Under the pieces are notes generated by a model that worked only from the letters and a program-made list of their open reading frames with translations, made no database searches and was not told the DNA's origin. The translations under genes and the position numbers were made by a program. Shown here piece by piece: positions 1 to 64,000 of a stretch of DNA of 64,000 nucleotides (position 1 is its first letter; every line of letters starts with the position of its first letter). Source of the stretch: Tribonema minus (lineage: Eukaryota; Sar; Xanthophyceae; Tribonematales; Tribonemataceae); contig JAFCMP010000035.1 of assembly GCA_017506865.1 (NCBI GenBank), positions 1,178,001 to 1,242,000 on the forward strand. The letters run 5' to 3'.

Positions 1-1482
1 GCACGGCAAGCGCCTGTGCCAGTTCCACCACCGGGCGTACAGCTCGCGCAGAACGTTGCTCAGCGTGGCAGACTTGTCGTGGTTGATGCCGCCAGGTGAG
101 AGTCGCCCATTTGAACTTGTGTAGCGATGCGTCTTGCTGGCGTAGCAGTGAAGTGCTGACATTCTATCCCTAGCATGGTCTACTGGGCTTTGAATCAGTG
201 GCTAAGAGCCTCCATGTCTGACAATAGATGCGAGCTGCAACTTCAACGCAGCTGTCAGCAGTAGCACTAGACTGAGTGCTGGCAGTGCTGTCATGGCTCA
301 TTTCGTCGAGCAATGCACTCCACCCACGACTTTTTCCCCATTCAATGTACGCGCCACAACTTTTCTCACAATGGCTCTCCTTGCCGATGTTGCAGAGGTG
401 CGGGGCTGCGTGACGGCTGGCAGATATCCGGCACCAACAAGATCGGTACCCTGCCGTGCGGATTTGAGGTAATGTGCAAGTCGCTTCAAATCAGAGAAAC
501 ACACACAATTGTTGTTGCGACGTGTATTGATCATTTTCCAGCAGCCACTTTGACATTGATGAAGATGATTTTTGCTTTCATCATGTGTTTCGAGGTGCGT
601 AATTTTAAGGAAGCTGCTATCCGCAGCAACTAACCAAGTGTAACACAGCACCTCACAGTCAGCGAACACCTGCCACCACTGTATTGAGCGCATTAGCAAG
701 TTCACGATACAGGCAGGGATCACTTGCTATGGCAGCACGAGAGATAGCTCTTGTGTGGTATCTGTTCATCTCGCAAGTCATAGTGGACAACGCACGTCCA
801 AGAAGTGTGTTTGCGCACGTGCTGCACGCCAGACTGTCTACTTCTGCATTCATCGCATGTGTGTGCCTGCATCAGTGATCCCATGTTGACGCATGTGTCT
901 CGCTCAGAGCGTGCTGTCACACCGTGGTGTAGTGTCAACCAATCATGACGTAGTGCTCCGGTGAGTCGCACACCGCTCATTGTGTACAGCAGCGAGCTCG
1001 TATGAAGGTGGAAGTAATCATAACTGTGCAACAGTCAGTCGGCTGGGCTCAGGGCCCCTGTGATTAATCACCTTCAAGGAGACGTCAACGAGTGCACATG
1101 TCACCCAGCGGGCCAACAATATGGCGCGTCCGATCGCACAACACCTGACCATGTGCGTCTTGCATGCCTTGCAGGGGGAATATGATGCAGCATGGGTACT
1201 GCCCCCCGAGCGACGCGGGTCGATTGCAGTGGTACGCCTGCACCTGCTCCCCAACCCGCAAAGCGGCTTTACCGGTGGCTGGGTCAGTCTCACAGGGTGT
1301 CGCGCCGACAATCCCTTTGAGATCACCCGCATTCTGCCGGCTGCCGTGGGCACTGCAACTGTTGCTCAGCGCCCGGCTGCTGCAGCAGCAGGGGCAGCAG
1401 CGGCAGGGCGGGGGGGCAAGGACGCTGTGCACAGCAGCAGTTGTGGCTGGCAGCACTGCCTACCCCAACAATTGCAGCAGGG

Positions 1483-1579
<97 letters not shown>

Positions 1580-1816
1580 CAGCAGCAGCACCATCAGCAG
1601 CAGCATCAGCAGCGACGACCAGCCCTGTACAAGCAGCAACGACAATACCAACAGCCGCTGCTCACACCACACACACAGCAGCGGCCAGTGCCACAAACGC
1701 ACCACCAGAAGCAGCTGTCCAGTTGCCGCATGTGCGGAATGGGCTTTGCGCCTGATTGGGGGCAGCTCGCACAGGATGAGCACATGGCGCAATGCCTTGA
1801 GGGGTGCTTTGAATAG
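1..1816 (+). CDS. 3' part of an unrecognised polyglutamine and zinc-finger gene
   Basis: I do not recognise this protein. Exons that join in consistent phase are 1-95, 396-468, 542-594 and about 1191-1816, ending in TAG at 1814-1816; donors are GTGAGA, GTAATG and GTGCGT. The third exon encodes a short acidic segment (HFDIDEDDF). The last exon starts with a globular-looking stretch (AWVLPPERRG, then FTGGWVSL), continues through an Ala-rich linker and about 31 consecutive Gln (CAG repeat), and ends in a compact Cys/His cluster: CRMCGMGF, then H and C about 16 and 20 residues later, as in a C2HC zinc finger. The 5' end lies outside the window. The alternative is that the last exon begins earlier, at the acceptor before 1175. 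The exon chain was inferred by eye from splice phase, so the structure is moderately supported and the function is unknown. Confidence 0.42.
1484..1576 (+). repeat. (CAG)31 microsatellite, coding
   Basis: Thirty-one uninterrupted CAG units, followed by imperfect CAG/CAT units to about 1612. In the proposed reading frame they encode glutamine. The other two frames give poly-Ser and poly-Ala, so the repeat keeps all three frames open and by itself says nothing about which is used. Confidence 0.97.
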
Positions 1817-2872
1817 AGACAAAACCAATTGTAGAAGCACTGGAGTCTGCTGCTGCCCTGAAGGGCGGCATGCACCTATCTTTTCGCTTCCGGTTGTCTG
1901 CAGCATAACTGCATGAGCCCTTGAGGCCTTGCCACGTCCAGTAGCTATCGTCAAGTGCACAGGCAAGTTAGTGCAAATTTTGGCAATGCACCATGAGGTT
2001 TAATGTCCTTGCTTAAAATTGGACTGTGGCAGTTTGGCCATGATCTGCAAGGCTGGACATTACTGGCCGCACTGTGTTGACAATAAGCCGCCGATAAAGT
2101 GCGCCAAACTCAGCTGCAAAAGATACCAGAAGGCACCAGAATTTGTATTCTCACAAGGTGTACATAGACTCTAATGAAGCTCAACGGCCCAGGCATGGTG
2201 GTGTTGGCTCCAATACAGCCGAAAGGTCAAGTGCATGAAAATATGCAGTGGTGCTGTATCAGCCTAACGAGATGCAATCTCTCTTCTTTTGTTCTCACTT
2301 GACCTGAGAAACTGATTCACCTGCAGCGCCACGCTCATGTGTGCGGGCATGCTGCTGCAACTGGCAGCACATGTTTTACTGCTTGCCAACAGCCCGGGCC
2401 ATCTCAGTGCCTGTGGTGTTTGTGATGTAGATGCGCTCACTTCATGTGCACACAACATACTCAGTACAGTATGACGTGTCGTGTCACATGGCGGTTGGCC
2501 AATTGTTGTTGCAATTTCTCGCAAAGGTGCCCAACCACCATTGCCATATTTTCGCCACACCACAGACCTACATACCTGCGCGTGAACACGGCCTGCTCCA
2601 CAGGCAATTTTCTGATCTGAACGTACCTGCAACATTTTTTTTGGGATGAAAAAAGCCCATATGATCAACACTAATGCTGCTACCAAAGTCAACATGTACT
2701 TTGCAACAAAGTGCTTCATGTCATGGACAATCACACTCAATGATGTGACCCTTGGTGCTGTTTTCGATCATCTCGCCTTTCAATGACAAGGTCAGTAATT
2801 GAGTGCTGCTGTGGCTGGAGCTGGCGGAGCGCATCATGGCGTACACACGCGGAGCATGAGTGCTGGGCTGTG
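1817..2872. other. Intergenic stretch, no gene seen
   Basis: Lies between the 3' end of the polyQ gene and a short repeat. Open frames here are short and have no recognisable motif or consistent splice structure. It probably holds the 3' UTR of the gene to the left. Confidence 0.5.
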
Positions 2873-2985
2873 CTGCAGCGCCGGTATCCAAGCTCCTAGG
2901 GCACAGTGCAGACTAGGCTGCGTTGACATACACTTTTAGATTGCATAGGCAACCCGGCCTCCCTTGGGCCTACATAAATACAAGT
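2873..2985 (+). repeat. Short dispersed repeat, copy 1
   Basis: About 113 bp that recur at 4358-4473 with roughly 85% identity, from TGCAGCGCCGGTATCCA to TAAATACAAGT. Both copies keep an internal CCTAG...CTAGG inverted pair that can form a stem around a GCACAG(C/T)GCAGA loop. It could be a small non-autonomous element or a structural RNA; no tRNA-type A or B box is visible. Confidence 0.7.
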
Positions 2986-3094
2986 GCACAAGTGCTGCTG
3001 TGGCTGCACTGCTAACACGCACTTCTATGAAATATGGTCCTTCTGCAACATTTGCTCTGCTGCAGCATATTTTCAGTGTGGACCAGACTGGCAA

Positions 3095-3330
3095 TCCAAT
3101 TTTTTGAAGACCTTAATGCAGCAAGCACAGCACAGATTCAGCATGCTATTAAACTTTTGGCTCTTGGGTCATATGGCAGCATGGGGATGCAGGGTGAAAG
3201 CTTTTTATGCCGTTGCTACAGAACATGCAATTAAGATTATCATCATGTCGATTCCTTGAGCTCTGGAAAGCATTGCACTGGCCCCGTGCGCTTCGGTCTG
3301 TCTGCAGCGTTCCACATATGCATATGTCTT
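3095..3330 (+). pseudogene. Decayed copy of RLE non-LTR retrotransposon C-terminal region
   Basis: Translated fragments in two frames resemble the C-terminal part of the intact-looking copy at 11869-13110: KLLALGSYGSMGMQGESF matches KLATLAIGSFGSIGEQG, AVATEHA matches AVATEYA, and ALESIALA matches ALKGIALA, in the same order. The reading frame shifts near 3205. The DNA has drifted to a lower GC content than the young copies. This is an old dead insertion, not a gene. Confidence 0.6.
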
Positions 3331-3735
3331 GCAATCAGGTGGCAGAGCAGCAATGCCAGGTGCCGAAGCCCTCAAGAGATCAGGTCTCACAGAGATGCAT
3401 TATTTCATCCACGGTTGACAATTGTCAACATGCTGTGTACGCTTTCGCACTGGCCTACAAGATTGTGCTGGTGTGGCCTGCCACTGCCTTCTACGATGGG
3501 CTCCAAAGTACATGCGCCATCAATATCTTGAATACTATGTGGTTGGCATTGGTCCATGGCCTGGAGCCTCGCTGTCCGCCGCCAGGTTCCTAAGCCTCTG
3601 GCATGAAGCACTGTGCTGCGTGACGCTGCACGCAGCATCACCTGCCACTTGTGGCTGCTTCACTACAACCACACTCGAGGAAGTATGCACCACCAGTGGA
3701 AGTATATGCGTTGATGTGAATATCCCCCTTCACTT

Positions 3736-6244
3736 TTAATAGCCATGGTAACGTACAAAATTGTGGGCAGCATATTGCGTGGTGACGCATGGTGGAGCTG
3801 CATGATCCGCTTTGAGGCAGCAGCGCCACTTGTACTGCCCGTCGGCCCTGAAGGGCTTCAGGAATAGGAATTGCCATTGGTGAGCTGACACGTAACAGCT
3901 GCCCCCTCCTGACTCCATGTTTGCTTTTCCAAAAACCTGCTTCTTGCATACCGTGCACTTGTATGCATAGAGCTGGTCAATAGTAGCTTCATGCTGAATT
4001 ACAGTTGCAGCCAGACTCCTGTCCTTGCGGCCCAGGTCTTCGATCTCAACACCACGACAGGCAATTTCATGTCCGTACACTAGTTGCAGTACGGCAGCAG
4101 GGACAAGCTTTGCGACTTCCTGAAGGTGAGGGCCGTCGTTCCCTGAGAGCCATCCGTTGAGCACGCTGAACTGCAGTGTCTCCGCAAAACGCGGCAGAAG
4201 CATGTGCTCCTTGAACGTGTCAATGAGCACGCTCCAGCCCTCTTCATGCCCATTGCGCCCCTGAAAAAAAGCAACAGAACATAACAATTGCCCTATCAAA
4301 CAAATGCTGTGCATTTAAGAGCCTACTTGTAAGCAACACGGTCCAAATCTTTCGGACTTGCAGCGCCGGTATCCAGTCTCCTAGGGCACAGCGCAGACTA
4401 GGCTGCGGCGTTGACGCAAGCTTTTCGATTGCAAAGGCAACCCGGCCTCCCTTGGGCCTTTATAAATTTAAGTCCGTACGTACCGGATCAAAAATAGTAC
4501 GACCAAGGGGAGGACCCCGAGATGCCATTTGGCGGCGGCGGCGTTTGAGTGGTTGTCGTTGCGACACTTTCAGACTGTCATACGACATGTAGATTCCTTA
4601 CAGCTAGATGGCAATCATCTGGGCTTTTTCGCGCCCTGAGCGAGAATTAATAAAAAGTACGACCAACACATACCTCTGGTTCAAAACTCAAAGCGCGTAC
4701 CTCCGCTTGTGCGCATTGGACGGTATTCACACAGCACATATGTCGAAGTACATTTTTCATGATTTCTTTCGTTTGATACAAGCGTCGCTGCTTCGTTCAT
4801 GGGGTGCTGTTGGGCATGTGAACTGCTTTGGTTGGCAAGAAGCTTTGAGGCTGCTGAATCCACAAGAAATTTAGCATGTGTCCCAAGCCATTCATAGCGG
4901 CCAGTAAGCTTGTCACTGTGCAACATCAGTTGCGCTTGCCAATGTCAAGTTTGTATGCAACCGCACATGCAGTGTGCGGCACATAATCACTCACATCTGT
5001 TAGTACTTGGCAGTCATTCACCAATGTAGGCTTGTGACAAATCTTTCAAGATCTTCGAAACCTACCTTACTGGCCATAGGTATGTGATATCTATGTGCAT
5101 AGTACCAGCCCTGAATATCAGGGCAGCACGATGATGTAATCTAGCAAACAACAGCCTCTTGAGATTTGCGAGACGAGTTCATGATATGTACCTGGTGTGC
5201 TTCCGTGGAGCTACCACGGTCCTCTGCACTTAAGTGAGCAGCCCTGAGAAGCCCATGATCATGATTCGGGGGTGCACGCCGCTGCACCAACCCAGTAGAG
5301 GCTACCACCATTGATGTGTTCCGCCTTGTGCCACAGCTGATCTGCTGTAAACCACACAACTCTCACGGCTGCAAATTTCGGCGGTCCATAATACGCAGTA
5401 GAGGGCATCACTTTGCAAACTCTGCATGAGCAATTTGAAAATGTGTTGTCAGCTTACCCTTAGTGTGGCCATAAGACGAACTTCGTCTTCGGCCATTGGC
5501 AGCGCTCGCAGCACACCGTCAAGCAGCGCTGGCGTCACTGCACACTCGGCACCAGTGGCAGCAAACACATCTGCCCAATGCTTTGCCATGAGTTCCACGC
5601 ATGCGTCGTAGAGTGTTGATGCTCCCCGGTAGTTGGCATTCATTGCAACCTGCGCAATGCACATCACGTATCATGAGTCAGATGCAAAAGCAGCATGCCA
5701 TTTGCTGACAGACACACCGTTTGTGACCAGCAGCTATGATACACCGCAATGCCAAGTTGAACATTTAAAACAAAACAAAACCATGATGATGGCTGTCGTG
5801 CCTGACCTGAATAATGATGTCATCGCGGAGGGGGTGTAAAATGACTTGTCCAGTGTACAGGTGTCTTACCACAAGCCGCAGGGCAGCGGGTGGATCTGGG
5901 TATGGGAGCCCGTTTAGTGTCACCAGCGCCTCCTTGCCTTCCTTGAAAGGCCCATTGAACAGCGTGTCAAAGAAGCCTGAAGCGCTCGCAAGGCGGTCTC
6001 TGTGCACCCAATGCTGATGATCGCCTGCTTGAAGGACGGTGTCGCAAGTGGACACCTCGCCGAAGTGCAGCTGAGCTTCCTCTGCCGACCAAGCCTTGGA
6101 ATCGCTGACTGACATCTGGGGATCTAAAGCGATCGCGGTAGTGCCGACCACTACAATCTGGACACCCTGTTGAGCTGCTTGGTCCAACGCTGCCTGCACA
6201 GCCCGAGCAGCGTCGTCCTTGCGCCTCTGTGGCTCGCAAGTGAC
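3736..6244 (-). CDS. BTB/POZ-domain protein (three exons certain, 5' end unresolved)
   Basis: BTB domains mediate dimerisation and often recruit substrates to cullin-3 ubiquitin ligases. Exons (transcript order) are 5807-6244, 5458-5649 and 3736-4260, all in phase 0, ending in TAA at 3736. The first encodes a BTB fold: HRDRLASASGFFDTLFNG, then a hydrophobic turn and LRLVVRHLYTG. The second continues with NYRGASTLYDACVELM, as in the helices after BTB. The third holds ETLQFSVLNGWLSG and a C-terminal Cys-rich patch (YKCTVCKKQVFG ... WRCC) that may bind zinc. An upstream exon ending at 6493 (frame ...GVEHLSAFAQ, donor GTGTGT) would join in phase 0 and looks weakly ARM/HEAT-like, which would give an ARM-BTB architecture, but I cannot confirm it. 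The intron at 4261-5457 carries a retroelement stub and a short repeat. Confidence 0.78.
4358..4473 (+). repeat. Short dispersed repeat, copy 2
   Basis: Second copy of the 113-bp repeat at 2873-2985, here inside the BTB gene intron. It keeps the CCTAG...CTAGG stem pair and is bounded by the inverted words CGGACTT (4353-4359) and AAGTCCG (about 4470-4476). That may be a terminal inverted repeat or a coincidence. Confidence 0.7.
4507..4655 (+). mobile_element. 5'-truncated RLE non-LTR retrotransposon stub (copy B)
   Basis: Only the last ~150 bp of the family (coding end GGCGGCGGCGTTTGA plus the 3' UTR) are present. They are flanked by a perfect 11-bp target duplication, AGTACGACCAA, at 4496-4506 and 4656-4666. 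The sequence matches the 3' end of the copy at 11869-13110 almost base for base. It lies in the sense-opposite intron of the BTB gene. Confidence 0.9.
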
Positions 6245-7784
6245 CTGCGGCATGTTTAGTGTGAGCTTTGCGCAATCGCCGAGCGCACCAGCAACATCAA
6301 ATGCCAGCCAGGTCAACGCTTGTCAAGCTGAAGTACATGGAACTTGAACTTGTGTTGAACCGAGAGAGACCCACCCAAAGTCGTGATGGCCCCTTGACTT
6401 GCGTTTCCTGAAACAGTGCCAGACCGACCCGGTGTTGTCTGCAGTTCTGCTCTTCACCAGATTCACTGCCAAGAATAGCCAGGAGGACACACTTGCGCGA
6501 AAGCTGAAAGATGTTCAACGCCCCTCTTGCGTGCGCTGAGGGCACGGCCTATCGTGCCCGCCAAGGCCGCCACGGATGCGGCCAGGAGGGTGACGCTGCA
6601 TCTGCTCGACAGGTGGCTCCGCAACCTCCGTATCACATCAATCCAACACCAACAGCGGTCAGGCGACAGGCGACGACACCTTCTGATAACGACAACAGCT
6701 TTTTTGGGAACTTGTGTTCTTTTCTTCCAATTTGGGATTAGCAGGGACACTGAATGAGGACGGCGGCGCTTCAACCGCCAGGTGGGATGCACGATGACAC
6801 AAGCACCTGTGCTGCGGTCCTATTGCCATTGGCACATGCATACACGGCACGAGATGGACTCAAGTATCTACTTCTTGTGTACTACTAGTACTTGCTCCTG
6901 CATGAGCTGAGTGTTCGCCAAGTGTGCGATTTGCCAAGCATGTCAAGCGGCGGGCAGAGGTCATTGCAGTCATTTTGGTGACAGCATGTAAGCGAGAATC
7001 AATAAGGCATGTGGCAACCACGACCCCTCGTCGACTGCCGCAACTGCCAGTAGCTTCAAGCCTTTGCCACTGGCAAGACTTGTGTGTTTCGATGTGGATC
7101 ACCTGATTTTAGCGCCCTATAGAGCCAAGATGCCAGTGCCACCAGTGGTTTCAATAACAAATACACCTCCTTGCACGTCGTTGCACGTATTTTCAATGAT
7201 GACTATTGTGCTCATCTGAAGCTCGCTTACATGTGCAGGTGCATGTATCGTGACATGACCATTTGCACATTGCGCCGATGATCGTATATGCAAACATTCG
7301 GCACCAGGCTGCATAGTTCTGAAACAATGCTTTGCAATTTTCTTTTCTTCAACCCAGTTTGCCGCTTCTGGTCTATGACATATGGCAACACACTAGTAGT
7401 CAGCATGCCGTGATATGTTTTTGTAGCAGGCCAGTTTTTTACGCTGACTTTGTTGATGATCTCACTCCTGTTCACCTTTTGGTAATGTCACATATTCAAA
7501 GAACGCTTATTCACAGGAACTCTGCCCTGATAGCAACTTGCACTGCTAATGCAAAAGTGGATATATCAGCTGCACATTCTTTGTCCACGAGTAGGCTTGG
7601 GCCAATGCTTATAAGCGATTGACGTATTATCTCAGAGTCTATGCAATGTATCTGTGCCCCATACCTTGAACTGTCAGTCTGGTTGTATTTTAACTTGCAT
7701 GTGTGTGGAATGGAAAGCCAGATGAACGTCACACCTGGCATGTAGCATGACATCCACCACCTGCAGATTTTTTTTTTTTTTTTC
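6245..7784. other. Upstream region of BTB gene; possible further exons
   Basis: Open frames are short. One minus-strand frame (about 6493-6640, SVTLLAASVAALAGTI) could be an additional BTB-gene exon. The plus strand should contain upstream exons of the gene ending at 8321, but I cannot identify them. A T16 run at 7768-7783 ends the region abruptly against GC-rich DNA. Confidence 0.3.
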
Positions 7785-8321
7785 GGGCGCCTCGTCGCGC
7801 TGAGCGACGCCAACTACGGCGGCAGCGGCGGCGCCGCCGCCTTCGCGCCGTACGCGCCGCAGGGCCAGCCCTTCGCGCTGCCGCCCGGCCCGCACGCGCT
7901 CACGCTGTGCTTCGACGGTGCGGACACGATCGTCGGCGCCGACACCGGCCTCGCGCTCGACAGCCTGACGCTGACGCGCTGCGGCGCCAGCGCCGCGGCG
8001 TGCGCCGCAACCGGCAGCGACGCGCCGCCGCCGCCGCAGCAGCCGCCGCAGCCAACTGTCCCGGCGAAGCCCACGGCAGCGCCGAAGGCCACCGCGACGG
8101 CGGCGCCGGCGGACGCACCGAAAGCGACGACGCCCAAGAGGACTCGTCGACCGTCGCGGCCCGCCGCGCTGGACCCGACGCAGGTGCCCAGCACCGGCGG
8201 CGCCGCTGCTGCCGCCGCCGCCGCCGCCGACAAGAGCGCGATGACCGGCGGCGCCGCGGCCACCGCCGCCGGCGCTTTCGCGGCGGCCGTGGCGGCGGCG
8301 GCGGCGGCGCTGCTGCTGTAG
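7785..8321 (+). CDS. Last exon of a secreted, probably GPI-anchored protein
   Basis: A continuous frame of 178 codons without a start codon, ending in TAG at 8319-8321; I read it as a terminal exon. The first ~75 residues look like the last strands of a beta-sandwich (PHALTLCFDGADTIVGADTG, then LALDSLTLTRC), as in carbohydrate-binding or cell-wall proteins. A Pro/Ala/Thr/Lys-rich stalk follows (QQPPQPTVPAKPTAAPKA), then STGG and a C-terminal Ala-rich hydrophobic tail ending ALLL, which resembles a GPI attachment signal. No specific family is recognised. GC content is far above that of the other host exons. The 5' exons and signal peptide are not found, and the boundary at the T16 run has no clear AG acceptor, so the exon start is uncertain. 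Confidence 0.5.
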   Translation, partial: GRLVALSDANYGGSGGAAAFAPYAPQGQPFALPPGPHALTLCFDGADTIVGADTGLALDSLTLTRCGASAAACAATGSDAPPPPQQPPQPTVPAKPTAAPKATATAAPADAPKATTPKRTRRPSRPAALDPTQVPSTGGAAAAAAAAADKSAMTGGAAATAAGAFAAAVAAAAAALLL

Positions 8322-9173
8322 GTGCGCCCGCCGCCAGTTTTGGTGCTGCCGCCGCGTTGGCGCGTGGCAGCAGCGGCGGCGGCGACAGCAGTGCTCAGGC
8401 TGTGTCAGCGGCGGCGGCGCTCTTGGTGTGCGCCTGCTAGTGCAGTCTCCCCTTTGGCTTCGTCAGCGCTGCCTGCCGCCGCCGCCGCCGCCTGCGCAGC
8501 CGCCGCTGCTGCCCTTGCGGCAGCAGCGGCGGCTGCGGCAGCAGCGGCGGCTGCGCTGCTGCTGCTGCTGCCGCTGCTGCTGCAGTGGTGGCGGCGGCGG
8601 CGGCAGCGGAGGCAGCGGCGGCAGCTTGGTACGTGCCGCTGCGCGACCCCGTTTCAGCGTTTTGTCTAGACCTTTGCGGCGTGCACTAGGCCGTCGCCGC
8701 CAGTACCGAAAGTGTGTTTTGGTTAGCGGGACTCGGCAGTGCCGGTACCGCCCTGATGTGTGCGGGGGGGGGGTGCACCCCTTACGAGCGCCCCCGCCCC
8801 GATTACTGCGGGCGTCTCGAGGGTGAAGGTTGCGGCCGTGACTGCCCCTCCCCTTGCGCGCCGCGCAAAAGAAGAGAGAAAGTGCGAGGCCCCTGTTGTA
8901 GAATCGGAGCCGCGCACACTTTGCGAGAGTGGTTCGGGACCGGTGACTTCGGAGTGCTAGGACCAGAGGTTCCGCGCGCCAGTTCACATTGCGGCGCCCT
9001 TTGACAGTTGAGTGCGTGTGTGCCGCCACCAAGCTCTATTGAGGGCTTGTGTCTGCGGCGTGTATGTTTCCCGTGCTTGTGACTCCCCCCCCCCCCTCCC
9101 TCCCTTGTGCGAGTTTCCCCCTTATGCTGTGCAAGCCATGTACCGTCAGTGTTACCCCACACAAATGAGAATC
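8322..9173. other. GC-rich non-coding continuation of the island
   Basis: GCC/GGC-rich sequence follows the stop codon and then gradually loses GC, with runs of G (about 8762-8773) and C (about 9084-9096). Its open frames are composition artefacts. It is probably the 3' UTR and downstream sequence of the preceding exon. Confidence 0.4.
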
Positions 9174-9195
9174 TTAGGGTTGGGTTTAGGGTTGG
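9174..9195 (+). repeat. Interstitial telomere-like motif
   Basis: TTAGGG, TTGGG and TTTAGGG units in a row. Short opposite-strand versions occur at 10867-10882 (CTAACCCTAACCCTAG) and 16579-16590. Confidence 0.75.
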
Positions 9196-9824
9196 CCTGA
9201 CCCTATCTCTGACCCAAGTGGTTATCTCAGGACACGTGACCATTCGCAAGATTCGCATCCCCCCCCCCACACAACCGCACCTGGTGCGTTTCTTCCCCTT
9301 CACTCACCTGCAAGTTACACACCCGTAGCTGCGGCGGACCGTGACGGTGCAATCACGTTTGTACCCTATACATGTCATGAAAGTGGTTTGTCACCATTCG
9401 CTCGACGATATTCCTGCCTTCTGCACACGTGTTTGACTGCCATGTGCATTGCTACATGGTTCCATTGCAAGTCATTCATGTTGACAGTGTATGCGCGACC
9501 GCTGACTGTCGGAGGCGCAATGTGCACATGTGTGCTCATGAGCTTGTGCATGGTGAAGGCCTCAAGGTAGGCCGGGTGTCCGGTTTGTTCCAATGTTGTG
9601 CATGTCATGCAGCAGCCTACTGTAGTCTGCAGTGCGTCGCATAGCTTGGACGCTGGCGCAACACGTGCTCAAGCGAGTCCATGGTGTTCGTCACAGCTTT
9701 TTCTAGCTGATAGCATCACACTGCTACAGCCAGTCGGCACTTGCTGCCAACTTGAAGAAGCCATTGTACTTTGTAGTGTTTTGATTTGAGGTTGCAGTGT
9801 GGGCAGACTGTGGTGCATACTGTA

Positions 9825-10322
9825 ATTTTTATTTATTCTCGCTCAGGGCGCGAAAAAGCCCAGATGATTGGCATCTAGCTGTACGGAATCTACATGTCGT
9901 ATGACAGTCTGAAAGTGTCGTAACGACAACCACTCAAACGCCGCCGCCGCCAAATGGTATCTCGGGATCCTCCCCTACGTCCTCCTCCATGTGCCCCCCC
10001 CCCCTGGATGTGTGTCATGACACGGCCAGAGTACGCCATGTGGAGCGCTGCCGACAGAGCCGAGCGTAAGCGCGCCAGGGCGATGCCCTTTTAGTGCGCG
10101 CTCCTCCGGGCACTGACATCCTGCTGGCATACTCCGTCGCCACAGCCTCCAGCAGCTTCCGCCTTTGCTCCCCGATGCTGCCAAATGACCCTATTGCCAA
10201 AGTGGCAAGTTTGTAGCAGTTCTGATCATAATGACCAGAATAGTGGGTAGTCTTGGCGGCCTCTTGGTCGCGGCAGCAACGCTCGGGGTCTGCTGCAGTC
10301 TTCTGCGTCCGCGACGCCACCT
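9825..10322 (-). mobile_element. 5'-truncated RLE non-LTR retrotransposon (copy C)
   Basis: Reverse-complement match to 12610-13105, covering the C-terminal coding region and 3' UTR. It is flanked by a perfect 12-bp target duplication, GTGCATACTGTA, at 9813-9824 and 10323-10334. The coding part is interrupted by point changes, for example a premature stop where copy A reads through. The insertion point is the exact 3' terminus of an older copy (10337-10374). Confidence 0.9.
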
Positions 10323-10336
10323 GTGCATACTGTACT

Positions 10337-10374
10337 TTTTATTTATTCTCGCTCAGGGCGCGAAAAAGCCCAGA
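10337..10374 (-). mobile_element. 3'-end stub of the same family (copy D)
   Basis: Only about 38 bp of the 3' terminus (complement of TCTGGGCTTTTTCGCGCCCT through AATAAATAAAA), flanked by CTGTACT on both sides (10330-10336 and 10375-10381). Confidence 0.75.
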
Positions 10375-10382
10375 CTGTACTT

Positions 10383-10405
10383 CTTATTGATTCTCGCTCA
10401 GTACC
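10383..10405 (-). mobile_element. 3'-end stub of the same family (copy E)
   Basis: About 23 bp matching the last bases of the family (complement of CTGAGCGAGAATCAATAAG), flanked by CTGTACTT at 10375-10382 and 10406-10413. It is the oldest of three successive insertions at this point. Confidence 0.65.
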
Positions 10406-10413
10406 CTGTACTT

Positions 10414-11868
10414 GAAATACAACAACATCAGCTCAGCTCGCTGGAAAGGTTCTCAGTTCACGCAGAGCATTGGAGAAAACCAGCCGACAGGTTGTCACCA
10501 GCCATTGTTGTGCTTGAAGTATGCTCATCAATCGTGGTGCAGGACTTCCGGAACAACCCAGCAGATGTACCATAAGTGCGACACGTAATTATCGTCAAAG
10601 GTGGCATTTGAACATGTGTTCCAACACCAGTCCTTTCTATGGTCTGATTGTGATATTTCAAGGTACTTTGAAGGACGTGATTGCAATGTCCCCTCAGCGG
10701 ACATGTCTTTTGCCTTGGCTGTGTTTCTACGTGTCCACGACCGCATACGAGCAGCCTTGCGGCATGTTGCGCCTGCGTGACCGTGTTCCTACGAGTGGTG
10801 AAAGCACGATTGCCCTGTGTGGACCCATGTCCACAAACGCCCCCAAAGGCTCAGCGCTGGCGACGGCTAACCCTAACCCTAGATGTGCCACGCCACACCA
10901 GGGGACTGCAAGGTTGCTGAGCGATGGTGACCGTTACTGAGCTTTGCTGCCTGATGCTGATGACGAGAAGCGCTGCTGTTTTGACGCCGCTGCCCATTGC
11001 TGTGCACGCGCTGACGGTGTTGTGGAGCACTGATGTTGTGAGACACCGGTACCTATGCTGAGCAGTGCTGACGCTGATGAGCACTGCTGTCTCCTGCAGC
11101 ACTGCCATCCTTCTGAGCAGTGCTGATTGGTGCGGCGGCCAATGGCGCTGAGAGCGCCGCTGAAAGTGCAAACGAGGTGCGGCCGGAAGTGCTGAGCGCT
11201 GCTGAAAGCGCAAAGCGCGGAGCGTCATCACTCGAGCTTGCGCTTGGGCACCACCCTCTGCAGATCCACCTTCATCATGAGCGGCTGTGCGCGGTACAGC
11301 TCCAGCTTGCGCTTGCCGCTGAACGTGGTCGGCGCTGGCAGCCCCCCGGATGTGTCCCAGCCTGCATGCGATTACACGCGAAGGCAGCAGCAACAGCACG
11401 CTCAGGCTGGGTAACAGCTCATTGAAAAAAGATGACAGCGGTCGACGTAGTCTTTATGTATGCAGTTCAATGGTGCGAGCTGGTCGGCGCTGGCAGGCCC
11501 CCTGCCGTGTCGCAGCCTTCATGCGGTTTCAGAGGTTCCGACAATATTTTGGTGTAGAAGTACAAGATTGGGGCCGAAAACCAGGAAACCAGCAATGGGC
11601 ACAGTAAGCGGGGTAGGCGCGCGTGTGGCAGCCATTCACGTTCTGCACACAAAGAACAGCAGCGCTGCTCACCGTCAGCAGTGCTCAGGCTGGGTGACAG
11701 CGCTCATCAGGAGATGACAGCGCTCAGCGTTAGCGGTGTTCGCGCTCGCATGAGGTGGCTCGCTGGTACCAACAAGCGGGGAAAGCATGCACAACCATCA
11801 GGGCATATGTGTTTCACAACGTGTGGTCATAGGGTTTGCGCCCCTCAAGCAGAAGTAAATGAAGTACA
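10414..11868. other. Degenerate repeat-rich stretch, no supported gene
   Basis: Contains diverged direct repeats (11327-11375 with 11487-11535; GCTCAGGCTGGGT units near 11400 and 11685) and many GCGCTG/CAGTGCTG words. A minus-strand frame ending at 11228 (LELYRAQPLMMKVDLQRVV) looks protein-like but stands alone. Nothing here can be assigned. Confidence 0.4.
11327..11535 (+). repeat. Two diverged 49-bp direct repeats
   Basis: GGTCGGCGCTGGCAG... at 11327-11375 and again at 11487-11535, spaced 160 bp. A third partial match (CCAGCCTGCATGCG) lies just inside the 5' end of copy A near 11883, so the repeats may be older fragments of that element family. Confidence 0.6.
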
Positions 11869-13004
11869 AATGGCGTGTGGGTCCAGCCTGCATGCGTTTA
11901 CTGCCACCAGCGCTAACGCCACTGCAGCAGCAACCACCTACGCAGCAGCCGCCGCTGCGGCCGACAGCAGGTGGTGGCACTGGTGCGGATGCTGCTTGCG
12001 TACTTGACGCCAGTGCTCTGCAGTTGCAGTGTAGCCTGAAGCGCCCCAATCAGAGTGCGCTTGCAGATGCCGTCGCTACCGAGCTTGCAGATAAGGTGGA
12101 GGCGGACCTGCAACAGCTGCCGCAGGGCACGCAACGCACGCAAGCACTTGCTCGATTCCGGTCGCAGCGCCACATGCACTCGATCGGCATGGCATTCCTC
12201 AACGAGCCCATGTACTCCACAACGGCTTCGTTCGATGGCCTATCCTGGCAGCTGGCCGTCAAACGCGCCATCGGAGTAGAGGAGCAGACGGCAGGCTGCA
12301 AGCTGTGCGGGAAGTCGCCGGGCGGCACCCTGCATGCACGGCTGTGTCAAGCGCCACGCGTCAAGGCGCACGACACCATCGTCTACAATAGCGTCAAGAG
12401 GGCCACGCAGCGCATTCTGCGGCAATACCTCAAAACGGGACTGGTGGACGAGGACTACACGCCGTTTCTGGGGTCCGCCGGGCCGCCGGGGAGTCGCAGG
12501 ATGGACATCGTGCTGCCTGCCGACGCCTTCCCGGTGACCGGCTACGACGACCCGACACGCCACCTACCGCTCATGGTGGATGTTACCTGCTTCGAGGCAC
12601 AGGTGGCGTCGCGGGCGGCGAAGACTGCAGCAGACCCCGAGCGATGCTGCCGCGACCAAGAGGCCGCCAAGACTACCCACTATTCTGGTCATTATGATCA
12701 GAATTGCTACAAACTTGCCACTTTGGCAATAGGGTCATTTGGCAGCATCGGGGAGCAGGGGCGGAAGCTGCTGGAGGCTGTGGCGACGGAGTATGCCAGC
12801 AGGATGTCAGTGCCCGGAGGAGCGCGCCCTAAAGCTCTCAAGGGCATCGCCCTGGCGCGCTTACGCTCGGCACTGTCGGCAGCGCTCCACATGGCGTACT
12901 CTGGCCGTGTCATGACACACATGGCAGAATCCAGGGGGGGGGGGCACATGGAGGAGGACGTAGGGGAGGAGCCCGAGATGCCATTTGGCGGCGGCGGCGT
13001 TTGA
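11859..13004 (+). CDS. C-terminal endonuclease region of non-LTR retrotransposon polyprotein
   Basis: An open frame of 381 codons within copy A; the apparent ATG lies at the insertion junction and is probably not a real start. It shows a knuckle CKLCGKSPGGTLHARLC, then RRMDIVLPADAF and PLMVDVTCFEAQ, which resemble the CCHC knuckle and the PD...D catalytic core of restriction-like endonucleases in R2-type elements; the usual Pro-Asp is Met-Asp here. A conserved tail follows (CYKLATLAIGSFGSIGEQG, LLEAVATEYASRM). The frame ends in TGA at 13002-13004. No reverse transcriptase is present, so this copy cannot move by itself. Confidence 0.7.
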   Translation: MKYKWRVGPACMRLLPPALTPLQQQPPTQQPPLRPTAGGGTGADAACVLDASALQLQCSLKRPNQSALADAVATELADKVEADLQQLPQGTQRTQALARFRSQRHMHSIGMAFLNEPMYSTTASFDGLSWQLAVKRAIGVEEQTAGCKLCGKSPGGTLHARLCQAPRVKAHDTIVYNSVKRATQRILRQYLKTGLVDEDYTPFLGSAGPPGSRRMDIVLPADAFPVTGYDDPTRHLPLMVDVTCFEAQVASRAAKTAADPERCCRDQEAAKTTHYSGHYDQNCYKLATLAIGSFGSIGEQGRKLLEAVATEYASRMSVPGGARPKALKGIALARLRSALSAALHMAYSGRVMTHMAESRGGGHMEEDVGEEPEMPFGGGGV

Positions 13005-13110
13005 GTGGTTGTCGTTGCGACACTTTCAGACTGTCATACGACATGTAGATTCCTTACAGCTAGATGCCAATCATCTGGGCTTTTTCGCGCCCTGAGCGAG
13101 AATCAATGAA
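11869..13110 (+). mobile_element. RLE-type non-LTR retrotransposon, 5'-truncated (copy A)
   Basis: The longest copy of the family here. It encodes the polyprotein C-terminus and a 3' UTR ending in GAGAATCAATGAAA. AAGTACA occurs at 11862-11868 and 13111-13117, a 7-bp candidate target duplication. The reverse transcriptase itself has been lost by 5' truncation, which is normal for target-primed reverse transcription. The 5' boundary rests on the short duplication and is less certain than the 3' end. Confidence 0.75.
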
Positions 13111-14906
13111 AAGTACATTTGAGCAATGGCTGCATGTGCACTGAAATATGAGCAGTCCCAAGGTGCTCAGGTTGCTGAGACATGACAAAGGGGCATTCTC
13201 TCCACGCCTCCACACATGCAGCTTTATGAGTCACACAAGAAACCAATCAGCACTGCACATTTGACAAAAGTGCACGAGTACATTTTTGATCAGGAAATCG
13301 CCAGTGGCGCGGCTTAGTGCCTGTGCGTAGGCGTGGAGTTTTGCAATGTGATGGCGAGGCACTACTGCAAAGATTCACACCAACAAGTGGCAGGCAACCA
13401 CGCAATACTCTGACTGTGTATGCAGGGTAAATCACTGCATCACAAAGAGCAGCGCAGAAAGCAGCCCCAGAAAGCGTCGAAGCATGTGCTGCCAGTGGCA
13501 GCAGCATGTGCCAGCGCGCTGCACGGCCAGTGAAGGCGAAAGAGCTCAACAGCAGCAACCGCCGCACGCCCACAATGCCCGCACAAGCTGGTGCCATGGC
13601 ACCGGCTTATTTGCAGACCAACTCGCCGAGGAGGAGACGCAGTCACTGCGGCAGAAGCACAGCACAATTTATCAATCTGCCATCTGGGCGTATCAGGTCG
13701 ACTTGATACTGCGGTGGCCGTACTTGCAGTGCTGCTGCCACCTCTGAGTTGCACCACCTGCTGACTTCCGTGCATAATCACACCTGTGCGGGTGAGGGGC
13801 CCTGTTGATGGCAACACTAATGGCCTAAGCCACAGCAGCACTGAGCAGTGCTCAGTAGCAGTGCTGACGGCCAGACTCAACACAATGTTGTCAGTGCCGA
13901 CACTGCGTCGGCGGCCGGGCCATTTCAACAGCACCAGCAGTTGCAGCGGCAGGTGTGAATGCTGCCGCCGCCGCCAGTGACTACTGCAGAGGAAGCTCTT
14001 GCAGGCTGAGAGCCACCAGCCCACCGAACTGTGAACACGCACTCTGCTGGCACTGCTATTGCGCCAATGCCAAGACAGGGCACCGCCGCCACTGCTGCAG
14101 CCTTTAAAAGCCAGTGCAGCGGCAGCTTTGGCAGCTGTGAACTGAACACCAGCCTCAGGCCAACGCTGTGTTGAAACGCTTCACGGTCCTGCTGCTGCTT
14201 GTTGCTGCCTGCTTAGCCTGCGAGTGACCCGCAGATGCGGCGCGGTGGGAGATCTTTGAAGCGGAGCGCATCGTTGACCCACAAACAGCGGTAAACCCCG
14301 CTCAAAGCTGATCAGGGACCGGCGTTGCTGCTGTTGGTGCCATTTGCACTGCTGCTGCCGCCACTGGATCCCCTGCGCACGCGCTGCAGCACCGCTCCGG
14401 CTCTTGACGCCAATGACTGGGGAGCAGAGGGTTCCACCGTCACTGCTGGCCGCACGCGCACGCGGTCTTGCCTGCAGGGGGTACACACAGGGTGACTGTT
14501 GAGTGTCTGAATGAGCACATTGGAATAACATCAGCATCTTTGCCTTGGCAGTACACAGTGATTGGTGCTGTGCAGCGGCGTTATGGCGCTCGACTCCACT
14601 GAGCTCCTTTGCAAGTGCTGATGCAAAAGACAAGGTGCTGCTAATATCAGTCTGTTGCGCAGATGCCAACTAATGTACCTCTCAGTAGGTACTTCGTAGT
14701 TCTTGTATCATCATCATATATGGCTAGTGCATAGCAGCATTGCTTCGCCACTTCTCAGCAACACTAAGTGGGCAGCAGGTTCGAACGCATCAGTCAATCG
14801 CATCCACGCACATTACTGCCGCAACTGGTGAAACCAATATCCACATCAGTGCTGAGCGCATGGGCAGCACCAGCACTGCTATGAGTCTGGGCTTTTGATT
14901 TGATTG
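13111..14906. other. Intergenic stretch, no gene seen
   Basis: Between the retroelement copy and the 3' end of the SET-domain gene. The longest minus-strand frame (13440-14042) is Ser/Cys/Leu-rich without domain motifs. The 3' UTR of the SET gene probably lies just left of 14907. Confidence 0.45.
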
Positions 14907-17900
14907 CTACAACCCGAATACCTCAAAACAACACTCGAAGCATGCTATTTGCTCTGGCCTGGCCCTCATGAATGAGTACCTTCGCGCATGACCGATGATG
15001 TTGGTGCAGTAGATGCGGGCATGCTCGCTGACGCCAGTGGTCAGCGCAAGTGCTGCCTCGTCAGTTGGAGCAGCAATGCAGGCCAGGCCCGTCTCTGCAA
15101 ACTCCACGATGTGCCTAAGCACAACCTTTTCGCCTCGGACCTGAAAAACAGATCACATAACAACCAGCAGCAAGTATAATCAGATCCCTGTTCCACTGGT
15201 GCGACATGACCTCCTGGTTTAAGCCAGATGCAGCAATAAATACACTGTGTAAGGTAGAGGGAGAGACACTTCGGCTGCCCATAGAGACTTAAAAAGGTGA
15301 GGTTTTCGAAATATGAATGTACGGCAAACTATCAGCAGTCATGCTATGCTGTCAGCAGAAGCACCTGTTGCCATGCAATCCGAGGTACCTTGATGAACCC
15401 TAATGCGTGCCAATTAAGCATCGGCATGCGATAGCAACATGTATATCAGAGCAGCCGACCGCATCGCAATTAATCGATGTCCCAGGAGCAGCCATTGTTT
15501 GCCTTAAAAACCATGGATGAAGCAGGATACTCAAGCACATTGCTGCCTAACGACTGCAAGCTAGCATACCTGCTGATTGAGGCTGCAAATGAGGATGTGT
15601 TCATAACTATACAATGGCATTACGAAGTCGCCAAGGAGGTGGGGGGGTGGGGCTCTGCCCATCCCTCCGCGTCCTTCTACTTGCAGACAAAATATCAATA
15701 CAAGACAAAACAGTTCTGGGTGGTGTACCTACCAAGCAATGTACTCCTGCCGGTATATATGTCCGCACTGACCAGAGTGGCTTCGACAAAAACAGTCAGT
15801 GACACATGCAGCCATACCAAAACACCTCAAGTGCGTACCTGTATGACGGCATTGCGGTGGTCACTGAAAGGGGCAAGCGTGTCCCCTGCCAGTGCCGCCT
15901 CATCCTGCTCCAGGGTCGTAGGGTATGCGTTCAAGTACGCCTGGGGGGCAGCAGCGCCCAGCCACAAGAGACACGCAGGAGGACCAGCAGTGAGCGCATG
16001 GAGTTGGTGAATTCCAGCCATTCTTAAGCGGACAAAGAGGAGCATGGCTCTTGACAGATGAAGCCCCATTCAGCCTCACACCACAGACTATCAACTATAA
16101 GCTGTGAGCATCATACCACAACACGGACAGCCGTTTCCATGGAGCAGTGGCCTACCAACCGCTTCCGGTCACAATAAAAAAAGGATTTCGTGTCAATCAT
16201 CAGCATTTTTTGCAGTTACCATACCAACCATCAAAGCATCTCCGCGCGCCCGCTGCATGCCTGACACATGGCAAGGATACATCAGGCAAGCACCTTAACT
16301 CCTCAGAGATGATCACTCGGACCAGACAATTTGTAATAAAACCAAAGCTTGACAGCCTCAATCACTCGCAGGTGATCAACACTTGGAGTACAACCTTAAC
16401 TCCTAGCAGGCGATCACTCGGACCATACGATGTATGGTAGAATCAAAGCACGCTACTGTACCGCAATATTTCAAGGGAAATCGAGGCCTGCAGCAGGGCT
16501 CAACAAGCACAGAAAAAAAAGAAACTAGTCAGCAAGTAGCTTGTGGCGTCGCTGCAACATGCACGGAATCTGGCGCAGCCCTAACCCTATCCTGACCCCA
16601 AGCCTTGCATCCGCCATACCCTTGAAGTGTTGAGAGCTGCGGCCATGCAGGCCTGACACCCAGCGGGACACGCCATTCAGGCACCGATCAATACAATGCT
16701 CTTGTTCTCAACAGAAAACCACGGAGCATATGGCACCTACGCTACCTACTTTGACGTATACCACGAGTGCACGGTCATCAATTGTTCAGGCCACAAGCTG
16801 CTCAACCACTGCTGTGTAGCAGCAGAGGCTTCGCAGCAGGCGCCCATTGTCCAAAAGATGCCGACCTCAACGAGCACACAAGCCAAAAGCCGTACGTCTC
16901 ACCTCTGCCAACGCCTTGAGTCGCTCGAGCGCGGCCGCCTCGCAGCGGAGGCCCAGCGGGAAGCGCAGGTCGCGTGCCGTGCGGTACAGCAGACCGCCGC
17001 CAATCTCAACGCTCTTCCAGTCCTCAGCGCTTGCCACCGCTGAGCGCTGCAGCGACAGCGCTGCGCGGAAGGCTTCGCTGTCACCGGCGCTCAGGCGGAG
17101 GCGGATGGAGCCGGGGGCGGGGGGGAATGCGGGCGCTGCAAGCAGGGGGAAAACGACGGCATTGATGAGTCACACAGAAGGGACAGGTGTTGCACGCATA
17201 CACACATCGATGCTGGTGACGATGCCTTCAATCATTGGCCCTGTGGTCATGCCATACTGGGCGCCGATTGTGTGGGTCGTGGCATTGCCCTCGCAATGCT
17301 GACTTTGAGTGACACCTGAAAGTCAAACCCCACTCAGGGCGCACACTGACACAAATGAAGACAGACTCTGAGCAGTGTTGCCCTACGTACGTTGCAGTGC
17401 TGGTGTGTTTCAAAAGCAGGAGCCCTGTCCACTTCAACAAAGGCATTCCTGACCCTGGCGGTAGAAACTGCAACACTGACAACAGCATTTTGAGTCGCCA
17501 ACACAAACAAACAGCACTGACCTGCACCATTCTGATGACACCCATTAGCGCCAGCATCGCCGGATGGCGTGGGATCGGGTGCCTCTTTAGCGCTGGCAAA
17601 GGGATACCACGGCCCCTTCGACTGGTACCCCTGATCATTGGTCCACAGCGCGTGCTTCACAGGCAGCAGCGGATCTGCTGCGTCAAGGGTGAAGTCCATG
17701 GCGACCTCGTTAGGGTTGCCCGCGGGTTCCGTATTGTCCTCCACGGAGAAGCCGTAGTTGAGGAGGAAGCGGTGGTTGCACTTCTGGCCGTACGAGTCGT
17801 AAACCTGCACATGCCAGAATGAGCATCACATGCTTCAGTGGCATGACAAACACATCAAATGCATTCATCCAAAAGCAGCAGCAAATGAACGTGTAGCAGT

Positions 17901-20900
17901 TGAGTTGCAACTCGGTGGGAAAGGCAACGTCAATATATTGTCAACAACAAATCGATGATTGCGGTGCTGGCCACAGGAGTCACAGACAAATACAACACAA
18001 TATGCCACCAAACATGCAAAAATGCTGCGCTATATGGGAAAATGACATTGGGCCTGACAGACGAAGAACGTCTGATGAGAGGTAGCCTGATTGACGTTGC
18101 GATATGAAGTCGGGAACAAGATGGCACACTCGCCTGCAGGAGTATCTCTAGGTGTTGTGCTGATCTCATGAATGTGCTGCAGTCAAAACATGTAAGCACG
18201 TGGCATGCCGCAGCTGCTTGCATATACGCACATCCACACGATGCACCAACAGCGCTGTGCAGGCACCGTGCACTCAATGAATCAATGATGAGTTCAAAGA
18301 TATCAAATGATATTACATGTTGCCACATGGACATGGACCACACCTGGTTTGACATGATGGCGGGTTCAGACGTTTCGTCAAGTGTGCAGTGCGCGATCGC
18401 AGCTCAACAAGCTAACAAAGCATACCTGCTCCCCGGCGGCGATGCCCGACAGAGTCGTTATTGCAAACGCGCCGGCATCGTTGTCGTACGTCCACTTGGT
18501 GTGCCGCGGGCGCTTGTGGTTCAGCATGTCGGCGTAGGGCACCAGCGCCGCGGTGCGTATGTTGCGGACGATGATGCCGAAGTTGCGGCTGCACACGATC
18601 ATCCGTGCCCACATGAAGTCTTCGAGCGTCGCTGTTGAAGTGAACGGCGGATATGCTTCGCACACGGCGGCGTAGTCTGCAGCTATCGCTGCTCGCCGAT
18701 CCGCCACCTGCGTCAACAAAGGTGGCGGCGTGCAGAGTGTGGGTGCAGCATCATGATGATATGTTACACACATGAGCGCCAGCAGTAGTAGCCAAGCACA
18801 GCATTTGCGATGCCCAACCCTTACGCTCCAAGTTTGCGATTTGGATGGTGGCTGTAGCTAGTGTTGTGGTGAAACGCAGGGGCAAGTCAGCATGTTGATA
18901 CATGCATGTCAATGACAGCACATGTCATGTCCTGGTCAGTAGAGGTGTGTGTGTGGGGGGGGGGGGGGGGGGGGCTTCATTCCATGTACTGCGCATCTCA
19001 ATGCCTTTGCACTGGTCAAGCACACGTGCGCCCCGAGCCTCACCTGCCGCACCATGAAACTGCCGCGCAGCCACGCCAGCTTTGCGTCCTCCCAGAACAC
19101 GGGCATGTTTGACAGCGACGGCGGCAGCATGTCGTAGTACGGCCTGAAGAAGCTGTCAGCGCGCAGCCTATCGGTGAGCAGGAAGAGCATGAGGTAGATG
19201 TGCTTGGGGGCGTCGAGGTCTGGGTCCGCTGCCACCACTGCGCGCCCCACAGGTGTCTCCTTGCCCATCTCCACGGTGATGAGGCACTTCAGCGGCACCT
19301 GCACAGCAGCAGCGGGAGCAGCAGCAGCGGCGGTGATGATGATCGCCATGATGAGGACCGGGGTGTCGAAGTCATGGTGCGGCCGCACAGCTGCTTGGTG
19401 AGGCGCCGACTGTACTAGCAATATGAATTGCTGTAATGCATCGTGTGCATGAGCTTGAGCGTCTGCACAGCAGCTGGGCGATATACTAGATCGTTGTCAA
19501 ACATATCAACTCAGTTGCCTCAAACTTCAACATGTGACACACCTCAATGATCCGCTCATCCGCTGGCAGGTCACAGCTCGCGTGCATGCCCCTGAATTCC
19601 TCGTCATAGCTGTGGACCTGCAGAGTGCAGCAGAAGTTCACTCAGCATGTAACATACCTTTGCAGTATCTGGACGGGTGATATCGTTGATGATGTCGTAC
19701 CCTTACCGCTCTGTAGCGAGATCGGCGGCTGCCGAACTGCCTACTATTTTGCCTGCTCTTAACGTGTGGATGATGCTGATCACGCTGTGCTAGAATTACG
19801 TTTGGCTGAACACCAACCCCATACATATGACCGAATTTGGAGGTGCTACGATTAGGCATGTCACAGCCACATTAACACACTACATGCAGAACGTGCAATC
19901 GCATGTCCAGTTCTAATCATCAGTGCGCATTGAGGGCAATAACCTCCTGCTCCACAAGCTCAATGCACGAGTACCAGAGGTAGCCGCCATGTCAGCACGG
20001 GGCTGTGGTGCTATGTCGCTTGAACTTCGAGAACTGCCTGACATAGGCGTACGACATAGGATTGTTCATGGAACTTGCTAACACGCGCGTGGACTGCAGA
20101 ATTGGGCAAGGTCAATTGCCATGACTGACCATCCCCCACACACAGCACAACATTGCCGGTTCGAGGTAGCTTTGGTAGCTAGGACCAGGTGCGAGCTGCG
20201 ACACAGATATTAGATTATCTGACATGAATGAGGTGCAACTTCCAATTCTGGTATGATACTCTGCCGGTACCGGTGTTATACTTTGCCAAAGCGAGCATTA
20301 TGCTCTGACATGCACCATGTGCAAATGCCAAATACAAGCGGCGACACATCCATGATCAGGTTTCAGCAATGAGTTTCGTGCTGGTGCTTGCGGCAGTGGT
20401 GAGTGAGCATTGCTACACGTGCATACTATTGAATGGTACAGCAAGCTTGTGCAGCACCTCATCAGAAACGCAACAACCTTTCTAGGGCATGCGCTAGTCA
20501 CCGCAACCACGCTGGCTGTCACGTTACTCCAATCTTGAGACATAGATATGGCAGCCATGCATCGTGCAATGAGGCAGTTGACGATAACCGCAAAGCAGCT
20601 GCAACTCGTGTTGACCTGTAGCATCATCTGCGCACCAGAATCAGAGTGGGTACCAGCGTTCAACTCTGCGTGCGTGATTTAAGAACCAACGCGGTTGAAC
20701 TGAAACCAGAAGACCGACTTGTCGTCATGTCGTTGCTGCAAGGAGACTGCACATCAATATTTTCACACCAGTAAGCATGGCACTCGCCATCTACTTGCCT
20801 AACATGGCGCTATGCCTCAGGTACTTGATGGCGTGAGCACAAACTAGGGCCAGGCTGCATGAGGTTGACACAAAAATGTGTCACCAGGCCTATTGAGAAC

Positions 20901-21598
20901 ACCAGGAAAAGCACTTGGGCATAGGTGATATTAGTGCCCGGTACAGTCCTAATTCTGGATCGGTCTGCCTAACTCAGCACATAACGGGTCGTTTTCAAGC
21001 TCAAGCAGCAAGGTTTGCGCTGCAGAGAGTGTCGAATGCTGCATGTACGTACTCGGTGCACACAAACACTGCAACACAACTGCAGGCAGACGAGTTTCTT
21101 CAGCCTACAGGCGCAAATGCAAGCATTCTGGAATGCTTGAAAGAAAGAGCAGCACTGACTGCCTCATGTGGATTGGTATGTTGGGAAGAGCTCCAATAGG
21201 AGACTTGAATTCTCCGCACCCAAGGAGCCATTACCTATTTAGAACATGTGTGTTGGCGGGTCAAACGCGAGAATCAGTACGGTTGAGATCAGTGCGGCTG
21301 ATAACACATCACTGATGATGGCTTTCGGCTACCCGGCATTAAAATCACCTTGTGTGCGTGGTCGCGCAGCATCTGCTACCAGTGCCGTACCACAAGAAGA
21401 GCAAAGGTTCTGCCAATTGCGCACCTCTAACTTTGGGAACTTGGCTCCATTATCCAGCAGCCACTGCTCCAGCACCGTGGCCCGCACAGCGTGCTCCTCC
21501 GCACTTAGATGCAGCTCGCCTTTCCCTCCATTCCTGACGCTTGTGACACCACCCGACTGCGCAGTGCTGCTCAGCTCAATGTCAGTATAGGACGCCAT
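14907..21598 (-). CDS. SET-domain protein lysine methyltransferase (SETD3 / Rubisco-LSMT class), complete, 8 exons
   Basis: Proteins of this class transfer methyl groups from S-adenosylmethionine to lysine or histidine in non-histone proteins such as Rubisco, cytochrome c or actin. Exons in transcript order are 21425-21598, 19543-19617, 19044-19298, 18426-18707, 17522-17804, 16903-17135, 15839-15940 and 14907-15140; together 1638 nt, 545 aa. All junctions are phase 0 except exon 5/6, which is phase 1. Start ATG is 21596-21598 and stop is TAG. Family motifs run in order: WLLDNGAKFPKLE and YDEEFRGMHA (SET N-terminus), FFRPYYDMLP, CSRNFGI, ALVPYADMLNHKRP (catalytic NH motif), YGQKCNHRFLLNYGF, then the substrate-binding region with AYLNAYPTTLEQDEAAL and GEKVVLRHIVEFAETGLA. 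Motif order and summed phase are fully consistent, so I regard it as an intact host gene. The substrate cannot be told from sequence. The C-terminus after RHIVEFAE could be spliced differently. Confidence 0.88.
16292..16430 (+). repeat. Two ~37-bp direct repeats in an intron
   Basis: ACCTTAACTCCT...GATCACTCGGACCA at 16292 and again at 16393 (101-bp spacing), in intron 6 of the SET-domain gene. Confidence 0.6.
18955..18974 (+). repeat. G20 homopolymer in an intron
   Basis: Twenty consecutive G on the plus strand, in the intron between exons 3 and 4 of the SET-domain gene, so the transcript has C20. The length is likely to vary and is prone to assembly error. Confidence 0.9.
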
Positions 21599-22798
21599 AC
21601 TTTCTGGTGCAAGCGGTTTTGCTGATCGCCCAGGTGCAGTGCTCTGACCCGCCAGCACCAAGCGCCTCACCAGCAATGCTCGCACAATGAAAAACGCACA
21701 CGTGAGCAGCTTTTCCTTGGCGGCCTCCACAATGTTTCTTGGTCCGCAACTTCAAGTCCCATCAACTTCAAGGTGATGTTGAAGTTACTAAAATTTGAGG
21801 GAAAGAAAAAACGAGAACTTGGGAGGACGCGGCTGGGCTGGCCGCATCCGCGATGTGGCCGTGTCAGCACACTGAGGCTGACGAGTCGATCCGTGCACAG
21901 TTGCGATGCAAAGCATGCATGTAGTACTCGCTCAGCGAAGGCTCGGCTTGAATTGTCCCCGGTCTCAGGGAGCTGCATGAGCACAAGCCTCTTGTGAGGT
22001 AGTTGTTTGCCATGTACGCTGTTGACCTTCATGAGCTTCATAACAAAAGATACAGCTTCCACCAGGTGTCGCTTGGCAGTGCATACAGCAGTATGGCAAT
22101 GCCAGTCTCACAGATTCTGAATCTGATGTCACACAGTGCTGTGCTGCAAAACAATCATGTCACATGTGTACAGTATGTGCTTTTGACAGAATCAATTGAT
22201 GACGATGACCTTGTGCTCAGCAGCTTAAATGAATTCACTACCACACAAAGTAGTTCGGATGACCGTCTGCTATGCAGTGCCGCTTACGCCGGCGGCCATC
22301 AAATTGAATGACCACAGGCAGAACCTCATGCATAAATTACTACTAGTAGGCTGATAAGTTTCAAATCCTGTTCTGCTAGCATATATTCACAAAATTACAG
22401 TGACTGCATCCGATGGAGCCATGATGATTTATCACGATGATATCTTTTATAATTAATACTTGTATGTGCTAACTATACTATCATAATGACAATTCATAGC
22501 CCAGTGGTTGATCCGTGTTCTTCGAATTGCCCGGAGATGATATCATAATGGATGACCATGTGACAGAACCATTTTATTGAAGATACTATGTATTTACTAT
22601 GTAGTATACTAGTACGGGAGACCTACTACTAGTAGGCCTCTATGAAGTATACTACCAGTATCGCTAGTCGAGTAATTATGCCAGTAAGTATGTCAGAATA
22701 ACTTCTACTGGCAGTCAAAGACAGTCACTCTGAGAGTAGTCTAAGACTACCTTGGTGGTCTGTTGCTTGTTGATATGATATCTGCCAGTGAGTATGTC
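21599..22798. other. Upstream region of the SET gene and AT-rich spacer
   Basis: No convincing coding sequence. The part from about 22300 to 22720 is AT-rich, with many TACTAGTA-type palindromic words; the first LTR retrotransposon is inserted just beyond it. Confidence 0.5.
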
Positions 22799-22803
22799 AT
22801 GTT
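22799..22803. repeat. Target-site duplication of E1, left
   Basis: ATGTT here and at 35601-35605 flank the two LTRs. If the LTR is taken to end in canonical CA one base further, the duplication is 4 bp (TGTT). Confidence 0.85.
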
Positions 22804-23010
22804 TGATGCAACAACCAGTCTCCGTACTACACTTCAGCAAGTGCAGGGAACAATGCAGAGAAGACACCCACACACAACACAGCTGACCGAACTGTGCTAT
22901 GTGTATTCTGGGGCTGCTGCTCTTGTCTGAGCCAAACAAACAACAACGAACAACTCGTAACTGCCAACCGTAACAGTTACAGGTGACACCCCAACATCCA
23001 GTGTCACCAC
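22804..23010 (-). repeat. E1 3' LTR
   Basis: 207 bp identical to 35394-35600 except at 22809 (C versus A) and 22979 (A versus C). On the plus strand it begins TGATG and ends CACCAC(A). It is preceded on the element side by a purine-rich tract. Confidence 0.95.
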
Positions 23011-23025
23011 AGTCACCCCCCCTAG
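23011..23025 (-). promoter_or_regulatory. E1 polypurine tract
   Basis: On the minus strand, AGGGGGGTGACT directly precedes the 3' LTR. This is the expected position and composition of the plus-strand primer. Confidence 0.65.
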
Positions 23026-23369
23026 ATTGGAAAGGGTACTGCAAGGGGGACCCACTACACATATGCAACATGACTCGCAAGCCAATGCTACACATTGCAA
23101 TGACTCCTGTGCAAACGCAGTCAATATGCAAAGGCATGCCGCACAAGACGCCTCTCACACGCCGGGGTCTCTACCAAGCACATGACCGTGTGACTACACA
23201 TGCAATGATTCCAGCTGGGCTTGTGTGCCAACTAGGAACCAAGAACCATTCGATGCATCTGGGCGCGTGTTGTACAAGCTAGGGTCCAGTACTAGGGTCT
23301 GATACACCCCTTCAACAATCCAGAACACCCTATGAGCTATCTGTGTATGCCTTGTCTTCCCCTTTGAGA

Positions 23370-26300
23370 CTACGCCCGTGAGCTCGCCCTCACACCAAGT
23401 AAGGTGCTCTTCGCCGCTTGGCTCTGTGAACTTGAAAACAGCCATAAGCTGCAGTCCGCTGATAGCTGCACTCTGCAACACCGATGTCGCAGGTGGCTGG
23501 AGTAACGCCTCCGCCAGAGGCGCAAGCTCATACGAGCCCGCACCACATTGGGCCAGAACGCCGCCAACGCCCCGCGCCTTGACGGCGCGTCGCAGCTGCG
23601 CTTGACCACCTGAGTGTTTGAGCCCGCCACTGTAATGTCGCGACAGGCAATGGCCTTGTTTAATGTAGACCAGTACTCCTCAAGTACTTGGGGGCACTCA
23701 TCTAGCTGCTCGGAGTCCTCCCACGAGTCAACTATCCCCCCACTGGTTGCACCCTCCCAGCGAATTAGGTACTGTAGGCGGTGCCCCCGCCCGCGCGCTG
23801 CCGCCGCTACACGATGTTGAAGTATTGCCTCTACACCGTGCCGCTGGAAGTTGTGAGCAGCAACGTCGTCAGTAGAGAGTGAGCCAGGTGAATGCCCGCT
23901 CCAGTGCTTCGCCAGCAGGTAGCGAGAGAAGCCCGCAGGCAACGTCTCCGGCTGCTGCCGCATGTCGCTAGGGTCGCGACACTTCTTGGTGAGGCGCATC
24001 GATATGCGCGTAGGCCGTCCGTTGATGTCCACCAGAAGACACCCGGCCTGCACACACTCCCCGCCGCTCTCCGCCGGGCCCGCTAATATTATGGTATAGG
24101 GCCCATGCCATCTATCCAAGAGCTTCTTGCTAAAGAGTGTGCGCTTCGCCTTGTTGGACTCCCCCGCCACTGGTGCCGGCTCCGTGTCTGCAGATGCTGT
24201 ATGCGTGCGCGGCACATGGTAGTACCACACTCGCTCACCAGCGCTGAACGACTGACGTAGTCCAAATGCCTCCGCGATCTCGGTGTTCTCGCGGAGAACC
24301 TTAGCCCGTCGCAGCGCATGACGTTGGTTGGCAATGGTGTTGGCTGAGCGCTGCCGCTCAAGGATGTCGAACACTAGCTGTGACACTGAAGGATGTGTGC
24401 CAGGCTTGACCAAGGGCTGTTGAAGCTTGCCCAGTATGAGGTGTAGTGCGACGGCGGCCTCGCGACCAGTAGCCAGAAGGAAGGGGGTTGCGCCGGTGGC
24501 GCGGTTGTAGGCAGTGTTGTGGGCAAAACTGATATGAGGTAGCCAGTCCGCCCAATTGTTCTTGGCACTATCAACTAACATGGCGAGCATCTGGGCCAGC
24601 TCCTGCATGAAACGCTCACACTTGCCGTTGCACTCAGGGTGGTATGCGGTAGTGGAAAGCTTCTTGACGCCCATCTGCTTGTAGACAGCTTGAGAAAGCT
24701 CTGCCATGAAGAGGCTGCCGCGGTCGCTGAGGAGCTTAGAAGGGGGACCGTGACGAGTGCTGTGCTGGTTGACTAAAACTTCGGCTGTGCCAGCAGCACT
24801 GTAGTCCCCAGGCTTGATGGGATAGCACCACACCCAGCCCGAAAACAGGCACATCACCACCAGTATGTACATGAAGCCGCCAGCACTGAGGGGTAGGGGG
24901 CCGAAGTGGTCAAGCGCTAGGCTATGAAAGGCGTAGGGGGGCCTCTCGCGCCATATAGTGGGCCAGCGAGACAGCTTGCCGGTGTGCTTGAACGCTTGGC
25001 AGGGCCAGCAATGATTAACCCAGTAGTTGACGTCTAGGGTCCAAGAGGGCCACCAGCAGTGCGCGCGGGTGCGCTCCAATGTGCGTTTAATGCCCTGGTG
25101 GCCTGCCCAAGCTGAGCCGTGCATCGCCTCAAGAACTTGATCCCTAATGGACCGGGGAATGGCAAGCTGTGGAAGCGGGGATTCGGGGGTGTTGTGCACC
25201 AAGAGCTGAGCGTTGCCGCAGACGACAAGGCTGCACTGCAAGGCCCATTTCTGTACCTGGGCTGCAAGCGCCGCGTCTGCTAGCAGTCCTGCTCCAAGCA
25301 GCATGTTGCAAATTGGCCCCAGCTGAGCATCTGCGCGCTGCTCTCGCTGCCAGTCACCAGGCGTCATGACGCCCAGTTGAGGATGCTCAGCGAAGCACTC
25401 CCATGCACCCGCCTCAGCGTCTGCCGCCTCAGCAAGCGCTGAAATCTGCTCCTCTCCCCCTCCTTGAAGCGCTGCTACCACCTCTGTGCAGATGTTGATG
25501 TACTCTGCTGTTGCAAATGCCTCCAGCCGCTCCCACTCGTGGGCCTGCAGGCAGTACGCCTCGAGCAGCCGCTCGCGCTCGCTCTCCTTTGCATCTTGTG
25601 GTGTGGCAGGGACAGGATTGCGGCTTGGCCCGTCGGCATTGCCGTGTGACGCGCCCTTCTTGTAGCGAATGGTGATGTTGCAGGCGCTGAGGAACTCGCT
25701 CCAGCGCGCGCCGCGCGCGGTGCGCTCGCGAAGGCTGTCGATGTACTGAAGAGCGCGGTGGTCGGTGTAGAGGACAAACGGCGTCCCCCACAGGATGTGT
25801 TTGAACTTCTTGATGCCGAAGACGATGGCGCCGGCTTCAAGGTCGGTAGTAGACCAGTTGCGCTCATTGGGTAGAGTCGCGCGAGATGTGAAGGCGATCG
25901 GTTGCTCCGCGCCGTCGTTGTTGGCCTGCGAGAGCACTGCGCCAAAGCCCTCCTTGCATGCGTCTGTGGCAAGGACAAAGGGGCGCTCGCCGGTGCTGGC
26001 GCGCGCGTAGTCGGGGTACTGCATGCAAGTGTGAAGCGCCAGGGCTTCGTTGACCTCGCGGATGGCTTGCTGTTGAGCACTGCCAACTACGAAGTCCACC
26101 CCCTTGGCCATCAGATGGGTGAGCGGTGCTACCAGCTTGGCCATGTTCTGAATGAATCGCCGGTAGTAGTTTGCGAGGCCAAGCCACGCACGCAGCTGAG
26201 AGATGTTGCAGGGGATGGGCATCTCAAGTAGGGCTTGAACTTTGGATGGATCTGGCCTGATGCCATCAACGCCCACAATGTGCCCCAGGAACTTGATGTG

Positions 26301-29300
26301 CTTACACCCTATGTGCAGCTTGCTGGGGGCTAGCTTCATCCCATGATGCTCTAGGCGCTGAAGAAGGGCTTTGAGGTCGTCGAGGTGCTGAGCCGTGGAT
26401 GTAGAGTGCACAATGACGTCGTCAATGTAGGGCTGGACGCGCTCTAGGCCGGAAAGCACCATCTGCATGAGGCGCGTAAAGTGCCCTGGCGCCCCCGCTG
26501 CCCCCTGTGGGCACCGTAGCCACTCATACAAGCCAAACGACGTGACCATGGCAGTGAGGGGGATGCTGTCTGCATCTATGGCACTAGTGAAGTACCCACT
26601 GGTGATGTCCATGGTGGTGAAGACCTTTGAGCCCCCCAAACTATTGAGAAGATCCTCTATGTTGGGAATGGGGATCTGGGGGATTTTGGTCTGGGCGTTC
26701 AGCTTCTTGTAGTTGACGGTGATTTGGGCAGTGCCATCAGGCTTGAGCACTGCCACCACTGGGGATGCCCACTCAGAGTTGGAAGGGCGGATGATGCCAG
26801 CAGCCAGCAGCTTGTCGATTTCGACCTTGACCAGAGCCGTCATTGCAGGAGAGTACCTATATGGACGGTCATGGTGCGGTGTGCTGCCCTCTTTGAGATC
26901 AAAGCGGAAGGGCAATGTGTTACAATGCCCTATGTCCCACTTGTCTTTTGAGAACATTTTGCTGCTATACTGAGCGAGCAGCAGGCACAAACACGCCACC
27001 TGATCAACGTCCCATCCCTGCAGGTCAACGCGCACTGCCAGCATGTAGTCTGGCAAGTGCTTGCGTGCCTCAGCCAAAGCAGCATTAACCTTAGGGTCTT
27101 TGTGAACGTAAGACCCCAAACTTAAGCCGCCGCTGTCAGGAATGTGTACTTTTGCGCTCCCACTAGGCTCAAAGTCAACGGCCTCACCGAGGTGTTGGTG
27201 CAGCGCCTCTCGCACGGCTGCTGCGCCCTTCGCAATAGTCGCGTCAGCGCTGCTGCCGGCGTCACCCTCCGGCTCCGCCTCGCAGCGCATAATGTCAGTG
27301 TGCAGGTCCAGCACAAAGATGTGCTCCTCCCTCCCAGCGCGTGCTGGCGCCGCCGCGGCGGCGCCTGCCGCGTGCGCGGGCTGCGCCGCTGTATCGCTTG
27401 TCACTGATGCTGCCGCTGCAGCATTGCTCCCACTAGCCGCTGCCGCATGCGCGGCGTCCTCAGACGCCGCTGCCGCTGCAGAGCGCTGCTGCGCCGCTGC
27501 CGCCTGTGCGGAGCTCGCCCACTCCACTGCGGTGGCCATGTGCACTGCGACTGGTTCAGCGCCAGCATGCGCCGCTGCTGCCGCAGTGCTCTGTTGTGTT
27601 GCCACTCCATGCGCGGCGCTGGTCGGCGCCGCGGCAGAATCAGCGTATGCCGCGACAGGCGCGGCGCCCGTAGGCGCCGCTGCCACCGCAGCGCTCCGCT
27701 GCGCGTCCGCCGCTTGGGCGGCGCTCGTCGGCGCCACCGAAGAGGCTGCGCGCGCTGCAGCTGGCGCGGCGCCCACAGGCGCTGCTGCTGCTGCAGCACT
27801 CCCTGGTGTCACTGGTGCGCGCGAGGCGCGCGCCGACGCAGCCGCTACACCAGCAGCACGCGCCGCGACTGGCGCGGCGCCCTCGGGCGCCGCTGCCGTC
27901 GCAGCGCTCCGTCGCGCAACTGTTGCCTGCGCGACCTCCTTATGAGCCGCCCCTGAGGCAGCTTGGGCCGCAGCGCGCACGGTGCCAGCCGGCACCGATG
28001 CCGCCGCAGCGTCCCGGCGTGCAGCCGCTGCCTGCGCAGCAGCAGCAGTGTCGCCGTGTACGGGGCCAGAAGACGTCTCTTTTGTCGCAGAGCTCCGCGG
28101 CGCGGCCGCTGACTGCGCGGCACCCTGCGGCGCCGCGGCAGCAGCCCGCGGCGCACTGCGCGCAATGCCTGTATATGCTGCCGCCGCAGCAGCGCTCGCC
28201 GGCGTCGCTGCAGCAGCGCTCACCGGCGCTGCTGCAGCAGCGCTCGCCGGCGCCGCCGTCGCAGCGCTCGCCGGCGCCGCCGCAGCTGCAGCAGCCTGTG
28301 CTTGAGGGGCGCGCGCTCCGCGCGCCACACGTCTGCGCGCCTCCTGTGCAAGAGCCACTCCATACTTGCCGAAAGCGTGGTGGGTGCCAGAATTGATGAG
28401 GGTTTGTACTGGATCTGGCAGCGACGATGCCGCCGCCTGGTCCACGACATCATGCAGCAATCCGCTCTGCAGCAGGATCCCCCCCAGTAGGTCCGCCATT
28501 TGCGGGCACACCGCGTTCGCCAGCATCTGTGAGTAGGCAGTGACGTCAGGCGGCTCTGGAGCATCCCACTTGTACGAGGTGGGAAAGCTGTGAATGGCGC
28601 GCAGCGCATGCCAGGGTAGGTACTCCGCGCGCGCGTGCTCAGCCGGGTCCTGCATAGCATCCTGTGGTCGCACGTCGATGTTAGGCTGCAGGTTTCGGCG
28701 GTACGTGCAGCCGCGAATGGTCGGCGCCGGGCCGTCCATAGAGTGCACCTGTTTGGCCTTAGTGTTGCGGCCAACTGTTGCAAAGAAGTCGCGCCGCTGA
28801 CCGTTGGAGTCAAGCACGTCGCTGGTGACGTTGCGCACGGTGTCGTACTCAGCGTGCTGCTTGGCATATGTCAGCAACTGCACTGCCTGGTGCATAGACG
28901 CCTGCATGCGCGCGCTGTCGTGCTCGCCAGTGCCAGGTCGCCCCAGCAGCCAAAACACACGCGTGCGCGTCTGAGCAATGCGGCTGTCTGCACCAGTGAT
29001 CACTAGCTCCTGCTGCACCGTGAAGCCGCCGTGTGCTGCGCAGCGCAGAAACTCCGCCAGCTCCGGTGCCGCCCCAAGGCCCGGAACATTTTCAATCTGC
29101 AGTAGTCGGCAGGTCTCTGCGCCCATTGCTACCTCCAGCATGTAGTAGAGGTGCTCCATGCCCAAAGCCGTCTCCCCCTCCCCTGCTGTTGAGAATTTCT
29201 GGCAGGGGGGGCCCCCTAATAAGACCTCGGCGCGCAGCCGCCACATATCTGCAATGAGCTCTGCGCGCGTAGATGGGTCCGCCATATCCCGGCGGCGGAC

Positions 29301-32030
29301 GTCCGTATGAGGGTGATTCTCCTTGTATATCCGAAGAGCGCGCTCCTCAGAGTCAACGGCTAGCTTGACGTTCAAGTAGGGCTGGAGCCCCTCCGCCAGG
29401 CCGCCAGCGCCGCGGTAAACCTCTACCGCCGTGGCGCGCGCGTTCGGGTCCCGTTCCAGCACGCTGTCAGGTACCTCACGTAGCGGCCGCGCCTTGCCCA
29501 GCACGGTGCCACGTGGCAGCGAGAGGGGCTCCCCCCGCTGCTCGAGCTTGACCGGCTTGGCATGCAGCCCAACCGTCAGCTCGCATGTGTACATGTGATT
29601 CAGGAATTCCTCCGCAATGGTCAGATGTGCTGTGTCCAGTTCTCCCGGGCAGGAGACGACAGGTGTGATCCCATCAGACTCCATCACTTGAACCCAAACT
29701 GTCTGCACACCATGTTCAAGGCCATCTAGCTCTGTTGCGAAGCGCACTACTGCCACCCAATCGCGTTCCTCTCCGTAGGTGTACACTGGGACTTTGGGAC
29801 TGAAGCTGAGGGTGGACTCTGCTGATGGCTCGCCATACACGTATGTGGGCCCACTGCCACTATGACTTGCATGCCACTTATGTCTGCTGATGTGGTCACG
29901 CCCAATGATGATGTCGTGTGGCAGATGTGGTACAATGAGCGCCAGCTGAGTGAAAGCTACCCCGTCTGGGCCATCAGCCTCAAAGTGAAGCGCTACAGCG
30001 TGGGTGACGAGCTGTGGCTTCTTGGATGTGTCAACACCGGCTACTGCCCTAGGTTTGCTGAGTTGGTGAACATCCCGTTGCTCTATGGCTCCTGATGCAA
30101 CTAATTTGCGGAATGCTTGCTCCCTGATGGCAGTAACTGAGGCCCCAGTGTCCCAGAGAATGTCCCTAGAAAACTTGCAACGTAGTGCGCGCGCAGAGCG
30201 TAAACGGGCCTTGAACCTAGAGTGCACGTCAGTATAGAGTTTGCCCCTTACGTTGGGTATGCTTGCCTGCTGTGGTACAGGTAGTACTGCGGCCTCCATC
30301 GCTGCCACCTCAGCGTAGTATGCCAAGACCGCCCCGTCATCAGCTCCGTCCTCCGGCGCCCACATCGCCAGTATCTCGAAGCAGCGCTCAACAGTGCGCG
30401 CCTCCTCTGCCATGGCTATCTCCACCGCTGTCAGGCCCGCCTCGCCGTCCAGCACCTCGTCGATGGCGCCAAGGGTCTCTGCCGCCGGCGCCCAGCTGCG
30501 CATCCGCCGCTGCGGCTCAGGTTGAGCCGTGCCATCCACCTTGAAAGCATGAAGCCGCTGCAGAGCTATCAGCCTGCGCTGCTGCTCCGCTGCAAAGGCG
30601 GCGTCGTCGGCGGCGTGCGCCGCCGCAGCAGCGTCGCCGCCGCTGAGTGGTGCTGAAGGCGGTCTTGAGGAATGTGTGGGAGTCGCAGTTGATGTCAGAG
30701 TTGAAGTTGGTGTAGAAGATGGAGTTGTCGCGTGTCGCGTCGCAGCAGCTGCTGCAGTCGCCAAATGTTGCGCCGTTGCCGGCGCAGAAGTTGCAGTTGT
30801 AGCCGTGCTGCAGCTACTCACTGCTGGTGCTGGTGGTATCCTCACCCCCCCTTGCGATGACGCGTGCGCGCCAACTCCATGACCCGCCGCAGCATGCATG
30901 GGTCTCCGTGCTGGAGTACCACGCTCCTGAATAGGGCTGAGGGGTGCTACCGGCTGTCGAGCGCGCTGCTCCTGCTGCAGGCGCTCCGCGCGCGCGCGCC
31001 GTAGCCGCGCGCCGCTGGACTTACGTCGCCCCAAAATAGGCCACCGCTGTACAGTCGTAGTTGTTGTCGCCGGCGACTGTGCAGCACCATCAGGCGCCGC
31101 CAACGCCGCCGGTCTCCATCGCGCCGTTGCGACTTGAGCAGCGTTCGTGGGCGCCTCCTCAGCAGCAGCGCTCAACGGAAGCTGCGCCGTCGTAACGCTC
31201 TGCTGCGCAGCTGCTGCGTGGGCGGCGCTCGCCGCTGCTGCAGAAGCTGCATGCACTGCAGACAGCGCAGCGCCCAAAGGTGCCGCTGCTGCCGCAGCGT
31301 TCCGTGGTGCTGCTGGTGCGAGCGCGGCACGTCGCGGCGCCGCCACACCAGAAGCACGCGCCGCGACTGGCGCGGCGCCCGAGGGCGCTGCTGCCATCGC
31401 AACGCCCCGCTGCGCGTCATCCTCTTGGGCGGCGCTCGACGGCGCCACTGAAGAAGCTGCGCGCGCCGCAGCTTGCGCGACGTCCATAGACACCGCTGCT
31501 GCCGCAGCCCTCCGTGGTGCTGTTGGTGCGTGCGCGGCGCGCGCAGGCACCGCCAAACCAGCAGCACGCGCCGCGACCGGCGCGGTGCCCGAGGGCGCCG
31601 CTGCCATCGCAGCGCTTCGTTGCGCGTCGGCCGTTTGGGCGGCGCTCACCAGCACCCCCGCAGAAGCCGCGCGTGCTGCAGCTTGCGCGACGTCAGTAGG
31701 CGCCGCTGCTGCCACAGCACTCCGTAGTGCCTCTGGTGCGTGCGCGGCGCGCCGCGGCGCCGCCACACCAGAAGTACGCGCTGCGACTGGCGCGGCGCCC
31801 GAGGGCGCCGCTGCCACCGCAGCGCTCCGCTGCGCGTCAGCTGCTTGGGCGGCGCTCGCCGTCGCCCCCGCAGACGTCGCGCGCACTGCAGCTTGCGCGA
31901 CGCCCGCAGGCGCCGCTGCTGCCGCAGCGTCTCTGACTGTCGTCGGGGGGAGGGCGTCACTCCCCCCCCCAGTGACACTAGAGGCTCCAAGTGCTCCCCC
32001 CCAGCCAGGAGTGGGCTGGGGGTCGCACCC
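23370..32030 (-). CDS. E1 pol polyprotein with C5-cytosine DNA methyltransferase
   Basis: 2885 residues in one uninterrupted frame, counted from the codon after the gag TAG; there is no ATG near its start, so it must be made as a gag fusion. Residue positions are approximate. An Ala-rich 70-aa repeat runs to ~270. Aspartic protease is near 625 (LWDTGASVTAI). The C5 methyltransferase is ~860-1200: motif I EVYRGAGGLAEGL, IV GGPPCQKFS with the catalytic Cys, VI ENV, VIII QTRTRVFWLL, X NAVCPQMADLLGG. A second Ala-rich region is ~1240-1560. Reverse transcriptase is ~1700-1980 (YIDDVIV), RNase H ~2020-2140 (ATDACKEGFGAVLS). Integrase is ~2300-2510, with an HHCC-type finger and D, D, E in LDHFGPL, LSDRGSLF and NGKCERF. 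GPY module is near 2640 (LDRWHGPYTI) and a chromodomain near 2745-2780 (YLIRWEG ... DSWEDSEQL). All catalytic residues are present, so it looks functional. Confidence 0.93.
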   Translation of the reverse strand, partial: GCDPQPTPGWGGALGASSVTGGGSDALPPTTVRDAAAAAAPAGVAQAAVRATSAGATASAAQAADAQRSAAVAAAPSGAAPVAARTSGVAAPRRAAHAPEALRSAVAAAAPTDVAQAAARAASAGVLVSAAQTADAQRSAAMAAAPSGTAPVAARAAGLAVPARAAHAPTAPRRAAAAAVSMDVAQAAARAASSVAPSSAAQEDDAQRGVAMAAAPSGAAPVAARASGVAAPRRAALAPAAPRNAAAAAAPLGAALSAVHAASAAAASAAHAAAAQQSVTTAQLPLSAAAEEAPTNAAQVATARWRPAALAAPDGAAQSPATTTTTVQRWPILGRRKSSGARLRRARAERLQQEQRARQPVAPLSPIQERGTPARRPMHAAAGHGVGAHASSQGGVRIPPAPAVSSCSTATTATSAPATAQHLATAAAAATRHATTPSSTPTSTLTSTATPTHSSRPPSAPLSGGDAAAAAHAADDAAFAAEQQRRLIALQRLHAFKVDGTAQPEPQRRMRSWAPAAETLGAIDEVLDGEAGLTAVEIAMAEEARTVERCFEILAMWAPEDGADDGAVLAYYAEVAAMEAAVLPVPQQASIPNVRGKLYTDVHSRFKARLRSARALRCKFSRDILWDTGASVTAIREQAFRKLVASGAIEQRDVHQLSKPRAVAGVDTSKKPQLVTHAVALHFEADGPDGVAFTQLALIVPHLPHDIIIGRDHISRHKWHASHSGSGPTYVYGEPSAESTLSFSPKVPVYTYGEERDWVAVVRFATELDGLEHGVQTVWVQVMESDGITPVVSCPGELDTAHLTIAEEFLNHMYTCELTVGLHAKPVKLEQRGEPLSLPRGTVLGKARPLREVPDSVLERDPNARATAVEVYRGAGGLAEGLQPYLNVKLAVDSEERALRIYKENHPHTDVRRRDMADPSTRAELIADMWRLRAEVLLGGPPCQKFSTAGEGETALGMEHLYYMLEVAMGAETCRLLQIENVPGLGAAPELAEFLRCAAHGGFTVQQELVITGADSRIAQTRTRVFWLLGRPGTGEHDSARMQASMHQAVQLLTYAKQHAEYDTVRNVTSDVLDSNGQRRDFFATVGRNTKAKQVHSMDGPAPTIRGCTYRRNLQPNIDVRPQDAMQDPAEHARAEYLPWHALRAIHSFPTSYKWDAPEPPDVTAYSQMLANAVCPQMADLLGGILLQSGLLHDVVDQAAASSLPDPVQTLINSGTHHAFGKYGVALAQEARRRVARGARAPQAQAAAAAAAPASAATAAPASAAAAAPVSAAAATPASAAAAAAYTGIARSAPRAAAAAPQGAAQSAAAPRSSATKETSSGPVHGDTAAAAQAAAARRDAAAASVPAGTVRAAAQAASGAAHKEVAQATVARRSAATAAAPEGAAPVAARAAGVAAASARASRAPVTPGSAAAAAAPVGAAPAAARAASSVAPTSAAQAADAQRSAAVAAAPTGAAPVAAYADSAAAPTSAAHGVATQQSTAAAAAHAGAEPVAVHMATAVEWASSAQAAAAQQRSAAAAASEDAAHAAAASGSNAAAAASVTSDTAAQPAHAAGAAAAAPARAGREEHIFVLDLHTDIMRCEAEPEGDAGSSADATIAKGAAAVREALHQHLGEAVDFEPSGSAKVHIPDSGGLSLGSYVHKDPKVNAALAEARKHLPDYMLAVRVDLQGWDVDQVACLCLLLAQYSSKMFSKDKWDIGHCNTLPFRFDLKEGSTPHHDRPYRYSPAMTALVKVEIDKLLAAGIIRPSNSEWASPVVAVLKPDGTAQITVNYKKLNAQTKIPQIPIPNIEDLLNSLGGSKVFTTMDITSGYFTSAIDADSIPLTAMVTSFGLYEWLRCPQGAAGAPGHFTRLMQMVLSGLERVQPYIDDVIVHSTSTAQHLDDLKALLQRLEHHGMKLAPSKLHIGCKHIKFLGHIVGVDGIRPDPSKVQALLEMPIPCNISQLRAWLGLANYYRRFIQNMAKLVAPLTHLMAKGVDFVVGSAQQQAIREVNEALALHTCMQYPDYARASTGERPFVLATDACKEGFGAVLSQANNDGAEQPIAFTSRATLPNERNWSTTDLEAGAIVFGIKKFKHILWGTPFVLYTDHRALQYIDSLRERTARGARWSEFLSACNITIRYKKGASHGNADGPSRNPVPATPQDAKESERERLLEAYCLQAHEWERLEAFATAEYINICTEVVAALQGGGEEQISALAEAADAEAGAWECFAEHPQLGVMTPGDWQREQRADAQLGPICNMLLGAGLLADAALAAQVQKWALQCSLVVCGNAQLLVHNTPESPLPQLAIPRSIRDQVLEAMHGSAWAGHQGIKRTLERTRAHCWWPSWTLDVNYWVNHCWPCQAFKHTGKLSRWPTIWRERPPYAFHSLALDHFGPLPLSAGGFMYILVVMCLFSGWVWCYPIKPGDYSAAGTAEVLVNQHSTRHGPPSKLLSDRGSLFMAELSQAVYKQMGVKKLSTTAYHPECNGKCERFMQELAQMLAMLVDSAKNNWADWLPHISFAHNTAYNRATGATPFLLATGREAAVALHLILGKLQQPLVKPGTHPSVSQLVFDILERQRSANTIANQRHALRRAKVLRENTEIAEAFGLRQSFSAGERVWYYHVPRTHTASADTEPAPVAGESNKAKRTLFSKKLLDRWHGPYTIILAGPAESGGECVQAGCLLVDINGRPTRISMRLTKKCRDPSDMRQQPETLPAGFSRYLLAKHWSGHSPGSLSTDDVAAHNFQRHGVEAILQHRVAAAARGRGHRLQYLIRWEGATSGGIVDSWEDSEQLDECPQVLEEYWSTLNKAIACRDITVAGSNTQVVKRSCDAPSRRGALAAFWPNVVRARMSLRLWRRRYSSHLRHRCCRVQLSADCSLWLFSSSQSQAAKSTLLGVRASSRA
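27340..28310 (-). repeat. E1 Ala-rich coding repeats, second block
   Basis: Lies between the methyltransferase and reverse transcriptase. It contains units such as SAAQAADAQRSAAVAAAP that also form the 210-bp repeats upstream of the protease, plus more degenerate Ala-rich units. Confidence 0.8.
31230..31860 (-). repeat. E1 Ala-rich coding repeats, three 210-bp units
   Basis: Three tandem units of 70 codons each, at the N-terminal side of the protease. The anchor word encoding AQRSAA/AQRGVA recurs at 210-bp spacing (near 31400, 31610 and 31820). It is low-complexity linker sequence without a predicted fold. Confidence 0.85.
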
Positions 32031-32033
32031 CTA
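31998..32033 (-). promoter_or_regulatory. E1 gag-pol stop-codon readthrough signal (predicted)
   Basis: On the minus strand: TAG (32033-32031), an 8-nt spacer GGGTGCGA, then CCCCCAGCC (32022-32014), a 7-nt loop (32013-32007) and GGCTGGGGG (32006-31998). The arms pair perfectly over 9 bp. Gag and pol lie in the same frame on either side of the TAG. Gammaretroviruses use a UAG followed after 8 nt by a structured element (a pseudoknot) for the same purpose. The function here is inferred from position and structure. Confidence 0.7.
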
Positions 32034-35000
32034 GGTGCCCCTGTTGCCACTGTTGCCACGGCCGCCGCGGCCGTAGCCGCCCCCGTAGCGGTTGTAGCTC
32101 CTGCCACCGCCAGCGCCACTTCCGCTTCCACCATCTGCAGAATCTCTGCCGCGCGGGCCCTGAAGCGAGGAGGCATCGCCGCTGTTGAAAGCACGTACGC
32201 GCGACCGGAGTGCCTGCCACGTCGTCTGGTTCGTAGGCGCAAATTTCTGCACCTGTGGGCGTTGTACTGCTGCCGCTGCCCAACCTGCGTGGTTGAATGC
32301 CTCCGAGCATGCGCTGAACAGGTGATCACCGCCGCAGTTGTAGCACCCCAGCGCGTTACCCCGCGCCCGCTCCGAGCTGGTGAATTTCTCCTCCACCACT
32401 GCCAACAGAGCCATAGAGTTCAGTGTCACTGATTCACGCTGCTGCCTGCGCCTCCTGTCGCCTAGCGCGTAATCATTGGTGCCACCACCACTACTGCCGC
32501 CACTTAGACCGCTGGCGCCTCCGCCTGAGCCCGTGCTGAGTGTCTCCGGGTATATAGAGTAGCCGGCGGGTGCGCCGCTGGCGAGATGCTGCACGGAGCG
32601 GTGCGCCTTGAGCGCCTCAAGCGCCTGGTGCATGCTGTAGCGTGTGTGGCGGTTGATGATGTCCCGAATGTTGTCCTGCGCGGCAATCGTTGGGTATTGC
32701 CTGTTCACCAAGCCCGTAAGAGCTTGGACGCGTAGGTTGTCGTTTGTCGGGTCGATCATTGCGGACAGGTTGCACTTGGACTGCATGTAGTTGAGCGCAT
32801 CACGGAATGGCGTGTCTTTGCGCACCGCCACGCGTAACAGGTCCGCCGCAATGCGAGAAGGCTGACCTTGCTGGAAGTGCTCCCCCAGTTGTTCCATGAG
32901 CCACTTGTAGAGCTGCAGGTCTCTCGTGCCAGCCGCCACCCCCCGTGCGCCCTCCACGATCCATTGTTCTGCCTGCTCGCGCACCGTTGCTGCTGCAGGG
33001 TGCGAGCCCCGTAAGGCGACGCACAGGCCCATGGTGAAGGGGGCCAGCCATTCGCAACCAAAGTCGTCCTCCCTGTTGAGCACCTGCGGCAGCTTGGCCT
33101 TCTGGCGCGCGAGTGAGCAGGCGTGGCGCAGGTGCACCAGCAGTTGACTGCCAATCTGCCACACGACATACTCGTCGCTGCGGTTTACAGGCGCGAGGCC
33201 ATGGAACAGCTTGTCCAAGTCTGCCGGTACACGGCGCAGAGCCCAGCCATCACGATCAAAGTTGTCGTCGCGGCTGCCTCCACTGCCGCCACCACCAGCG
33301 TCACCTGCACCACCGCCGCCTCCACTGCCGCCGCCGCTGCCGCCGCCAGAGGCTGCGCCAACCGGTACACTGCCCCGGGGCGATCTAGAGGGGCCGCTGC
33401 CGCCTCCGCCGCCGCCGCCGCCGCGCCATCGCCGCCGCCGCCGCCTCCGGCGCCGCCGCTGCCTGCAGCGCCGCCGCTGCTGCCGGCGCCGCCGCTGCTG
33501 CCGGCGCCGCCGCTGCTGCCGGCGCTGCGGGCTGCGGCGCCAAAGTCGCTGCTGCCGCTGTCCGCGAGGGTGGCAGCAGGCAAGGCAGTTGGCGCAGCAG
33601 TCGTCGATGGCCTCTGCTGGGTAGCCGCTGCTTGCATAGTACCTGGGGCGGCCGCCATTGCGGCCGTTGGCGCCGCCGATAGGCCAGCGTTGGCCCTCCG
33701 TAGTTGCTGAGCCTCTGCCGTAGCTGCATCGCGCTGCATAGTAAGTGTCATCAGAGCCTGATGGAAGTAGCTCTGATCTGCTGCATGCTGCAGCTGCAGC
33801 TGAGCGTCGGGCTTCATAGTAGGCTGTGCTGTGGGTGCCAAAGTCGCATCCGACGAGTCAGCAGCGTAGCTGCTTGTTACACGTTCCAGTTGTTGACGCA
33901 GTGGCCGGGCGTCAGCGCCGCCAGCAGGAATGGTCGGCGCCGCCGATCCGCTCGGCGACACGTGCTTTCCAGGCCCAGCCAATGGTGCAGCGTATGGCGC
34001 AATAGGCGGTCGTGCCACGCTGCTGCTGCGGATCGTACTAAGCGGCACTGCCGGGCCGCTGGTGCTGAAGTCTGCTACTGACACGCTGTCCTCGGGAGCC
34101 ACACTGGGTGCTGCGCTGCCAAAGTTGCTACCCACAGAGTGGAAGGATGTCTCATACGCCGTTGTGGTACGACGCTGCGCATCAAGCATCGCAACTTTAG
34201 TGCCCACCTCAAGTAGCTGGCGCCGCATGTCCCCCACGCCCTCTGCAGCGTTGTTGTGCTGCCGCAGCAGATCCTCTTGCCGCGCGATCACCTCCTCCAT
34301 GCGCTTTTGCCCCTGCGCAACCTCCGCTGCCACTCCTGACAGGCGCTCACCCATGTGGATCAGCCGCAACTCCAGTCGCAACCCTCTCACCGACCTCCGC
34401 GATGCTCCCCGCGATGGCCGCCATGTCTCCTTGTATGACAGGAATCACATCCTGTACCAGCGCGTCCATGTCGCGCTGTGATGCTGCACCGCCTGCGATG
34501 GTGGGGCCACTCCCCATCTGCGCCAGTGCACTAGCGTGCTCCGCCAGCTGCATCTGGTGCCTGCGCAGCGATGTGTCGATACCGGGCAAGTTGTGCGTAA
34601 TTACCATGCACAGATCCTGCCCCATGAGAGAGGTGGTGTTGGCCACCCCTGCGAGCCCCCCTTTGAGGCTGGTTACCTCGGACTGCAGGAACTGCAACTC
34701 CATGTTGAGCTGCAAGTCCAAGTCCTCCTCGGCAGTCATATGCCCCACCGTCGCAGCTTCCTTTCGCTGCTCCTCCTGCTCCATTTCACGCTCCCTAGGA
34801 GAGGGCGCCGCGTCCATTGCGGGCCCAGATCCCATCGGGCGGATGACCAGGTGCTTCGGGTTGTCGGCGAGGGCGCCAAGAACTCCTGTGGGTCCAGAAG
34901 GCTTGCCGCCAGACTCGTGCCCCCAGTCGGCAGCAGCACTGTCTGCCCACTCCACCAAAGCGTGGTCAGCGACAGATACTGGACCTGAAGTGGTGTCGCT

Positions 35001-35333
35001 GCTCCCGATGGTGGACAAGTGGTGCGGAGCCGCCGCAGCTGCAGCGTCAGTTGCAGGCCCTGGCACAGGCTCTGTTCTCACTGCGCTGCCGCCTGCTAGC
35101 TCGTTCGCACTCTGGGCTGGTACGACTGCGCCACCAGCAGCGCCTCCAGCCTTGATCGCAACAGCATCGGCCAGTGATGCTGCGCGTCCCACGGACAAAC
35201 TCCGTGACCTCTGCACACGCCTCGGCTCCGGGTTGTGGCCATAGGGCAGCTTGGCCAACACAACTCCAGAGCTCCACGTTGCGCGAGAGTTTACTCCTGA
35301 TGCAGCACGCGCCGAGTCCTGCTCGTGCGCCAT
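32031..35333 (-). CDS. E1 gag region (one protein apparently split by two single-base shifts)
   Basis: ATG at 35331-35333, 60 nt after the 5' LTR; it ends at the TAG 32031-32033. The first part (to 34347) has no recognised domain. The middle part (33185-34390, next frame) contains a coiled coil (RMEEVIARQEDLLRQHNN). The last part (back in the first frame) has a gag capsid-like helical region and one zinc knuckle CYNCGGDHLFSAC (C-x2-C-x3-H-x4-C), followed by an RGG-like Gly/Arg tail. Neither the middle nor the last frame has an ATG at its start. Frame use suggests one extra base in the GGG at about 34382-34384 and one missing base in the GGC run near 33421-33427. They cancel, so the ends stay in frame with pol. 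They could be mutations, sequencing errors or programmed shifts. Confidence 0.75.
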
Positions 35334-35375
35334 CGTACCGCTATCGCCTGGTGGATTTGGTCAAAGGTCGTCTTT

Positions 35376-35391
35376 TCGTACTCGGGAACCA
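35376..35391 (-). promoter_or_regulatory. E1 primer-binding site candidate
   Basis: Two bases inside the 5' LTR the element reads TGGTTCCCGAGTACG. The leading TGG would pair with a tRNA CCA end. I cannot name the tRNA. Confidence 0.5.
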
Positions 35392-35393
35392 AC

Positions 35394-35600
35394 TGATGAA
35401 ACAACCAGTCTCCGTACTACACTTCAGCAAGTGCAGGGAACAATGCAGAGAAGACACCCACACACAACACAGCTGACCGAACTGTGCTATGTGTATTCTG
35501 GGGCTGCTGCTCTTGTCTGAGCCAAACAAACAACAACGAACAACTCGTAACTGCCAACCGTAACAGTTCCAGGTGACACCCCAACATCCAGTGTCACCAC
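35394..35600 (-). repeat. E1 5' LTR
   Basis: Mate of 22804-23010, with two mismatches. The gag ATG lies 60 nt downstream. Its promoter elements were not identified. Confidence 0.95.
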
Positions 35601-35605
35601 ATGTT
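35601..35605. repeat. Target-site duplication of E1, right
   Basis: ATGTT, matching 22799-22803. Confidence 0.85.
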
Positions 35606-38487
35606 CCTCAACAACTTGATTCGAAAAGAGTTTGTTACCGATATTATTGTAGTGTATTTGCATTTGGCGTTGACTCAAAATGCGCGTGTATATTATTCCG
35701 GTGACTTGTGATTTGATTATTGAATTTCACCTTGACTCAAGCGCACAATTTTGTGTGTGGATCATCTTTAAGTTTGTTTTCTCTTGCGAACACACTATAA
35801 GCACCAGGGTCGTCTTGCAGCCAATTTTGATGTTGCGGTACATCGTCGACTCAACACCGACTTTGAAATCATTAGCACAAAATCATCAAACATTATGCAT
35901 CACCAACTGCTATTATCAAAAACCAGCAGTCGTGCTAGCTGCGAGTCATGATCCAACTTCAACAAATGTGCCAACTTGTCGAAATTTTGTTCGTAGTCAC
36001 TGACAGTCACATCAACATGTGTAAATAATCTGATGCGTGCAGTCACGGTGAATCCATGTTTACATGACACATTGTACAGTGATACAATCATTACATATAC
36101 TACACACTGTGTCACCAGTTTAAATACAACGGCACATGTCAGCTTGAGTCACATTGACGCTGACTGTGAAGTTTATATGTCGCAGTTAGACCACAGAGTC
36201 TGTCAGTGACTCTGAGTTTACAACTGTTGTGACTAAGCCAGTACCTGTTGTCAGAGGGTACTGTTACAGTGAGTCACTCGAAAAATCAGTAATGCGCAGT
36301 ACGCGGCTTTATAGTTTCTTTTGCCTTTTTGCAAATTTCGATAAATCAAATGTATACATCATGAATGATTTCAAACTCTCATGTGTTACAACATTTTTAT
36401 TTACAAGTGAAGCATTGCCAATATTTCGATTGCACCATGCCGTATACAACATGTACGCTCCTATGAGCTGAGCTTGTGCACGCCTTTCCTGCTAGAAGCA
36501 CACACAAACACTCACCGCTATCAATGCTACCTACAAGCGGGACTCAGACGGGGCCTCCTCCAGTGCTGCCCCAGAGCTCACTTTAAGAGCTACGCCACTA
36601 GACTGGGCCAGGTGATAGTGAAATAGGACAGTAGTACCGGCCCAGTACACGCATACTAAGTACTAGTCTAGTACTCAGTCTGCATCCCTCGCCGACGTTC
36701 GGCAGCATATACCCATTGCGGCCGCCATCGCCCTTCTACAATCATTATGGTATATATTCATATGCCTCTATGTGCAGTTCCCAAGCGCCTCAGGACAACT
36801 TGATGCAGGCAGTAGGCCAGATCAACCTGTCAGCAGGATGACCGAGAAATGATTGTGAGGAAAACTCACAATCTAAACGTTCCTTGAAATGATGAATATG
36901 CAATATGCCTCTGCATCAAATTGTGCAGGTTCTCACAGCAATGCAAACACATCATCATTCAGCTCATCAAAATAATTCAAAACTTCCAGTAGTCAGCCTG
37001 CGACAGCCTGAGCTGTCTCACATCAACGCACTTCAACTTGAACATGACCAGGAAGCTTACGCATTGTCTGATGGGAACTCCCTTTCAACATGCATGGCAG
37101 CTGTTTCCAATCTGACTACCGTACCTGCGCGCCGGTGAAGTTGAGACTTGCCAATTGGTACATCTGATGACTCAATTGAATCTGATGAGGGAAGTTTCTG
37201 GAGAGTTGATAAACATTGACTCCCGTCGCAGTGGCGCTGCTGTAGGTCTACATGCAGACGACATGTGTTTCTGCACGTGAGTGGGCCCATTACCCCATGA
37301 GCACCATTTACCTGTATACTGCGGCATATGATCATCAGGATTTTGTCACACCTTGGCACATGCAAGTTAGCACCGTGGCGTCATGTACTCTTCCATTCAA
37401 ACGGATATAGCCTGCGAAACCTTTGATGGATGACTCATTCGGAATTTGCAGAGTCAGTTTTCAATCAAGGCTGCCCACAATCATCATGAAACAGCATATC
37501 ACACTCCAGATGGCCAGGACTTGAAGTTCCCAAACTGAAGTTGATGTGCCACTGGGAATGAGGCTGACTCAGGAAGGTCTGCTTTGAAAGGGGCGGTCAC
37601 TCTGACAGACGCAATGGTACTGTATAGGTAGTACATGAAGCATCACGTTCCAAATCCCAAACCAACAGTGCCACATGCACAGTGTGCGCCATGGGTGCTT
37701 GTGCAGGCTACCAGCGATAACATGTGCTGAAGGTGCTCCAGCTGCCTCTTCAAGTTCGTGCAGAGGCAGTGTCCATCTCCCTCTCATCATCAGCTGCGCC
37801 CTGCAGCAGTTGTATATGTTCAAGTTGCCAAAGCCCTGAACACGCATTGCAGAAGAATCAGCAATCAGTCCCTAGAAGTGTGATGCATGTACGGCTGGTG
37901 AAGGCAATGTGAACATGAGGATGCCATATGGACTAGTTGTAAAAGTCAGACACCATGCATGACGATAATCTGCAAAAGCTAGTTAGTCCCAGTTGCAGAT
38001 TTCGGCGATAAAGGAGACCTGAAGCAGTTGGAGCGTCACGGTTTAACATACTGCTGATGCCACAGCAGTGCCCGGTGCATAAAGACACCAAAGAGCACAA
38101 GCAGTCTACACCATATGCTTGTACTACGTGTGTCATGATGGATGCAGCGGTGATGTCAAGATTACAGCTGCCAGTGTGTGTCTGGAATCAGCACTTTCAA
38201 AGTTTGACTACAGTAACTGTGCGTGACGCCGCTTTAACTCAGAGTTGCAAGCCAGTAACTCTGGCATTCGTCACGACATTTCGCACTATGAATCATATAG
38301 AAGGTATATCTACAGAGGCAGTGTGGGAGATTACAACTTATTGAACGTGCTTTGAACGCAGAGTAAATGAAACTGCAATAACTCGGCAAAGTTGACGCTG
38401 CCAGTGAGATAAGAAGTTCCCTGACAAAAACATATATGTTTGTAGGTCTTCACGCAGTTATTCCAAAGTTGGGTGTTGTGTATATGA
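35606..38487. other. AT-richer intergenic stretch, no gene seen
   Basis: Short frames only (for example 36905-37138 and 37569-37847), none with a motif or splice partner. It is the continuation of the spacer into which E1 inserted. Confidence 0.5.
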
Positions 38488-41400
38488 CTCCTGCGCTCTG
38501 TAGAGCTTCATGGCGAGCTGGAGCTGCTCACGCGCACAGCGCTGGCCTTCTGCCGCCGCAGCGCCGCCCGCGCGTGCGCGCGTCGCGCTAGGTCCATGAC
38601 GGAGGCGGCGGTGGCAGTCCGGGAGCGCGCGGCGGCGACGGCGCGGCAGCCGGGCGGCGTCGGGCGCGCCGCGCGGCTGCTGGCGGAGGGTGCTGACACA
38701 TCTGCCCCCCGCGACTCCGCTACCTTGCATAAACTGCAGGGTAAGCACCCAGCTGGCGATGCGTCTACGAAGCTGGATGCCGCGGCATCGCGGGCGCGCA
38801 GCTCGGTGGCGGCGGCGGCGCTGGCGGCGCCGGCACCACTCAACTGCGCTTCGATCACGGCGGACGGGCTACGTGAGGCCATCCTCGCCGCCAACCCTGG
38901 CTCGGCCGCCGGTCCCTCTGGGCTGCGCAACTCCCACCTCCAGCAGTGCGTCCGGCACACGGCGCACACGTCAAGGCGCATGGTGGACTGGCTCCTTGAG
39001 CTGCTGGCGTCACGGTGGCTGGGTACCACGGCGAACTCCACCCCCGCCGCGCTGCCCGCCCCCTTTTGGCGCCTCCACGCAGCCGCGCGCCTCAGCGCTG
39101 TGGGCGAGAAGGCGCGCCCCATCGCGTGCGGCGACACCATCCGCCGCCTGTTCGCCCGCACCTTCTGCACGGACACCCGAGACCGCGTCTCCGCGCTGCT
39201 AGAACCCATTGGCCAGTTTGGGGTCGGCACGCGGGGGGGCGCGGAGCGGGTGGCGCTCATGGCGCAGCTCACGCATGAGTACGGCGGCGTGCTCCTTGCC
39301 ATTCACGGCAGTAATGCCTTCAACGCGCTGTCGCGCTCGGCAGTCCTCACTGCGGTGGCCGAGCATCTGCCTGGCCTGTACGGCTACGTCGAGCACATCT
39401 ACGGCCCCGGGCGGGCCCCTTGGCTACAATTTGGCCTAGATGGGCACGCCGACGCCGCCATCATCCTCTCCCAACAGGGCGTGCAGCAGGGCGACCCATT
39501 GGGGCCGCTGCTGTTCGGGCTGGCACTGCGCGGCACCATGGTGGCTGCCCGCGTTAAGTTCCCGCAGCTGGCGCTTCCGGGCTACCTCGATGACCTCACC
39601 ATCATGACGCCCAGCTGTGACGCGCCAGTGCTCGGCCACGTTGGCCGCGCGTTCTGCTTCATACAACAGGCGCTGAGCGAACTAAACATTCAGGTCAACG
39701 TCACGAAATTCGCGGCGCTGGTGCCGGCCTCAGGCGGCGCTCGCGAGCGCGCCGCCGCCGTCTTCGCTGCCGCCAATGTCCCCGTACCAGTATGTGACGA
39801 CGGCATCACGCTGATGGGGGTGCCAATTGGCACCGCGTACTTCGTGCGCGCACACATAGCGGCGACCCTTCGTGCCCCCGGCACCGACCGCCTGGTGGCG
39901 GAGCTGGTGCAGATGGAGGATGTGCAGGCTGCCTTCTCGATTGTGCGTCTTGCTGTCCCCGCCCGCGCAGGGCATGTCGCGCGCAACACGGCGCCATCCC
40001 TCACGCACGAGGAGCTACGGCGCTTCGACGCCATCACGCTAGCGGCCGTGGCTGCGCTGGCGCAGGAGCCATCGGCAGGCCTTACGCCGCCGGCCCACGA
40101 GGGCGCGCCGGCGGCTGGTGACGATTGCCGCGGCCCGCCGGCGGTTGCGGCGGCGGCGGCACCGCCCTCTCTGTGGGCGGCGGCAGTGGCATGGGTACGC
40201 GGCGCCGACTGGGGTGGCGAGGCCCCGGTGACGCTACTAGCACATCAGCAGGTACGCGTGCATCTGCGGCTGGGGAGCGGTGGCTTTGGCGTGCTGGGCG
40301 CGGCGCTGTGTGCATGTGCCGCATTTGCTGCACGTACCCTCGAGTGCATGGGACCGGCACTGGCGGCGTTTCCAGTGGCGGCACGCAGCCGCGTCCTGGA
40401 GCACGCCCGCTACGGCTTCACCTTCACTCAGATAGCTACCTGCCTGCAGCAGCTGCGCAGCGGCAGCGATGATGCCGCAGCGGCCCTCGCACTGCTCCTG
40501 CCCTCGGTCTGGTACTAGGACTGGCGCCAAGACGACGGCGCATGGCGGGCACTGCGCGATCTGCTGCAACGGGCAGGCGGAGCTGCGGGGCTGGGCATGC
40601 GGACTCGCGCCGGCGCGCGCCGCGCTGCGCCCGCGGCGGCACGCGAGCCAGGCTCTGCCCAGGCCCCGCCGGCCGCCGTGCTGCCGCGGCGTCAAGCCGC
40701 GCTATCACGGGTGCTAGACGCAGCGCTCGCCGCCACGCAGCTGCGCCGGCTCGAAGCAGCAAATGCGTTGGAAGCAGTCACGGCGTGGCGCAGCGGCGCC
40801 TCTAAGGGGGCCATGGGTTTCTTGGCGCAACTGCCGAGCACTGACCCAGCGGAGACCATGTCGCCGCCAGAATTCCGCGAGACGCTGCGGCGCCACCTGG
40901 GCGTGGAGCGCCCCGCCTCCGCTGCGGCGCGGTGCCCCAAGTGCCATGAACCAGTGGACTCAGGTGCCCACCTGCGCCGCTGCACACAAGGGCTTAACGT
41001 CACGCGACACAACTTGCTTGCAGACGCGCTCTTTCAGCTGCTCAAGCAGGTGGCCCACCTCCGCGGTCTCGACCGGGACACCCTTGCCCCGTTCCGCCGC
41101 TGCGCGGCGCGCCACGGGTTCAACAAGTTCATGGACATCGTCTTCGGCAGCAACCAGATCTGCTTCCCAGTCCCTGAAGTGCAGCCGAGCGCCGACGCGG
41201 TAGCGGCAGGCCGGTGCACTAAACTGCGCGGCGGCTTTGAAGTAGCTTGTTGCGTAGACGTCACCATACGTGACAGCTCATGTCCCTCCCGCCTCCGTCA
41301 GGCTCAGGGGGGCGCGCGCGATGTGCAGCTTGAGTCGGCTTCGCAGGAAAAGATAGACACATACGTAGTCTCAGGGGCCCTGGACCCCACTACACACACC

Positions 41401-41689
41401 CTATTTCCGCAGCCTTTGACCACTTCGGCGCTATGTCATGCGACACCCAAGCGCTGCTACACGCACTCGCCGAGCAGAGCTCGCAGGGCAGCTACAATCT
41501 CGCACAGCGCGTTGCCTTCTGGCGCCGCCGCACCTCCCTCGCGCTACAGCGCGTGCTCACACGTGTCGTGATCGACAACTGGAACGCGGTCATTGCACCT
41601 GATGGCGACGTCAGCGCTTACCGCCGGATCGCACTGTTGCAAGTGCCGCGGCCCTCGCCGGCCAGCGCCGAACCGCCGGCCCCTCCGTA
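38488..41689 (+). pseudogene. RLE-type non-LTR retrotransposon, reverse transcriptase plus endonuclease, inactivated
   Basis: A 5'-truncated polyprotein that starts mid-protein at about 38488. The RT palm motifs include GVQQGDPLGPLLFGLAL and the catalytic LPGYLDDLTIM. At motif A the sequence is LLAIHGSNAFNAL, where the family has Asp in place of His, so a metal-binding residue is lost. After the RT come a TAG at 40516-40518 in the same frame, a knuckle CPKCHEPVDSGAHLRRC, and the endonuclease-like FMDIVFG and CCVDVTI. Near 41408 the frame shifts, and the C-terminus (SLALQRVLTRVVIDNWNAVI) continues in another frame to a TAG at 41688-41690. Its domain order matches the family at 11869-13110, but its 3' end is different, so it is a second family. 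Confidence 0.85.
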
Positions 41690-41851
41690 GATTTAGTTGT
41701 TGCCCGGTTTATCGTGCGCTCAACCCATGCGGTCCAGGACATAATATACAACTTCAATACCAGTTCTGCCCTGGAGACTTTACTACTGGACAAGGGCCTC
41801 GGTTGCTTCTTGGCTTTCAGGGTCGCGGATGAGCGGAGCGGATCTTATACT

Positions 41852-42263
41852 GTACTTTGAAGTTGGTATTACATGTATATATTGCCATCATGCTGATTGA
41901 GCGTTTGCGGTTTGCGGATCTGCGAGGCAGGTGCTTTTCAATTGCCCCCCCCCCCTCCCCCCCCCCTTCCCCCACAATTTATAGTACTTTGAGGTATTAC
42001 ATGTATATATTGTCATCATGCTCATTGAGCGTTTGAGGTTTGCGGCTCTGTGAGGCAGGTGCTTTTCAGTTGCCCCCCCCCCCTTCCCCCCCCCTTCCCC
42101 CACAATTTATAGTACTTTGAGGTATTACATGTATATATTGTCATCATGCTCATTGAGCGTTTGAGGTTTGCGGCTCTGCGAGGCAGGTGCTTTTCAATTG
42201 CCCCCCCCCCTCCCTCCCCCCTTCCCCCACAATTTATAGTACTTTGAAGTACTTCATGTATAT
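41852..42263 (+). repeat. Tandem repeat, 127-133 bp unit, about 3.2 copies
   Basis: Units 41852-41984, 41985-42111, 42112-42238 and a partial from 42239. Each starts GTACTTTGA, contains ATTACATGTATATATTG and a GAGCGTTTG(A/C)GGTTTGCGG segment, and ends in a C-rich tract followed by CACAATTTATA. Units 2 and 3 are nearly identical and unit 1 has diverged. The complementary strand has several G runs per unit. Confidence 0.95.
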
Positions 42264-44721
42264 ATCACAATTGTTGGGGTTTAATGGTGCAGGTCCTGGC
42301 TGTATTGGTTTGCTATTAACATAGAAGTACATAGCCAAATCCGGGATCTAGGGTTGCAAAAAAGCGTATTTTGAAGTTTATTTCTGAGTTCAAGTGCCCT
42401 TTTTGTGGCAGACTGTATGCTCGGAATTGAGCAGGCCCACTGCATGCCCCACAAATACGCCTTTCGTGCAGCATACTATCATGTTGAGGTTTGCTCAAGA
42501 CGTATTATTGATTGCCAAATACGCCCCAAATACGCCGTTTTTGTGTGGCCAAATACGTTTTCGTGCAATCCTACAAATCCCTGCTCCTGCTACTGAGGCG
42601 TGTTTGCCGCACACAGGTCGGGATTGTGGCTGTCAACACAGTCGCTCATCACTTCCAGTATATTCTGTTCAACTTCAAGTTGAAAGTACCTATCAGTGCG
42701 CAGCTGATCAGGTGCTAAATAAAGCCGCCCCCCTGTCTTCCCCCTCTCCACCCTCCTCCGAAGAAGCTTGACGCTTGCCCGCCTGTTTGTGCTCGTTGAC
42801 GGGCTCCAAGCGTTCCTGCTGGCGCATGTGCAAAAGCCGTGTCGGCGGCCGTGCACGTATGCCTTGAAGCTACATAGCAACAGGTAGTATGCGCGGTGGC
42901 AGCGTGCGCCTGTGTGTTTTAGCTGTGCAGCACGCAGCAGCACTAAGACCAGGCGTGGTGCAAATGTAATGCGCTTGAATTGCTTGTTTCATAAGCCGAT
43001 TTTCATTCATCATGCGTGCGAATTCATGCCTCGTGCTCTGTGTGTGTATGTCGTGCTTCATATGATATCAGAACCCCCCCACCATCCATTTGCACCATTT
43101 TTTGCAACCCCCACATGCAGCATTTACACCACCGTGTGCATGCCACGTTTTGAATGCAGTTTGTGGTACTGCACCTCGTCAACGTGTGTGTATCGGCTGT
43201 GCGCCGAGGCGTTGTCAGTACAACACAATGCAAAGACTGTGGTGCGTCAGTCACCAGATGTGTGTTGTGTAGCTGCTACCAATCGTTGTTGGAATTCCCG
43301 ACCCGCTCCTGCCTCTCCATCCAGTTGCCTGTTACGCCGTGAGAAGGGGTGTGCCCCCTAACTCCCCCATGGGTGCACTAGCACAAACAGGCCATCATGG
43401 CTTAGCACGTACAAGCAGAGCAAGGCGCATAATATCTCAGGCCACCAGCGGTTGTGTAACACGCGCGCTGGAGAATTGCGCATGTATATAATATTACGAA
43501 AACAATGGGTTAACCACTTGGGCAGGTAGGTGTGTTGTAGTCAGTACAACGCATCTCGGTACCTGTACACGCAGAGGCCCGAGTCGCCTCTACATAGACA
43601 CTGCACTGATAATGCTATATAAAGCGGTGTGGTGTCTAAAATGTACACGCCCAGCAGTGATCCTGCAAACACGCTGGTGTGCGCAGCTGCATGCAACAAC
43701 GGGGCTGAGAGAGCACTGCCATGTGCAAAGACACTGCTGTACGCGCCGGCGCCCCCATGAGTCAAGTGAAACCAGGTGCGCTGGTCAGACATGTCACTTG
43801 GCGCACAAAAGCGCTGGTGCGTTTTGCAGATATCAGCGTAATGCGCGCTGTACACAGCCCGATCGCTGGTGGGCGACAGCGCCGAGCCAGAGCATGCGCA
43901 GTCGTGCACACCTGCTGCTGATGTGTCCGGCGGCTGCACGCCATCGCCACGCCTGAACATATGCTTGTGCACCGACTGCCAGTGAGCAGCGCCTTATGCC
44001 GCACCTGCCAGTCGCAGACTCTCGGAGGGGCTGCTGCTCTTCGCGCGTATGCGCCGCCCTGTACTCCCGCCGCTTCTGCTGCTGCCGCAAGAGCTGCCGC
44101 CCCAAGCCGCTGCCTGCAACGCGCATACTGTGCCGTGCAGCACCGATGCTGTGCGCGGTTGCACAGGCACCGGTGCCGTCACCGAGCTTGCCGCACCAGT
44201 GCCGCTGCTTTTGTAGCACGCGCCGCCGCTGCAGTTGCGCGCTGGTGTCAGCGCTGTACTGCCAGTAGACAATGCTGCACGTGTGTGCAGCTGACATACA
44301 ACAATTGTGTGCGCCTCCATTGCGCGTGCATATTGGTTTTGCCGCTGCCACAGCTGCTGGCGCTGAGAGTGCGGCTGCAGTGCCCGGACGTCTACCAGGC
44401 GCAGTTGCAAGGGCTTTATGCAATCGTGCATGATTGCAAGCACACTTCATGCTCGTTAATGCGGATACTTTATGAATGGCTACAGATTATTGGTCGCAAT
44501 GTCATCATTTGAGTATACTCAAGCTGGAATGCCAAAGCTAGCATTTTGCCCTTCCTGTAACAAGTGTTTGATGACCAGAGCGGATGCGGGTAAGCCACAC
44601 CTGCTGCAAGGCACATCTGCGATGATGTGATGCGATGTTCCAGAAGCTATGGCGTACTGTAACACCTCTTGGGGAGTATGTTTCTGTATCTTGTATACTT
44701 CGAAGTAGGAACATGTTGAGT
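42264..44721. other. Intergenic stretch, no gene seen
   Basis: Open frames on both strands around 43541-44512 overlap one another and are Cys/Ser/His-rich, which is typical of spurious frames. The words AAATACGCC and CCAAATACG recur around 42460-42560. No promoter, RNA gene or motif was recognised. Confidence 0.45.
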
Positions 44722-44785
44722 CTCGCCAGGGCGAAAAAGCCTGATGGTAAATATCCAGCTTGCAACCAGCATCTACATGTATCCT
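44722..44785 (-). mobile_element. Decayed 3' end of the RLE family (copy F)
   Basis: TCTCGCCAGGGCGAAAAAGC, GATGGTAAATATCCAGCTTG and CATCTACATGT match, with small indels, the reverse complement of the 3' UTR of the copy at 11869-13110. An old stub. Confidence 0.55.
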
Positions 44786-45880
44786 TGCAAACACCTCAGT
44801 AGGCACAGATGCAGCTTGTTTGTGCCATCTGCTCATCGAAATGTCTTTTTTGTCTTGAGAGAGCGTGTCCACAGAGAATTGCAGGCACAATCAACGACTG
44901 AGCACACAACACTTGAGCATGGCATCAGCTACAATACATGGAAGCCGTTATCACCATCACTCACAAGTGCTTGTATGAAAGCCTGGTACACTTTTATCCT
45001 GCATTCGTGACAGCCGTTGACAGCTGCGGCAAATGAGTGCAGGCCTTGTGCACATTTACTTTGCAATCGTGAGTGTCATTGCGGCGAGTGCATTGAGTTT
45101 GGCCGTGCCAACTGTTTCGCTGAAGCGTCCGCGAACACGAGTGACATCACACGGCAACTCTGACCATCATACTTAGGTGGCTCTGAAATGGATTGACAAT
45201 TGCTGCAATACATTCAATTTGCAAGGCATGTCAAAACAGGTACCCTCGTGCTAGCAACCGCAAACAAAACTCCTGACAAGAAACCCATACAAAATTCGGT
45301 TGCATGAGTTCATTAATACTTGTTTGAGCAAAGACACATTCAGGCCCATAATAGCATCCGCCGAGCCCACGGCCTCAGCTGCAAGAGTAGCAGCGCTCAC
45401 TGCAGTGATGGCACCACAATAAAGCAGAGGTACAACCACTATGCGACAAGCTCATCACAATGATTGCGTCAGCGCTGCCCGCCACAGCGCCTGTGCCACT
45501 GCAGTGCTTTGCAGCCTGCTGTGTGCCAATTATGGCATCACCTGCGCCTCGCATGCCCCCCAATCCTAATGCGGCTGCCTCATGCCTGCGCCGTTGCAAC
45601 AATGCACAAGGTCAGCACCTGCACCGATGCACTGCGCACACAAGTGCGTGGTACCAGTTGTTGAGCACAGCGACAGCGTGCGCAACCGGTGTGCGACTGC
45701 GCAGACAGGAGAGCGGCCTGAATTGGTGTGCATGCACTGCAAGACTTGAAACCAGGGCGTCTACTTGTCCTCTTGGCTGCCGCCACAAACCACATGTTAA
45801 AGCCACTAGCCAGACCGGGTGCCACAACGCATAGCCAATTCTTCAAGAAGTTCATCGAGGACACACGCGCTTATCTATCA
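44786..45880. other. Intergenic stretch, no gene seen
   Basis: Short overlapping frames without motifs. A plus-strand frame from about 45910 (VAPYDKPELAGLDNGMRCEA) reads like protein and may be an exon related to the phosphatase pieces to the right, but it has no partner I can define. Confidence 0.4.
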
Positions 45881-46223
45881 TAGTGTTGCATGTCACGCAT
45901 AGCTGGCGCTGTTGCTCCATACGATAAGCCGGAACTAGCTGGGCTGGACAACGGGATGCGATGTGAAGCGCAAAGAATCGATTTTGCGCGAGCAATCACC
46001 CATCTCACCTCTGCATCTGCACCAGTAGCCGGCGGCGGCGGAGATGACAGCTAAGGCAGCGTGCCAAGACTAGGGTGCGCTCTTCTTGCTGGTGCCTCAT
46101 GCATGTAGATGGGCATGCCTGTAGCAATGCTCAGCGCATCAAATTGTTGTTGGGCATGTCGCGTGCACCGCCGGACTACCTAGGAGCTCCCTCATTCTGC
46201 TGGAATGCCAAGGTCAGCATTCC

Positions 46224-47185
46224 GCCGCGGCGCAGGACCACTTCCCTAACCCTGCTGGGATGCCGGAGCCAGCGATTTGCCGCTCTCTAAACGTGGTGTT
46301 TGACGGTCATGGCGGAAGCCACTGCTCCTGCACTGCCGCCAGCACATCTGCGATGAACTGATGCTGCCGTGGCGACGCTACCCCAGTACAGAGGAGCAGC
46401 CAGTGAGGACGCTGATGAGCGCGCGTCACAGCTGTGGCAGGTGCGCTCTGCGACGGGCTGCACAAGGTGCACACCCATATGCATGAGTATGACAGGTCCG
46501 GGAGCACGGCGACATGCGTCTTGCACGATGAGCGCAGGTGAGAGCTCAGCAGCATTTGGTGCGCCAGAGAGGCAGCAGAAGGCCAAGTTGCTTGTCATCA
46601 ACTTGTTCAGCTCGGTGCTCAGCTTTTTCCGCGGAAGCAGTTTGGGTGATGCAGATGCACACAGATTGGTACACATACCTTAGTCACTGCGCATACTGCC
46701 TGTATCGATCGTTGCAGCATGTCAAGGATAGCACTCGCCAGCCCCTGCGCTTCAAGTTGCTGCTGCTGCTTGCCAGCTAGTGCCACGTCTCACCTCGAAT
46801 GCTTGTCAACAGATCTGCTGGCCCAGGGGCCGTTGCTTCCTGAAGTGCATCAAGTGTCCCGATGAACCAGTGGGTGCGCATCGTGATGCCCTTCTCACAT
46901 GTAGCTCTCTTGTTGGCATACACATTCACCGGAGTTTGCAACTGCCTCTTGAGCGCATGCAGGCTCATAATCGACAACTTGGGCGACAGGAGAGCCGTCC
47001 TCTGCCGCAGCGGCACCGCTGTGCAACTCACAGTAGACGCGACACCAGCGCGCCCTGACGAACACGCACGCCTCCTGCTGGGGTACCACAACGTATCCAA
47101 TGGGCGCCTCGGCGGCTCGCTACGCGTGCCGCGTGCGTTAGGCGACCGCTACTGGACCAGTGACGCCCGCACTGGGGCCGTGTAG
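46224..47185 (+). pseudogene. PP2C-type protein phosphatase fragment
   Basis: PP2C enzymes are metal-dependent Ser/Thr phosphatases. The piece contains NVVFDGHGG (metal-binding DGHGG at about 46302-46316), then SGSTATCVLHDER ending at a GTGAGA donor (46538), and an exon from 46963 starting LIIDNLGDRRAVLCRSG. The last two join in phase 2. It continues with AVQLTVD and GRLGGSLRVPRALGD, and stops at TAG 47183-47185. Between DGHGG and SGSTA the coding potential switches frame twice (HCRQHICDELMLPW lies in another frame), and in-frame TGA codons occur at 46359 and 46416. The usual LTxDH motif has lost its His, and the C-terminal third, with the last metal-binding Asp residues, is absent. I read it as a degenerated gene copy. 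Confidence 0.65.
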
Positions 47186-47674
47186 GCGGACAGAGCTCTC
47201 GCAGGTATGCGGTGTCAAACCGTTGTGCTGCCTATCAGCTGTCGACGTACAATGGCCTACCTTCGTACTCTCCTCATGCCAACCAAGCCAGCACTGCTGA
47301 GCGCACCTGTCATTAATCTTTACTGCTGGAGCCTGATTGCCCAAGTGATGTTTGTGTTACCAGTGCACATTTGTGATCGCATTTTGCAGGTTGATCAACA
47401 TTGATCACTGAGCAGCATGCAGTGGATCAGCACATCATGTTGACATGAACTGTTGCCATGGCCTTCGATTCGGCGCACACGCATGGCACTTGTGCAGTGA
47501 TATCAATGCTGTGCTCATACTTGACATCTAGAACTCATTTTATGTACCAAGTGATGTCGAATGTCCTGCCGTATCAAATGTTTGCCAAAATCCACATCCG
47601 AAGACAGTTACTGTAGCACGTCGCAACCTGACAGTGTTACTCGCTCGTCCTGTATGCATGCGCAGCTCAGTTCT

Positions 47675-47983
47675 TGCACGTAAATCCTCCTCTGGGTCGC
47701 TTCTTTAAGCAGAAAATACTGTCGGCTGATGAGTTTGGTGCTTATATCATTCTTCTCTGCCACAGCGGACCCTGTGCTGATCGCACATATGCTCAGGCAT
47801 AAGCTGCGAGATGCCGCCACACGTATGTGGGAGCTTTGGCGGCATGTTGCTGCCAGTCAGGCCCGCGACGCTGGGTTGATAGCTGCGACCTCCAGCGGCT
47901 ACGCTTCTTTTCGTGGGGCAAAAGCTCCTTATGGAAGACTGCGCTACGATTGAGGTAAGACACACATTTCGTGCCCAGTACTT
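47675..47983 (+). pseudogene. PP2C N-terminal exon, plus-strand arm of an inverted repeat
   Basis: The exon-like segment 47766-47954 runs from a CCACAG acceptor to a GTAAGA donor and encodes DPVLIAHMLRHKLRDAA and SSGYASF. An extra T near 47909 then breaks the frame before the MEDCATIE motif, the conserved start of the PP2C domain. The segment is repeated in inverse orientation at 48060-48378. It lies downstream of, not upstream of, the other PP2C exons at 46224-47185. Confidence 0.6.
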
Positions 47984-48059
47984 GACTTGACTGCGTGTGG
48001 CCTTGAGTACCAGTACTATGTACCAGAGACTTGGTGCTGGTACTTGGTACTTGTTACCA

Positions 48060-48378
48060 GGTACTGGGCGCGAAATGTCTTATCTCGATCGTAGCGCAGT
48101 CTTCCATCAGCGGCTTCTGTCCCACGAAAGACGCGTAGCCGCTTGAGGTCATGGCAATCAACCCAGCGTCCCGGTGCTGACTGGCAGCAACATGCCGGCG
48201 AAGCTCCCACCCACTGGTACGTGTCACGGTGGCGGCATCTCGCTGCTTATGCCTGAGCATATGTGCGATCAGCACAGGGTCCGCTGTGGCAGAGATGAAT
48301 GATATGCAAGCACCAAACTCATCAGCCGACGAGAATTTCTGTGCTTGAAGGCACGGCCCAGAGAAGAGTTTGCGTGCG
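48060..48378 (-). pseudogene. PP2C N-terminal exon, minus-strand arm of an inverted repeat
   Basis: Segment 48084-48283 on the minus strand encodes SGYASFVGQKPLMEDCATIE in one frame, a canonical PP2C domain start. At the position where the other arm has its GT donor this one has AT, so splicing should fail. A small insertion (near 48220-48235) distinguishes it from the plus-strand arm. The spacer between the arms is about 76 bp and GTAC-rich. Confidence 0.65.
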
Positions 48379-48414
48379 AGATTTGGCCCAGAGAAGAATT
48401 TGCGGGCGAGATTT
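48355..48414 (+). repeat. Two 30-bp tandem repeats
   Basis: GGCCCAGAGAAGA(G/A)TTTGCG(T/G)GCGAGATTT twice in a row (48355-48384 and 48385-48414), at the outer edge of the inverted repeat. Confidence 0.85.
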
Positions 48415-49307
48415 GGCAGAACTGAGCTGCATAGAGACGCAAGCAGGGATGAACGATGAAAACTCGACGTGCGACTGTCATCGGATGTGAATTTCGCACA
48501 TCCTTCAAAGAGTCATCGGCAGACCTCCACACTCAGCTCTTCCGTGACACCAAGACTGAAGGAACCTGATGTCAGCTGATGAATTTCCACCAGTAACAGC
48601 AGCCACTGATGAACATCAAATCCTGTATCCAAAATTGTTTTCAGAACTTGAAACTCTCCATGTCCTTGGCAACCCTGACGCGTAAGAGCGTTTGCTTCTC
48701 GACGTTGCTCTGCACTTGCAAGCACTCTCCACTGCCTGATAAAGCACCCCAAGTGTGCACTTACACAAGAGCCATGCATGCATACGCCACGGCAAAGTTC
48801 CATCAAACACCTTGAGGTACGTGCTTTCCTCCGGGCCTGGTCCACCGAATTACGAAGAAAGCAGGAACGCAAACGACGTCAGGGCAGGGTTCGCAAAGCC
48901 TGAGCATGACTGCTGGCCTGCCTGAAGAGTAAAAATCAACGTGAGGCAGACTTCACGATGGCCCTGCGAGTCTGCGATGAAGAACCCACTGACGTCTACT
49001 CTTGTGTGTCGCTTGAGAGCGCGAGGTGTCAGGTAGAGCACGCAATTAATAAGTGTCTCACCTTGAGTGCCAGCTACTTGTGATGATCAACGGATTGAGC
49101 GAGCGATGGAGGTGTGTGCCGTGCCAGCTCTCGTCTCGGAGTTGATTCGGATTTTTGGCCCAGTTCAAGTTTGAAGGCGATTGTGGCGCGGTGACGCGCT
49201 TCCAGTTGTTGAGTGTGTGTGTACACACACAAAAAACCGTGCGGTACCTTGCTGTTGTGAGCATTTGCCGCAGCAGCAGCTGGCGTTTGCTAACAAGATA
49301 ACTTGAA

Positions 49308-52300
49308 ATGGAAGCCGCTCCCAAAACTTCTGGTCAGCCAGCCAAGCAGCAATCTCACCTGCAGCCATTGGCGACTCGTCTTATAGTCAAGAACCTGCCA
49401 AAGCACGCCGACGATGCCCGCCTCAAAAAGCACTTCTCTTCTCTCGGCACGGTCACTGACGCCAAAGTCATGCGAACAAAGGACGGCAAATCTCGGCTTT
49501 TTGGCTTTGTAGGTTACGCCACTGAGAAGGAGGCTGCCAAGGCACTGAAGCATTTCGACAACACTTTCCTCGACACATCCAGGCTAGCCGTGCAGCTGGC
49601 TAAGCCACGTGGAGACGGTGAAATCGCAAGACCCTGGAGCAAATATAGTGCAGGCTCCAACAAGGCAGCGAAGGCTGCTGCCGCAGCAGCAGGAGGGGGC
49701 GAGTTCGAAGTAGAACATGTCAGCCGCGGCTATGGTGGCGGCAGTGACAGCGGCAGCGAATCTGAGGAGCAGGGCAGGAAAAGCAAAGGACAGGTGGGTC
49801 CTGGCACATGTGGCGTCTGTGGTGTGTGCATTGTGATCACCCTTCGGTACCTGCAGCATGGTATACATTGCTGCTACAGCCCTGCACGTAATCACAATTG
49901 CCTGGGAGCCTTTGTTGGTACAATGGGTTTTTTTGTCGGTACCGCCTCAACTTCGTTGACTTCGCAGTGCCACTTAAAGACCAGTGATTAAGCTGTACGG
50001 TGTGTCAGCACTGAAGGCAATGCTCGCGTGGAACAATGATGGTCACAGCAGACAACGCAAGAGTCATGCTTTTGAAACGCAGGTTACTTGGAAAGTCTGC
50101 GCTCGAAAAGTGCGAAGGCTTATCTGCGTTTATTTGAAGTCATTGCTGACGCCCAGACGCGTGAGCATTCCAGTCAGCAACAAGCAAACTACATGCCAGT
50201 CCCCATCCACTATTTGAGACTTATGCTTCCGCTTCTGCCGTTCTCGTATTTTCAATACGACAAATTATTTGTGATGGGCACTTCATCCACTGGTCATTTG
50301 AGAGGTTTCGAACATCATCTCTGACGTCACACTTTCAGGTAAAGGAGCTGGAAAAGCAGGAGTTCATGGAGGCCATGCAGCGCCGCTCCAACGCCAAGTT
50401 CTGGGCAAACGACGACGCCTCCGCAGCAGCACGGGCGACAGTGCTCAGCAGCAGTGCTCAGGCCGATACCAAGCAGAAGCGCATTAAGCGATCTGCAGTC
50501 TCTGCAGCACAGGCTGATGACAGCAGCAGCGGCAGCAGCAGCGATTCGGCAAGTGACGCCGGCGGCAGCGCTGCGCAGTCGGATGAGGGCAGTGATGATG
50601 GTTATGGCGATGCTGGCGCGTCGAAGTCTGTCTCTGACATGGACTGGCTCCGCACCAAGCAGAAGAATGTGCCGGAAGATTCTTCGGCGGCGAAGAAAAA
50701 GCGGCAGCGCTCCGGAAGCGTCACCAGCAGTACCACCGGCAGCGATGACAGCGATGCCGCCGCTGGTGTTGCGGACGCGGAGTCTGGTGCCAGTCCTCAA
50801 GCAGACTCTGGGGACCACACCAGTGGAAGGGGTGCAAAGGCGGGTGGCATGGGTGCAGCAGCGGCAGCGGAAGGCGGTGGCGGCGGCGCTAGCATCAGGG
50901 GCAGTAGCCGCGGCGGGGGTGACGGCGGTGAGGGAGCAGAGAGGACGGGGAGGCTGTTTGTGCGGAACCTGGCGTACGCGTGCACGGAGGAAGATCTGTC
51001 TGAGCTGTTTGGCGGGTAAGTGCTGCATAACCCATCATAGGGTACTCTGGTGCAGTCAAAGTGCTCTGGTGCAGTCGAATACTGCACTTGCAAGAGGAGG
51101 ATGTGCTATGGCAGAGTCTTGAAACAAGTGGAAGTAGACAATCAGTGGCGTTTGACAGGCGTCGTAACCAGCTGGGGATTCAGTTCGAGTGCGTGTATGT
51201 GACCTGATACAGTAGCATTGTGGCGTATCGTGAGTATCATGACATGAGAGGTAATATGGTGGCAACTGGCATTAGAGCAGTTGCGTGCCAGAGCCGCGCA
51301 TGCCCGGGTGCACGCCACGTGCTGACTGCACTGCGCTGCCTAAATTGTGGCCTGTCAATCACCAAGGCACTGGAGCTGATACTCTGGTCTTGAGCCAATC
51401 TGAGACAAAAAGAACGGGCACTGAGAGGATTCATATCACATTGTCAAGCGCATGATCCTCTGTGCCCTGGTGCAGTTCAACCCGACGGGTTGGAGCGCTA
51501 CCTACTGTTTCGTGGTTACGGACATGGAACGGCCTGCATGTCACGTACTTGTCATGATGTCATCCCTCAAAAGTTCATGGATTCGACAACTCATGACCTG
51601 CAGATATTGGATGCTGGAGGGACATGTATTGCAGATCACAGCATTCAGGTTGAGTATATAAATTGTCAGCAGGCGCTCACATATAACCTCTTGATTGCAT
51701 GCGACATGTGTGCTGATATGACAACAATCCTGGCCTTGAAGGCCGCCGTCATTGAGCAGCATGTGGTCGGGCCGACCTTATGTGATTACACTCATTGAAA
51801 AGAATCAGTTTGCACCTCGACATACTTCTCGAAGTAGTGTACATGTCTGCGCACTCATACATGCAGTATGCCATATGCACCCCATCAAACTGCAGGTATG
51901 GGGCACTGGAGGGAGTGCACGTCACAGTGGACGACATGAACCGGTGCAAGGGCTTTGCCTTTGTGCAGTTTGTTGACGCAGAGCATGCAGGCCGTGCTCT
52001 GGAGGCCTTGGACGGGCGATCATTCCAGGGGCGCCTGTTGCACGTCATACCTGCACGCAAGGCTCCAGGTAGGACACTCAATTAAACCCTTTTTTCTGAA
52101 CATACTCAAATTTGTGGTCGTGATGCGCTCAATTCCATTTACGAAGCAACACTTCTAGTAGTATTGCAAATTGCAACAGTTTGGAGTACTGCATAAGAAC
52201 ATTTGCAGCACTGCTAGAGGCATAAGCTGCGGCGAGGGCCGCCTGCTGCACGCCATATCTGCACCCAGTGCACGAACTGCAAGTGGATTCATTGCTTCAT

Positions 52301-54160
52301 TGCCTCATTGTATTGTTGAAGTTTCAAGGTGAAGTTGAGGTTTTTCATGCTAAGCGGTCATGAAGTGCCCTCAAGGAATGACTAACAAGCACGAACGGCA
52401 GTGTGTATCGATGACTTCAGTGCTTGGTGTGGAGCGTCATGCATGCGTGCAGTGCTGTCATTTGACATACTTCAAAGTAGTTTTTTTTGCTGGAAGTATG
52501 TAACTGGAGTTCTGACCAATGGTGGCCACACGAGCCTCAATGTACCCATACCCCTTTCAGGGTTTGTTGGGTGCAATCGCGCATCAGAAGCTGCCATTTC
52601 TGCAGCCACGTACCATCGGGTAGTAGTTTTAGGTGACTCCAGCGCGTCACAGCTCTGACTGATGCACAGTATCCATTCCTGGCAAGCAACAACTGCGCGC
52701 TGTGCATGGTTGTAAATGGTGACAGGCGCCTGGACTGATGTTGTACATCATTTTGTGTATGCTCCAAATTAACTGAAATTTGCAAAAGTCACAGACATAT
52801 GCATGTGGTGATATGATGGCATCTCAGCGCCGCAGCTGATGACGCTGCTAGGTGCTCAGAGCGCAGCATCAGACACAGGCGTGTGCGCTTACAGGAGCAA
52901 ATACATGCACGAAGCACTTTGGTACGGTATACTTTCCTATGCATATGCATATGCTACTGCACACTGGTCTTCTCATTGCTTTGCTGCAAGACCTGGTTTT
53001 ACTCACAACCTTAGTGCAGGAGCCAGTGTGTGGAACATTGTTCTGCATATATGTCGAATGAGTCTCATGCATATGCTTGCATGCTTTTGAACAAACCCGC
53101 GTGCAGGCGAGAACGGTGCTGGCACTGCTGCTGGCGGCGGCGGCACATTCAAGGCACAGCGGGAAAAGGAGAGGAGGGCACGCGCACAGGATGGTGTGGG
53201 CTGGAACGCATCCTTTGTCAGGGGGGACACAGTGGTGGATGCTCTGGCGGACCGCCTCGGCGTTGGCAAGGGAGAGGTATGCATGCACTTCTAGATACAT
53301 ACCTCAAACTCAAATACTGGTGTGAAGTGTGTGAGGGCTGGTGTATGTACGAGGTCAAAGTATATATGCTCAAGACAAAACGTGCACGCGCATTGTCGTG
53401 AGTATTGCTCATGGGGCGCACGGAATGTGTACGTTTCACTGGTAGTGTGTTGGGTTTAAGCCCACGGGCATGCAAAGGGCGCGGCGCGGAATGCGCCCTC
53501 TTGGCAAAGCAGCGGCATGCATGATGTATTTGTAACCACCTGAAGTACACAATGGCAAGCATCTGCTATGAAGCACGTACCTCAAGGTGTGCACATACTT
53601 AGATGCCAATATAAGCATTGTTTCTGATGTCCACTCCTGTATGCCCTGTGGGGTGACTGCAGTTTGTTTGAACCAGTGCCGGACTGCGATGATGCCACTG
53701 ATGTACATTGACGTGCATTCGAAAGCTCAAACGCACCTTTGCCATTTCAGCATAGTCCATGATCATGTATTCACAGGAGTACGTGCTGACACACCTTGCA
53801 TTGTCCAGCTTGTTTGGCCTCTGTTACATTTTGACATCATGGCGGTTCGCGTTGCACTCGTCAGCATGCACCTCGTGACGCCTTTGTAGCATCAAACGGC
53901 TGCCCACTGCATACGAGGATCACACAACCTCGATTCAGGCAAGCACACAGCTCACGGAGCCAGCACACTGTCCATCGCGCGTCTGCTGCCGCACTGACAC
54001 GCGCTACCTCTGTTCACAGGTCCTTGATCGCGAGGAAGGCGACATGGCGGTGCGCCTGGCGCTGGGCGAAACGCAGCTCATTGCGGAGAACAAGGAGTAC
54101 TTCAGGCGCGAGGGTGTGGACTTGGATGCTCTCACTAGCCAGGCTGGCAAACCCAGTCAG
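49308..54160 (+). CDS. MRD1: MRD1/RBM19-like multi-RRM ribosome biogenesis factor, 5' part
   Basis: Mrd1/RBM19 is a nucleolar protein with five or six RNA recognition motifs that binds pre-rRNA in the small-subunit processome. Exons are 49308-49793, 50339-51015, 51896-52068, 53107-53276 and 54020-54160, with phases 0, 2, 1 and 0, each with GT donor and AG acceptor; 549 codons so far. RRM1 occupies residues ~22-100 (RLIVKNLPKHADDARLKKHF, KVMRTKDGKSRLFGFVGY, TFLDTSRLAV). An acidic Ser-rich linker contains KFWANDD and SDMDWLRTKQ. RRM2 spans the exon 2/3 junction (RLFVRNLAYACTEEDLSELF, KGFAFVQF). Exons 4-5 give GVGWNASFVRGDTVVDALA and DMAVRLALGETQLIAENKEY, hallmark linker sequences of the family. 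The donor GTATGT at 54161 is intact. The remaining RRMs must lie beyond the window, with retrotransposon E2 in the intron. Confidence 0.88.
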
Positions 54161-54669
54161 GTATGTACTTACATATATAAACAGCTGTGGGGTAGGCTGT
54201 TTTAAGCCCCAAAACACAGAGTGTGTGATGGCCAGACCAGTTGTAGGTCAGCCCACACTCAGCTGTAGGTGGAAAACAGCAGGCCACTTGTTGACTCCAG
54301 GTTGGCCAGGCAGGGCAGGGTTGCAAAGTCTGACACTGTCGTGTTGCAGGTTAAGAGTGATTGCATTGCAAGGGAGCAGAGGAGAGCTGCTGCAAGCAGT
54401 TGGCAACTTAGAGAGCCAGTGTGGGCACACCCAGGGCCAGAGTGGTGGGCCTGATTGGGAGACAACTAACCAATCATAAGTGGCAGCTACACTACACCAA
54501 GGGTGCCAAAGTAGTGGGCCTCGTGGTGGGCAACTGGCCAACGGTAGATGGCAGTTACGGAAGTTGAAAGGTGAAGTTGTGGGGCGGATAAAGGGGCAGA
54601 TTCCCACATACCCCCCTTGATGTACCAGTGATAACACTAGTGTGAACGTGGTGCATCACAAGAATATGC
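54161..54669. other. MRD1 intron start and probable 3' LTR of E2
   Basis: Begins with the donor of MRD1 exon 5. Somewhere in this ~510 bp the left (3') LTR of E2 should end. Its partner lies outside the window, so the border cannot be drawn by comparison. Confidence 0.5.
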
Positions 54670-54683
54670 TCCCCCCTCCCTTA
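54670..54683 (-). promoter_or_regulatory. E2 polypurine tract candidate
   Basis: AAGGGAGGGGGGAG on the minus strand, about 285 nt after the integrase stop, in the position expected directly before the 3' LTR. Confidence 0.55.
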
Positions 54684-54718
54684 TAGTTACTCAAACGGTG
54701 TCACAATAGCACCACATT

Positions 54719-54836
54719 GCAAAGCGGCCAATAGGGCGGCGATGCTGCTGACACCTAACAGCAAAAGCTGCATGTACGCAAAGCGGCCAATCGGGCGGCG
54801 ATGCTGCTAACATTGAACAGCCAAGCTGTATGAAAC
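54719..54836 (-). repeat. Two 59-bp tandem repeats in the E2 3' region
   Basis: GCAAAGCGGCCAAT(A/C)GGGCG... at 54719-54777 and 54778-54836, between the integrase stop and the polypurine tract. Confidence 0.85.
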
Positions 54837-54967
54837 GCGCGCGCGCGCGGCGCGCGACACACTACATTGCACATGGAGTGCAAAACAACAGACATGCGGC
54901 GGAGTGCGGCATGTACTTAGCGCGTGCGCGGCGACGCCCCCCTCCAACGCCTCTTGGAGTTCTTGGC

Positions 54968-57900
54968 TCAGGCGCGGGTGCCGAGGTTGATGGGCTCGGG
55001 AAGCGCGAAACGCGTGTTGAACGCGGTGACCATGTCGTGAAGGCCACGGTTGATGAGGTGACGACGGCTGAGCCAGTCAGTGCCGCTGAGGTCGCCGAAG
55101 TAGCGGACTTGGTAGACTTGGTTGCCGTCGGCGGCACGTCCACGCCCAGGTTTGCGCGCCACGATGGCCTCGACGGCGACAGACGGGTCCAACGTACGGG
55201 CGACGTCAGCGTCGGCGCCGTCGGTGCGGCCAGGCGCGCGTGGCGCGTGATTCGTGAGTAGGGGGCGGCCCATGTAGACAAAGTCGCTCTCCGTGAGCGG
55301 CGATGGGCGCTCGCCGTCAACGTAGCGGCGGATGTGCGCAATGTGGAAGCGCGTGCCGGTGGTAGCGTTGGCAGACATGCGTACTTCAACACATACGGGG
55401 TTGATGACGCGTAGCACCTCAAAAGGGCCTGCCCAGTCCGACTGAAGCTTGGGTGCAACGGCGATCTTGGGGTCCGGTACGGCGGCCACCCAGACGCGGT
55501 CGCCAACTGAGTAGGCAGGTATGTCGAGCGCGGCGGCGTCAGCGTCAAGGCGGCGCTGTAGGGCCTCGCTGTTGCGGCGCAGCAGCTCGTATGCCTCCTG
55601 CAGTGTCGACTGAAGTTCGTGGCGGTAGTCGCTGGAAGTAGGCGGCGCGGGCTCGCCCAAAATGATGTCGATGGGGAGACGCGGGTGAAAGCCCATGTGG
55701 AGGAAGAACGGCGACTCAAAGACCGAGCGGCGGTACGCGGTGTTGGCGGCGAGGGAGTGCGCGAACAGTAGCCGGTCCCAATGCTGAGGGTGACGCAGGG
55801 CGTGTACGCGCATCATGTTGCCGAGTACGTCGTTGCCGCGCTCCACGATGGCGTTGGCCTGGGGGCGGTACGGCGTGGTGGTGGTCTGGTCGATGCCGAG
55901 CAGGTCGCAAAGCTCGCGAATGACGTCATTGACGAACTCCGTACCTTGGTCCGAGTGCAGGTACCGCGGCACGCCAAAGTAGGCCACCCAGTAGTCCACG
56001 ATGCGCTGAGCGATGTGGCGGGGCGCCTTGCCTGGTATGCCGGTGTTGACGCGGAAGCGCGTGCAGGGGTCCACCGGTGCGCACACGTATAGGCTGCCAT
56101 CAGCGGACGGCTGAAAGGGGCCCATAAGGTCGATGTGGAGGCCTTGGCGCGGCTCCAGTGTAGTGTTGAGCGTGCCGGAGGGGAGTTGCGCCTTGCGGTG
56201 GGGGGTCTTGGTGCGCTGACACGTAATGCACGTGTCGCACCAGCGCAATACATCGGCGCGGTGCGTGGGCCAGTAGTACTTGGCGCGAACGCGGCGCAGC
56301 GTGACTTCCGCGCCCATGTGGCCGCCGGAGACGTGGTCGTCGTGGGTGGCGGTGAGCACTATGGAGACCAAAACCTGAGGCACAAAGAGAGTAACGCGCT
56401 CCCTGTCGTTGCTGTACACTGGTGACTGCTCCATGTCCACGCGGAATAATACGCCATCGTCACTGAGACGGTAGTTGGCGAGTTCGGCGGCGGCAGAAGT
56501 GGGAGTGTCACCGGCGGCAGATGACTGAGCAGTAGAGTCGCCGGCGAGCTGTCGCAGTATGGGGCCGGCGGCGGCGTCAGCGGCTTGAAGTTCGCGAAGG
56601 CGCTCTAACGTAAGGCCAGGCAGGCTGGAGTAGCTTGCGGGCGCGCTGGAGTCGCCGTCGCCTTCCGCTGAGGCGGTGAAGTCCGCGTCGTTGATGAAGT
56701 CCGCGCCGCCAGCGTCTGCGACGCTAGAGGCGGCAGCGGACGGCATGGGCGCGCTGCTGCTGTCCGATGGGGCTGGCGAAGAGGCAGGGTCGGCGGCGGC
56801 AGCGGGCTCAGAAGCGCTGGCGGAGCGGCCGACGCCATCGGCGCCAGCGGTGCCAAGGACGGCCGGCTGCGTGCTAACTTCAACGTCGGGGCTGGCGCCG
56901 GCGGGCGAAGCGGCGGCGCTGACGGCTGCGTCGGTGGTGCCAAGGGCGGCTGACTGCACGCCAACTTCAACATCGGCGCTAGCGCCGGCGGAAGAAGTGG
57001 CGGCGCTGGCAGTTGCATCAGCCGCGGCGGAAGTGGTAGCGGTGGCAGCGGGCTTGGCGGCGCTGCGAAGAACCCTAGTGTTGGGCACCAGAGGGTTTGG
57101 AGCGATGACAAGCGCGGCGCTGTTGAGCGCTGCGCGGTCAAACTGAACAGCTCCTGACGCCATGTGGGCCTTGGCGCGAGTCGGCGCGCAAATGAGGCGG
57201 CCAGGAATGATCGTGGAGACGGGCAGTAAGTCCAGCGCTCCTACCATGGCCAGGCAGCTAGAGAGGGTCTTCATGTGAATGGGCAGGATGGCGTTGGCGG
57301 CCAGGCGTCCCTCCAAAGCGCGGGGGAGGGGCAGTGGCGGCGAAATAGGCTCCATGCCCTGAATGCGCAGCATGTCGCTGAAGCTCAAAGTATGAGCCTC
57401 AGAAGGTGCGCAGGCATCGCCGGCGCGCGGCACGTAGTTGGCCGGCAGGCGCTGAGCGATGCGCGCTAGAAGAGTGGGCGCGGGCGCGTGAGCATCCAAG
57501 ATGCAAGCGCCGGCGGGGTAGCGGGACATGTAGACGTAGGCGTCCGGCTGGCTGGGCAGGACGTCGTGGACGGTGAGGCGGCGCGGCTGCTGGTGGCAAT
57601 CGCGAATGCACTGGTCCAGTAGCATGAGGCGCGACCCAGAGCGCTCACTGCGTTGCAGTGACACAACGTAGACGCGGCGGCGTACAGTGGCGGCGCCAAG
57701 AGCCGCTGCGTCTAACGTGTACATGCCGATGTCGTAGCCGCCGCTGAGAAGCATGTCGCGGTACGCGCGGAAGGTGGCACTGCTGAGAAAAGGGGGCACG
57801 TTCTCCAAGATGCCGAGCACGGGCCGGCACCGTAGCTGCAGGCGGCCGTAGTCGAGTGTGGAGATGGCGAGTGGTCCTTCGATGCGCGGGCCGGCGGCGG

Positions 57901-58117
57901 AGTAGGGCTGGCAGTTGCTGCCATGTACCAAGGCGTAGACAGAGCGTACGCGTAGGAAGCGGTAAACCTCCTCCGAGGCAAGGTCGGCGCAGATGGTGGG
58001 CACCGTGGGGAAGCGCTGCGAGTACACATCTAGTGTGCGTTGGTCGAGCTCCACGGCGATGATGGGGCGCATGTAGCCAGCGGCGCCCTCTGTGGCGCCG
58101 CCGATGCCACAGCCCAA
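54968..58117 (-). CDS. E2 second pol frame: C5-cytosine methyltransferase, integrase, chromodomain-like tail
   Basis: At least 1049 residues, ending in TGA; the frame is also open upstream of 58117 (TTG there, no ATG), overlapping the end of the first pol frame in the -1 register. Methyltransferase: motif I ATFADLGCGIGGATEG, IV HGSNCQPYS with the catalytic Cys but SNC instead of PPC, VI LENVPPF, VIII VRRRVYVVS, X NAILPIHMKTLSSCL. A Ser/Ala-rich linker follows, with a duplicated ~24-residue segment (near 56870-57020). Integrase: HDDHVSGGHMG ... CDTCITC zinc finger (about 56220-56360), then HIDLMGPF, HSDQGTEF and NAIVERGNDV for the D, D, E triad, and a GPF module (SDWAGPFEVL, near 55425). The C-terminus (AVEAIVARK, YQVRYFGDLSGTDWLSRRHL) resembles a degenerate chromodomain. 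The methyltransferase lies between RNase H and integrase, unlike in E1. Confidence 0.9.
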   Translation of the reverse strand: MGCGIGGATEGAAGYMRPIIAVELDQRTLDVYSQRFPTVPTICADLASEEVYRFLRVRSVYALVHGSNCQPYSAAGPRIEGPLAISTLDYGRLQLRCRPVLGILENVPPFLSSATFRAYRDMLLSGGYDIGMYTLDAAALGAATVRRRVYVVSLQRSERSGSRLMLLDQCIRDCHQQPRRLTVHDVLPSQPDAYVYMSRYPAGACILDAHAPAPTLLARIAQRLPANYVPRAGDACAPSEAHTLSFSDMLRIQGMEPISPPLPLPRALEGRLAANAILPIHMKTLSSCLAMVGALDLLPVSTIIPGRLICAPTRAKAHMASGAVQFDRAALNSAALVIAPNPLVPNTRVLRSAAKPAATATTSAAADATASAATSSAGASADVEVGVQSAALGTTDAAVSAAASPAGASPDVEVSTQPAVLGTAGADGVGRSASASEPAAAADPASSPAPSDSSSAPMPSAAASSVADAGGADFINDADFTASAEGDGDSSAPASYSSLPGLTLERLRELQAADAAAGPILRQLAGDSTAQSSAAGDTPTSAAAELANYRLSDDGVLFRVDMEQSPVYSNDRERVTLFVPQVLVSIVLTATHDDHVSGGHMGAEVTLRRVRAKYYWPTHRADVLRWCDTCITCQRTKTPHRKAQLPSGTLNTTLEPRQGLHIDLMGPFQPSADGSLYVCAPVDPCTRFRVNTGIPGKAPRHIAQRIVDYWVAYFGVPRYLHSDQGTEFVNDVIRELCDLLGIDQTTTTPYRPQANAIVERGNDVLGNMMRVHALRHPQHWDRLLFAHSLAANTAYRRSVFESPFFLHMGFHPRLPIDIILGEPAPPTSSDYRHELQSTLQEAYELLRRNSEALQRRLDADAAALDIPAYSVGDRVWVAAVPDPKIAVAPKLQSDWAGPFEVLRVINPVCVEVRMSANATTGTRFHIAHIRRYVDGERPSPLTESDFVYMGRPLLTNHAPRAPGRTDGADADVARTLDPSVAVEAIVARKPGRGRAADGNQVYQVRYFGDLSGTDWLSRRHLINRGLHDMVTAFNTRFALPEPINLGTRA

Positions 58118-61100
58118 GTCGGCAAAGGTGGCTGGCTGAAAATGCTGCGCGATGCGCCTGGCCGGCGCAGCGGCAGTTGAAGCGGTAAAGCGGCAGCGGG
58201 CACGTCGTACAGCTCCTGTAGCTGATCCATGCCAATGATGCGGCTGAAACCGTCGGCAGGCTGATGCTCGCCCTTGAGGTAGCGCACGGTGTAGTCGTAC
58301 TCTTCAAGCTGTAAGGCCCAGCGCGTGAGCACTGCGCTGCTGGCCATGTTGCGGTTGAGGAAGAGTAGAGGCTGGCAGTCAGTCCACACTGTGAACGACT
58401 CGTAGCGTAAGTAACCGCGGAAGAACTCCACGGCCTTGACGATGGCCATGAGCTCCTTGACGGTGGCGCCGTAGTTGGCCTCCGCGGGGGATAGCACCTT
58501 GCTGAAGAAAGAGATGACGCGCTCGTAGGGCTGTAGGGCGCCGGCGCGATCGGGACCAGCTTCTGCATCCGGCGGGCACTGTGTGAGCACTGCGCCTACG
58601 GCGTAGGCGGACGCGTCGGTGTAGAGCTGGTATGCCATCTGAGGGTCAGCGTATGTGAGGACGGGCTCCGATAGCAGGGCGGCGCGCAGCTGAGCCATGC
58701 AACGGTCGTGGCGCTCACACCACTGGCGGAATGGATCAGGTCCCGCCGTCTTGCGTAAGAGGTGGTTGAGCGGTGCCACGAGCTCTCCGTGACGGGCAAT
58801 GTGCTTGCTGTAGAACGCGACCATGCCGATGAAGCTGCGCAGCTCCTTGACGGTGCGCGGCAAGGGCACTGCAGAGATGATCTCCACATTGCGAGTGAGC
58901 GGCTTGACGCCTGAAGCAGAAACTTCAAACCCGACAAACTTGATTGCAGTTGTACCAAAAGAGCACTTGCTCACCTTCCACACCAGGCCGTAGTAGCGGG
59001 TGCGGAGTAGGATGGCATAAATGAGTGCGCGGTACTGCTGGTAGTTGGCGGCGTGTGGGCTCATGTCGTCGACGTACTTGGTGGCGCCGGCGGGGCGCAG
59101 GTCGCCAAAGCACATGTCGGCGACGCGGTTGAAGGCGGTGGGAGCGACCTTGCTGCCAAAGCCGAGGCGTGTAGGCTGAATGATGCCAAGCTGCGGTATC
59201 TCCAGCGCGTACAGGTGGCGGCACTCGGGGTCGATGACCAAGTTGTTGAACGCCCCAAGCGCGTCCATGCTGCCAAAGATGCGGCTGCCGCGGAAGTCGC
59301 CCATGAGCTGCGGTATGTGGACAACGGGGCCGTGATCGTCGGCGGTGTCCTTGTTGATGCGGCGGTAGTCGCCGCAGATGCGCCACTTGCTGGTGTGCGG
59401 CTTGGGGGTGACGAGGGGCTGGCTCAGCTGGTCAGTGCGCGCGCAGCGCTCGTGAAGGCCAGCTGCAAGCTGCTGCTCGCCCCAAGTGAGCAGTATGGCA
59501 AGGGCCACGGGGCTGAAGCGGCGTGTGGGTTCACGAAAGGGCTTGTAGGAAGCCTTCATGACCGGCCGGAAGTAGCCGAAGGAAGCAGAGACGTTGCCGA
59601 CGTCCGTGTCTTCTTGTCCGAAGCAGTCCTCGAACTGTTGGAGCAGGGTGACGAAGTCTTGGCGCTGCTCCGCCGTGAATGGGCTGTCGGTTGGGATGAG
59701 CGACGCGAAGTCCACCGGCGGCTTGCCGGTCATGTCGCGAGGCTCAGCAGGGGGGCCAAATAGGCGCGACGGCTCCAGTGGATCTGCGAGCAGGGGATGT
59801 ACTGGCAGATCGGCGTCGCTGAGTAGGCTGGCCATGACGGGTGCGACGTCCTCGGTAGTGTCTGAGTCGTCGTCGTCAGGCGCGTCGGTGGCGGTGAGCT
59901 GATCGCCGGTGACGCTGTTGGTCTCGTAGCTGTCGCTGCTGCTGCTGTTGGCGTGGGCGTCCGTAGTTGGTGAGCCGGGCGCCATCAGGAACATGCCGAC
60001 GTGGTCGCCCACGGGTGAGCCAAGAGGGCTGTACACCGGTGATATGGGGCTGTAGACTGGCGGCGGAAGTCGCAGCCCCCGTGCCCGGGCCACTGCTGTG
60101 TTGCGAGCGGCAAAGACAGCAATGGCGGCGCGCTGAACCTCCCGGTGCGCGCGTGGGTCGGAAGTAGGGGGCCCTCCGGCAGCGTCTGCGTCATGGTGAA
60201 AGGGGCGTGCGGCAAGTTGTGCGGCCGCGTAAGCTGCGGAAGTGCGCCGAACGTCGGGGTCGGTGCGAGGATCCAAGGGGTGGCCGTGGCGCTGGTTGAG
60301 CGCTGCTGCTCCATTGGCGGGCGGCGCTATGTCCATGGCGACGGGCTGATTGCGCTGTGGTGACGGCAGTGGCCCGATGCGCTCCACTTGCCCGCGCGCT
60401 GGGTGCGGCACGCGGTGGCCACGCTGAGCGGCAGGCTGTGGAGGGGGCGAGCGGTGCTGCGGGGAGTGGCGCGCTGGGCTGCGGCGGTGCTGCGGGGAGC
60501 GGCGCGCTGAGCTGCGGCGGTGGTCGTGCCGAAGAGCTCGCTGATCGCGGCTGCGCTCGTGAGTGCTGCGGGGACGGTTGTGCTGACGAACTGGCTGATC
60601 ACGGCTGCGCTCGCGAGCGCTGCTGCGGCGAGGGCTGTCGTGAGCTGGGGCGACGTAGGCCTGGCGCGCGTGGTCGGGCGGCGGCGGTGAGCCGCGGCGC
60701 GGTGTGCGGCCCGCGCCAGAGTCCTGAACTGCCTGAGCGTGGTGCGCGCGGCGGCGAGGTGGAGCGTCGCTGAAGTCCAGCATGTCGACGTCGTCGGCGC
60801 CGTGTTGAGCTGGGTCTGCGAAGTAGCGCGGGCTGCCGGCGGCGATCACGTTGGCGCTGGCCATAGGACGGCGGGAGTCGGCAGGTGCGCGCGACGGGCG
60901 CCCAAGCCGAGGCGCGGGTAGAGGTATGCCCCCATAGTCCCCGGGCTCGTCGGCGCTGGCGTCACGTAGTAGCTTGAAGGCTGCCACGAGGTACCCCGGG
61001 GGCAGAGCGAAGCGCTCACGCTGGCTGGACAACGCCCGGAGTTGAACTTGCACGTAGCCAGCCTCGTCCATGTCGTGGGGCTCCTGCGCGTTGAGTAGCT

Positions 61101-63762
61101 GAAAACCACTTGCCAGTGGCGAGACGTGGTGCTCGCCGCCCAAGCATGGGTGCTGCAGCAGCACAAGGACGCGGCTGCGCTGGCGCGGGGGATCGTCGGC
61201 GCGCAGGGTGAGGTGGATGACGCCGCCGCGTAGAGAGCCCCGCCCAATCTTGACGGCGTGCATGAGCGTGAGTGCGCCAGTGCGGGCTACGTGGGGCTCC
61301 TCCGGCGTGTAGGAGGGCAGTATGGCGTCTGTGACGCCGCCAGAGCCGTGCCGAACTGCCGAGAACGGCTGGTGGCCGCCGACGGCGTTGAGTTCGACAT
61401 CGAACGGGCGCCACTCCATGCGGCGTCTGTGGAGGTGTAGGCTGCGGTTCTCGCCCACTCCGTAGATGGCGAACTCGCGGCGGGGGTCGTCGGGCGTGGC
61501 CAGTACGGGCCGTACAGTGTGCAAATAACCCGTGTACGGGTTAATGCTCATACGGTTGCGCACGAAGAAGGAGTTGCCCAGTACCAGCGATGCGGGCAGG
61601 TCGTCCACCATGATGCAATGCGTTAGGTAGCTGACCTGACGAAGTGGCTCTGCGGGTGCGTTGGCGGCGCGCGGCAGACCAAGGTGAGCATCGCGCCCCT
61701 CGAAAGTGATGGGGAGCATCAAATGGCGACGGTTGTCCATGACGTCGCTGCCGGCGTGGAAGATGGGCAGGTGCTGGCGCGTGATGTCCTCTGGCATGAG
61801 GAACACGCGCGGACGATCGCCGCCGGGGAGTAGGCTGAAGTAGCTCTCTGCCTCTCGCGTGCGGATGTACACGTTGCCGGCGCCGGTGTCCACGACGGCG
61901 GCTGAAAGGTCCAATGCGTCGGCTGCGCTGCCGATGCTGACCTTCACGGTGGCCAAAGTTGCTCCGGCGTCGTAGCCGAACATCTTGTACCAGTCGTCGG
62001 TGCGCCAGTGCGATGGCATGCCGACAGGGATGACGCAAGGGTCTGTGAATGCTGTGGCGCGTAGGTATGCGGGGGCGCCCAGGTTGACAGAGCCGTGATG
62101 AGCTGGCCGCGGGCGCTGCTGTGCTGCGCCAGGCGTGCCAGAGTTGTTGGGGCCGCGGCTAGGGAGCTGGCGGCGTGCGTCTTGGGGCCGTTCTCCGCTG
62201 CTGGGGTTGAGCGTGGGTGGACGCGGCGGCGGCGCCTGCTGGCGCTGCTGGCTGCGGTCTCGAGAAGGCGTGAGTGCGGAGGCGGCACCTGCAGGGGGAG
62301 CAAAACGCAGCGCAGAGTTGCCACCTTGGGGGGTGGGAGCACTCTGCGGACGGGAATTGTCGCCGTGACGGTTGCCGCGGTAGGGACGGCGCCCGCTGCC
62401 GTTGCGGTTGCCGTTGCCCTGGTTGTTGTTGCCGTAGTTGAGCGATGTGTCGTCATCAACGTAGTCGGCGGAGGGAGAGCTGTTGAAGGGAGATGGCGAC
62501 CCATGCTGAGGTGGCATGAAGTTGGCGCTGCTGGCGCCGTTGGTCGCGGTGGAATTCTCTTTGTTGCGCAAAACGATGGTGCGTTCAATGCGCTGAAGAG
62601 ACGCCACCATCTCCTCCTCGTTGAAGCGAGAATGCGTCTGCAGGCGCATCTGCTGGCGCAGTCCCGGAAGTAGGCCCCCCTCGAGGATGGTGAGGAACAG
62701 GCACTCCTGAAGCTCAGGTAGAGGGGCGGCGGAGGCGCCGCTGCTGCCGTCAACGGAGACGGCGCGAGTGCGGCGAACCTGGCCGTATAGGGTAGACAGT
62801 TGCTGAAGCGTGCGGCGGCCGCGTAGAATGTAGGCCTTGCTGGTTTCCTTGGCCCCCTGCTTGAGGTCGACCACGGCGCGGCAGCTGTCCTCGAACGCTG
62901 CCGGGGGGGCGAAGTGCTCGAGCAGCACCTGGGCGATGCCGGTGAAGGAAGTTGGCCAGGTGCCGGCCTGGCGGAGAGAGGTAGCAAGCGCATGTGCCTC
63001 GCCTCTCAAACTGAGGAAGGCATAGTGGCAGATGTCGTGGGGCGCGGTGACTTTCTGCGTCTCCATATAGGAGATGAAGCGCTCTACCCATTCCGTGACG
63101 TCTTGTTCCGTACGTACTCCTTGAAGTAGCTTGGCGCCATGGTAGTCGGGGAGGTTCTTGACGGCGTCTGGCTTGAGAGTCTTTTCTACTGCGCCACGAC
63201 CTGTGAGGGGGATGCCGATGCTGCGCAACGAGGCAAGCAGCTTGGCATGGTCACGGGCGGCGCGCTCCTCGGGGGTGCGATGGCGCCGCGGGCGCAGGTC
63301 GATGCCTGCGGCGGCGGCGGCGGCGGCGACTTCAGCGGCGGTGGCGGCCGCGGTCGGGTCCAGTGTAGAGGGCGCGCCCGCGAAGGAGGGTGCGGCGTCT
63401 GCTGGAGGTCCGGTGGCGGCGGCGGCGGCGGCGGCGGCGATGGCGGCGGCGGCGCGGCCGGAAGCTGCTGCGGCTGGCGGCGGCGGCGGGCCAGGAAAAG
63501 GAGGAAGATTGGGCGGAAAGCCAGGGCCAAGGAGGCGTGGTGGCACCGCGCGGCGCGGCGACGGAGCGGCAGGCGGGCCTGACGTGTCTTCTTCATCGCT
63601 GCTGCTGTCTTCGTTGTTGGGGTCGCGGTAGACGAGGGTTGGGTCGTCGAACGGGTTCGACGGGCCCCCGGCTGCAGCTCGAGCGGCCGCTCGAGACGCG
63701 GCGACTTCGGCAGGTGTAGCCCCAGCTCCACCTCCGAACATGCGTCCGAATGCATTAAACAT
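58030..63762 (-). CDS. E2 gag-protease-RT-RNase H polyprotein
   Basis: 1910 residues from ATG at 63760-63762 to TAG at 58030-58032. The N-terminal part is Ala/Pro-rich; then comes a gag-like helical region (HYAFLSLRGEAHALATSLRQ, AYILRGRRTLQQLSTLYG at about residues 250-340). An Asn/Gly/Arg-rich basic stretch follows instead of a CCHC knuckle. Aspartic protease is near residue 624 (AAVVDTGAGNVYIR). A long Arg/Pro/Ser-rich linker runs to ~1200. Reverse transcriptase has the catalytic KYVDDMSPHA near 1565 and RNase H has LYTDASAYAVGAV near 1718. The frame is intact over 5.7 kb. Expression of the methyltransferase and integrase requires a -1 shift in the overlap near 58030-58240; I see no canonical slippery heptamer there. 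Confidence 0.9.
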   Translation of the reverse strand: MFNAFGRMFGGGAGATPAEVAASRAAARAAAGGPSNPFDDPTLVYRDPNNEDSSSDEEDTSGPPAAPSPRRAVPPRLLGPGFPPNLPPFPGPPPPPAAAASGRAAAAIAAAAAAAATGPPADAAPSFAGAPSTLDPTAAATAAEVAAAAAAAGIDLRPRRHRTPEERAARDHAKLLASLRSIGIPLTGRGAVEKTLKPDAVKNLPDYHGAKLLQGVRTEQDVTEWVERFISYMETQKVTAPHDICHYAFLSLRGEAHALATSLRQAGTWPTSFTGIAQVLLEHFAPPAAFEDSCRAVVDLKQGAKETSKAYILRGRRTLQQLSTLYGQVRRTRAVSVDGSSGASAAPLPELQECLFLTILEGGLLPGLRQQMRLQTHSRFNEEEMVASLQRIERTIVLRNKENSTATNGASSANFMPPQHGSPSPFNSSPSADYVDDDTSLNYGNNNQGNGNRNGSGRRPYRGNRHGDNSRPQSAPTPQGGNSALRFAPPAGAASALTPSRDRSQQRQQAPPPRPPTLNPSSGERPQDARRQLPSRGPNNSGTPGAAQQRPRPAHHGSVNLGAPAYLRATAFTDPCVIPVGMPSHWRTDDWYKMFGYDAGATLATVKVSIGSAADALDLSAAVVDTGAGNVYIRTREAESYFSLLPGGDRPRVFLMPEDITRQHLPIFHAGSDVMDNRRHLMLPITFEGRDAHLGLPRAANAPAEPLRQVSYLTHCIMVDDLPASLVLGNSFFVRNRMSINPYTGYLHTVRPVLATPDDPRREFAIYGVGENRSLHLHRRRMEWRPFDVELNAVGGHQPFSAVRHGSGGVTDAILPSYTPEEPHVARTGALTLMHAVKIGRGSLRGGVIHLTLRADDPPRQRSRVLVLLQHPCLGGEHHVSPLASGFQLLNAQEPHDMDEAGYVQVQLRALSSQRERFALPPGYLVAAFKLLRDASADEPGDYGGIPLPAPRLGRPSRAPADSRRPMASANVIAAGSPRYFADPAQHGADDVDMLDFSDAPPRRRAHHAQAVQDSGAGRTPRRGSPPPPDHARQAYVAPAHDSPRRSSARERSRDQPVRQHNRPRSTHERSRDQRALRHDHRRSSARRSPQHRRSPARHSPQHRSPPPQPAAQRGHRVPHPARGQVERIGPLPSPQRNQPVAMDIAPPANGAAALNQRHGHPLDPRTDPDVRRTSAAYAAAQLAARPFHHDADAAGGPPTSDPRAHREVQRAAIAVFAARNTAVARARGLRLPPPVYSPISPVYSPLGSPVGDHVGMFLMAPGSPTTDAHANSSSSDSYETNSVTGDQLTATDAPDDDDSDTTEDVAPVMASLLSDADLPVHPLLADPLEPSRLFGPPAEPRDMTGKPPVDFASLIPTDSPFTAEQRQDFVTLLQQFEDCFGQEDTDVGNVSASFGYFRPVMKASYKPFREPTRRFSPVALAILLTWGEQQLAAGLHERCARTDQLSQPLVTPKPHTSKWRICGDYRRINKDTADDHGPVVHIPQLMGDFRGSRIFGSMDALGAFNNLVIDPECRHLYALEIPQLGIIQPTRLGFGSKVAPTAFNRVADMCFGDLRPAGATKYVDDMSPHAANYQQYRALIYAILLRTRYYGLVWKVSKCSFGTTAIKFVGFEVSASGVKPLTRNVEIISAVPLPRTVKELRSFIGMVAFYSKHIARHGELVAPLNHLLRKTAGPDPFRQWCERHDRCMAQLRAALLSEPVLTYADPQMAYQLYTDASAYAVGAVLTQCPPDAEAGPDRAGALQPYERVISFFSKVLSPAEANYGATVKELMAIVKAVEFFRGYLRYESFTVWTDCQPLLFLNRNMASSAVLTRWALQLEEYDYTVRYLKGEHQPADGFSRIIGMDQLQELYDVPAAALPLQLPLRRPGASRSIFSQPPLPTWAVASAAPQRAPLATCAPSSPWSSTNAH

Positions 63763-64000
63763 GCTGCCAGGCTAGGTATCAGCAGACTAGGAAAGTGCTG
63801 CTGTGGCTGGTTGCGGACTGAATTGCTACTGCCACGCGAGGCAAAGTAGCTTTAGAGCTCTACTTGCTGAGAATGCAGCGCACTTAAGAATGCAGCCACA
63901 AGCAAGGAGTCAGCTTCAGGCTTACGTTCCTGTTGCTGTAGATGATGTACTTTCTTCCCCCCCTTGATGATACCTAGGGATGGAAAGTAGTGCCGAGATG
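63763..64000 (-). other. E2 5' leader
   Basis: Non-coding sequence upstream of the E2 gag ATG. No match to the left flank of the element longer than about 16 bp was found, so the 5' LTR is probably outside the window. Confidence 0.45.

What the first reader, a model, noticed from the sequence alone, without database searches (positions are those of the whole stretch)
57240..58240. E2: a second, different methyltransferase in another Gypsy lineage, at another position
E2 carries its methyltransferase between RNase H and integrase, while E1 carries it between protease and RT. Motif I (GCGIGG versus GAGG), motif IV (SNCQ versus PPCQ) and motif VIII differ, and the host polymerases belong to different lineages. 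Two elements with differently placed enzymes within 64 kb point to repeated independent capture, and so to a selective advantage in this genome.
Basis: partly seen in the sequence, partly recalled or inferred. Interest (0 to 1): 0.87.

Follow-up and report, generated by a model that had tools for sequence, protein, structure and literature searches.

The report
Retrotransposon carrying a DNA cytosine methyltransferase
A young copy-and-paste genetic element in this genome carries its own DNA-methylating enzyme inside its replication protein, and it is one of several hundred such loci here, so this genome is a good place to ask why mobile DNA would methylate DNA instead of only being silenced by it.

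Summary
E2 is a 10.5-kb Ty3/Gypsy element (minus strand, window 54186 to 703 bases past the window end) with 423-bp LTRs 99.05% identical. A C5-cytosine methyltransferase (MTase) sits between RNase H and integrase; the catalytic motifs are present, with Ser-Asn where Pro-Pro usually precedes the catalytic Cys. E1 carries a different MTase between protease and RT.

E2's enzyme is not a private capture: it forms one clade (100/99) with MTases of at least four other long-ORF families of the genome; in the two whose frames I could read, the MTase lies before the protease. E1's enzyme is deeply different, but whether it shares a retroelement ancestor with that clade is unresolved (trees join them at 96-98%; profile scores are mixed). 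The genome holds at least 284 MTase loci, and three polyprotein positions were seen.

Retrotransposon DNMTs are known (de Mendoza 2018), including a Gypsy with DNMT3. This enzyme is not DNMT3, and eight library searches showed no record of this arrangement. Purifying selection and a confident fold favour a working enzyme; methylation of the element's own cDNA is the likeliest role, but inferred.

The parts
54186..64000 (-). E2, Ty3/Gypsy LTR element; its 5' end lies 703 bases beyond the window (G000:C35:1242703)
   Evidence: LTR pair by blastn; TGTGGG...CCCACA ends and 4-bp target duplication GCTG read at both flanks
54186..54608 (-). 3' LTR, 423 bp, 99.05% identical to the 5' LTR; CpG observed/expected 0.17
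55319..55504 (-). Tf2-1-like SH3 domain after the integrase core (below Pfam's cut-off)
   Evidence: PF24626, 24.9 bits, cut-off 30
55862..56383 (-). integrase: H2C2 zinc-binding domain and rve core
   Evidence: PF17921 3e-17, PF00665 7.9e-14
56414..57190 (-). Ala/Ser/Pro-rich linker between MTase and integrase
   Evidence: translation; no Pfam match
57191..58141 (-). C5-cytosine DNA methyltransferase domain, 317 aa (motif I FADLGCGIGG, motif IV GSNCQPYS, motif VI ENV, motif VIII RRRVYVV, motif X ANAILP; motif names recalled)
   Evidence: PF00145; alignment; AlphaFold2 model pLDDT 88.2, pTM 0.89; Foldseek matches to MET1, M.HaeIII, M.HhaI
58030..63771 (-). E2 ORF1 (stop to stop): gag region, protease, RT, RNase H
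   Evidence: Pfam (no Pfam match for gag or protease)
58297..58647 (-). RNase H domain
   Evidence: PF17917 1.6e-25
58921..59406 (-). reverse transcriptase core
   Evidence: PF00078 1.1e-15
61876..61890 (-). protease active-site motif DTGAG
   Evidence: motif position; motif recalled, no Pfam match
54968..58303 (-). E2 ORF2 (stop to stop): MTase, linker, integrase; a frame break separates it from ORF1 in the window copy
28431..29453 (-). E1 MTase (comparison), between protease and RT
   Evidence: PF00145 6e-16
22804..35601 (-). E1 element, LTRs of 208 bp at 22804-23011 and 35394-35601, 99.04% identical

Best explanation
E2 is a recently inserted Ty3/Gypsy LTR retrotransposon whose pol polyprotein carries a complete C5-cytosine MTase fused directly behind RNase H and in front of integrase. 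The enzyme belongs to a retroelement clade ('A': E2, its sister C112, F3, F4, F5, F6) that is spread over several long-ORF families of this genome and over two polyprotein positions; E1 and its relatives carry a second, deeply different enzyme ('B') at a third position. The enzyme is made as part of Gag-Pol, travels in the particle with RT and integrase, and methylates cytosines of the new cDNA (or of the fresh insertion) before or at integration. SHOWN: element structure, youth, domain order, predicted complete fold and catalytic residues, clade membership, purifying selection between families, copy number (lower bound). INFERRED: co-packaging, activity, DNA rather than RNA as substrate, and the benefit (masking the cDNA from foreign-DNA or unmethylated-DNA surveillance, or setting the chromatin state of the new copy).
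For: Structure: LTRs, TSD and domain order. Clade A: 100/99 in a 56-row tree and 99/96 in a 24-row tree; full-length profile alignment of E2 with F3/F4 and F5/F6 (scores 211 and 195 over about 300 columns, against at most 129 over 163 columns with bacterial groups); an EGxxA-type box behind motif IV in 6 of 6 clade-A rows against 1 of 115 DCMs (E1 has the letters EGETA at another offset). Co-inheritance of MTase with the element: sister C112 has the same RNase H-MTase junction, with 45% MTase and 57% RT identity. A metagenome protein, P0003, has RNase H joined to an 86%-identical MTase at the same junction. Of 11 E2-lineage RT loci, 10 have an MTase beside them. Selection: Ka/Ks 0.62/1.49 for the MTase and 0.44/1.36 for RT, E2 v. 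C112; 0.33/1.73 for F3 v. F4 MTase. Fold: pLDDT 88.2, Foldseek E 1.4e-15 to MET1 and about 1e-14 to DCMs. Census: at least 284 loci. CG activity of some retrotransposon DNMTs was shown by others in yeast (PMC5890265, text parts 1-4 of 7 read).
Against: No activity, expression or methylation data. The element body is not CpG-depleted (o/e 1.09), so heavy lasting self-methylation in CpG leaves no trace there; only the LTRs are depleted (0.17-0.28 in nine E2 copies, C112 0.22, E1 0.41; window background n = 127, minimum 0.33, median 0.78), and no LTR of an MTase-free element was at hand as control. The published Gypsy enzyme (KnitGypsy-Dnmt3) gave no methylation in the yeast assay (its authors call this inconclusive). 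The window copy itself is broken between RNase H and MTase, and C257 and C57 inside the MTase. Six E2-type integrase places (C15, C501, C122, C225, C112:960113, C401:113675) have no MTase listed beside them; one is at a contig end (C225) and C401:113675 covers just the part of integrase that C401:73302 lacks, so some may be displaced or cut pieces. The RT fragment at C135 has none either. Within E2 copies the Ka/Ks contrast is weak (7 silent and 12 replacement codons in MTase, eight copies; 9 and 22 in RT, seven copies). Ks values between families are near saturation.
Confidence: 0.55

Rival explanations
1. Independent capture: E1 and E2 each took up a different cytosine MTase from different donors.
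For: Family by family, E1's profile scores higher with ten of 14 bacterial groups (155, 136, 126...) than with E2, F3/F4 or F5/F6 (84, 73, 73), and E2's scores 129 with a bacterial group against 89 with E1. Different insertion points, different RT lineages, different primer-binding motifs. E1-E2 MTase identity 22%.
Against: Two trees place E1 next to the E2/F clade (96/93; 98/99); AU tests reject joining E1 to two of three bacterial rows or groups tried (p 0.017, 0.034; third 0.061); against the six clade-A rows as one profile E1 scores 140 over 293 columns; E1 has EGETA behind motif IV, close to clade A's EGxxA. Long branches meet in the large tree. E2 itself is not a private capture. (I lowered this from 0.5 to 0.45 when I took and the EGETA letters into account.)
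Confidence: 0.45
2. One capture, then movement: clade-A MTases entered retroelements once and were exchanged between Gypsy lineages and positions (before protease in F3/F5, behind RNase H in E2).
For: E2-F3 MTase identity (29-30%) is as high as RT identity (31%), although within lineages the MTase diverges faster than RT (E2-C112 45/57, E1-C66 65/83, E1-C550 37/65, E1-C540 33/51). E2's integrase is nearer to a group without a listed MTase (34%, 146 bits) than to F6 (28%, 103 bits). No full-length relative of clade A outside retroelements was found among the capped candidates scored (7,994 in each).
Against: Identity near 20-30% is close to the floor. RT sequences of F3-F6 could not be fetched, so no RT tree exists. 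RT and integrase rank E2's neighbours differently. Separate captures from one unsampled donor family give the same picture.
Confidence: 0.4
3. The enzyme acts on RNA, for example the element's own RNA or its tRNA primer, not on DNA.
For: The best solved-structure matches of the clade-A profile are Dnmt2 tRNA methyltransferases (59.8 and 58.3 bits). CpG is not depleted in the element body.
Against: The lead over a bacterial DNA enzyme is 4 bits, and it is absent for E2 alone, whose best match is a bacterial DCM. Foldseek ranks MET1 and DCMs first.
Confidence: 0.15
4. Passenger: a captured domain without function in the element, on its way to decay.
For: Window copy frame break; MTase interrupted in two of the nine other E2 copies (C257, C57); Ser-Asn before the catalytic Cys; weak Ka/Ks contrast among E2 copies.
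Against: Catalytic Cys, ENV and two Arg of motif VIII kept in 7 of 7 retroelement MTases aligned. SNC conserved in three metagenome relatives that cover it (P0003, P0004, P0094). Ka/Ks well below 1 between families. Long open frames at many loci.
Confidence: 0.07

Closest known systems
KnitGypsy-Dnmt3 (Klebsormidium nitens; de Mendoza et al. 2018, PMC5890265, text parts 1-4 of 7 read)
   Same: Gypsy-type element with a C5-cytosine MTase in the pol ORF; catalytic residues kept; purifying selection
   Different: DNMT3 class there; E2's clade matches no DNMT3 chain among its 57 matches at E <= 10, although DNMT3A chains are in the library. Repeats there are DIRS-like; E2 has ordinary LTRs. Position of the MTase not stated in the text I read.
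SymbioDIRS-Dnmt3 and SymbioLINE-Dnmt (Symbiodinium; same paper)
   Same: Hundreds of retroelement MTase copies in one genome; two architectures of one element class carry the MTase with different domain order
   Different: DIRS/LINE classes; DNMT3 or dinoflagellate-specific enzyme; here LTR elements with integrase
Bacterial-type DCM (M.HhaI, M.HaeIII) and plant MET1
   Same: Predicted fold and motif order
   Different: Free-standing or host maintenance enzymes; E2's C-terminal half aligns well only with other clade-A enzymes
Orchid Ty3/Gypsy elements with an AlkB m6A demethylase (PMC9289625, abstract start and passages seen)
   Same: Ty3/Gypsy lineage that gained a nucleic-acid-modifying enzyme
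   Different: Separate ORF, demethylase, RNA substrate

Membership tests
Ty3/Gypsy LTR retrotransposon | PR-RT-RNase H-integrase order in pol | tested here: met
   Pfam matches for RT, RNase H, integrase in order; protease by motif only
Ty3/Gypsy LTR retrotransposon | Paired LTRs with TG...CA ends, target duplication, primer-binding site | tested here: met
   423-bp LTRs, TSD GCTG, TGGAGGAGTCC three bases behind the 5' LTR; which tRNA it pairs with was not tested
Ty3/Gypsy LTR retrotransposon | RT groups with Ty3/Gypsy RTs in a tree with reference elements | not tested
   no named reference RTs at hand; domain order alone used
C5-cytosine MTase (PF00145) | Profile match and catalytic motifs I, IV (Cys), VI (ENV), VIII | tested here: met
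   Pro before Cys replaced by Asn
C5-cytosine MTase (PF00145) | Transfers a methyl group to cytosine C5 | not testable with these tools
   no assay
Retrotransposon DNMT3 (KnitGypsy/SymbioDIRS) | MTase of the DNMT3 class | tested here: not met
   no DNMT3 chain among 57 matches at E <= 10; DNMT3A present in the library. Indirect: a bacterial DCM used as control does not reach DNMT3 either, but a DNMT3-type enzyme would
E2's MTase and E1's MTase as sisters | One clade to the exclusion of F3-F6 | tested here: not met
   E2 with F3-F6 100/99; p-AU 0.042, borderline
One retroelement MTase clade (A+B) | E1 and clade A share an ancestor not shared with DCMs or DNMTs | tested here: inconclusive
   trees for (long-branch warning in 57); profile scores mixed (for, against); eukaryotic DNMT1/3/5 missing from the trees

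The most novel reading that the evidence does not exclude
Clade A (perhaps with E1's enzyme) is a retroelement-specific MTase family that behaves as an exchangeable module: it was captured once, and has since moved between Gypsy lineages and been placed at different points of the polyprotein, where selection keeps it. That would make cytosine methylation a recurrent part of the replication cycle of LTR elements in this genome rather than an accident of one family.
Probability: 0.35. Interest if true: 0.78.

Novelty: new variant of a known kind. Interest (0 to 1): 0.6.

Why it matters
Host genomes use cytosine methylation to silence mobile DNA, so elements that bring their own methyltransferase turn the usual picture round. 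The published cases I saw are DNMT3-type or dinoflagellate-specific. A genome with at least 284 such loci, two enzyme groups and three polyprotein positions gives replicate cases in one host. One can compare young copies with and without the MTase, ask whether their cDNA or LTRs are methylated, and test whether the domain is exchanged between element lineages.

Tried and rejected
Considered and dropped: (1) E2 as an artefact of misread frames: dropped after seven other copies showed RT and MTase in one frame. (2) A 780-base segment (window 60964-61743) missing from three copies as a spliced intron: no GT...AG at its edges. (3) DNMT3 identity: no match. (4) A viral source: no confirmed match in viral contigs for E2, F3 or E1 MTase, a search by short exact patterns. 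(5) CpG depletion of the element body as a sign of self-methylation: not seen; only the LTRs are depleted. (6) A 155-bp repeat pair at 4506 and 12962 as a control LTR pair: inspecting the open frames between them (no family search) gave no sign of an element, so it serves only as a repeat with normal CpG. (7) Host naming: the pattern search found TTAGGG-type repeats, which does not name the organism. (8) A protein search with E2 ORF2 found nothing at E <= 0.001 among 7,991 scored candidates.

Of two control trees, the one without E1 was left at its quick version.
Full report
OBSERVATION. The window is G000:C35:1178001-1242000 of an unnamed 158-Mb assembly in 554 contigs. On its minus strand E2 reads gag region - protease - RT - RNase H (ORF 63771-58030) and then, in another frame, MTase - linker - integrase (ORF 58303-54968). 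Pfam gives RVT_1, RT_RNaseH, DNA_methylase (55.9 bits, cut-off 22), Integrase_H2C2 and rve. The LTRs are 423 bp, at window 54186-54608 and at L001:281-703 (C35:1242281-1242703), 99.05% identical, with TGTGGG...CCCACA ends, a GCTG target duplication and a TGGAGGAGTCC primer-binding motif. E2 is thus a young insertion, complete from LTR to LTR, of 10.5 kb.

THE FRAME BREAK. In the window copy RNase H and MTase lie in different frames. In 7 of 9 other E2 copies fetched they lie in one frame (C401, C334, C224, C168, C509, C257, C57), always 320 residues between the motifs YVDDMSPH and LGCGIG. Of the other two, C96 has RT and MTase in different open frames, and C8 shows no RT upstream. In C257 and C57 the MTase itself is matched in two pieces, so it is interrupted. 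The MTase follows the RNase H tail directly. The junction is the same in the sister element C112 and in a metagenome protein, P0003, which joins RNase H to an MTase 86% identical to E2's over the part it covers.

THE ENZYME. Its best sequence match in the PDB is a bacterial DCM (3g7u, 5.9e-8). The clade-A profile matches Dnmt2 (59.8 bits), DCM 3g7u (55.6), M.HhaI (49.8) and DNMT1/MET1 (33), and no DNMT3 among its 57 matches. DNMT3A chains are in that library: a broad DCM profile reaches them at 43 bits, although a single DCM did not. An AlphaFold2 model on a 50-row alignment has pLDDT 88.2 and pTM 0.89; Foldseek ranks MET1, 3g7u, M.HaeIII and M.HhaI among the first five (E 1e-15 to 1e-14, query TM 0.65-0.70, rmsd 5.7-7.2). 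The catalytic Cys, ENV and two Arg of motif VIII are invariant in the seven retroelement MTases aligned. E2 has Ser-Asn-Cys where Pro-Pro-Cys is nearly invariant in the 50-row alignment; this is conserved in three metagenome relatives that cover it (P0003, P0004, P0094), so it is a lineage trait and not decay.

CENSUS. Six-frame searches of the genome gave 123 rows with E2's MTase, 122 with E1's and 127 with F6's. Merged within 3 kb they make 284 loci: 196 found by the E2 or F6 query (group A) and 89 by the E1 query (group B), with one pair of neighbouring rows from both groups. The groups here go by query, not by tree; only the best candidates are scored, so the counts are lower bounds, and some loci are fragments. 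The E2 lineage has 11 loci: window, nine near-copies (93-99%) and C112 (45%), plus a short 60% fragment at C65. Many loci lie in open frames of 2,000-3,500 aa. In group A, F3 (L018, L019) and F5 (L045) carry the MTase before the protease, by reading the frame. F4 and F6 have the MTase 1.8-1.9 kb before RT, as F3 has, which fits the same layout but was not read. Public protein P0121 is F3-like, with a similar stretch behind the MTase. E1 has protease - MTase - RT.

HOW THE ENZYMES ARE RELATED. In a tree of 56 rows (8 retroelement MTases, 45 of 100 eligible DCMs found, and three partial solved chains), E2, C112, F3, F4, F5 and F6 are one clade (100/99). Inside it E2+C112 (99/92) is sister to F3-F6 (99/96). 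A 24-row tree with P0121 agrees (99/96). An EGxxA-type box behind motif IV is found in 6 of 6 clade-A rows and 1 of 115 DCMs. Profile comparison aligns E2/C112 with F3/F4 and F5/F6 over about 300 columns (scores 211, 195); the best bacterial group reaches 129 over 163 columns and E1 is tenth of 17 with 89. E1 is the open point. For kinship with clade A: trees place it beside clade A (96/93 with a long-branch warning; 98/99 without one); AU tests reject E1 with two of three bacterial rows or groups (0.017, 0.034; third 0.061); against the six clade-A rows as one profile it scores 140 over 293 columns; and it has EGETA behind motif IV, at another offset. Against: family by family it is nearer to ten of 14 bacterial groups than to any clade-A group (group sizes differ); with clade A removed it has no supported neighbour; and E1 with E2 alone is rejected (p 0.042). 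The rows lack eukaryotic DNMT1/3/5 and viral enzymes, so a deep common origin of A and B is neither shown nor excluded.

ELEMENT LINEAGES. E2's RT is 57% identical to C112's, and 29-31% to F3, F4, F6 and E1 alike. E1's RT is 82-83% and 61-66% identical to two groups of relatives, and 37-38% to a family with 24 places (C15, C7, C462, C292 and others); no MTase or 67 lies within 10 kb of any of the 24, but those lists are capped. E2's integrase is 48% identical to C112's, 34% to members of that same family (146 bits) and 28% to F6's (103 bits). MTases diverge faster than RTs inside lineages (E2-C112 45/57; E1-C66 65/83; E1-C550 37/65; E1-C540 33/51), but E2 and F3 show 29-30% against 31%. That is what exchange of the MTase between lineages would leave, but the values are near the floor and the RTs of F3-F6 could not be fetched.

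SELECTION AND METHYLATION SIGNS. Ka/Ks for E2 v. C112 is 0.62/1.49 in the MTase and 0.44/1.36 in RT; for F3 v. F4 MTase it is 0.33/1.73 (Ks near saturation). Among eight E2 copies the MTase has 7 silent and 12 replacement codons, and among seven copies RT has 9 and 22: too few for a strong claim. The LTR of E2 is the most CpG-poor stretch of the window in 400-base steps (5 seen, 29.6 expected). Eight other E2 LTRs read 0.17-0.28, C112's LTR 0.22 and E1's 0.41, against a background minimum of 0.33 and median of 0.78 in 127 windows; the body of E2 is not depleted (1.09). This fits either past methylation of the promoter or selection to avoid CpG there; no MTase-free LTR was at hand.

MECHANISM. 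The best reading is that Gag-Pol brings the MTase into the particle with RT and integrase, so that the new cDNA or fresh insertion is methylated. De Mendoza et al. proposed cDNA methylation for SymbioDIRS and showed CG activity of those enzymes in yeast, while their Gypsy enzyme gave no activity in that assay, which they call inconclusive (PMC5890265; text parts 1-4 of 7 read). A 2025 survey again lists DNMT3 in retrotransposons (PMC12344493, section 5 read and passages). Another proposal is antiviral defence (PMC6338049, passages). For E2 the activity, substrate and benefit are inferred.

NOVELTY. Retrotransposon-borne cytosine MTases, one Gypsy case included, are in print. Eight library searches (listings and starts of abstracts; others showed 15 of 253, 12 of 32 and 12 of 89) listed no paper on a non-DNMT3 MTase between RNase H and integrase, nor on several Gypsy families of one genome carrying MTases at three positions. 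I therefore rate it a new variant of a known kind.

Noticed in passing
window 60964-61743: A segment of about 780 bases between protease and RT of E2 is absent from the copies at C96, C168 and C257, a shared deletion subfamily; no intron ends.
   Followed up: partly
window 38488-41571 (+): Long open frames with a reverse transcriptase that by eye looks LINE-like and not Gypsy, between E1 and E2; no family search was made.
   Followed up: no
G000, all contigs: 12,313 matches to three-unit TTAGGG-type telomere repeats; the places listed (all on contig C1) lie scattered inside the contig, often as short arrays; the reversed control pattern has none.
   Followed up: no
window 54186-54608; L001:281-703: E2 LTRs are strongly CpG-poor (o/e 0.17) while the leader and body are not (1.07, 1.09); C112 and E1 LTRs are CpG-poor too.
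   Followed up: partly
L044, L045 (C168): The C168 copy of E2 stops matching about window 57010, in the MTase-integrase linker; an F5-type MTase-protease frame follows (L045:3401-5785), and E2-type integrase appears about 8 kb beyond it (C168:1075061), so one MTase element may have inserted into another.
   Followed up: partly
G000 contigs under about 20 kb: Many long MTase frames lie near contig ends or on short contigs (C471, C435, C404, C442, C92); assembly breaks in repeats or clustered insertion, not separated.
   Followed up: no
window 4506-4660 and 12962-13116: A 155-bp direct repeat, 97% identical, 8.4 kb apart, with no recognisable element between the copies.
   Followed up: partly
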